Shown piece by piece: positions 1-32,704 of a stretch of 32,704 nucleotides of DNA (position 1 is the stretch's first letter; each line of letters begins with the position of its first letter). The position numbers were made by a program, and so were the translations under genes. Location of the stretch: assembly GCA_024709165.1 (NCBI GenBank), contig JANJXF010000096.1, forward strand, positions 1 to 32,704. The letters run 5' to 3'. Origin of the DNA: Thiobacillus sp. GTDB lineage: Bacteria > Pseudomonadota > Gammaproteobacteria > Burkholderiales > Thiobacillaceae. Below the pieces are notes generated by a model, which was given only the letters and a program-made list of their open reading frames with translations, made no database searches and was not told the origin of the DNA.

Positions 1-812
1 ACCGCGATGAACACCTCGTGCGGCAGTTCGGCCAGCACCGCTGCACGCATCTCGGCAGCCGTGCGCACGTCGACGCGGCGCACGCCGGGCGGCGTCGGCA
101 GGCAGGTCGGGCCCGACACCAGGCAGACCGTGGCGCCGGCCGCGGCCGCCGCCGGCGCCCCCCCCGAGCCCAACCACCCCGAACAGAGGGTGGTCAGCCC
201 GCGCACCGGATCGATCGGCTCGAAGGTCGGCCCGGCGGTCACCACCACCCGCGCACCGGCAAGCGGCCCCGCGCCCAGGAGCGCAGGCAGCGCCGCCATC
301 AGTTCCGCCGGCTCCAGCATGCGCCCGGGCCCGGTTTCGCCGCACGCCTGTTCGCCCTCGGCCGGGCCCAGCACCTGGACGCCGTCGGCGCGCAGTTGCG
401 CCAGATTGCGCTGCGTGGCTGGGGAGGCCCACATCTCGCGGTTCATCGCCGGGGCCACCGCCAGCGGGCAGGCACGCGCCAGGCACAGCGTGCTCAGGAG
501 ATCGTCGGCGCGCCCCTGCGCGAGCTTCGCCAGGAAATCGGCAGAAGCCGGCGCCACCAGAATGAGATCGGCGCCGCGCGAGCCGTGGATATGGCCCATG
601 CCTGCGTCGTCCGTGTGCCACAGGCCGGTGAGCACGGGTCTCCCCGACAGCGCCTGAAAGGTGAGCGGGCCGACAAAGCGCGTCGCCGCCTCGGTCATCG
701 CCACCTGCACCCGCGCGCCGACCCTGACCAGCAGCCGGCACAGCTCGGCTGCTTTGTAAGCGGCGATGCCGCCGGTCACGCCAAGGAGAATGTTCCTGTC
801 TGTCAGCGACAC
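1..812 (-). CDS. coaBC: Bifunctional phosphopantothenoylcysteine decarboxylase / phosphopantothenate-cysteine ligase (partial, 3' end outside window)
   Basis: Reading the minus strand from a GTG at 812 gives a CoaBC (Dfp) protein, which makes 4'-phosphopantetheine for coenzyme A in the cytoplasm. The N-terminal flavoprotein (CoaC) half shows the opening [14 protein letters not shown], the MGHI histidine region, PAMNREMW (the PxMNxxMW motif) and the ACGE cysteine motif. The CoaB half begins with [14 protein letters not shown]. About 270 codons are present; the rest lies beyond base 1. An in-frame ATG at 851 is an alternative start, but GTG 812 matches the usual short N-terminus. The gene is divergent from radC with 60 bases between starts. 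Oddity: the CoaB signature that normally reads N-x-SSGKMG is here [11 protein letters not shown], with the conserved Asn and Lys replaced while the frame stays open (see findings). Confidence 0.9.
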
Positions 813-872
813 GCCCTCGATTCCCTGCCCGATTTCCGGGAAAATCCCCATTCTAAGGGAGGAAAACCACGG

Positions 873-1547
873 ATGGCGATTTGCGACTGGCCCGAGGACG
901 CGCGTCCCCGGGAGAAACTTCTGCGACAGGGTGCTGGCGCGCTCAGCGACGCGGAGCTGGTGGCGGTGTTTCTGCGCACCGGCGTGCGCGGCAAGAGCGC
1001 GGTCGATCTCGGACGCGAGCTCATCGAACGCTTCGGCGGTCTGGCTGGCCTGTGTCGCGCTGACCGCAAGGCCGCCTGCGCCGCACCCGGCGTGGGCGAA
1101 GCCAAGTATGCCCTCCTCGCCGCGGTGCTGGAAATGGCCCGCCGCACGCTCGACGAAACCATGCGGCGGGGCGACGCGCTTGGCTCGCCGGACGCCGTGC
1201 GCGACTACCTGCGACTCACCCTGCGCAGTCTGGAATACGAAGTGTTCTGCTGCGTCTTTCTCGACGCGCAGCACCGCGTCATCGCGACCGAGGAGCTGTT
1301 CCGCGGTACCCTCACCCAGACCAGCGTCTACCCGCGCGAGATCGTGCGGCGCGCGCTCGCCCACAACGCCGCCGCGCTGATTCTCGCGCACAACCACCCC
1401 AGCGGGGTGGCCGAGCCCAGCGCCGCCGACCGCCAGCTCACGCGCCAGCTGGCGGACGCCCTGGCCCTGGTCGACGTGCGCGTGCTCGACCATTTCATCG
1501 TCGCCGGCCCGTCGGCGCTGTCGTTCCGCGAGGCGGGGCACATGTGA
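873..1547 (+). CDS. radC: RadC/YsxA-type JAB (MPN+) domain protein
   Basis: The 224-residue product has the RadC layout: an N-terminal helix-hairpin-helix region (about residues 20-90) followed by a JAB/MPN+ metalloprotease-like domain. The metal-binding motif HNHPSG lies at residues 173-178 with the partner Asp at 186. The family was historically linked to DNA repair, but that role has been questioned and its real substrate is unknown. The start is fixed by a strong ribosome site (AAGGGAGG at 855-862) ten bases before the ATG. In many beta-proteobacteria radC sits between coaBC and rpmB-rpmG, as here. It has no partner in an operon and probably shares the short divergent region with coaBC. 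Confidence 0.93.
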
Positions 1548-1548
1548 C

Positions 1549-1578
1549 TTGCCTCGCTCGTCACGGGTATGGTATAAA
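1549..1578 (+). promoter_or_regulatory. Sigma-70 type promoter of rpmB-rpmG
   Basis: A TTGCCT hexamer (1549-1554) and TATAAA (1573-1578) are separated by 18 bases, placing the transcription start near 1585, about 35 bases before rpmB. This is a near-consensus arrangement, as expected for a ribosomal protein operon. Confidence 0.65.
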
Positions 1579-1619
1579 TACTGGTTTTCCGGTTATCCCA
1601 ACAATTCTGGAGCAGCATC

Positions 1620-1856
1620 ATGGCTCGCGTATGCGTCGTCACGGGCAAGAAGCCCATGGTCGGGAACAACGTTTCCCACGCCAACAACAAAACCAAGCGC
1701 CGTTTCCTGCCGAACCTGCAATATCGCCGGTTCTGGGTCGAAAGCGAAAACCGCTGGGTGCGTCTGCGCCTGTCCAATGCAGCGCTGCGCACCATCGACA
1801 AGAACGGCATCGATTCCGTGCTGGCCGACCTGCGCGCCCGCGGCGAAGCCGTTTAA
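1620..1856 (+). CDS. rpmB: 50S ribosomal protein L28
   Basis: The 78-residue, highly basic protein begins [20 protein letters not shown] and continues with [12 protein letters not shown], the standard bL28 sequence. Length is normal for the family. L28 is a structural protein of the large ribosomal subunit. The gene is the first of a two-gene operon with rpmG, 29 bases apart, behind a good promoter. The ribosome site is modest (TCTGGAG upstream of the ATG). No zinc-binding CxxC pair is present: only one Cys (residue 5) is seen, so this looks like a zinc-independent paralog. Confidence 0.97.
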
Positions 1857-1885
1857 TCCAACGAAGCGGTCTAAGGAACTGAACC

Positions 1886-2053
1886 ATGGCTAAAGGCGGA
1901 CGCGAAAAGATCAAGCTGGAGTCCACTGCGGGCACCGGCCACTTCTACACCACCACCAAGAACAAGAAGACCATGCCCGAGAAAATGGAGATCAGCAAGT
2001 TCGATCCCAAGGCTCGCAAGCATGTGATGTACAAGGAAACCAAGCTGAAATAA
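1886..2053 (+). CDS. rpmG: 50S ribosomal protein L33
   Basis: This 55-residue reading frame begins [20 protein letters not shown] and ends [14 protein letters not shown], a normal bL33. It lacks the CxxC pairs of zinc-binding L33 forms, so it is of the zinc-free type, matching its L28 neighbour. It starts 29 bases after rpmB with a ribosome site (TAAGGAACTGAACC) and is followed by a strong intrinsic terminator. It is co-transcribed with rpmB. Confidence 0.97.
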
Positions 2054-2096
2054 ACCCGCGTTGCGGGCGGGTCTTGCGCCCCCCCACCCGACGAAG

Positions 2097-2122
2097 AACC
2101 CGCCCGGCCCGGCGGGTTTTTT
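2097..2122 (+). terminator. Intrinsic terminator after rpmBG
   Basis: An 8-bp perfect stem AACCCGCC / GGCGGGTT (2097-2104 with 2111-2118) encloses a 6-base loop, and a run of six T ends at 2122. It closes the rpmBG operon. It also lies just beyond the stop of the convergent mscS gene, where it may act weakly on the other strand because that side has only a short broken T stretch. Confidence 0.85.
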
Positions 2123-2139
2123 GTCGCCTGCGAAACGGC

Positions 2140-3426
2140 TCAGGCGGCCGTGGGCGCAACCATGTGCACCACCCGCTGCGGGAAAGGGATGTCGATGCCG
2201 GCCGCCTTGAAACGGCGCCAGATCGCCCAGTTGATGTCCGAGCGCAGGCTCGCCTGTCCCTCGCGGGCGTCGCGGATCCAAACCGCCAGTTCCAGCACGA
2301 TGCCGTTGTCGCCGAATTCCTTGAGGAACACGCGCGGCGGGTTGTCCGGCGCGTCCAGGATCACCCGGCTCTGACCGTGCGCGGCCTCGAGCATCAGGGC
2401 CTCGGCGCGCTCCAGATCGGTGTCGTACGACACCTGCACCGGCAGCACGATGCGGACATCGGGCCTGGACAGCGAATGATTGATCACGGTCTGGGTGATC
2501 AGCATCTCGTTCGGCACGATGCTCTCCGTGCCATCGCCCGAACGCAGCAGCGTATAGCGTGTGTTGATCTGGCTGACCTCGCCGTACTTGTTGTCGACGG
2601 TGACGACGTCGCCGATGCGCACCGAACGGTCGAGCAGGATGATGAAACCGGAAATGTAGTTGCTGGCGATCTTCTGCAGGCCGAAGCCGATACCGACGCC
2701 AAGCGCGCCGCCGAACACCGACAGCACCGTGAGGTCGATGCCGACCGCCGGCAGCGCGACCAGCACCGCCACGATCAGGAGCACGGTGCGCACGGCTTTC
2801 GACAAGGCCATGCGCAGCGACAGATTCATTTGCGTTACGCCCATCAGCCGGCTTTCGATCAGACGCGCCAGCATGAGCGCGGCGATCACCGCCGCCACGA
2901 TCACCGCCGCTGCCTGGAACAGCAGCCACAAGGAGAACCGATGGCTGCCCGACTGGAACGACAGCGCTTCCATTGCCGCGTGGATGCGTGGCAGGAGCCC
3001 CGTGATGTGCAACGCGAATGCGCCCCAGATCAGCCACGCCGCGCCGCGTTCCCATGCTCTGAGCGACTCCCGCGGCTCGAACACGTAGCGCAGCGCATAC
3101 ACCACCAGCCGCACGCCGGCGAGCGACAGCAGGAGCGGCACCGCGAGATTCAGCAGATGCGTGCTGGCCAGCCAGATTTCGGCGATGTCGCGTCCCGCCA
3201 CGACTGCCAGCAACATGACCAGAGGGAACCCCACCCGGCGGATGCCCGCGCGACCGGCCGACCACAGGGTGTCCGGGCGGTCGAGATAGGGCTTCGCCAG
3301 CCGCATCGCCCCCCACGCTGCCAGCACTGCCGCTGCCAGCACGCCCAGCTGCCACAGCAGGACGACGTCCTGACTCTCGGCGATGAGACGAGTCAGGAGA
3401 TTGTCGAAGGGGACGGGCTTGGCCAA
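2140..3426 (-). CDS. MscS-family mechanosensitive ion channel
   Basis: The 428-residue protein has about five to six hydrophobic segments in its first 250 residues. These are followed by the MscS pore helix and beta domain: FGGALGVGIGFGLQKIASNY, then GFIILLDRSVRIGDVV, and a cytosolic alpha-beta region up to the C-terminus. The family opens under membrane tension and releases solutes during osmotic downshock. The extra N-terminal helices make it a larger type than the three-helix E. coli MscS. The start is a TTG two bases after the fadL stop with no ribosome site, so translation is probably coupled to fadL; the exact start is uncertain. It is the last gene of the 10243-2140 run and ends opposite the rpmG terminator. 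Confidence 0.9.
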   Translation of the reverse strand: MAKPVPFDNLLTRLIAESQDVVLLWQLGVLAAAVLAAWGAMRLAKPYLDRPDTLWSAGRAGIRRVGFPLVMLLAVVAGRDIAEIWLASTHLLNLAVPLLLSLAGVRLVVYALRYVFEPRESLRAWERGAAWLIWGAFALHITGLLPRIHAAMEALSFQSGSHRFSLWLLFQAAAVIVAAVIAALMLARLIESRLMGVTQMNLSLRMALSKAVRTVLLIVAVLVALPAVGIDLTVLSVFGGALGVGIGFGLQKIASNYISGFIILLDRSVRIGDVVTVDNKYGEVSQINTRYTLLRSGDGTESIVPNEMLITQTVINHSLSRPDVRIVLPVQVSYDTDLERAEALMLEAAHGQSRVILDAPDNPPRVFLKEFGDNGIVLELAVWIRDAREGQASLRSDINWAIWRRFKAAGIDIPFPQRVVHMVAPTAA

Positions 3427-3428
3427 GG

Positions 3429-4634
3429 TCAGAAATTCAGCGTGAGTTGCGCGGACAAAATGTCGACGGCGTTGTCGTACGTACCCTTCAGTTTTACGGC
3501 GCCTTCATCGATGCTCGCATCCTTGACGAACAGGTGCGCGTAGCCAAAATCGAGCGTACTGCGAGGTGACAACCGGTATTGTGCTCCGATCGCGATCCAG
3601 GTCCGGCTTTCGTCCGGGATGCGCGCGGTGCGATGAGCGTCCCGTACGGGCGTCTCGTCGTAGGCCAGGCCGCCGCGCAGGATCAGGCGGTCGTTGTAGT
3701 GATAATTGGCACCCAGCGAATAGCGGAAGTTGTCTTCCCAGTTTTCGGTCGTGGGAGGCGTCACCGGCGCACCGGCGCCATTCACGATCCTCAGTTCGTC
3801 GAAATCGCTCCAGCCTGTCCAGGTCACATCGGCCAGAAGTTCCCAGCGCGCGTTCATCTTGTGAAATACGCTCAGCGAGGCCGAATCGGGCAAGGTCACG
3901 TCGGCAAACACCGGAGACGCGGCCGTGATCCCGTTCACCTTGAGCGTGCCTTCCAGCGTATTGTCGATCTCGGAACGGTAGGCGAGGCCGAGGCGGGTCG
4001 CCTCGCTCGGCTGCCACAACACACCGAGATTGAATCCCCATCCATAATCGTCGCCCTCGACCGCACCCACCGGAGCGCCGGGCGCCGCACCGGTGGCGTT
4101 GGTGAGCGTCGCCTCGATGTATTGCAGGCTGAGCCCCGCCCCCAGCGAAAGCGAATCACTCGCCTTCCACGCGATCGAGGGGTTGACGACGATCGTCCGG
4201 ACTTCGGACTCAAGCGCCTGGGTACGGCCAGCCCAGCCGGCATCGTATTCGGTCTTCAATCCGAAGGGGGCATTCAGCCCCACGCCCAGATGAACATCGG
4301 GTGTCAGACGGAACGCAAAATAGGCGTTTGGCACCAACGCCAAGCTGCCGGCGTCGCCGCCATCACCGCCGCCGATCAGGGACGTACCCGAGAATTCCGC
4401 CTGTGGCTTGATCAGGTTGCCGGCCAGGACGAGCTGCCGATCCGGCAGCATGGTCATGCCGGCCGGATTGAAGAAAATCGTGCTGGCGTCGGTCGCGGCG
4501 GCGGCCTGGCCGGCATAGGCATTGCCCAGCCCACTGGCGTTCTGTTCGATGAGCGCGAATCCCGCCGCATGCGCAAGCGAGGTGGCGCCGGCAAGCACGA
4601 GCCCGGCGGCAAGATGGGTGAGACGGAAAGGCAT
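3429..4634 (-). CDS. FadL/TodX-family outer-membrane long-chain fatty acid / hydrocarbon transporter
   Basis: The 401-residue product starts with a signal peptide (MPFRLTHLAAGLVLAGATSLAHA), followed directly by AGFALIEQNASGLGNAYAGQ, the N-terminal plug typical of FadL porins. The rest has alternating beta-strand character and ends in Phe (LSAQLTLNF), as expected for outer-membrane barrels. The family moves hydrophobic compounds through the outer membrane. The ATG at 4634 is chosen because a GGGAGAA ribosome site precedes it; a longer frame continues upstream through the ligase gene but lacks a signal peptide at its start. It follows the acyl-CoA ligase by 38 bases, consistent with uptake followed by activation. 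Confidence 0.9.
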   Translation of the reverse strand: MPFRLTHLAAGLVLAGATSLAHAAGFALIEQNASGLGNAYAGQAAAATDASTIFFNPAGMTMLPDRQLVLAGNLIKPQAEFSGTSLIGGGDGGDAGSLALVPNAYFAFRLTPDVHLGVGLNAPFGLKTEYDAGWAGRTQALESEVRTIVVNPSIAWKASDSLSLGAGLSLQYIEATLTNATGAAPGAPVGAVEGDDYGWGFNLGVLWQPSEATRLGLAYRSEIDNTLEGTLKVNGITAASPVFADVTLPDSASLSVFHKMNARWELLADVTWTGWSDFDELRIVNGAGAPVTPPTTENWEDNFRYSLGANYHYNDRLILRGGLAYDETPVRDAHRTARIPDESRTWIAIGAQYRLSPRSTLDFGYAHLFVKDASIDEGAVKLKGTYDNAVDILSAQLTLNF

Positions 4635-4672
4635 GGATTGTTCTCCCTGGATAGTGATTGCGGCACTCGAAA

Positions 4673-6490
4673 TCATGAGCGCGCGAAGTCGGCGTACATC
4701 GCCTCGATCGCGGCGCGGTGGCGGTCGTGCACCTGGTTGCGCCTGAGTTTGAGGGTGGGCGTGAGCAGGCCGTCGTCGACGGTCCACGGCGTGAGCTCGG
4801 GATGCAGCCGGCGCACCTGGGCGTAACCAGGAAAATGCTTCAGGTGATGGGCGATGCGGTGCATCAGCGCTTTCATGACCTTGGGATTTCTGAGTGAGGC
4901 CGGCTGCGCCGGATCGACGTGATGGCTGGCGGCAAAGGCTTCCCAGTGTTCCTGGTTGAGCACGGTGAGCGCAGCCAGATACGGCTTGCCCTCGCCGACC
5001 ACCATCACCTGTTCGAACAGCGGGTCGAGCAGGATGGCCGACTCCATGTCGGTGGGCGGCACTTTCTCGCCGTTGTTCAATACGATGATGTCCTTGATAC
5101 GGCCGATGAGGGTGTAGTGGCCGTCGGCATCGACGCGCGCCTGGTCGCCGGTGTGCAGCCAGCCCGCATCGTCGATCATGACGCGGGTGGCTTCCTCGTT
5201 CTTCCAGTAGCCGCGCATCACGCAGCGGCTGCGCGTGAGCAGCTCGTCGTTGTCGCCGATCCTTACCTCGATGCCGGGCAGGGCCTGGCCGATGCTGGCG
5301 GGCACGTTTGAATCCGGGCGGTTCACCGTGACCACCGGGCTCGATTCGGTGAGGCCGTAGCCCTGGAAGATGGGCACACCCAGGCCGATGAACACGCGGG
5401 CGATCTGGGGACACAGCGCGGCACCGCCGGAGATGGCGAGCTTCAGACGTCCGCCAAGCTTTTCTGTGACGTTGCTGGCAACCAGTCTGTGCAGCAGCGG
5501 CCACAAGAGCTGCTCCGGCGTCCACGCCGCGTGTCCCTGGCCGCGCTGGAAACGGCGCCAGCCGACCCACACGGCGAGACGGAACACGCCGCGCGCCACC
5601 GCGCCCTTTTTCTCCAGACCATCCTGGATGCGCGCATGCACGCGCTCGTAGATGCGCGGCACCGACACCAGCACGGTGGGGCGGATGTCCTGCAAGTCCT
5701 TGGCAAGCTGGGCGATCGAACGTGCATAGGCGACTTCGGCGCCGATCAGTATCGCCAGGTAGTAGCCGGCGGTGCGCTCCAGCGTGTGCGACAGCGGCAG
5801 AAAGGAGAGGAAGGTTTCATGCGCGCCGAAGTCCGCGCACTGCGCGGCGTAGAACGCGTTCCACAACATGTTGTCGTGGGTCAGCATCACCCCTTTGGGG
5901 CGCCCCGTGGTACCGGACGTGTAGACCAGGCTGACCAGCAGGTCGGCACTCAGGTGGCGCTGCGGCAGCGGCGTACCGGCGGCGGCATCGAGCCAGTCGG
6001 CGGCAACGACGAAGCGCGAACTCCATTCGGCCAGACCGTTTTCCGGCGCCACCAGGCTGACGATGCGCTGCAGGTTTTTCACCGAGCCGGCAATTTCGGC
6101 GAGTTTCTTCAGCTGGAACCTGCCTTCGACGACGAGCAGCCGGGCGTCGGAATGGTCGAGCACGTAGGCGGCGTTCTCGGGACGGTCGTCCAGATACAGC
6201 GGCACGGTAACCAGCCCCAGGCCGAGCGCGGCCTGGTCGAAGATCACCCACTCCACGCAGTTCTTCAGCATTACCGCGACACGGTCGCCGGGAGCCAGTC
6301 CTTCCTTCACGAACGCCGCCTGCCAGCGCACCACCTGCGCTGCGACGTCGGCCCAGGTGAACGCCACCCATGCACCCTGCGCCTCGTCGAACTGCCGGTA
6401 GGCGATCTGGCCGGGCGTCGCGGCAACGCGTGCCTGGAACAGGCCGGACAAGGTGACGAGTCGGTCGGGATGGAACGGCTGGTCGGTCAT
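4673..6490 (-). CDS. Long-chain acyl-CoA synthetase (AMP-dependent ligase)
   Basis: This is a 605-residue AMP-forming ligase. The P-loop-like motif YTSGTTGRPKG is at residues 190-200, followed by a GYGLTESSP A5-type motif, then GWLHTGD and GRIKDIIVLNNGEKV, which carries hinge and catalytic elements. Length and motif order match bacterial long-chain fatty acid CoA ligases (FadD15/AAE type). It activates free fatty acids to acyl-CoA with ATP. ATG 6490 is preferred over an upstream TTG at 6499. It lies between the methyltransferase gene (44 bases upstream) and fadL (38 bases downstream). Chain-length preference cannot be read from sequence. Confidence 0.93.
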   Translation of the reverse strand: MTDQPFHPDRLVTLSGLFQARVAATPGQIAYRQFDEAQGAWVAFTWADVAAQVVRWQAAFVKEGLAPGDRVAVMLKNCVEWVIFDQAALGLGLVTVPLYLDDRPENAAYVLDHSDARLLVVEGRFQLKKLAEIAGSVKNLQRIVSLVAPENGLAEWSSRFVVAADWLDAAAGTPLPQRHLSADLLVSLVYTSGTTGRPKGVMLTHDNMLWNAFYAAQCADFGAHETFLSFLPLSHTLERTAGYYLAILIGAEVAYARSIAQLAKDLQDIRPTVLVSVPRIYERVHARIQDGLEKKGAVARGVFRLAVWVGWRRFQRGQGHAAWTPEQLLWPLLHRLVASNVTEKLGGRLKLAISGGAALCPQIARVFIGLGVPIFQGYGLTESSPVVTVNRPDSNVPASIGQALPGIEVRIGDNDELLTRSRCVMRGYWKNEEATRVMIDDAGWLHTGDQARVDADGHYTLIGRIKDIIVLNNGEKVPPTDMESAILLDPLFEQVMVVGEGKPYLAALTVLNQEHWEAFAASHHVDPAQPASLRNPKVMKALMHRIAHHLKHFPGYAQVRRLHPELTPWTVDDGLLTPTLKLRRNQVHDRHRAAIEAMYADFARS

Positions 6491-6543
6491 CTCGGGCAAG
6501 CTTCAGGGAAACGCCGCATTGATAGCTGCAAAGCCCCCATGGG

Positions 6544-7791
6544 TCAAGCGTCGCGACGTGTCAGCACGGCGGCGAAAAAGCCGTCGGTGCCATGTTCGGC
6601 GGGCGACAGGCGGAGCAGATCGCCCGTGTCGAGGGCAATGCCCTGCTGCGACAGCAGGGCGTTCGCGGGCGACAGATCGAAACCGCCTTCGGCGAGGAAA
6701 TCCTCGACAATGGCCTCGTTTTCCTCGGTCAGCAGGCTGCAGGTGGCGTATACCAATCGCCCGCCCGGCTTCACCAGCTTGGCGGCGGCGCGCAGGATGG
6801 CCGCCTGCTTGTGCGCCAATTCCGTCACGCTGTCGGGGGTCTGACGGAACTTCAGATCGGGGTTGCGGCGCAGGGTGCCGAGCCCGGAGCACGGCGCATC
6901 GACCAGCACACGATCGAGCTTGCCCGCAAGACGCTTCACGCGCGTGTCGGTTTCCGAGGCGATGCGCTGCGGCATCACGTTCGACAGGCCGGAACGCGCC
7001 AGCCGCGGCTTCAGGTTCGCCAGGCGCTTTTCGGCGACGTCGAAGGCGTACAAGCGCCCGGTCGAGGCCATCGTTGCGCCGATGGCCAGGGTCTTGCCCC
7101 CCGCGCCGGCGCAGAAATCGCACACCATTTCGCCACGCCGCGCACCGACGAGCAGCGCGAGCAGCTGGCTGCCCTCGTCCTGGACCTCGACGCTGCCGTC
7201 GAGAAACAACGGGTGGCGGTTGATTGCCGGATGGCCCTTGAGGCGAATGCCCCACGGCGACCAGGGGGTCGGTTCACCCGCCATGCCATCGGCGGCCAGG
7301 CGCGCCAGCACGCTGTCCCGGTCCGTCTTGAACATGTTCACCCTGAGGTCGAGCGGCGCCGGCTGCTGCAGTGCACGTCCGAGTGCCAGGATGTCGGCAT
7401 CGCTCATCGTGACCTGGAGCTTCTCCACCACCCAGTCGGGCAGCTCGGCCGCGACGCCGAGCGACAGACCGTCGGTCGTCGCTTCGCGAATGTGCTGGAT
7501 CAGCTCGGGCCGGGCGAATTTTTCCAGTGCCGCGCCGCTCATGCCTCGTACCTTGACCAGCCAGGCAACGACGAGCGTGCGCGCATTGGCCGCCGGCACC
7601 AGCGCTGCCAGATAACGCTGCCGCCGCAACACGCCGAACACCGCCTCGGCGACGAAGGTGCGGTCGCGCGCACCGAGCTTCTTGTGTTCCCGGAAGAAGG
7701 CGGACAGCACCGCGTCGGCCGGGCGCTTGAAATCGAGCACGAGATCGAGCGCCTGGGTGGTGGACTGCAGCAGGGCGGGGGTCAGGTCCAT
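6544..7791 (-). CDS. RsmB/NOP-family RNA m5C methyltransferase
   Basis: The 415-residue protein has an N-terminal NusB-like helical region (residues 1-130) and a Rossmann methyltransferase domain. The SAM loop CAGAGGKT is at 227-234. The two catalytic cysteines are in DAPCSGLG (C301) and YATCSLLTEENE (C351). The pair of cysteines is diagnostic of RNA cytosine-5 methyltransferases acting on rRNA or tRNA. The overall form resembles RsmB, but the normal RsmB neighbours (fmt, def) are absent here, so the target RNA is unsure. An inverted repeat just upstream (7793-7833) covers the site where a ribosome-binding sequence would be expected. Confidence 0.88.
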   Translation of the reverse strand: MDLTPALLQSTTQALDLVLDFKRPADAVLSAFFREHKKLGARDRTFVAEAVFGVLRRQRYLAALVPAANARTLVVAWLVKVRGMSGAALEKFARPELIQHIREATTDGLSLGVAAELPDWVVEKLQVTMSDADILALGRALQQPAPLDLRVNMFKTDRDSVLARLAADGMAGEPTPWSPWGIRLKGHPAINRHPLFLDGSVEVQDEGSQLLALLVGARRGEMVCDFCAGAGGKTLAIGATMASTGRLYAFDVAEKRLANLKPRLARSGLSNVMPQRIASETDTRVKRLAGKLDRVLVDAPCSGLGTLRRNPDLKFRQTPDSVTELAHKQAAILRAAAKLVKPGGRLVYATCSLLTEENEAIVEDFLAEGGFDLSPANALLSQQGIALDTGDLLRLSPAEHGTDGFFAAVLTRRDA

Positions 7792-7792
7792 G

Positions 7793-7833
7793 ACGGGTGG
7801 GCCGGCGACAAACCGTCATTATCCCCCACCCGT
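7793..7833 (-). repeat. Inverted repeat in the leader of the rsmB-like gene
   Basis: ACGGGTGGG (7793-7801) and CCCACCCGT (7825-7833) are exact 9-bp complements, 23 bases apart, ending one base before the start codon of the methyltransferase gene. The transcript could fold back over the initiation region. No T-run follows, so this is not a standard terminator. Confidence 0.55.
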
Positions 7834-7846
7834 GCCGGCGATGGGA

Positions 7847-8809
7847 CTATCCCCGCCGTGCGCGCGTCGCCCACAGGCTCGCGAACATGAAGCTGGCAAT
7901 GATGAGACCGACGATGCCGAGCGAGAGCCCGATCGGAATCTTGTAGAAATCGACGATGAGCATCTTGACACCGACGAACACCAGCACCATCGCCAGCCCG
8001 TATTTCAGCAGATGGAAGCGGTCGGCCACGCCGGCGAGCAGGAAATACATCGCGCGCAGGCCGAGGATGGCGAAGATGTTCGAGGTGAACACGATGAAGG
8101 GATCGGTGGTAATGGCGAAGATCGCCGGGATCGAGTCGACCGCGAAAATCAGATCGGACGCCTCGATCATCACCAGCACCAGAAACAGCGGCGTGAACAC
8201 GCGCACGCCGTTCTCGATCACCCAGAATTTCTCGCCGCGGTAATCCGCCGTCAGCCGCATGTGGCGCTTGATCCAGTTGAGCAGCCGATTCTCGTTCAGG
8301 TCCGGCTCGACCTCGGCAAGCATCAGCATCTTCACGCCGGTGAAGACCAGGAAGGCGCCGAAGAGATAGAGAACCCAGTGGAATTCCCGCACCAGCCACG
8401 CGCCCGCCAGGATCATCGCCGCGCGCATGACGACGGCGCCGATCACCCCGTAGATCAGCACGCGGCGCTGATACTCCGCCGGCACGGCGAAGAAGCCGAA
8501 GATCATCAGGAAGACAAAGATGTTGTCGACCGCGAGCGACTTCTCGATGAGATAGCCGGTGAGAAACTCCATCGCCTTGTCGTCGGCGACCGCGCGGCCA
8601 TAGGCGCCCTCGAGATACCACCACAAACCGAGATTGAACAGCATGGCGAGCGTGAACCAGACCGCGGACCACGCCGCCGCCTCCCGGAATCCGACCTTGT
8701 GCGCCTTGTTGCCCCCGGCGAGGAAAAGATCGACGGCCAGCATCGCCAGCACGAAGCCGGCGAAAGCCGCCCACATCCAGGGTTCGCCGACGCTGATCGC
8801 TTGATTCAT
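7847..8809 (-). CDS. TerC-family integral membrane protein (Alx/TerC-like)
   Basis: The 320-residue protein has about nine membrane segments and two acidic membrane motifs typical of TerC: EKSLAVDNIFVFLMIF near residue 90 and EASDLIFAVDSIPAIFAIT near residue 220. Members such as E. coli Alx have been linked to manganese export and alkaline-pH responses, and others to tellurite resistance; the metal is not certain here. The ATG at 8809 gives the normal family length. It lies 45 bases after the YqhA-like gene in the same direction. I saw no yybP-ykoY-type leader, which often precedes alx genes. Confidence 0.88.
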   Translation of the reverse strand: MNQAISVGEPWMWAAFAGFVLAMLAVDLFLAGGNKAHKVGFREAAAWSAVWFTLAMLFNLGLWWYLEGAYGRAVADDKAMEFLTGYLIEKSLAVDNIFVFLMIFGFFAVPAEYQRRVLIYGVIGAVVMRAAMILAGAWLVREFHWVLYLFGAFLVFTGVKMLMLAEVEPDLNENRLLNWIKRHMRLTADYRGEKFWVIENGVRVFTPLFLVLVMIEASDLIFAVDSIPAIFAITTDPFIVFTSNIFAILGLRAMYFLLAGVADRFHLLKYGLAMVLVFVGVKMLIVDFYKIPIGLSLGIVGLIIASFMFASLWATRARRG

Positions 8810-8854
8810 GGCTGGCTTTTCGGGTCAGTGCGACACGAGACGATGCAGGACGCG

Positions 8855-9361
8855 TCAGTGATGCTTGGTCGACAGCCGATCCATGACCGCGAACAACACG
8901 CCCGAAACCACGAATGTCAGATGCAGGCCGACCTTCCAGGACAGCTGTTCGGTCGTGTAGGCATCGACGTTGACGAAGGCCTTGAGCAGTTCGATGCCGG
9001 AAATCGCGACGATGGAGCCGATGACCTTGATTTTCAGGTCGGAGAAACTCACATGGCCCATCCAGTCGGGGCGATCTTCCGAACCGCCGGTATTGATCTT
9101 GGAGACGAAATTCTCATAGCCTGCGAACACGATGATGAGCAGCAGGTTCGCCACCAGGGCCACGTCCACCAGCGTCAGCACGCCGACCATCACGTCGCCG
9201 CCGCTTCCGCTCACCACCACCGGGAGCAACATGAAAAATTCCTTCACGAACTTCACCAGCAGCAGCCCGATGGCCAGCACCAACCCGACATAGAACGGCG
9301 CCAGCAGCCAGCGGCTGGTAAAGATGAAGCGTTCCAGGAAACGTTCGACGCGCGGCATCAT
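8855..9361 (-). CDS. YqhA-like UPF0114 membrane protein
   Basis: The 168-residue protein begins MMPRVERFLERFIFTSRWLL and shows three to four hydrophobic helices with a soluble stretch INTGGSEDRPDWMGHVSFSDLK, the hallmark of the UPF0114 (YqhA) family. Function is not established for the family. A good ribosome site (GAGAGGG) precedes the double ATG. It starts 6 bases after htpX, so the two are surely co-transcribed, and terC follows. The grouping suggests a membrane-stress context, but this is inference. Confidence 0.82.
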   Translation of the reverse strand: MMPRVERFLERFIFTSRWLLAPFYVGLVLAIGLLLVKFVKEFFMLLPVVVSGSGGDVMVGVLTLVDVALVANLLLIIVFAGYENFVSKINTGGSEDRPDWMGHVSFSDLKIKVIGSIVAISGIELLKAFVNVDAYTTEQLSWKVGLHLTFVVSGVLFAVMDRLSTKHH

Positions 9362-9367
9362 GCCCTC

Positions 9368-10243
9368 TCACCGCACCGCACGCAGGGCGGCGATGCGCTC
9401 GGCCAGCGGCGGATGGGTCATGAACAGGCGTTTCCAGCCCTGCGGGCTGCCGCCGGCGATACCGAAGGCCGCCATCTTGTCGGGCAGCGGCTGCCCGTGC
9501 ACGCTCGCCAGACGCTCCAGCGCGGCGATCATCGCACCTTTGCCGGCGAGCGAGGCGCCGCCGCGATCGGCGCGGAATTCGCGCTGGCGCGAGAACCACA
9601 TGACGATGATCGAGGCGAGGATGCCGAGCACCAGCTCGGCGACGATCATGGTGACGAAGAACGCCGGGCCGTGTCCCTCCTCGTTCTTGAACACCACGCG
9701 GTCGACGGTGTGGCCGATGACGCGCGACAGGAACATGACGAAGGTGTTGACCACGCCCTGGATGAGCGCCAGGGTGACCATGTCGCCGTTGGCGACGTGC
9801 GCGATTTCATGGCCGATCACTGCCTCGGCCTCCTCGCGCGTCATGCTGTTCAAAAGACCAGCCGACACCGCGACCAGTGCGTTGTTCCGGTTGGCGCCGG
9901 TGGCGAAGGCGTTGACCTCGGGCGAGGGGAAGATGCCGACCTCGGGCATGCCGATGCCGGCTTCGGTCGCGTACTTGCGTACGGTGTCGACCAGCCATAC
10001 CTCGGTCGAACTGGACGGCGTTTCGATCACCTGCACGCCCATTGATTTCTTGGCCATCCACTTCGAGATCGCCAGAGAAATCAGCGAGCCGCCAAAGCCC
10101 ATCACGGCGGCAAAAATCAGCAGCGAGCCGAGATTAAGACCGTTGGCGGTCAGGTAGGGCTCGACACCGAGCAGGCGCATGGTGACCGAGAGCACCAGCA
10201 CGATGGCCAGGTTGGTGGCGAGAAACAGAACGATGCGTTTCAT
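9368..10243 (-). CDS. htpX: Membrane-bound zinc metalloprotease HtpX
   Basis: This is a 291-residue M48-family protease with N-terminal membrane helices (about 4-24 and 37-60) and the zinc site HEIAH at residues 145-149. A second hydrophobic pair lies at about 155-215, and the third zinc ligand Glu is at about 222 in QREFRAD. Length is normal for HtpX. It degrades misfolded inner-membrane proteins together with FtsH. The ATG follows a strong AAGGAG site. It heads the seven-gene minus-strand run and is divergent from the NhaR-like regulator, sharing a 117-base region with dyad repeats. No sigma-32 or CpxR-type site was recognised. Confidence 0.95.
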
Positions 10244-10306
10244 GAAAAAACTCCTTGGACGAACGACGTCGCGATAGACACAGGATACGCCCGAAACTAT
10301 CCCGAC

Positions 10307-10349
10307 AAAATTCGAATTTTATGCGAATATGATTCGAGTTTTTCGAATC
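10307..10349. promoter_or_regulatory. Double palindrome between htpX and the NhaR-like gene, possible operator
   Basis: AAAATTCGAATTTT (10307-10320) is a perfect 14-bp palindrome. Eleven bases on, GATTCGA / TCGAATC (10331-10337 and 10343-10349) form a perfect 7-bp dyad with a 5-base spacer. Both share the core ATTCGA. They sit 12 to 54 bases before the regulator's start codon in an otherwise GC-rich genome, so they are good candidates for autoregulatory operator sites or an AT-rich promoter element. Confidence 0.6.
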
Positions 10350-10360
10350 TTTGTGCGGCC

Positions 10361-11272
10361 ATGCTCAACTTCAAGCATCTGCTTTATTTCCGTACCGTCG
10401 CAAAGACCGGCGCCGTCAACCGCGCCGCGGAAAAACTGCATCTGACGCCACAGACCCTGTCCGGGCAGATCAGTGCCTTCGAGGCGCGCTTGGGCACGCC
10501 GCTGTTCCGCCGCAGCGGACGCCGGCTGGAACTGACCGACGCCGGCCGCACGGCGCTCGCCTACGCCGACGAGATCTTCCAGGTCGGCGCCGAGCTCGAG
10601 GACGCGCTCGCCAACCGCGCCGGCACGTTGCGCGCACCGTTTCGCGTCGGCGTTGCCGACGCCGTGCCGAAAAGCATCGCCCATCAGCTGATCGCGCCGG
10701 GGCTCGCGCTCGACGAGCCGATTCGCCTGGTGTGCAGGGAAAACCGTCTGGAGCGCCTGGTCGCCGAGCTGGCGATCCACCGTCTCGACATGGTGCTGGC
10801 CGACCGGCCGTTGCCGCCCAACACCGACGTGCGCGGCTACAGCCATCTGCTCGGCGAGTGCGGCGTCGGTTTCTTCGCGGCGCCCGCGCTTGCCGCGCAG
10901 TGGCAGGGGGTCTTTCCACGCTGCCTGCACACAGCGCCGCTCCTGCTGCCGGGCGAGGAAAGTGCGCTGCGCGCACCCTTGCTGCGCTGGCTGGAACGCC
11001 AGGGTGTCAGCCCGACCGTGGTCGGCGAGTTCGACGACAGCGCCCTGATGCACGCGTTTGGCGCCGCAGGGGCCGGTGTGTTTCCCGTGCCGATGACGCA
11101 CGAAGTGGCGGCGTCGCTGCCGCCCGGGCTGTCGCTGCTGGGCGAGACGCAGGAGCTGCGCGAGCGCTTCTTCGCTATTTCGGTGGAACGCCGTCTGCGC
11201 CATCCGGCCGTGCTGGCGATCAGCGAAGCGGCACGGCTGACGCTGTTCGGGCGCCGGCCCACGGCAAGCTGA
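10361..11272 (+). CDS. LysR-family transcriptional regulator, NhaR-like
   Basis: The 303-residue protein has an N-terminal winged helix (residues 1-62) with LNFKHLLYFRTVAKTGAVNR and LTPQTLSGQISAFEARLG. This is the NhaR variant of the LysR helix-turn-helix, in which LTPQT(I/L)(S/T)GQI is typical. A two-lobe effector domain follows. E. coli NhaR activates the Na+/H+ antiporter gene nhaA in response to sodium, and other members respond to different ions. No antiporter gene is adjacent. It is divergent from htpX. No Shine-Dalgarno sequence is evident, but the start gives the normal LysR length. Confidence 0.87.
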   Translation: MLNFKHLLYFRTVAKTGAVNRAAEKLHLTPQTLSGQISAFEARLGTPLFRRSGRRLELTDAGRTALAYADEIFQVGAELEDALANRAGTLRAPFRVGVADAVPKSIAHQLIAPGLALDEPIRLVCRENRLERLVAELAIHRLDMVLADRPLPPNTDVRGYSHLLGECGVGFFAAPALAAQWQGVFPRCLHTAPLLLPGEESALRAPLLRWLERQGVSPTVVGEFDDSALMHAFGAAGAGVFPVPMTHEVAASLPPGLSLLGETQELRERFFAISVERRLRHPAVLAISEAARLTLFGRRPTAS

Positions 11273-11291
11273 GCGGACGCAACGGTCAGTT

Positions 11292-11735
11292 TCAGGGACT
11301 CAGTACGCCGGCGCGGGCCAGTTCGGCAGTGACCTGTTGCGGAGACAGGATGCGGAATGGCAGGCGGCCACGCCCGGCAAGCTTCAGCAGCGCGCGATCC
11401 TTGCTCACCAGCACGCGCGCACCGGCGGCGACCGCCAGATCGAGGAACTTCTGGTCGTCGGTGTCGCGGCAGCGCGGCAGGTTCGCGACCGGCGGCGCTT
11501 CGATACGGGAAGCCAGCGCCTGGTAGCACGCCAGGACATCCTGCCGCCCCTGTGCGTCGAGGGTGAATTCGGGGTAGACGAGCACACGCTGCAGTTCCGC
11601 CAGCGTCGCCGCACTCGCGCGGCATTCGATGCGCTCCGCCTCCAGCGCGTGCAGGATCGGCAGCGCCAGCGGATCGGCGAAATGGAGCAGGTCGAGGACG
11701 ACGTTGGTGTCGAGCACCCAGACCGGTTTACTCAA
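11292..11735 (-). CDS. PIN-domain ribonuclease-like protein (putative toxin)
   Basis: The 147-residue protein has the PIN fold pattern: VWVLDTNVVLDLL at the start (acidic residue D9), an acidic residue in the middle, and RDTDDQKFLDLAVAAGARVLVSKDRAL near residue 90-118. It resembles PIN proteins annotated as putative toxins (TIGR00305 type). No antitoxin-like gene is visible nearby, so a toxin role is doubtful. It starts at a TTG that overlaps the thioredoxin gene end by 8 bases and is probably translationally coupled to it. It is convergent with the NhaR-like gene, with 19 bases between stops. Confidence 0.78.
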   Translation of the reverse strand: MSKPVWVLDTNVVLDLLHFADPLALPILHALEAERIECRASAATLAELQRVLVYPEFTLDAQGRQDVLACYQALASRIEAPPVANLPRCRDTDDQKFLDLAVAAGARVLVSKDRALLKLAGRGRLPFRILSPQQVTAELARAGVLSP

Positions 11736-12093
11736 TACTCGTATGCTCGGCGATGAACTCGCGCACCCAGTGTTCCGGCTTGGCGCTGGCGAAGCGGCCG
11801 ACGATCTCGCCGTCGACGAACAGCAGGACGGTGGGGAAGCCGCGCAGGCCGTAGCGTCCCGCCAGCTTCATGTTGGCGCCCTCGTCGACCTCGACCTTGG
11901 CCATGCGGATACGGCCCGCATGGTGTGCGATGACGCGCTCGAGCACCGGCGTCAGCGCCTTGCACGGCGGACACCAGTCGGCCCAGAAGTCCACCAGGAT
12001 CGGTTGCGTGCGCGAAGCTTCGATGACGTCGCGGTCGAAGTGCTCGAGGTGGGTGTCGAAAACAGGATCGGATGCAGAGTGCGGCAGGAGCAT
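11728..12093 (-). CDS. Thioredoxin-domain protein with WCPPC active site
   Basis: This is a 121-residue single thioredoxin domain: ILVDFWADWCPPCKALTPVL with redox cysteines at 41 and 44, and the cis-Pro loop in GFPTVLLF. The active site reads CPPC instead of the usual CGPC. The N-terminus (VFDTHLEHFDRDVIEAS) resembles the thioredoxin part of YbbN-type co-chaperones, but the TPR repeats are missing. An in-frame TTG at 12135 would add 14 residues that look like the beginning of a signal peptide; I prefer the ATG at 12093. Its end overlaps the PIN-domain gene, suggesting a two-gene operon. Confidence 0.82.
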   Translation of the reverse strand: MLLPHSASDPVFDTHLEHFDRDVIEASRTQPILVDFWADWCPPCKALTPVLERVIAHHAGRIRMAKVEVDEGANMKLAGRYGLRGFPTVLLFVDGEIVGRFASAKPEHWVREFIAEHTSIE

Positions 12094-12182
12094 GGCAAGA
12101 AAGACGACAGCAGAACACCCCTTATTGTGCCTCAAGCGCGAAAAAACTGGCCTGCAGCGGGTGCGGCTGCTAAGTTTGAATC

Positions 12183-12593
12183 ATGGAAGAACGTTTCTAC
12201 CGTGAACACGCGATTGCGCGGCTGCCGGCCACGCTGCCCGCAACCACCTACAACCTCGCGCACAGGCTGCGGCTTCACGCCGGCGCATGCCTGTTCGTGC
12301 CGATCCGCAGCATGCAGTACATGGCGGTGCTCGATGCCGAGGAATTCATCTTTGTCGACAGCCAGCATCGCGCATGGGTCGAGCTTGCCTGGCAAAATTT
12401 CCATCCGCAGGTACGCGGCGCGCTCGACGATGCCGTGCCCTTCGAAGTGGTGCACTACCTGCCACGGGCGGAGGAAACCATGCAGCGCCTGCCGGGCGAG
12501 CTTCTCAAGGCCTTGCGGCTGATCGATCGGCGTCTGAAACCTGGCGCCCCGGCAGACGTGCTCGATTTGCGGAGCCGCATGCCGCCTCCGTAG
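12183..12593 (+). CDS. Protein of unknown function
   Basis: This 136-residue soluble protein is not one I recognise. It has no signal peptide or membrane helix. It contains IRSMQYMAVLDAEEFIFVD in the middle and a basic C-terminal third (KALRLIDRRLKPG), and has one Cys (residue 36). Codon use and GC-rich third positions match the neighbours, and the antisense frames are less natural, which supports it as a real gene. It is divergent from the thioredoxin gene (89 bases between starts) and convergent with the Usp gene at 12678. Confidence 0.65.
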   Translation: MEERFYREHAIARLPATLPATTYNLAHRLRLHAGACLFVPIRSMQYMAVLDAEEFIFVDSQHRAWVELAWQNFHPQVRGALDDAVPFEVVHYLPRAEETMQRLPGELLKALRLIDRRLKPGAPADVLDLRSRMPPP

Positions 12594-12677
12594 GGCGGTG
12601 CGCGATAGGGATACGAGCCCCCGCTGACTTATCACAGTCGATGTTCCAAAAGATTGCCCGGACACACCGGGGTATCG

Positions 12678-13169
12678 TCAGACACGTCCTGTGGACACGC
12701 CGATACCGCGCCCCGTCAGCAAACGGAGCACTCCTGCCAACCACGCGGACAATCCGCGTCCACCGTGACGCCGTCCTGCCGACAGCACCAGCGTGTCGTA
12801 CGCGCCGTCCACGCAGGCCGACGCCTCGCCGGTCACGACGAGATCGGGTGGAGTCTGGCGAATGAGTCGTTCGAGAACCTGTCTGCGCTGGCCGTAGCGG
12901 GCGTGGCAGCACGCTTCGCTTGCCCCCATGCTGGCAGCGAGAAACTCCAGGCGGCGCAGCGCGGCGGCTTCCAGCGCGCGCACCGTCGCACGCTGGCTGC
13001 CGCGCGGGTAGCCGCCATCCAGCGCGCCATCGAGTTCGACGACGTGGAGAAGATCGAGATGCGCGCGGTTCAGGCGTGCGAGCAGGAGGGCTTTCCCGAC
13101 GATTACGTCATCGCTCGCATCGAGACGCACCAGGGCAAGGATGCGGCGGTAGGGGTGCAGTTCAGGCAT
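12678..13169 (-). CDS. Universal-stress-like protein, paralog of the gene at 17105 (Usp-1)
   Basis: The 163-residue protein begins MPELHPYRRILALVRLDASD and has an alternating beta-alpha pattern typical of the UspA/adenine-nucleotide alpha-hydrolase-like fold, including RLIRQTPPDLVVTGEAS and YDTLVLSAG. The ATP-binding GxxGxxS signature of nucleotide-binding Usps is not clear, so it may not bind ATP. It is closely similar along its full length to the 163-residue protein at 17105-17596. The start overlaps the SulP-1 stop by 8 bases and has no ribosome site of its own, so it should be made only with the transporter. This suggests a partner or sensor role for SulP-1 (inference). Confidence 0.78.
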   Translation of the reverse strand: MPELHPYRRILALVRLDASDDVIVGKALLLARLNRAHLDLLHVVELDGALDGGYPRGSQRATVRALEAAALRRLEFLAASMGASEACCHARYGQRRQVLERLIRQTPPDLVVTGEASACVDGAYDTLVLSAGRRHGGRGLSAWLAGVLRLLTGRGIGVSTGRV

Positions 13170-15009
13170 GGAGCAGGGGTCTGAGCAGAACGTCGGAGAC
13201 AGGAGGCTGGGGCGCGGCGGCGCCCTGGCATTCGCGGAAGATGCGCGCCTGACAGGTGCGGCAGACGGCCGGGTCGAGCCGCTTGTGAATCGCGGCAATC
13301 GCCTCGGTCTTGGAATCGAAAACGCTGCCGTCGCCGATGTGTTTCAGCGCGCCGCTTTCTGCAAGCTGTTCCTGCACCGCGTCCTTCATCCGGATGAAAT
13401 ACAGGCCGCCGCCCTCGCTGCGCCGCCGGTCGGCCTCCTCGGCAAGGTAGTGGGCACCGGCGAGATCGACGAAATTGATGGCGTGCGCGACCACGGCGAC
13501 GTGTTTCTGGCCGGGCGCAGTCCGGTCCTGCTGCGCGAGTGTTTCACGGATGTGCGAGGTGGCGCCGAAGAACAGCGAGCCGTCGATGCGCACGAAGCGC
13601 AGCTGCGGGCACTGGGGCACGTTCTGCGCATCGGTGAAATGACGCTTGATGTGGTGCGGGTCGGGCGCACGCACCCGCACCTGTGGTTTGGACGTGCGCG
13701 ACAGGTAGATCGCCAGCGAGGCCAGCACGCCGATGATGATGGCTTCCTCCAGGGTGAGGAAGAGCGTCGCCGCGAACGTGGCGGCCATGATCGCGGTTTC
13801 CTGGCGGCTGCTCCGGATGGTGTGGGCGATCTCGTCGAAGTCGATCAGCCCCCACGCCACCAGAAACAGAATACCCGCCATCGCGGCGTTGGGCAGGTAC
13901 TGCGCCCAAGGGGCGACGAACAGTACCAGCACCAGCAGAAACACCCCGGCCAGCATGGCCGCCATCGGCGTCTTTGCGCCAGCGGCATAGTTGACGCCGC
14001 TGCGATTGAACGAGCCGGTGGCGACGTAACCGGAGAAGAACGCGCCGGCGAGATTGGACAGACCCTGGCCGACGAATTCCTGGTTACCGTCGACGTGCTG
14101 CCCCGAGCGCGCGGCAAGCGCCCGCGCGATGGAAACCGCCTCGGTCAGCGCCAGCAGGGTGACGGCAATCACGCCGGACGCCACCGCACGTATGCTTTGC
14201 GCGTCGAGTGCCGGCATCGACAGCGGCGGCAGGCTCGCGGGCAATGCGCCGACGGTCGGCAGATCGGCACCCAGCCAGGCGGCGAGCACGGCGCCGCCGA
14301 TCGCGCCGCCGAGCATGGCGACGATCATGTAGGGCAGCTTCGGAAGCCAGCGCTTGACCGCGATGCCGAGCAGCAGCGTAAGGAGCCCGGTGGCGACGAT
14401 CGCGACATTGATTTCATCCATGCGCGTGAAAGCGTACGTCCAGGTGTCGGCAAACGAGGCGCCGCGCGGGATCGTCTGGCCAGTGAAATGCCTGACCTGG
14501 TTGGTGGCGATGAGGATGGCCGCACCCGCGGTGAAGCCCGTCACCACCGAATGCGAGATGAAATTCACCAGGGTGCCGAGCTTGGCGAGTCCCATGACGA
14601 TCTGAACCACGCCGACCAGGAAGGTCAGCGTCAGCGCGAGTCGCACGTACTCCACACTGCCCGGTTCGGCGTGCGGCGAGAGCACGGAAAACAGCACGAT
14701 CGACGCCGCAGTGGTCGGCCCGGACACGAGATGCCAGCTGGAACCGAACAACGCGGCAATGACCGCCGGGATCATGCCGGCGTAGAGCCCGTACTCGGCC
14801 GGCATGCCGGCGATGGTGGCAAACGCCACGCCCTGCGGCAGCGCGACCAGGGCACCGGTGAAGCCGGCCATGGCGTCGATGCGCAGGGTGTCGCGATTGA
14901 CCCGCGGCCACCACAGGAGAAAGGCGGTGAACGGTCTGAGCCAGGCAGGCAGGTGGGCGGAAGCGGGAAGCGACATCTGGGATCGGGCAGGTGCGAAAGA
15001 CTCTCGCAT
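13162..15009 (-). CDS. SulP-family anion transporter with STAS domain and Cys-rich tail (SulP-1)
   Basis: The 615-residue SLC26/SulP transporter has about 10-14 membrane segments (residues 40-440), the family motif NQEFVGQGLSNLAGAFF (309-325) and a cytoplasmic STAS domain (about 468-577). The tail carries C583, C586 and C594 in CRTCQARIFREC, a compact cysteine set. SulP proteins carry sulfate, bicarbonate or other anions; the substrate is not evident. ATG 15009 has a GGGAG site, while GTG 15045 and ATG 14976 are alternatives. If the promoter-like TATA region at 15009-15016 is used, 14976 would be the true start. It lies directly after the OmpR-type sensor kinase and is followed by Usp-1. Confidence 0.9.
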   Translation of the reverse strand: MRESFAPARSQMSLPASAHLPAWLRPFTAFLLWWPRVNRDTLRIDAMAGFTGALVALPQGVAFATIAGMPAEYGLYAGMIPAVIAALFGSSWHLVSGPTTAASIVLFSVLSPHAEPGSVEYVRLALTLTFLVGVVQIVMGLAKLGTLVNFISHSVVTGFTAGAAILIATNQVRHFTGQTIPRGASFADTWTYAFTRMDEINVAIVATGLLTLLLGIAVKRWLPKLPYMIVAMLGGAIGGAVLAAWLGADLPTVGALPASLPPLSMPALDAQSIRAVASGVIAVTLLALTEAVSIARALAARSGQHVDGNQEFVGQGLSNLAGAFFSGYVATGSFNRSGVNYAAGAKTPMAAMLAGVFLLVLVLFVAPWAQYLPNAAMAGILFLVAWGLIDFDEIAHTIRSSRQETAIMAATFAATLFLTLEEAIIIGVLASLAIYLSRTSKPQVRVRAPDPHHIKRHFTDAQNVPQCPQLRFVRIDGSLFFGATSHIRETLAQQDRTAPGQKHVAVVAHAINFVDLAGAHYLAEEADRRRSEGGGLYFIRMKDAVQEQLAESGALKHIGDGSVFDSKTEAIAAIHKRLDPAVCRTCQARIFRECQGAAAPQPPVSDVLLRPLLHA

Positions 15010-15035
15010 ATATATCCCGACTCCCGTGACCGGCA

Positions 15036-15072
15036 CGTCAGGCACACGTCATGAAAACGTCAAATGCCGTCA
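15036..15072 (-). promoter_or_regulatory. Four phased TGACG repeats upstream of SulP-1 (probable response-regulator sites)
   Basis: On the minus strand TGACG occurs at 15072-15068, 15062-15058, 15051-15047 and 15040-15036, with spacings of 10, 11 and 11 bases, i.e. one DNA turn. The inner pair reads TTGACGTTTTCATGACG, which matches a site upstream of the OmpR-type regulator gene in 16 of 17 bases. Tandem repeats with this pitch are the usual target of OmpR/PhoB-family regulators. The array overlaps the last codons of the kinase gene and ends 27 bases before the SulP-1 ATG. Confidence 0.68.
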
Positions 15073-16325
15073 AATTTCAGTACCGCGCGCGTGCCCTGCC
15101 CCTCCGTGCTGTCGAGCGTGACCGACCAGCCGTAACGGTCGCAGATCTTGCGCACCAGCGACAGTCCGATTCCCGCACCCTCGCTGTGCGCGCCCTTGTA
15201 AAGACGCTGAAACACCTTGCCAAGCGCCTCGCGCGGGATGCCGAGACCGGTGTCCTCGATGACAAGGGTGCCGGCGGCAAGGCGGATCTTCACGCTGCCG
15301 TGCTCGGTATAGGTGAAGCTGTTGCGCAGCAGGTTGGCGACGACGATGGCGAGCAGGTTCGCGTCGGCGGCAACGCGCGGCTGCGCGTCGAATTCCAGGA
15401 TCACTTCCACCGGCCGTGCGCCCAGCAGATGCCGGTGCTTGTCGACCGATTGCTCGACGAGAGTGGCCAGATCGACCGGTTCGCGCCGTTCGTCGTCGCG
15501 CTCGCGCGCCATCGCCAGCAGCGCGGTCGACAGGTCGGCCATGTCGGCCGCGCCGCGCTCGATGCGTTCGATGCGCTGGCGGTCCTTCTGCGGGCGCGTC
15601 GCGTCGGCGAGCAGCACCTCCGCAGCACCGCGAATCACCGCGATCGGTGTGCGCAGCTCATGCGAAACGTCGGCGGTGAAGGCACGCTCGCGGTCGATGA
15701 AGCTTGCCAGACGCTCGAAGGCCTGTTCGAAGGCATGCGCCAGTTCACCCACTTCGTCATGGGGAAAATCCTCGGTGAGCGGCTCGGGATGTGCGTCTGG
15801 CCGTACATTACGCACTCGCCGCGCCAGCTCCTTCACCGGCTCGATCACGCGCTCGGCAAGCCACAGTGCCAACGCCCCCGAAAGCAGCGCCATCAGCGTG
15901 ACGAAGACGGCGAGATAGAGGATGAGACCGGCCTGTTTCTTGCGAAAATAAGTTTCGTTGTAGAGCAGGAAATAGCGGCTGCCGTCGCGTTCGGCAATGG
16001 CGACACGGTAAAACACGTCGTCGAGACGGATCTCGTGCATTCCGGACGATAGCCGGGCGATGGCGTCCGGAGGCGGCGCTTCGCCCGTTCGCCCCGGTAG
16101 CGCATAGCCGAGCAGCGTGGCGGTCGACGGTGGGTGCGAATCCGGGTTGCGGCTGCGCCGCGCGAGATAATCCTGGATTTCCGCTTTCAGCGTTTCGTCG
16201 ATCAGGCGTTCGCCCGCGTCGCGCACGCCGAGATAGAGGCCGAAAGCCGCAACCAGACTGATGATGCCGCCGGTGACGGCAAACGCGGTGGCGACGCGAA
16301 AACGCAGGCTGCGGCTAAAGCGCAT
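15060..16325 (-). CDS. Sensor histidine kinase of an OmpR-type two-component system
   Basis: The 421-residue kinase has membrane helices at about 11-33 and 132-157 flanking a periplasmic region of about 95 residues. These are followed by a HAMP linker, the phospho-acceptor motif ADVSHELRTP (H222), N box VVANLLRNSFTYT, and G boxes DTGLGIP and GAGIGLSLV. It would sense a periplasmic or membrane signal and phosphorylate the partner regulator encoded just upstream; the two genes overlap by 11 bases. The small periplasmic domain is not a family I can name. The SulP-1 gene follows about 50 bases downstream in the same direction, which points to a transport-linked signal. Confidence 0.93.
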   Translation of the reverse strand: MRFSRSLRFRVATAFAVTGGIISLVAAFGLYLGVRDAGERLIDETLKAEIQDYLARRSRNPDSHPPSTATLLGYALPGRTGEAPPPDAIARLSSGMHEIRLDDVFYRVAIAERDGSRYFLLYNETYFRKKQAGLILYLAVFVTLMALLSGALALWLAERVIEPVKELARRVRNVRPDAHPEPLTEDFPHDEVGELAHAFEQAFERLASFIDRERAFTADVSHELRTPIAVIRGAAEVLLADATRPQKDRQRIERIERGAADMADLSTALLAMARERDDERREPVDLATLVEQSVDKHRHLLGARPVEVILEFDAQPRVAADANLLAIVVANLLRNSFTYTEHGSVKIRLAAGTLVIEDTGLGIPREALGKVFQRLYKGAHSEGAGIGLSLVRKICDRYGWSVTLDSTEGQGTRAVLKFDGI

Positions 16326-17016
16326 CGGGTGCAGCGATGCGGTAACCGATGCCGCGGACGGTGTGGATCAGGGGCACCTCATCCGCGCCGTCGACCGCCG
16401 CACGCAGTGTGTGCATGTGCGAGCGCAGCGCGTCGGAATCGGGCGGCGTCTCACCCCATACGGCGCGTTCCAGTTCCTCGCGCCGGACCACGCGTGGCGA
16501 CGCGCGCATCAGGGTTTCCAGCAGCCTGAGCGGCGTGGGCGACAGCGCGATGACGCGCGCGCCGCGGCGCGCGCGCACCAGCGCAGGATCGAATTCCAGG
16601 TCGCCCACCCGCAGCACGGACGGCGTCACCGCACTTTTCGCGCGGCGCACCAGCGCCAGCAGGCGCGCTTCCAGTTCGCGCAACGCAAAGGGCTTCAACA
16701 CATAATCGTCGGCCCCGCATTCGAGACCGGCCACGCGGTCGTCGAGCGCATCGCGGGCGGTGAGCATGAGCACCGGCGTGCTGCGTCGCGCCTCCTCCCG
16801 ATACTTGCGGCACAGCGTGAAGCCATCCATGCCCGGCAGCACGATGTCGAGCACGATGGCGTCGTAGTCTTGGGTCACCGCGAGGTGGAGGCCCGTGACG
16901 CCGTCGCCCGCGACATCGGCGATATGCCCCTTGGCCTCGAGAAAGTCGCAGACGTTGGCGGCGAGGTCGGGATTGTCCTCGATGACCAGAATGTGCAGAG
17001 GGCCTTGCGAGGTCAT
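16315..17016 (-). CDS. OmpR/PhoB-family response regulator
   Basis: The 233-residue regulator has a receiver domain (residues 7-120; phospho-acceptor D57 in IVLDIVLPGMDG, conserved K108 in VLKPF) and a C-terminal winged-helix DNA-binding domain ending in HTVRGIGYRI. It pairs with the kinase that overlaps its 3' end. Tandem TGACG repeats in its own upstream region and before SulP-1 suggest that it controls both (inference). The gene lies 88 bases downstream of Usp-2 on the same strand, leaving room for its own promoter. Confidence 0.94.
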   Translation of the reverse strand: MTSQGPLHILVIEDNPDLAANVCDFLEAKGHIADVAGDGVTGLHLAVTQDYDAIVLDIVLPGMDGFTLCRKYREEARRSTPVLMLTARDALDDRVAGLECGADDYVLKPFALRELEARLLALVRRAKSAVTPSVLRVGDLEFDPALVRARRGARVIALSPTPLRLLETLMRASPRVVRREELERAVWGETPPDSDALRSHMHTLRAAVDGADEVPLIHTVRGIGYRIAAPDAL

Positions 17017-17043
17017 GGCAGCGGCAAAGAATCGTTATTCCGC

Positions 17044-17087
17044 CGTCAGTGTAGGGCATCTTCCGTCAAGAAAACGTCAAGACGGAA
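17044..17087 (-). promoter_or_regulatory. Upstream region of the OmpR-type regulator: TGACG repeats within a dyad
   Basis: On the minus strand TTGACG occurs at 17080-17075 and 17069-17064, spaced 11 bases, forming TTGACGTTTTCTTGACG. A third TGACG lies 20 bases further at 17048-17044. The pair is enclosed by TTCCGTC / GACGGAA arms (17087-17081 and 17067-17061). The core is nearly identical to the SulP-1 upstream site, so autoregulation is likely. No well-spaced -35/-10 pair was found, which fits an activator-dependent promoter. Confidence 0.62.
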
Positions 17088-17104
17088 ATCCCGGTCCGTG
17101 CCTC

Positions 17105-17596
17105 CTAGCCCCGCCAGAACATGGTGTGCGCCCGCAGCAGGGGGCGCGCACCGAACAGCCACGTCAGCACGTCCCGCAGACGCCCGCCGCGCGGCTGCCG
17201 GGGCGCCGAGAGCACCAGCACGTCGTGCGGGCCATCGACATAGTCGGACGGTTCGCCGACCACGACGAGATCGGGGTGCCGCGCCGCGACATGACGCCGG
17301 AAGGCCTGTCTGGGTGGTCCGTACACAGCGTTGCAGCGCGCTTCGCCGGCGCCGAGCTGCGCCGCAAGAAAATTCAGCCGCCGCAATGAAGCGGTTTCGA
17401 GTGCGCGCGCAGCGTCCTCGGTCCCGCTACGGGTGTAGCCGCCGTCGAGCGCGCCGTCGGGTTCGATGAGGTGAAGAAAATCCAGCTCGGCCCGGTTCAG
17501 ACGCGCCAGCAGCAAGGCCTTCTCGGCGGTGACGCCATCGGTCGCGTCAAAGCGGATGAGAGCAAGTATCCGTCGGTAGGGCTGGAGCTCAGGCAT
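17105..17596 (-). CDS. Universal-stress-like protein, paralog of the gene at 12678 (Usp-2)
   Basis: The 163-residue protein begins MPELQPYRRILALIRFDATD and matches Usp-1 along the whole length, sharing KALLLARLNRA, DGALDGGY and the PDLVV-GE motif. The Usp-like alpha/beta fold is inferred from pattern. Like its paralog it lacks a clear GxxGxxS nucleotide loop. It has a good ribosome site (GCGGAGG) and follows SulP-2 by 91 bases, the same order as the SulP-1/Usp-1 pair. The two SulP-Usp pairs therefore look like a duplicated unit, although the two SulP proteins have diverged much further. Confidence 0.78.
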   Translation of the reverse strand: MPELQPYRRILALIRFDATDGVTAEKALLLARLNRAELDFLHLIEPDGALDGGYTRSGTEDAARALETASLRRLNFLAAQLGAGEARCNAVYGPPRQAFRRHVAARHPDLVVVGEPSDYVDGPHDVLVLSAPRQPRGGRLRDVLTWLFGARPLLRAHTMFWRG

Positions 17597-17687
17597 GGAT
17601 ACCTCCGCATCAGTACGTCAGGACCGTTCATTCTGGCACAGGCCAGCCAGGCCTTCACGCCGCGCGTGCGTGTCCGTCAAGGCCACG

Positions 17688-19856
17688 CTACGCCTTGACC
17701 GCCAGCGCCGGCTCGCCCGAGCCGCCGGCCGCCGTGCGGTCTGCCGGCTTCACCGGGCAGAATAGGTCGCCCTTGCCGGCATCGCCCAGCCACTCGTAGA
17801 TCGCGGCCAGCGCGAAATCTTCGTTCGGGAAGACGTGCTTCTCGCCTATCTCAGTGAGCAGGCCGGTATTGCGCATCACGTCGAGCACCTGACGTTTGAG
17901 GCCGGAGAACACCAGGGTCACGCCATTTTCGTGGAGGCGCTCGTAGATCTGCCGCAGCGCTTCCTCACCGGTGGCATCGAGCTGGTTGATGCCGTCGGCG
18001 ACCACCAGGAGATACTTCGCCTTTGGATGGGCGGCCATGGTCTCCAGCACCGTCTCCTCGAAGTAGGCGACGTTGGCGAAATAAAGCTGACCGTCGAAGC
18101 GCATCGCAACGACGTGTTCGCTGGTCGGCAGGTCGGGGTTGACCTTGACGTCGCGCAGGGTGCCGTCGGCATAGCGGCCAAGCTGGGCGACTCGGGGCTT
18201 CATCGTGCGGTACAGATAGAGCGCGAGCGCCAGCGCGGCGCCGATGAGGATGCCCTTGTCGAGGTGCGGGGCGGCCAGCAGCGTGACAGCGAAGGTCACA
18301 CCCGCCACCACGCCGTCGGCCTTGTTCGCCTTCCAGGTGTGCTTCAGCGCCGCCGGGGTGACCAGGCTGGCGACCGCGAGCAGGATGATGACCCCCAGGG
18401 TGGCCTTGGGCAGGTGATAAAGGTAAGGAGTGAGGAACAGTAGCGTCAAACCGACGAACAGGCCGTTGAACACCATGGCGAAACCGGTTTGCGCACCGGC
18501 CTGCAGGTTGATCGCCGACCCTGTGAAGGAGCCGGTCGCCGGGTAGGACTGGAAGAATGCGCCGCCCATGTTGGCGATGCCCTGGCCGATCAGTTCCTGG
18601 TTGGGATCAAGGCGCTGCTTGGTTCGCGCGGCGAGTGCCTTGGCCATGGAAATGCACTCCATGAACGCCACCAGCGCGATGATGAACGCCGCCGACAGCA
18701 GCTGCAGCACGGCGTCGAACGACAGCGTCGGTAGACGGAAGGACGGCAGGCCAGCCGGGATGTTGCCGACGACGTCGCCGCCGCCGGTGAGGTTCATCTT
18801 GCCGTCCTCGATCTTTTTGATGTGCCACTGGTTGCCGTCGGTCGCCACCCCCGCCGGCACCTGGCCGTCCAGATAGAGCATCGCGCTCTGCGTTTCGGGA
18901 GCGTCCACGCGCACGAAATTGAGCTTGCGCAGGTGGGCGAGACTCTGCTTGTTCTGTGCTTCGAGCTTGCCGGCTTCGAGCTTCATCATGTCGATGCGGT
19001 AGCGCAGTTCGGTGGCCGCGAACGCATCGCCCGTCTTCTCGATCTGGCGCAGCTGCGCGCCCTTTTCCGTGATGTCGGTCTGCAGGGCCGCGGCCCGCTC
19101 CTGTGCCACGACGTAGTCGGCCACCAGCGCGCGCGTCGCGGCGTCGGCGATGTGCGCATCGGTGCCCGAGGTCTTGTGGGCGAAACCGATCGCGTAGCTG
19201 ACCAGGGTGGTGATCACCACCGCGATCAGCACGGAAGGCTTGGACAACAGCTTGACCTTCTTCAACACCAGCATCAGCACCAGCGCGAACACCGACATGG
19301 CCAGCGTCGGCAGGTGGGTCTGCGAAACGTTGCCGAACATCTCCCAGATGTCGACCAGGAAGGAGTCGCTGCGGCCCTTGGTGATGCCGAGCAGGAGGTC
19401 GAGTTGCGACAGGGCGATGATGATTGCCGCCGCGTTCATGAAGCCGAGGATCACCGGGTGCGAGACGAAGTTGACGATGGCGCCAAGCTTGAACGCACCG
19501 AGGCTGAACTGGATGACCCCGACCATCAGCGTCAGCAGCAGGGCGAGCCCGATGTATTCCTCGCTGAACGGCATGGCAAGGGGCGTGAGCGCCGCGGCGG
19601 TCATCAGCGAGATGATCGCCACCGGGCCCGTCGCGAGCTGGCGCGACGACCCCCACAGGGCGCCGAGAATGGCGGGAACCAGCGCAGTGTACAAGCCGAA
19701 ATACACCGGCAGGCCGGACAGCTGCGCGTACGCCATCGCCTTGGGCACCAGCACCAGCGCCCCGGTGATCCCGGCAATCAGATCCCCGCGCAGCACGATG
19801 CTGTTGAGTGGGAACCAGTGGAGGAACGGGAACAGGCGGTAAAGCAGCGGGTTCAT
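17688..19856 (-). CDS. SulP-family anion transporter with a large inserted coiled-coil region (SulP-2)
   Basis: The 722-residue SLC26/SulP transporter is well above the usual 500-620. Membrane helices occupy about residues 20-225 and 380-550. The motif NQELIGQGIANMGGAFF is at about 419-435, and a STAS domain at about 583-690. Between a helix ending near 227 and the conserved loop GNIPAGLP (364-371) lies an extra hydrophilic stretch of about 135 residues. It is rich in Glu, Gln, Ala and Lys with a heptad-like pattern (AQERAAALQTDITEK, MMKLEAGKLEAQNKQ). The ATG at 19856 is preferred to a GTG at 19868. A sigma-54-type promoter precedes it, and the NtrC-type system lies directly upstream. Substrate unknown. 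Confidence 0.9.
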   Translation of the reverse strand: MNPLLYRLFPFLHWFPLNSIVLRGDLIAGITGALVLVPKAMAYAQLSGLPVYFGLYTALVPAILGALWGSSRQLATGPVAIISLMTAAALTPLAMPFSEEYIGLALLLTLMVGVIQFSLGAFKLGAIVNFVSHPVILGFMNAAAIIIALSQLDLLLGITKGRSDSFLVDIWEMFGNVSQTHLPTLAMSVFALVLMLVLKKVKLLSKPSVLIAVVITTLVSYAIGFAHKTSGTDAHIADAATRALVADYVVAQERAAALQTDITEKGAQLRQIEKTGDAFAATELRYRIDMMKLEAGKLEAQNKQSLAHLRKLNFVRVDAPETQSAMLYLDGQVPAGVATDGNQWHIKKIEDGKMNLTGGGDVVGNIPAGLPSFRLPTLSFDAVLQLLSAAFIIALVAFMECISMAKALAARTKQRLDPNQELIGQGIANMGGAFFQSYPATGSFTGSAINLQAGAQTGFAMVFNGLFVGLTLLFLTPYLYHLPKATLGVIILLAVASLVTPAALKHTWKANKADGVVAGVTFAVTLLAAPHLDKGILIGAALALALYLYRTMKPRVAQLGRYADGTLRDVKVNPDLPTSEHVVAMRFDGQLYFANVAYFEETVLETMAAHPKAKYLLVVADGINQLDATGEEALRQIYERLHENGVTLVFSGLKRQVLDVMRNTGLLTEIGEKHVFPNEDFALAAIYEWLGDAGKGDLFCPVKPADRTAAGGSGEPALAVKA

Positions 19857-19906
19857 GGCAGCGGGCACGGGCTAACGTTGAGAAAGGAAACGGGCGTGTT
19901 TCATTA

Positions 19907-19923
19907 TGCAACAGTTTATCCAA
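19907..19923 (-). promoter_or_regulatory. Sigma-54 (-24/-12) promoter candidate for SulP-2
   Basis: The minus strand reads TTGGATAAACTGTTGCA, with the invariant GG at 19921-19920 and GC at 19909-19908 exactly 10 bases apart. It keeps YTGG and TTGCA of the consensus but not the CACG part. The predicted start of transcription is near 19896, 40 bases before the SulP-2 ATG. The gene directly upstream encodes a sigma-54 activator. Confidence 0.65.
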
Positions 19924-19935
19924 AAACCCAGGGAT

Positions 19936-19951
19936 TGCAAAAGGCTTTTGC
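19936..19951. promoter_or_regulatory. Palindrome upstream of the SulP-2 promoter, possible activator site
   Basis: GCAAAAG-G-CTTTTGC (19937-19951) is a perfect 7-bp dyad with one central base, touching the stop codon of the NtrC-type regulator and lying 13 bases upstream of the -24 element. Its left half TTGCAAAA recurs in the dyad at 22768-22782 on the other side of the regulator genes. The loop is too short and no T-run follows, so it is not a terminator. Confidence 0.5.
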
Positions 19952-21303
19952 TATGAGCCCTCCCCACCATAGCGTTTGAGTTTGCGCCACAGCGATACCC
20001 GGTCGATACCGAGCATCTGCGCCGCGAGCGTCTGGTTGCCGTGGGTTTCTTCCAGAACCCACTGAATGTATTCGCGTTCCTGCTCCTCCAGGGAGGCGAC
20101 GCGCCCCTCGCGGCGGCGGAAGGCGCGGATACCGAGATCGCGCAGGTCGTCGGGCAGGTGGGCGGGTTCGAGCGTCTCGCCCTGGCACAGGGCGACACCG
20201 CGCTCGATGATATTCTCCAGTTCGCGCACATTCCCAGGAAAATCATAGTTTTTAAGGAGAGTGAGCGCTTCCTCCGAGAGGGTTTGCACGGGCCGCCCCA
20301 TCACCGCGGCGGCGCGATCGAGAAAATACTGCGCCAGAAGCGGGATGTCGTCACGCCGTTCGGACAGTGGCGGGATGTGCAGGTTGACGACGTTGAGGCG
20401 GAAGTAGAGATCCTGGCGGAAGCGGCCATCGGCCACCCAGTCCTTCATGTTGCGGTTGCTGGCGGCAATGAAACGCACGTCGACCTTGACCGGACGGGTG
20501 CCACCGACCGGCAGTACCTCGCGCTCCTGGATCACGCGCAACAGTTTGACCTGCATGGCCGGCGACATCTCGGTGACCTCGTCGAGAAAGAGCGTGCCGC
20601 CGCTGGCCGCCAGCAGAAGACCACCCTTCCCCACCGCGCCGGTAAACGCCCCCTTTTCATGGCCGAACAGTTCGTTCGCCAGCAGTTCCTCGTTGAAGGC
20701 ACCGCAGTTCACCGCAACGAAGGGCCCGTCCGGGCGCCCGCTGTGTTCATGGAGATGGCGCGCGAAAAGCTCCTTGCCGGTGCCCGACTCCCCGGTGATC
20801 AGCACGTTAGCGCCGGTGCCGGCGACCTGACGCGCCATGTCCATGAGTTTCTGCATGCCGCCGTCGCAGGTGACGATGCGGGTGCGCCCATGCACCGCAT
20901 CGAGCTGCTCGCGCAGCGCCTGGTTCTCGCGCTTCAGTCGCACTTTTTCGAGTGCCTCGGCCACGGTCTGCCTCACCTCGTCGAGACGGAACGGCTTGGC
21001 GATGTAATGGAAGGCGCCGACCTTCATCGCCTCGACCGCCGACTCCAGCGTGGCATAGCCGGTGATCATGATGACTTCGACATGAGGATGGCGCGCCTTG
21101 GTGTGCTGCAGGAGCTGCATGCCGTCGACCTTGTCCATCTTGAGATCGGTGAGCACGAGATCAAACGGGCGCGAATCGATGAGGTCGAGCGCATGGCGGC
21201 CGCTCTGCGTGGCGACGATGTCGTAGCCTTCCTTGGCGAGCACGTGTTCGAGGTTGCGAAGAGCGATGCGTTCGTCGTCGACGATCAGGAGGCGGGCTGT
21301 CAT
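19951..21303 (-). CDS. NtrC-family sigma-54-dependent response regulator
   Basis: The 450-residue regulator has three domains. The receiver (1-120) has phospho-acceptor D53 in LTDLKM and the conserved Lys in IAKPF. The AAA+ domain has Walker A GESGTGKE at 171-178, the sigma-54 contact loop GAFTGA at 218-223, and Walker B GGTLFLDEV at 235-243. The C-terminal Fis-type helix-turn-helix reads NQTLAAQMLGIDRVSLWRKL. An intact GAFTGA loop means it should activate sigma-54 promoters. It overlaps its kinase by 4 bases. The two outward sigma-54-like promoters on either side of the pair are its likely targets. Confidence 0.96.
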   Translation of the reverse strand: MTARLLIVDDERIALRNLEHVLAKEGYDIVATQSGRHALDLIDSRPFDLVLTDLKMDKVDGMQLLQHTKARHPHVEVIMITGYATLESAVEAMKVGAFHYIAKPFRLDEVRQTVAEALEKVRLKRENQALREQLDAVHGRTRIVTCDGGMQKLMDMARQVAGTGANVLITGESGTGKELFARHLHEHSGRPDGPFVAVNCGAFNEELLANELFGHEKGAFTGAVGKGGLLLAASGGTLFLDEVTEMSPAMQVKLLRVIQEREVLPVGGTRPVKVDVRFIAASNRNMKDWVADGRFRQDLYFRLNVVNLHIPPLSERRDDIPLLAQYFLDRAAAVMGRPVQTLSEEALTLLKNYDFPGNVRELENIIERGVALCQGETLEPAHLPDDLRDLGIRAFRRREGRVASLEEQEREYIQWVLEETHGNQTLAAQMLGIDRVSLWRKLKRYGGEGS

Positions 21304-22748
21304 GGTGCGTCTTTCTGGTCGATCGGCAGGCGGATGCGGAAGCGCGCCCCGCCGCCGGGCCGGTTGTCGGCAGCCATGCAGCCGCCGTGTTTCTCGATGA
21401 TTTCATAGGCGACGAAGAGTCCAAGCCCGCTGCCGTGGCCTACTGCCTTGGTCGTGACAAAGGGGTCGAACACCCGGTCCAGAAGTTCCGGCGGGATGCC
21501 GGGGCCATCGTCGGCGATCTCGATTTCGACGACCGGCGCGCCCGTGTGACAGCCGTCGAGCGCAGCGGGGAAGCTGTCGTCACGCGCATCCGTGTCGAGG
21601 CGATGCGCCGAGATTTCAAGCACGCCAGCGCTGCCCATCGCATCATATGCATTGAGGATCAGGTTCAGGAATACCTGCTGCAGGCGCGGCCGATCGGCGA
21701 CGATGGCAAGGCTCGGCGCAACGTCGAGGCGCACGTCGACGCCCGTCGGCCGCTTGTTCTTGAGGAAACGCAGCGTCTCTTCCACCAGTTCGGCGAGCCC
21801 AAGCGGCGTCGGCCGGAATTCGCGGTCGCCCGAATAGTCGAGCAGCGCACGCACGATGCGGCGAGCCCGCAGCGTCTCGCTGTCGATGTCCTCGATCAGC
21901 TCGCTCCGCAAGGCGGGGGCCACGTCCGGATCCTCGCGCAGGATTTGCGCCGAAGAGGAAATGTTGGATAGCGGGTTGTTCAACTCATGGGCGACACCCG
22001 AAAGCAGCGTGCCCAGCGAGGCGAGCTTCTCCGACCGGACGAGCGTGTGCTGGCGTCGCTCCAGCTCTTCGAGTACGTGGTTGAATGCCCCGGTCAGGGA
22101 GACGAACTCACGGTCGCTGCTGTCCGGCTCCAGCCGCTTCAGCTGTCCGCTGGCGACCGCTTCCATGTGTACCTCCATGGCCTTCAACGGACGCGTCACG
22201 AGACGCGCGAGAAAAAATCCGGTCATCACCAGGATCGTCGCCACCGCCGCCAGAAAATACTGGAAATTCTGGCGATGCCTGCGGATCGCAAGGTCGACCG
22301 AGCGGCGCTCGCGCTGGGCGAGATTTTCGCCCAGCGTGACGATGCGGTAACCGTAAGCGCGCACTGCAGCCGCCAGCGCGTCGTCGAGCGGCGCATCCAC
22401 ATGCCGGCTCATCGCAGCCGCGTAGTCGGACAGCACAGCCGTGAGCAGCGCCGCCGTGCCGGTTCCGGCCAGGGTATCGATCACCGCCACATCCCGCGCG
22501 GCCAGTTCACGGATGCGCGCGACAAAACGGCCGTGCTCGTCGAGATCGGATGGCTGTGCATAAAGCAAGTGATTCTTCTCGAAACGTCGCATCTCCAGCG
22601 TCGCATCGAAGAGTTCGGTCACCTTGCCGCCCTCGCGCACCTTCTCCTCGATACGCGCAAGCTCGAACAGCGCCACGGCCGACAGGCCGACGACGAGCGC
22701 CGCGAGCGAGAGATAGGCAAGAGCAATCTTGGCCTGGAGCGAATGCAT
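21300..22748 (-). CDS. Sensor histidine kinase of the NtrC-type two-component system
   Basis: The 482-residue kinase has membrane helices at about 8-30 and 165-183 and a periplasmic helical domain of about 130 residues. The stretch FEKNHLLYAQPSDLDEHGRF resembles four-helix-bundle sensor domains. HAMP and a short coiled coil follow, then the H box SGVAHELNNPLSNI (H254), N box LNLILNAYDAM, and G boxes DDGPGIP and GSGLGLFVAYEI. The HELNNPL type is typical of partners of NtrC-family regulators. The ligand is unknown. It is divergent from the 22902 gene cluster. Confidence 0.94.
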   Translation of the reverse strand: MHSLQAKIALAYLSLAALVVGLSAVALFELARIEEKVREGGKVTELFDATLEMRRFEKNHLLYAQPSDLDEHGRFVARIRELAARDVAVIDTLAGTGTAALLTAVLSDYAAAMSRHVDAPLDDALAAAVRAYGYRIVTLGENLAQRERRSVDLAIRRHRQNFQYFLAAVATILVMTGFFLARLVTRPLKAMEVHMEAVASGQLKRLEPDSSDREFVSLTGAFNHVLEELERRQHTLVRSEKLASLGTLLSGVAHELNNPLSNISSSAQILREDPDVAPALRSELIEDIDSETLRARRIVRALLDYSGDREFRPTPLGLAELVEETLRFLKNKRPTGVDVRLDVAPSLAIVADRPRLQQVFLNLILNAYDAMGSAGVLEISAHRLDTDARDDSFPAALDGCHTGAPVVEIEIADDGPGIPPELLDRVFDPFVTTKAVGHGSGLGLFVAYEIIEKHGGCMAADNRPGGGARFRIRLPIDQKDAP

Positions 22749-22767
22749 CGCGGCAGTCTAACCTACC

Positions 22768-22782
22768 GTTGCAAAATGTAAC
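22768..22782. promoter_or_regulatory. Candidate upstream activator site in the 22749-22901 divergent region
   Basis: GTTGCA-AAA-TGTAAC is an imperfect dyad (5 of 6 positions) with a 3-base spacer. Its centre lies about 98 bases upstream of the predicted sigma-54 start at about 22873, the usual distance for an NtrC-family binding site. It shares TTGCAAAA with the palindrome near SulP-2. It also lies 20 bases before the kinase start, so it could mediate autoregulation. Confidence 0.5.
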
Positions 22783-22845
22783 AACCACTCGCCGGACAAT
22801 TCTGATAACGCTGATTATGTAATTGTTTTTATGGATGTTTTTTGG

Positions 22846-22862
22846 CTGGCACGCAACATGCT
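22846..22862 (+). promoter_or_regulatory. Sigma-54 (-24/-12) promoter candidate for the 22902-24939 cluster
   Basis: The plus strand reads CTGGCACGCAACATGCT. All eight bases of YTGGCACG match and TTGCW matches at four of five, with GG and GC exactly 10 bases apart, preceded by a T-rich stretch. Transcription would start near 22873, 29 bases before the first gene. This is the stronger of the two sigma-54 candidates. Confidence 0.82.
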
Positions 22863-22901
22863 TAAGACACGTCAACCCTTTGTGAAAAGTGAGTCAACGC
22901 C

Positions 22902-23096
22902 ATGTCAAAACTTGAGATCACCCACCTCACTCCGCGCACGCCTTACCAGACCTATCTGGAAGAGCGCCTGCAGTCCGCCGCCGGGCTGGGCTGGTCCATG
23001 CCCGCACGCGAGTCCCGCGCCGCCCCGTCACGGCAGCCCCGCCACGACCCGGTCAGCGAACTGGGCGCCGTGCCGCCGCTCGGCAAACCTGCCTGA
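22902..23096 (+). CDS. Small protein of unknown function, first gene of the sigma-54 cluster
   Basis: The 64-residue protein begins MSKLEITHLTPRTPYQTYLE; the second half is rich in Pro, Arg and Ser and appears disordered. No family is recognised, and there is no membrane helix and no Cys. It is supported by its place right behind the sigma-54-type promoter and by the TGATG overlap of its stop with the start of the next gene, which implies coupled translation. Its ribosome site is weak. Confidence 0.6.
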   Translation: MSKLEITHLTPRTPYQTYLEERLQSAAGLGWSMPARESRAAPSRQPRHDPVSELGAVPPLGKPA

Positions 23097-23470
23097 TGTC
23101 CCGCCGCGTGCTCCTCGCCCTGCGTCCGGTGTCCCCGGTCGAACGCCTGTTCGGCGCCGGTGCCGCGCTCGCTCGGCGCATGGACGCCGACCTCGAAGTG
23201 CTGGCCGATCCTGAACATCCGCGCTGGGTCGACATCGTCACCCGGCTCACCGAACTTTCGCGCGGCGGTCTCGGCTGCCGCCTCACGCCGATGCCGGGCA
23301 TAGAGATCCGCCGTGTCGTCGATTACGCACGCGGCCACGAGGGCATCGTCTCCGTCGTCGTCGGCCGCCCCGGCGCCTGGTCAGGCGACAACGCAATCGA
23401 CCATTGGGCGCGGCTCGAATGCCCGCTGGTCGCCGCCTCAGATTCGCCCGGCCAGCCTCACGAACCCTGA
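23096..23470 (+). CDS. Short universal-stress-like protein (Usp-3)
   Basis: The 124-residue protein has the opening strand and helix of a Usp fold (RRVLLALRPVSPVERLFGAGA, then MDADLEVL), a middle region ending in VSVVVGRPG, and a final strand ECPLVAA. It is shorter than the usual 140-160 and not a close copy of Usp-1 or Usp-2. The start codon overlaps the preceding stop (TGATG). It lies between the 64-residue protein and the small membrane protein. Like the other two Usp-like genes here it accompanies an anion transporter, in this case TauE/SafE. Confidence 0.65.
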   Translation: MSRRVLLALRPVSPVERLFGAGAALARRMDADLEVLADPEHPRWVDIVTRLTELSRGGLGCRLTPMPGIEIRRVVDYARGHEGIVSVVVGRPGAWSGDNAIDHWARLECPLVAASDSPGQPHEP

Positions 23471-23502
23471 TTTTTCTTCCACATTTCCCAAGGAGTACAT
23501 CC

Positions 23503-23817
23503 ATGATCCAGGACAAATCCAAACTCGGCCCCGCCGTGCTGTGGGGCGCGGCCACTGCAGCGCTCTACTGGCTGCTGTTCCAGTATTCCGGCAGCTTCGA
23601 ACTGCTGGCCCACACCACGCTGGACGTCTGCGTCGCAGGTGACGACTACTACAGCCAAGCCACGGCCGAAGCGTGCACCGCGAAAGGTGGCAATTTCATC
23701 GATGGTGTGTGGTGGTATGTGTTCGCCCCCATCGCCATGGCCTTCGCGCTGTCCTATACCCACGGCAATTTCACCGGCCTGTTCTGGGACGTCGTCGGTC
23801 TCAAAGCAAAAAAATAA
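23503..23817 (+). CDS. Small two-helix membrane protein encoded before the TauE/SafE gene
   Basis: The 104-residue protein is not a family I can name. It has hydrophobic helices at about 8-27 and 69-85. The loop between them carries two Cys (C43 and C58) in DVCVAGDDYY and AEACTAKGG, probably periplasmic and possibly disulfide-bonded. The C-terminus is basic (GLKAKK). The start is clear: AAGGAG lies seven bases before the ATG. It follows Usp-3 by 32 bases and precedes the exporter by 30, suggesting an accessory subunit. Confidence 0.75.
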   Translation: MIQDKSKLGPAVLWGAATAALYWLLFQYSGSFELLAHTTLDVCVAGDDYYSQATAEACTAKGGNFIDGVWWYVFAPIAMAFALSYTHGNFTGLFWDVVGLKAKK

Positions 23818-23847
23818 GACGCCCCTCCCACCCGAGAACAAATCACC

Positions 23848-24939
23848 ATGGAACTCATCAACTTCATCGAAATCACCCCTCTCACCGCGATCCTCCTGAT
23901 CCTGGTCGGCTTCGTCGGCGGCATGGTGTCCGGCTTCATCGGCTCCGGCGGCGCCTTCGTGCTGACCCCGGCGATGATGACGCTGGGCGCACCCGGCATC
24001 GTCGCGGTGGCCTCCAACATCTGCCACAAATTTCCCAAGGCGCTGGTCGGCGCGGTCAAACGCAACAAGTACGGCCAGGTCGACGTCAAGCTGGGCCTGA
24101 TCCTCGGCCTGTTCGCCGAGGCCGGTGTGTTGTTCGGCAAGCACGTGATGACCGACATCAAGAACGCCTTCGGCGCGGTCGGCACTGACCTCTATGTGTC
24201 CGGCATGTTCGTCGTCACGCTGGCGATCGTCGGCGGTTTCGTGCTGAAGGACTACAAGAAGCTAAAGGCGCTGGACGACGCCGGCGACGGCAGCGAGCAG
24301 GCCGCGCCGATCACCCGGCTTGCGCGCTGGGTGCAGTCGGTGAACATCCCGGGCACCATGATCTATTCGAAAGCCGCACAGGCCCGTGTCTCGATCCTGT
24401 TCCTGGTGCCGATCGGCTTCGCCACCGGCTTCCTCGCCTCGGCGATCGCGGTGGGCGGCTTCATCGGCGTGCCGGCGATGATCTACATCCTCGGCGTGCC
24501 GGCGATCATGGCCTCCGCCACCGAGCTGGTCATCGCCTTCATCATGGGCCTGGGCGGCACGATCTTCTATGGTCTTGAAGGCGTGGTCGACATCCGTCTG
24601 GCGATGCTGATCCTGCTCGGCTCCCTGTTCGGCATCCAGGTCGGCGCCATCGGCACAACGTATGTGAAGGACTACCAGGTCAAGTTCACTATGGCGGTGA
24701 TCATGCTGACCGTGCTGTTCTCGCGTTTCTTCTACATCCCCGGCTATCTCTCGCAGCTCGGCATGATCGAGCCGTTGAATGCGTCCACCATGCAGGTCCT
24801 CAAATGGGTCGGCGACGGCGTACTGGCGCTGGCGCTGATCGTCGGCGCGTGGACCGTGCTGGCAGCACTGTTCAAGGGCATCCACGAGCACCGCAGACAG
24901 CATGCGGTGCACACCGACCAGATCGGCGTCGCCGAGTGA
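23848..24939 (+). CDS. TauE/SafE-family anion exporter
   Basis: The 363-residue membrane protein has about eight to nine helices and the repeated TauE/SafE motif: GFVGGMVSGFIGSGGAFVLTP in the first half, then ILFLVPIGFATGFLASAIAVGG in the second. The family exports sulfite, sulfoacetate and similar organo-sulfur anions, or takes up related compounds. This protein is about 100 residues longer than typical members, with an extended central loop (about 130-185) and a His/Gln-rich C-terminus (HEHRRQHAVH). It is the last gene of the sigma-54 cluster and is followed by a strong terminator. In a sulfur oxidiser, sulfite or sulfate disposal is a reasonable guess. Confidence 0.88.
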   Translation: MELINFIEITPLTAILLILVGFVGGMVSGFIGSGGAFVLTPAMMTLGAPGIVAVASNICHKFPKALVGAVKRNKYGQVDVKLGLILGLFAEAGVLFGKHVMTDIKNAFGAVGTDLYVSGMFVVTLAIVGGFVLKDYKKLKALDDAGDGSEQAAPITRLARWVQSVNIPGTMIYSKAAQARVSILFLVPIGFATGFLASAIAVGGFIGVPAMIYILGVPAIMASATELVIAFIMGLGGTIFYGLEGVVDIRLAMLILLGSLFGIQVGAIGTTYVKDYQVKFTMAVIMLTVLFSRFFYIPGYLSQLGMIEPLNASTMQVLKWVGDGVLALALIVGAWTVLAALFKGIHEHRRQHAVHTDQIGVAE

Positions 24940-24976
24940 GCCGGTCCCGGCGGGGGTTGCACGCAGTGGTATCATG

Positions 24977-25004
24977 AAAAGAGCCGGGTTGTCCCGGCTC
25001 TTTT
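24977..25004. terminator. Terminator between the TauE gene and the carbonic anhydrase gene
   Basis: AAAAGAGCCGGG / CCCGGCTCTTTT form a perfect 12-bp stem around a TTGT loop, with T-runs on both strands, so it can act in either direction. It ends 25 bases before the carbonic anhydrase start codon. An extended -10 (TG-G-TATCAT, 24967-24975) just before the hairpin could drive the next gene with the hairpin in its leader. Confidence 0.85.
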
Positions 25005-25029
25005 CCATTTTCCCGATCGAGACGCCAGA

Positions 25030-25590
25030 ATGATACGCAGAAACCCCACCGGACATCTGCCCGTTGTCCATGACACCGCCTTCGTCGATCCCACCGCCAT
25101 CCTGTGTGGCAAGGTCATCGTCGAGGAGAACGTCTTCATCGGGCCCTACGCCGTGATCCGTGCCGACGAAGTGGACGAGCAAGGCGACATGGAGCCGATC
25201 ATCATCGGCGCAAACTCGAACATCCAGGATGGTGTCGTCATCCACTGCAAGGCGGGAGGCGGCGTCACCATCGGCCGCGGCACCTCGATCGCACACCGTT
25301 CCATCGTGCACGGACCGTGCATCGTCGGCGACGACGTCTTCGTCGGCTTCAACTCGGTGCTGTTCAACTGCATGGTGGGTAGCCATTCCGTGATCCGCCA
25401 CAACTCGGTGGTCGAAGGCTGCGAGGTGCCACACAGTTTCTACGTCCCTTCGACGGCCAACATCAAGTCCAACCAGGATCTGGACACCATCGAGCGCGTC
25501 ACGCCCGACGTCGCCAGTTTCTCGGAAAGCGTGATCCAAGCGAACAAGGAACTGGTCAAGGGCTACAAGCGCATCCGCAACGAGTTCTGA
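25030..25590 (+). CDS. Gamma-class carbonic anhydrase-like protein (Cam/CamH type)
   Basis: The 186-residue left-handed beta-helix protein has hexapeptide repeats and the metal-site pattern of gamma-carbonic anhydrases: H72 in VVIHC, H89 in SIAHRS and H94 in IVHGP, followed by IVGDDVFVGFNS. These match His81, His117 and His122 of the Methanosarcina enzyme and the N-domain of CcmM. The reaction is CO2 hydration/bicarbonate dehydration. No RuBisCO small-subunit-like repeats follow, so it is not a full CcmM. Whether it is active needs assay, since many homologs are silent. Its stop is 8 bases before the SulP-3 start, so the two form one transcription unit. Confidence 0.85.
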   Translation: MIRRNPTGHLPVVHDTAFVDPTAILCGKVIVEENVFIGPYAVIRADEVDEQGDMEPIIIGANSNIQDGVVIHCKAGGGVTIGRGTSIAHRSIVHGPCIVGDDVFVGFNSVLFNCMVGSHSVIRHNSVVEGCEVPHSFYVPSTANIKSNQDLDTIERVTPDVASFSESVIQANKELVKGYKRIRNEF

Positions 25591-25598
25591 CGCGCCAC

Positions 25599-27236
25599 GT
25601 GATCGCAGCGCTGGAGTCCTGGAAAGCCGGGCTGTTCGGCCGGCATCACTTCATGCGCAACCTCGGTGCCGGCCTCGTCGTCGGCATGGTCGCCCTGCCG
25701 CTGGCGTTGGCTTTCGCCATCGCCAGCGGGGCGCGCCCCGAACAGGGCATCTATACCGGCATCGTCGCCGGCCTCTTGGCCTCGCTCTTCGGCAGTTCGC
25801 GCGTATCGATCAGCGGCCCCACCGGCGCCTTCATCGTGATCCTCGCCGGCATCACCGCCAAGCACGGCATCGCCGGCCTGCAGATCGCCAGCCTGATGGC
25901 CGGTCTCATCCTGCTGGCGATGGGCCTGATCCGGCTCGGCGGCATCATCCGTTTCATCCCCACGCCGGTCGTCACCGGCTTCACCAGCGGCATCGCGGTC
26001 ATCATCTTCGTCGGACAGTGGAAGGATTTCTTCGGCCTCACCCCTGCGGCGTCCGGCCAGCATTTCCACGAAAAGCTCATCGCGCTGGTCGACGCGATGC
26101 CCGACCTCAACCTGCCGACCACCCTGCTGGCGCTGGGTGCGCTCGCCATCGTCGTGCTGCTGCCGCGCGTGGTGCGGCGCATCCCCAGTCCGCTCGTCGC
26201 CATGCTCGCCGTCACGCTCGCCCAGGCCTGGTGGCAGTTCGACGATGTCGCCACCATCGGCAGCGCCTTCGGCGGCATTCCCGCAGGGCTGCCCGAGCCG
26301 CATCTCCCCACCGTCACGTTCGCGCGGATGCTGGAACTGATCGGCCCGGCCGTCACCATCGCCATGCTGGGCGCGATCGAATCGCTCTTGTGCGCGGTCG
26401 TCGCCGACGGCATGGCCGGCACCCGGCACGATCCGAATCAGGAACTGGTCGGCCAGGGCATCGCCAACCTCGCCGCGCCGGTCTTCGGCGGCTTCGCTGC
26501 CACCGGCGCGATCGCACGCACCGCCACCAGCATCCGCAACGGCGGCAACAGCCCGCTCGCCGGTGTGGTGCACGCGCTGCTTCTGCTGGCGGTGATCGTC
26601 GCGCTGGCGCCGCTGGCGGCACACGTCCCGCTCGCCGCGCTGGCTGCGATTCTGTTCGTGGTGGCGTGGAACATGAGCGAGGCGCGCCATTTCGTCGACC
26701 TCCTGCGCCACGCACCGATCAACGACCGCGCCCTGCTCCTCATCACCTTCCTGTTGACCGTGTTCGCGGATCTCGTGATCGCGGTCAACGTCGGCGTACT
26801 GCTCGCCGCGCTGCTGTTCATGAAGCGCATGAGCGAGACGGTGACGATCGAGGGCGAGACCGACACCAGCCTTGCCGGCGTATGCGCAGTCGGCGTACCC
26901 AGGGGTGTGCAGATCTATTCGATCGACGGGCCGTTGTTCTTCGGTGCCGCGGCGACGTTCGAACGCACGCTCGCCGGCCTGCACGACCAGACGCGGATAT
27001 TGATCCTGCGCCTCGGCGAAGTGCCGATCATCGACGCCACCGCGATGCAGGCGCTGTCGGACATGACACGTCGCTTCCAACAGCGCGGGGTCAAGGTCAT
27101 GCTGTGCGAAGCCAGCGAGCGCATCAACAACAAACTGGCAAATTTCGGATTGCTCACGCGCCTCGGTCAACGCGACGCGCGCGTGTCGCTGTCCGACGCC
27201 CTGGAACAGGCCGCGAAGGCACCGACGGACGCCTGA
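25599..27236 (+). CDS. SulP-family anion transporter coupled to carbonic anhydrase (SulP-3), candidate bicarbonate transporter
   Basis: The 545-residue SulP protein has about 10-14 helices (residues 20-410), the motif NQELVGQGIANLAAPVFGGF (280-299) and a short STAS domain (about 436-540, IYSIDGPLFFGAAATFERTL). The start is GTG 25599, 8 bases after the carbonic anhydrase stop. SulP proteins include the cyanobacterial bicarbonate carrier BicA, and fusions of SulP with carbonic anhydrase are known in other bacteria (for example mycobacterial Rv3273). The pairing here therefore suggests bicarbonate, but sulfate is not excluded. It is convergent with the last gene of the cbb operon with only 6 bases between stops and no terminator. 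Confidence 0.9.
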   Translation: MIAALESWKAGLFGRHHFMRNLGAGLVVGMVALPLALAFAIASGARPEQGIYTGIVAGLLASLFGSSRVSISGPTGAFIVILAGITAKHGIAGLQIASLMAGLILLAMGLIRLGGIIRFIPTPVVTGFTSGIAVIIFVGQWKDFFGLTPAASGQHFHEKLIALVDAMPDLNLPTTLLALGALAIVVLLPRVVRRIPSPLVAMLAVTLAQAWWQFDDVATIGSAFGGIPAGLPEPHLPTVTFARMLELIGPAVTIAMLGAIESLLCAVVADGMAGTRHDPNQELVGQGIANLAAPVFGGFAATGAIARTATSIRNGGNSPLAGVVHALLLLAVIVALAPLAAHVPLAALAAILFVVAWNMSEARHFVDLLRHAPINDRALLLITFLLTVFADLVIAVNVGVLLAALLFMKRMSETVTIEGETDTSLAGVCAVGVPRGVQIYSIDGPLFFGAAATFERTLAGLHDQTRILILRLGEVPIIDATAMQALSDMTRRFQQRGVKVMLCEASERINNKLANFGLLTRLGQRDARVSLSDALEQAAKAPTDA

Positions 27237-27242
27237 CGACGC

Positions 27243-27536
27243 TCAGTCGTCCTCGCCGAGCTCCGGGTTCCAGCCCTTGCGCTTGGCAAGCGCGAGCGCG
27301 CGCTCGTAGATCTGCGTGTGGCGCTCGCGCAGTTCCGGGGGTAGGCGGCTCGGCAGGTTGGCGTACTGATCCCACTCTTTCTCGATGCGGTCCATCAACG
27401 CCTGCATGCGGCCGAGATCCCATCCGGTACAGTCCTCGCTCTCGGGAATGAAACCGAACAGCCAGCCATCGAGCACCACCCTGCCGAGCTGGGTCATGCC
27501 GTGCTTGTCATTGTTGAAGCCGATGTATTTTTCCAT
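27243..27536 (-). CDS. Protein of unknown function at the end of the cbb operon
   Basis: The 97-residue soluble acidic protein begins MEKYIGFNNDKHGMTQLGRV and continues with aromatic and acidic residues (WDLGRMQALMDRIEKEWDQY) and a helical basic C-terminal third. It has one Cys. I do not recognise the family. It is the last gene in the cbbL-cbbS-cbbQ-cbbO direction, 169 bases after cbbO, behind an inverted-repeat element. The ATG at 27536 is preferred for its AAAAGG site. Position suggests a RuBisCO-related accessory role, but nothing in the sequence proves it. Confidence 0.75.
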   Translation of the reverse strand: MEKYIGFNNDKHGMTQLGRVVLDGWLFGFIPESEDCTGWDLGRMQALMDRIEKEWDQYANLPSRLPPELRERHTQIYERALALAKRKGWNPELGEDD

Positions 27537-27553
27537 GGTCAAAACCTTTTTTG

Positions 27554-27697
27554 TCCGCGAAGGACGCGAAGAAACGCGAAGGAAGCGCTGAACAGGTCGA
27601 TCATTGCTTTTCCGGCATTCATCGCGGTGACGCATTGTTCAGTACTTCCAGCAGTCTGAATCTGGGTTTCTTCGCGTTCCTTCGCGTCCTTCGCGGA
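27554..27697. repeat. Inverted-repeat element between cbbO and the 97-residue gene
   Basis: Arms of 31 bases (27554-27584 and 27667-27697) pair at 29 positions. They carry the core TCCGCGAAGGACGCGAA found again at 30967-31089. The inside is 82 bases with its own short dyad (CTGAACA / TGTTCAG). The second arm ends 8 bases before the cbbO stop. It has no coding capacity and resembles a short palindromic mobile repeat. Confidence 0.75.
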
Positions 27698-27705
27698 TAA
27701 GGAAG

Positions 27706-30063
27706 TCAACGGGTCAGGCCAGCATACAGCAGCGGCAGCTTCTCCGGGAGACGTTGCACATGGTCGACCACCATGTAGTGCTTCTGTCCGAAGATGCGGG
27801 ACACGTAGTTGTCCGCGCGTGGATCGAGGCTCATGCAGTAGGTGGTGACGCCGTGCCGGGCGATTTCCTCGACTGCCTTCTTGGTATCGTAGCGCAGGTA
27901 CTGCGGATCGCGCACGTCGATGTCGGCCGGCTCGCCGTCGGTAATGACGATCAGCAGCTTCTTCGCCGACCGCTGCAACTTCAGATGGTGACCGGCATGG
28001 CGGATCGCCGCGCCCATGCGCGTCGACAGCTGACCGGTCATGCCGGCAAGGCGGGCCTTCGGCGTCTCGTCCCAGTGCTGGTCGAAATCCTTGAAACGGT
28101 AGTATTCGACGTCGTGGCGGCCGTCCGAGCAGAAACCGTGGATAGCGAACGGGTCCCCCACCTTGCTGATCGCGTCGGCGAGCAGCACGCACGCCTGGCG
28201 CGTGAGGTCGAGCACCGAGTAATCATGGTCCTGCACCATCTCGTTGGTCGATTCCGACAGGTCCAGCAGCACGAGGATGGAAAAATCGCGCGTCTTCCTC
28301 ACCGAGCGCATCATGATGCGCGGGTCGGGCTGAAGGCCCTGGCGGATGTCGGTGAAACTCGCAATCGCAGCGTTGATGTCGATCTCGTCGCCGTCCTCCA
28401 GTTTCCTGATGCGCTGCACGCCCTGCGGCTGCATGGCATCGAGCAGGAACTTCATGCGGTGGATCTCGCGCTTGTATTGCGCGGCGATGGCGTCGATCAC
28501 CTGCAGATCGCCGAATGGGGCGCGCTTTTCCAGCACGGTCGCCCACGCCGGGCGTTCGAGCTGGATCTGGTAATCCCACTCGGAATAATGGAAGGGGTCG
28601 GACACCGGCGGCTTGCCTTCCATCTGGTTGTACGATTTTCCGCCGCTCGATTCGCCAATGTTCTCATAGGGAAAGAGCTCGCTGTCGAGCACCCAGATCT
28701 CCTGGGCATCGTCGCCGGCGGTTTCGACGTCGATCTCATTGATCATCTCCATCACGCTGACGTGCTTGCGCACCTGTTTGACGGACTCGTAGCCGGCGCC
28801 CGCCGCCTTGGCAAAATCGAATTCCTCGAACTCCCAGAAGTAGCGATTGTCGTCGCGGTAGGGCGCGGTGAGCAGGTCCGTACGGGGATTGAACGCGAGT
28901 TTCTTCTGCCCGATGCTGTGCGCCAGGGTGACGCCGATATCCCAGGACACGCGGTTGTCGCCAAGCCGATCCCGCGCCGCGGCAAACAGCGCGCGGCCCT
29001 CCGCGATCCATGGATCGTCATCGACGTAGCCGTCGTCGAGCAGCGCGCGCGCCAGACGGTCGAGATAGTCGCCGACCGTAGCCTGCATGCCGGGCGTCGC
29101 GGTGTGGAGCCGCGCCCATAGCTGCTTCAGGCCCGGAAAACGGCGGATCGACAGCGTCTCCACACGCGCATCCTCGATCACGGAAATCACCGCCATCTGC
29201 AGCGGATTGAGCGCCTCGGCGGAGATCGGCACTGTCGTTTCCACCATGTGTGCCGCGCAGTGTGCAGCGGTCGCGCGATAGAGCTCGAGGCCCGACACCG
29301 GCGCCACGCCTTCCGGCGCGAAGTCGTCGAAGGCGTCGGGCAGGTGCAGCAGATAATCCTCGATGTAGGGCCGGTAGCCCTCGCGCGACTCGAAGTCACC
29401 GGAGGTGGGACGCATGAAAAAGTCGCGCGCCCACAGTGCGCGCAGATACATGTTGATACGACGCTGCACGTCGACCAGGAGCGTGCCCTTGCGTTCCTTC
29501 TGCAGCATCGCCTGCGATTCCTTCGAATCAAGGCTGAAATACTTGATCTGCTCCTCGTAGTCGGTACGGTGCGCGTGCGCGCCCCACAGCGCCCAGCGCC
29601 TGAGACCGCCGAGGGTGAGGTGCTGGAACAGCACCTCCAGCTTGTCGAGCATGGGACGCACACCGCGCGGCGCCTGTGCGATCAGGGTGTTGATGAACTG
29701 CAGGTAGCTGAGGAAGAGCTGCGCGTCACCCAGGCGATTGGCCGCGGTGGCTGCGGTGGCAAGCAGCAGTTCGATCACCGTCCCCGAGGTTTTCGACGCC
29801 AGGAGAAGCGAAGCGGTGGCGAGCTCGCCCACCACGTCCTCGCCGACTTCCTTGGCCACGCGCGGCGCTTCCTCGATCCACGTTTCCACCAGCGAGTCGC
29901 CGCGCCCGAGCCCGCGAATCGCGGACACGCCCTTCAGGTAATTGTCCAGGCCGCGCGGCGAGAACACCTTGGCCGCCTCATGCCAGTTGGCGTCGAGCGC
30001 CGCCCGGCTGTGGGGCGACAGGTCTTCCAGCAGTTCGGCGTAGTCTTCGAGTTTAATCGGCAT
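27706..30063 (-). CDS. cbbO: RuBisCO activase adaptor CbbO (VWA domain)
   Basis: The 785-residue protein is of CbbO length. It has a long helical N-terminal region and a C-terminal von Willebrand factor A domain with a MIDAS site: DLSES at 601-605, then LSTRMGAA and VITDGEPAD. With the AAA+ ring CbbQ it forms a RuBisCO activase that removes inhibitory sugar phosphates; the MIDAS motif is known to be required for this in studied systems. ATG 30063 gives the family N-terminus. There is no Shine-Dalgarno sequence before it, because a heptamer repeat directly abuts the start (see findings). Confidence 0.93.
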   Translation of the reverse strand: MPIKLEDYAELLEDLSPHSRAALDANWHEAAKVFSPRGLDNYLKGVSAIRGLGRGDSLVETWIEEAPRVAKEVGEDVVGELATASLLLASKTSGTVIELLLATAATAANRLGDAQLFLSYLQFINTLIAQAPRGVRPMLDKLEVLFQHLTLGGLRRWALWGAHAHRTDYEEQIKYFSLDSKESQAMLQKERKGTLLVDVQRRINMYLRALWARDFFMRPTSGDFESREGYRPYIEDYLLHLPDAFDDFAPEGVAPVSGLELYRATAAHCAAHMVETTVPISAEALNPLQMAVISVIEDARVETLSIRRFPGLKQLWARLHTATPGMQATVGDYLDRLARALLDDGYVDDDPWIAEGRALFAAARDRLGDNRVSWDIGVTLAHSIGQKKLAFNPRTDLLTAPYRDDNRYFWEFEEFDFAKAAGAGYESVKQVRKHVSVMEMINEIDVETAGDDAQEIWVLDSELFPYENIGESSGGKSYNQMEGKPPVSDPFHYSEWDYQIQLERPAWATVLEKRAPFGDLQVIDAIAAQYKREIHRMKFLLDAMQPQGVQRIRKLEDGDEIDINAAIASFTDIRQGLQPDPRIMMRSVRKTRDFSILVLLDLSESTNEMVQDHDYSVLDLTRQACVLLADAISKVGDPFAIHGFCSDGRHDVEYYRFKDFDQHWDETPKARLAGMTGQLSTRMGAAIRHAGHHLKLQRSAKKLLIVITDGEPADIDVRDPQYLRYDTKKAVEEIARHGVTTYCMSLDPRADNYVSRIFGQKHYMVVDHVQRLPEKLPLLYAGLTR

Positions 30064-30070
30064 GGTGTGG

Positions 30071-30142
30071 TGAGTCGTGAGTGGTGAACGGTGAGTGGTG
30101 ATGGGGCGTTGTCCGCTTACCACTTACCACTTACTACTTACT
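30071..30142. repeat. Heptamer tandem repeats between cbbQ and cbbO
   Basis: Five 7-base units of the form TGAGTGG (30071-30105) and four of the form ACTTACC/T (30115-30142) stand as an imperfect inverted repeat around a 9-base centre. They fill almost all of the 78-base gap. One side overlaps the cbbQ stop codon, the other comes within 8 bases of the cbbO ATG. They resemble short tandem repeat families known from other bacterial intergenic DNA. Confidence 0.75.
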
Positions 30143-30945
30143 CAAAAAAACGTCGACACCGCCGCGTCCAGCGCGTCGCGCATGTCCGGATCGTCAGTGA
30201 TCGGGCGCACCAGCGCGACGCGGCAGGCGGCCTGCGGGGTTACGCCCTTGGCGATCAGCGAGCCTGCGTAGACCAGCATGCGCGTCGACAGGCCCTCGTC
30301 GAGACCGTGACCCTTGAGATTGCGGCTGCGCTCGGCGATCGACACCAGCTTGCCGGCGATATCGGCATCGACGCCCGACTCGTGTGCGACGATCTCGGTC
30401 TCGATGGCGTGTTCCGGATAGGTGAAGTCCAGCCCGCCGAAGCGCTGCTTGGTGGACTGCTTCAGATCCTTCATCAGGCTCTGGTAGCCCGGGTTGTACG
30501 AGATCACGATCTGGAAGTCGGGGTGGGCGTTGACCAGCTCGCCTTTCTTCTCCAGCGGCAGCACGCGGCGGTTGTCGGTCAGCGGGTGGATCACCACGGT
30601 AGTGTCCTGGCGCGCCTCGACCACCTCGTCGAGATAGCAGATCGCACCGTGACGCGCAGCGATGGCCAGAGGCCCGTCCTGCCATTCGGTGCCCTGCGCC
30701 GACAGCAGGAAGCGGCCGACCAGATCGGAGGCGGTCATGTCCTCGTTGCAGGCCACGGTGATCAGCGGCTTGTTCAGCCTGTGCGCCATGTATTCGACGA
30801 AGCGCGTCTTGCCGCAGCCGGTGGGGCCCTTCAGCATCATCGGCATGCGCACCGAATAGGCCGCTTCGTAGAGATCGACCTCGTCGGCAACGGGACGGTA
30901 ATAAGGCTCCCTGGTGATGCGGTATTGATCGACGATGTTGCTCAT
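30142..30945 (-). CDS. cbbQ: RuBisCO activase AAA+ ATPase CbbQ
   Basis: The 267-residue MoxR-type AAA+ ATPase has Walker A GPTGCGKT at 40-47, Walker B AICYLDEV at 101-108, and the CbbQ-type C-terminal region ([20 protein letters not shown]). It forms hexameric rings that, with CbbO, reactivate inhibited form I RuBisCO. The start has a strong GAGGAG site. It follows cbbS after a 211-base gap that holds a terminator and an inverted-repeat element, so its expression is probably lower than that of cbbLS. Confidence 0.95.
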
Positions 30946-30966
30946 GTGAACTCCTCAAAATTTACT

Positions 30967-31089
30967 CATCCGCGAAGGACGCGAAAAAAGCCTTCAAGAC
31001 ACGTGCGCCGCCTGCAACCCCGGGCAAACACCAGGATCGTGTTCCACGACCTGGGGATCCTTCACGTTTCTTCGCGTCCTTCGCGGATG
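30967..31089. repeat. Inverted-repeat element between cbbS and cbbQ
   Basis: Perfect 19-bp inverted arms (30967-30985 and 31071-31089; core TCCGCGAAGGACGCGAA) enclose 85 bases. The inside contains a second dyad, CCAGG-x2-CGTG / CACG-x2-CTGG. The arms match those of the element at 27554-27697; the insides do not. It has no reading frame. Confidence 0.75.
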
Positions 31090-31101
31090 AACAAGACCAA
31101 C

Positions 31102-31135
31102 AAAAAGCCCCCGCGCCCTGCGGGCGACGGGGGCT
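31102..31135 (-). terminator. Intrinsic terminator after cbbS
   Basis: On the minus strand AGCCCCCG / CGGGGGCT form the outer stem (8 bp), an inner CGCCC / GGGCG stem and a 3-base loop extend it, and a run of T follows (31106-31102). It starts about 20 bases after the cbbS stop. Read-through would give a graded reduction of cbbQO transcripts relative to cbbLS. Confidence 0.85.
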
Positions 31136-31156
31136 GGTACGGTCACCCGTCGCGAC

Positions 31157-31513
31157 TTAAACAGTCTTGCCGCGGAAAATCACCATCGCCGCGCCCTGCG
31201 ACTGATTGAAGTTGTTGTAGCCAATCAGGCGGACGTGGTTGTTGGGGTTGGCCTTGTGGCAGGCTTCGGCTTCGGCCAGCACGCGGTCGACGTCGGTCTC
31301 GCCGAACATCGGCAGCTTCCACATGTACCAGTACGAGTCCATCATGTGCTCGGGCTCGACATGCTCGATCGCCGGGTTCCAGCCTTTCTTCACCAGGTAC
31401 TCGACCTGCTTCTTGATGTTGTCCGCGGTCATGGCGGGCAGGTAGGAGAAGGTTTCGAACTTGCGGCTGGCGGGATCGCTCAGGCGGCTTTTGTAATCCA
31501 TCACTTCAGACAT
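31157..31513 (-). CDS. cbbS: Ribulose-bisphosphate carboxylase small subunit (form I)
   Basis: This 118-residue form I small subunit contains [32 protein letters not shown] and [19 protein letters not shown], with [14 protein letters not shown] near the C-terminus. Eight copies cap the L8S8 holoenzyme in the cytoplasm. A good AAAGGA site precedes the ATG. It lies 107 bases after cbbL with a GC-rich hairpin between. The presence of cbbQ and cbbO downstream points to the form IAq (non-carboxysomal) class; no carboxysome shell genes are in the window. Confidence 0.97.
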
Positions 31514-31549
31514 TTCATTTTCCTTTATACGAATAGGTTGAGTGGGGGC

Positions 31550-31606
31550 GAGCAGGCGGCCCGCCGGGGGTCGCATCCCCCCCGCTCTGCGGCGGGGGTC
31601 CTGCTC
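31550..31606 (-). other. Hairpin in the cbbL-cbbS spacer
   Basis: GAGCAGG (31550-31556) and CCTGCTC (31600-31606) are perfect complements enclosing several further G/C-rich pairing options (for example GGGGG-x6-CCCCC at 31566-31581). There is no T-run, so it is more likely an mRNA stabilising or processing element than a terminator. Confidence 0.55.
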
Positions 31607-31620
31607 CGCCCCTCGCGCCT

Positions 31621-32704
31621 TTACTTGTGCGCGACGTCCAGCTTGTCGACGGTGTCGAATTCGAACTTGATCTCTTTCCACGTTTCCATGGCGATCTTCA
31701 GTTCGGGGCTGTGCGCGGCGGCGGCAGTCAGGATGTCCTTGCCTTCTTTTTCGAGGGCGCGACCCTGGTTGCGGGCTTCCACGCAGGCTTCCAGCGCGAC
31801 GCGGTTGGCGGCGGCACCAGCAGCGTTGCCCCAGGGGTGGCCGAGCGTGCCGCCGCCGAACTGCAGCACGGAATCGTCACCGAAGATGCTGACCAGCGCG
31901 GGCATGTGCCACACGTGGATGCCGCCGGAAGCCACCGGGATCACGCCGGGCATGGAACCCCAGTCCTGATCGAAGAACAGGCCGCGCGAACGGTCTTCCT
32001 TGATGAACTCGTCACGCATGGTGTCGATCCAGCCCAGGGTCGCATCGCGGTCGCCTTCGAGCTTGCCCACGACGGTGCCGGAGTGCAGGTGATCACCCCC
32101 CGACAGACGCAGCACCTTGGTCAGCACGCGGAAGTGGATGCCGTGGTGCGGGTTGCGGTCGAGCACGGCGTGCATGGCGCGGTGGATGTGCAGCAGCATG
32201 CCGTTGTCGCGACACCAGTTGGCCAGGCCGGTGTTGGCCGTCAGGCCGCCGGTCAGGTAGTCGTGCATGATGATCGGAGCACCGATTTCCTTGGCGAACT
32301 CGGCACGCTTGTACATCTCTTCCGGCGTCGGGGCGGTCACGTTCAGGTAGTGGCCCTTGCGCTCGCCGGTCTCACGCTCGGCCTTCAGGGTCGCTTCGTG
32401 AACGAAGGCGAAACGGTCGCGCCAACGCATGAAGGGCTGGCTGTTGACGTTCTCGTCGTCCTTGGTGAAGTCGAGACCGCCGCGCAGGCACTCGTACACG
32501 GCGCGACCGTAGTTCTTGGCGGACAGACCCAGCTTCGGCTTGATGGTGCAGCCCAGCAACGGACGGCCGTACTTGTTCATGCGGTCGCGTTCCACCTGGA
32601 TGCCGGCGGGCGGGCCGCCGCAGGTCTTGACGTAGGCGATCGGGAAGCGCACGTCTTCCAGACGCAGGGCGCGCAGGGCCTTGAAGCCGAACACGTTGCC
32701 GACC
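31621..32704 (-). CDS. cbbL: Ribulose-bisphosphate carboxylase large subunit, form I (partial, N-terminus outside window)
   Basis: About 361 C-terminal codons are present, including TIKPKLGLS, the carbamylated lysine in [10 protein letters not shown] (codon at 32461-32463), HIHRAMHAV, and the loop 6 lysine in GKLEGD (codon at 32062-32064). The C-terminus is [12 protein letters not shown]. All catalytic residues in this part are intact. The first roughly 110 residues lie beyond base 32704. It fixes CO2 on ribulose 1,5-bisphosphate in the Calvin cycle. It is the first visible gene of the cbbL-cbbS-cbbQ-cbbO operon; the promoter and any CbbR gene lie outside the window. Confidence 0.98.

Follow-up and report, generated by a model that had tools for sequence, protein, structure and literature searches.

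The window analysed here, a 32,704-nucleotide stretch of a Thiobacillus sp. contig, carries a two-component system set between a SulP transporter and a gene cluster ending in a TauE/SafE transporter (Table 1). The locus raises the question of whether one regulator governs both flanking transporters, through which kind of promoter, and for which anion. The original prediction had been a local regulon for anion traffic in an autotroph, in which a sigma-54 promoter faces outward on either side of the kinase-regulator pair.

Table 1. Features of the locus, with positions in the window; a dot in the strand column marks palindromes
Feature	Position	Strand	Remarks
SulP-2, anion transporter with STAS domain	17688..19856	-	start ATG 19856 assumed; GTG 19868 possible
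Second palindrome, GTTTCATTATGCAAC	19898..19912	.	candidate REG operator; adjoins SulP-2 start
Proposed 'second sigma-54 site' (site 2), TTGGATAAACTGTTGCA	19907..19923	-	unsupported as promoter
Sigma-70-like -10 box, TAAACT	19913..19918	-	abuts dyad; TTGCAA 16 nt upstream, 19935-19940
REG, NtrC-type response regulator	19951..21303	-	receiver, AAA+ with GAFTGA, Fis-type HTH
HK, membrane sensor histidine kinase	21300..22748	-	HAMP, HisKA, HATPase_c; overlaps REG start
Palindrome, GTTGCAAAATGTAAC	22768..22782	.	candidate REG binding site (UAS); 19 nt from HK start, 78 nt from -24 element
Sigma-54 promoter (site 1), CTGGCACGCAACATGCT	22846..22862	+	faces TauE operon
S64, small protein	22902..23096	+	motif TYLxERLQSA.GLGW; relatives in 16 named loci (iterated HMM)
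Usp-like protein, universal-stress fold	23096..23470	+	best solved match TeaD
SMP, small membrane protein	23503..23817	+	beside TauE in 12 named loci
TauE/SafE (TSUP family) transporter	23848..24939	+	PF01925, 3e-35
Gamma-carbonic anhydrase homologue	25030-25590		hexapeptide repeats present

The translation of REG and its domain matches (PF00072, Response_reg; PF00158, Sigma54_activat; PF02954, HTH_8) bear out the claimed kinase-regulator pair with its intact GAFTGA loop, and together with the partner kinase and a sigma-54 gene found in the genome of the window they identify REG as an NtrC-type sigma-54 response regulator. Among the best 25 of 123 NCBIfam matches, which were those listed, REG stayed under the cut-off of every model; its bits against the equivalog cut-offs were 434 against 714 for AtoC, 399 against 760 for ZraR and 396 against 559 for NtrC. 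Orthologues with at least 57% identity were recovered from 31 places in 30 of 60 genomes, its own included, and the next matches among those listed reached at most 47%.

On the TauE side, site 1 combines GG-N10-GC spacing with a YTGGCACG core, and scores 17.4 bits with an approximate matrix built from a sigma-54 consensus; the next best match on either strand of the window scores 11.0. It is kept on the same strand in relatives: an outward site of at least 12 bits occurs in 42 of 75 related loci, against 1 of 75 with an inward one and 1.4 expected, and is absent from the remaining 33, which include many from Rhodocyclaceae and Nitrospirota. Both the strong site predicted here and the order S64, Usp-like protein, SMP and TauE behind it were confirmed. 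The pair is genuine, and so, judged by score and conservation, is the sigma-54 promoter in front of the TauE operon.

Upstream of this promoter lies the palindrome GTTGCA-N3-TGCAAC. When its 12 specified bases were searched with at most one mismatch in the 75 named loci, it was found no more than 350 nt from the HK/REG start in 59, with 0.2 expected from dinucleotide shuffles, and in 13 of 2361 control windows. Another nine loci contain it with two mismatches at best, and seven (L105, L106, L119, L120, L134, L135 and L137) have nothing nearer than four mismatches in the tested gap, although in L105 and L106 it occurs farther away, outside that gap. In most loci 15-35 nt separate it from the HK start, and its distances to the sigma-54 promoter fall mainly at 76-79 and 87-95 nt. 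The genome of the window has three looser copies (0.85 expected by composition), two of them in the window, one on each side of the HK/REG pair, and the third overlapping two receptor-like reading frames at their ends. The exact palindrome is present in 15 of 56 genomes of the genus, one copy each, against about 5.5 expected from composition over the whole set, and it lies at the REG locus in all 8 of the genus genomes in which the REG position was comparable. The half-site TTGCAAAA, which had been placed in a dyad on each side, does have exactly two occurrences in the window, at positions 19935 and 22769, flanking the pair. The copy at 22769 belongs to the conserved dyad just described, but the one surrounding 19935 has decayed or disappeared in the four aligned relatives, and the conserved dyad of the SulP side is instead GTTTCATTATGCAAC.

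On the SulP-2 side the evidence is of another kind. The transporter itself is assigned to the SulP family by its Sulfate_transp and STAS domains and by TIGR00815 (402.8 bits against a cut-off of 380.45). Site 2, claimed as a second sigma-54 promoter facing it, has the GG-N10-GC spacing but scores 10.8 bits, one of several matches of 10-11 bits in the window. Its -24 GG is kept in 6 of the 15 loci that retain the SulP-side element, the window included, and missing in 9, among them L064, L065 and L066, which have the same gene order. Loss of the GG/GC bases in such relatives had been named beforehand as the refuting outcome; site 2 shows this loss, and with a score near chance level it is unsupported as a sigma-54 promoter. 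What the relatives keep here is a dyad with a putative sigma-70-like -10 box, rather than a -24/-12 pair: a -10-like box with a half-site was seen on the SulP-2 side in 15 of 18 loci and in 0 of 75 HK-side gaps, the pattern having been selected post hoc. The -35 region is weakly conserved, and the TAAACT box was not called by a dedicated sigma-70 scan. The position of the dyad at the box suggests repression of SulP-2 or some other control, and repression by REG in particular is proposed solely because the palindrome lies directly behind the box, in operator position.

These observations bear on two alternatives to a regulator acting through one activating promoter. That the TauE operon and SulP-2 are both switched on by REG, each from a true outward sigma-54 promoter, now appears improbable. 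Site 2 does have its GG-N10-GC and a good -12 element in the window and in the related loci L062 and L063, and a two-promoter arrangement exists elsewhere, since in the Nitrospirota locus L122 a palindrome lies about 79 nt before a 14.9-bit sigma-54 site directed at the CitM-type gene downstream of REG. However, besides the lost GG and the chance-like score, the palindrome at SulP-2 overlaps site 2 instead of lying upstream of it, and the -12 GC is conserved because it belongs to the palindrome half-site. Still less probable is that the palindrome is bound by another protein, such as a global redox or sulfur regulator, with REG acting via other sites. This would agree with L134, L135 and L137, where a diverged REG occurs without the palindrome, and the binding of REG to the palindrome is itself a prediction from sequence; yet the palindrome is rare in the examined genomes, lies at the REG locus wherever compared, keeps an enhancer spacing to the sigma-54 promoter and spans REG identities of 50-93%. 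Of the predicted regulon, the evidence strongly supports a local, dedicated control region made up of a single sigma-54 promoter and a dyad upstream of it, but not a pair of outward sigma-54 promoters.

Judged by gene content, the module controlled in this manner is a recurrent cassette, usually of a small peptide, a predicted Usp-fold protein and a transporter. The transporter payload of the 75 loci is SulP in 43, TauE in 15 and other or none in 17, a quick tree of REG implies no fewer than 5 changes among them, and relatives carry a SulP or a DASS/CitM-type carrier in place of SMP and TauE. TauE of the window belongs to the TauE/SafE family (PF01925, 122.5 bits against a gathering score of 32.6). 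The Usp-like protein (P0005) matched no Pfam family at 1e-3 or 0.1, PF00582 included, and its relatives in L111 and L129 match PF00582 at 15.2 and 20.5 bits, below the cut-off of 24. Its predicted model (mean pLDDT 90) nevertheless assigns it to the Usp fold: the ten PDB matches with E of 0.001 or less are all Usp proteins or domains, with TM-scores by query length of 0.50-0.67. The top solved structure (E 1.3e-4) is TeaD (3hgm), the Usp of the ectoine TRAP transporter TeaABC of Halomonas elongata. Both proteins have a Usp fold and are linked to a transporter, but they share 21% identity at a TM-score of 0.63, and the transporter families differ. TeaD is said to gate TeaABC, and by this analogy the Usp-fold protein of the cassette probably gates its transporter.

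As to the anion, the SulP, TSUP and DASS families each include sulfate or sulfite carriers. For TSUP this is stated in an excerpt of PMC5840216. The presence of REG matches dissimilatory sulfur metabolism no less well than RuBisCO, and dissimilatory sulfite reductase (dsrA) better: among 43 REG-carrying genomes dsrA exceeded the cut-off in 42, against RuBisCO in 29. Anion traffic in an autotroph, as predicted, remains a reasonable description. When 300 genomes of the source's order were screened, REG was associated with dsrA among the RuBisCO-positive ones (odds ratio 9, p 2e-4), and showed no significant association with RuBisCO among the dsrA-positive ones (p 0.65); the genomes and loci are interrelated, and such p values and counts overstate the independent evidence. 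No dsrA match at 1e-100 was obtained in the window's own genome (an 87% complete MAG), G049 or G358, where scoring covered the five top-ranking candidates of a first look at each genome.

The competing possibility, that HK/REG senses low CO2 or bicarbonate and that SulP and TauE supply bicarbonate to the adjacent RuBisCO and carbonic anhydrase, seems to us rather unlikely, though it draws on the neighbourhood. Within 8 kb of TauE lie cbbL (cut by the window end), cbbS, cbbQ, a VWA gene occupying the cbbO position, SulP-1 and the gamma-carbonic anhydrase homologue, which was matched in 31 of 80 named loci and in the window scores 122.9 bits, under the NF040597 equivalog cut-off of 380; L141 has an LCIB-type carbonic anhydrase domain, L087 a CsoSCA-like domain, and 22 of the 23 genomes of the order that carry REG also have RuBisCO. 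A SulP adjoining the carboxysome locus of Thiomicrospira pelophila transports DIC, but another SulP of that organism gave no rescue, according to part of PMC12628692. Against bicarbonate stand the 14 of 43 REG genomes without RuBisCO, all 14 with dsrA, although some may fix CO2 otherwise; and unlike BicA bicarbonate transporters, SulP-2 (124 bits) and SulP-1 (282 bits) stay under the NF050096 equivalog cut-off of 880. To our knowledge, TauE and DASS carriers are not known as bicarbonate transporters. We favour sulfur-oxyanion traffic over bicarbonate, the predicted substrate being most likely sulfate or sulfite of the Dsr pathway.

The claim that no described system has this make-up was overstated, although the exact cassette was not found described in the open-licence literature searched. 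In the portion of PMC4641369 consulted, two-component enhancer-binding proteins of Desulfovibrio vulgaris control TSUP permeases via sigma-54, the regulons with TSUP/PSE permeases being DVU0110 and DVUA0057 with DVU0132-DVU0133. By description these resemble the window in placing GAFTGA two-component regulators on sigma-54 TSUP operons, in a sulfate reducer; they differ in that the same portion lists the regulators also with exopolysaccharide genes, and describes no Usp-like partner or interchange of SulP, TSUP and DASS. NtrC, AtoC and ZraR systems with a divergent sigma-54 target share with REG the domain order, GAFTGA and Fis-type HTH, and with the window a palindrome about 80-90 nt upstream of the -24/-12 pair, but REG lies below their equivalog cut-offs and has its own palindrome and payload. 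TspS-TspR (sox), called sigma-54 dependent, and RsrS-RsrR (tetH) of Acidithiobacillus caldus are likewise two-component controls in a sulfur oxidiser, but are placed with oxidation genes and not transporters, and the RsrR site AACACCTGTTACACCTGTT is unrelated to GTTGCA-N3-TGCAAC (excerpt of PMC5093147). SulP bicarbonate transporters of autotrophic Pseudomonadota lie near CO2-fixation genes, like the window SulP (PMC12628692, PMC10880623), but NtrC is absent from the main text of both papers, and that of PMC12628692 is without sigma or two-component, apart from 'two components of CCMs'.

Taken with its mechanism, including SulP-2 repression and a sulfur-oxyanion substrate, a dedicated NtrC-type two-component switch for anion transporters is the reading that we consider fairly probable. 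HK would sense an extracytoplasmic or membrane signal and, as in its family, phosphorylate REG, which would bind the palindrome some 76-95 nt upstream of the single sigma-54 promoter, a site, spacing and promoter that their conservation across loci bears out. REG would then drive the operon, which in the window includes SMP and TauE besides the small peptide and the Usp-fold protein. Most loci also have the palindrome so near the beginning of HK that the pair probably controls itself. At SulP-2, repression by REG is likelier than activation from sigma-54, and activation on one side with repression on the other would place the two transporters under reciprocal control.

The joint reading of the module as a portable 'transporter socket' in dissimilatory sulfur cycling, which in the window acts as a reciprocal switch (sigma-54 on, sigma-70 SulP off), is offered tentatively. 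If true, one kinase-regulator pair and one palindrome would extend from Betaproteobacteria to Nitrospirota, and to gamma symbionts with diverged regulators, while SulP, TauE with SMP, or DASS carriers were swapped over evolutionary time, in most cases alongside a Usp-fold gate and a small peptide; REG would determine in which direction, or with what affinity, sulfate/sulfite is exchanged with the Dsr pathway. The movement of sulfate and sulfite across the membrane, and the choice of carrier, are poorly known in sulfur oxidisers and reducers, and the Desulfovibrio study notes, in the portion consulted, a lack of substrate data for the TSUP and PSE permeases under sigma-54 (PMC4641369). A regulator that flags a transporter operon while tracking dsrA would offer a list of candidate carriers, a testable palindrome and a prediction of reciprocal control, and the neighbouring gamma-carbonic anhydrase and RuBisCO genes make the bicarbonate reading testable in the same assay.

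The histidine kinase (HK) and its partner NtrC-type response regulator (REG) are divergent from an operon comprising a small-protein gene (S64), a Usp-like gene, a small membrane protein (SMP) and TauE, while SulP-2 is codirectional with REG. Past TauE lie a gamma-carbonic anhydrase homologue, SulP-1, a VWA gene, which we named cbbO on the strength of its position, and cbbQ, cbbS and cbbL, and past SulP-2 come an OmpR-type pair and SulP-3. In all, three SulP genes and two two-component systems are packed into about 15 kb of the window. The metagenome-assembled genome (MAG) holding this contig (2.65 Mb in 219 contigs, 87% complete) has its sigma-54 gene outside the window, and the nearest named relatives, judged by REG, are Thiobacillus sp. 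RS343 bin.5 and 65-29.

Features of the window with their coordinates
Feature	Coordinates	Strand	Description
LysR regulator	10361-11735		NhaR-like, exceeds its NCBIfam cut-off; adjoins PIN-domain gene
SulP-3 region	13162-17016		third SulP adjoining OmpR-type regulator and histidine kinase
Palindrome, SulP-2 side	19898-19912		candidate REG binding site
Site 2	19907-19923	minus	originally proposed sigma-54 site facing SulP-2
REG	19951-21303	minus	receiver, AAA+ sigma-54 domain with GAFTGA, Fis-type HTH
HK	21300-22748	minus	HAMP, HisKA, HATPase_c; overlaps REG
Palindrome, HK side	22768-22782		candidate REG binding site, GTTGCAAAATGTAAC
Site 1	22846-22862		sigma-54 site facing the TauE operon
Inorganic-carbon island	25030-32703		adjoins the TauE operon; SulP-1, gamma-carbonic anhydrase homologue and cbb genes, of which cbbL (cut), cbbS, cbbQ and the VWA gene in cbbO position are on the minus strand

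Using a sigma-54 matrix approximated from the consensus, we obtained 17.4 bits for site 1 versus 11.0 bits for the runner-up on either strand of the window. An alignment of the window with three relatives of the same gene order showed that TGGCACGC and TGCTT are invariant amid varying flanks. The original prediction had placed outward sigma-54 promoters on both sides of the HK/REG pair, and the one facing the TauE operon is borne out more strongly than had been claimed. The analysis was then extended to 80 named loci in which REG has a relative (50-93% identity). In 75 of these the sequence runs 200 nt or more past the start of HK or REG; L071, L072, L121, L124 and L127, where it is shorter, were excluded from the counts. 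An outward sigma-54 site of at least 12 bits was seen in 42 of the 75 loci and an inward one in a single locus, with 1.4 expected from shuffled sequences.

The palindrome on the HK side is kept in the window and the three relatives of the same gene order, with one change in one genome, and is present in most orthologous loci, usually improved as GTTGCA-N3-TGCAAC and frequently twice. Allowing up to one mismatch in 12, it occurs within 350 nt in 59/75 loci (9 exact), a count that is not wholly independent, as the motif was defined on the window and relatives that are partly the same genomes as the 80 named loci; shuffles gave 0.2 expected by chance, and 13 of 2361 control windows matched. Nine further loci have two mismatches and seven have four or more. 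The distance from the palindrome to the -24 element is mainly 76-79 or 87-95 nt. Given that, at two or fewer mismatches, the palindrome starts 15-35 nt from the HK start in 51 of the 62 loci with an adjacent HK, autoregulation of HK/REG is likely.

The palindrome appears to be a dedicated, local site. A looser form, GTTNCANNNTGNAAC, matches three times in the genome of the window, once on each side of the HK/REG pair and once on another contig (C78:215-229), with 0.85 expected by composition and zero matches for the reversed control; the third copy, which overlaps two receptor-like reading frames, one at its end and the other at its start, was put down to chance. Across 56 genomes of the genus the exact palindrome was found in 15, as a single copy in each (about 5.5 expected overall by composition), and the reversed control in one. 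In all eight of these 15 genomes with a known REG position (G005, G013, G015, G016, G020, G024, G026 and G070) it maps to the REG locus. A composite of palindrome and strict promoter proved too strict, matching seven of the 56 genomes, six of them at the REG locus and the seventh being G061.

The second outward sigma-54 promoter, proposed at SulP-2, was rejected on conservation. Site 2 scores 10.8 bits with the approximate matrix, among several sites of like score in the window. In 18 loci, including the window, SulP begins less than 400 nt after REG (the near copies L064 and L065 being counted twice). A TAAAAT/TAAACT-like box directly followed by the G(T/C)TGC of the palindrome is kept in 15 of these, and the GG required for a -24 element in 6 of the 15; the 'GC' of site 2 is therefore the half-site of the palindrome. 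The composite of box and half-site, which was defined post hoc after the alignment was viewed, is found in 0/75 HK-side gaps. As the TTGCAA-N16-TAAACT pair went unreported in the sigma-70 promoter scan (threshold 9 of 12), the sigma-70-like box at SulP-2 rests on its conservation. The palindrome would cover the expected start of such a promoter, a position which suggests repression of SulP-2, and the proposed second promoter is best read as a candidate operator. A further dyad originally noted around 19935 was dropped, as it lacks conservation in the aligned relatives. An architecture with two promoters is possible in principle, because L122 (Nitrospirota) has, on its REG side, the palindrome GTTGCAAACTGCAAC and, about 79 nt away, an outward sigma-54 site of 14.9 bits pointing at the CitM-type carrier gene that lies downstream of REG. 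L078 and L079 also have strong sigma-54 sites, of 16.8 and 18.8 bits respectively, just downstream of REG and directed away from it; no palindrome with one or fewer mismatches was among the matches listed for that side.

The first carrier behind the divergent promoter is SulP in 43/75 loci, and TauE in 15/75; the other 17/75 have neither of the two, or none within reach, and include short-flank loci as well as L105 and L106, whose TauE exceeds the tested distance. Within this group, the carrier of L139-L141 is of the CitM/Na-sulfate-symporter type and is preceded by a protein that occupies the Usp position, aligns at 10-13% identity and in L139 has no Usp match of its own. On a quick, long-branched tree of 70 REG proteins, built without rows that had stops or short matches, the SulP/TauE/DASS label changes at least five times. 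A Usp-like gene follows the promoter in 59/75 loci; the copy in the window gave zero Pfam Usp matches and two relatives match below the cut-off. The structure predicted for the Usp-like protein (mean pLDDT 90) matches known Usp folds, with TeaD of the TeaABC transporter ranked first. SMP occurs in 12 loci, all with TauE as payload. Relatives of S64 were found in 16 named loci, and its place is taken in other clades by a peptide with a FAEAGEF-like motif, standalone or fused to the Usp-like protein: L105, L106, L108, L109, L102, L098 and one further cluster have a tiny FAEAGEFxxAR-like peptide ahead of Usp-like genes, and Usp-like proteins elsewhere have a similar stretch fused to their N-terminus. 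In a Pfam census (107/134 neighbouring ORFs, 30 chosen loci), CitM/DASS, Usp and TauE were recurrent, and none of the 25 families listed, out of 93, was a sox or dsr family.

In another Thiobacillus clade (L043-L053 except L047) the promoter is followed by genes for a short peptide and for a membrane protein (about 246 residues; seen by clustering in six of the loci) that we take to resemble DUF599; a second sigma-54-like site lies about 600 nt further on in 7/10 loci. In L037, L038, L042 and L153 the SulP gene behind the promoter precedes one resembling a hydrogenase-4/NuoL-type membrane subunit (its Proton_antipo_M domain was tested in L153 only), with no obvious hydrogenase in these loci. 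The metagenome bins of L081 and L120, titled Bordetella parapertussis and Dichelobacter nodosus, hold REG relatives of the sulfur-bacteria locus, and these labels are probably wrong.

Sigma-54 two-component control of a TSUP carrier is of an already known kind, since excerpts from Kazakov et al. 2015 (PMC4641369) describe in D. vulgaris nine operons under sigma-54 that encode TSUP or PSE transporters, and two regulators binding upstream of a TSUP operon; the study states that it has no substrate data for these permeases. A word search of the excerpted text of two sigma-54 regulon surveys (PMC12316311, PMC3162934) returned zero SulP or TauE entries. Among the entries listed by searches of the open-licence literature combining SulP, sigma-54 and Thiobacillus, none concerned this system, and wider searches of that literature, judged mainly from the entries listed, turned up no account of the palindrome, of a Usp-fold partner, of carrier families replacing one another or of the dsrA link.

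The SulP, TSUP and DASS families each include sulfate or sulfite carriers. In 43 of the 80 loci, picked for spread over the tree, dsrA exceeded the curated cut-off in 42 genomes (the sole miss being G097) and RuBisCO was detected in 29, two of them weak matches (G103 and, at a contig end, G098); all 14 genomes without RuBisCO have dsrA. Carriage of inorganic carbon instead would fit the cbb and gamma-carbonic anhydrase neighbours inside the window, the gamma-carbonic anhydrase homologue matched in 31/80 loci and the activity of a SulP on dissolved inorganic carbon in Thiomicrospira, as described in excerpts of PMC12628692, but SulP-1 and SulP-2 both fall under the BicA cut-off, and we regard this alternative as the less probable. 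Across 300 genomes of the order, REG is present in 23, with dsrA in 20/23 versus 41/277 REG-negative genomes and RuBisCO in 22/23 versus 88/277. The association with dsrA persists among RuBisCO-positive genomes (19/22 with REG versus 36/88 without), whereas that with RuBisCO among dsrA-positive genomes (19/20 versus 36/41) is not significant. The dsrA search of the MAG holding the window gave zero matches, which counts against a sulfur substrate. On balance, we infer that the carriers probably transport a sulfur oxyanion, which we rank ahead of inorganic carbon.
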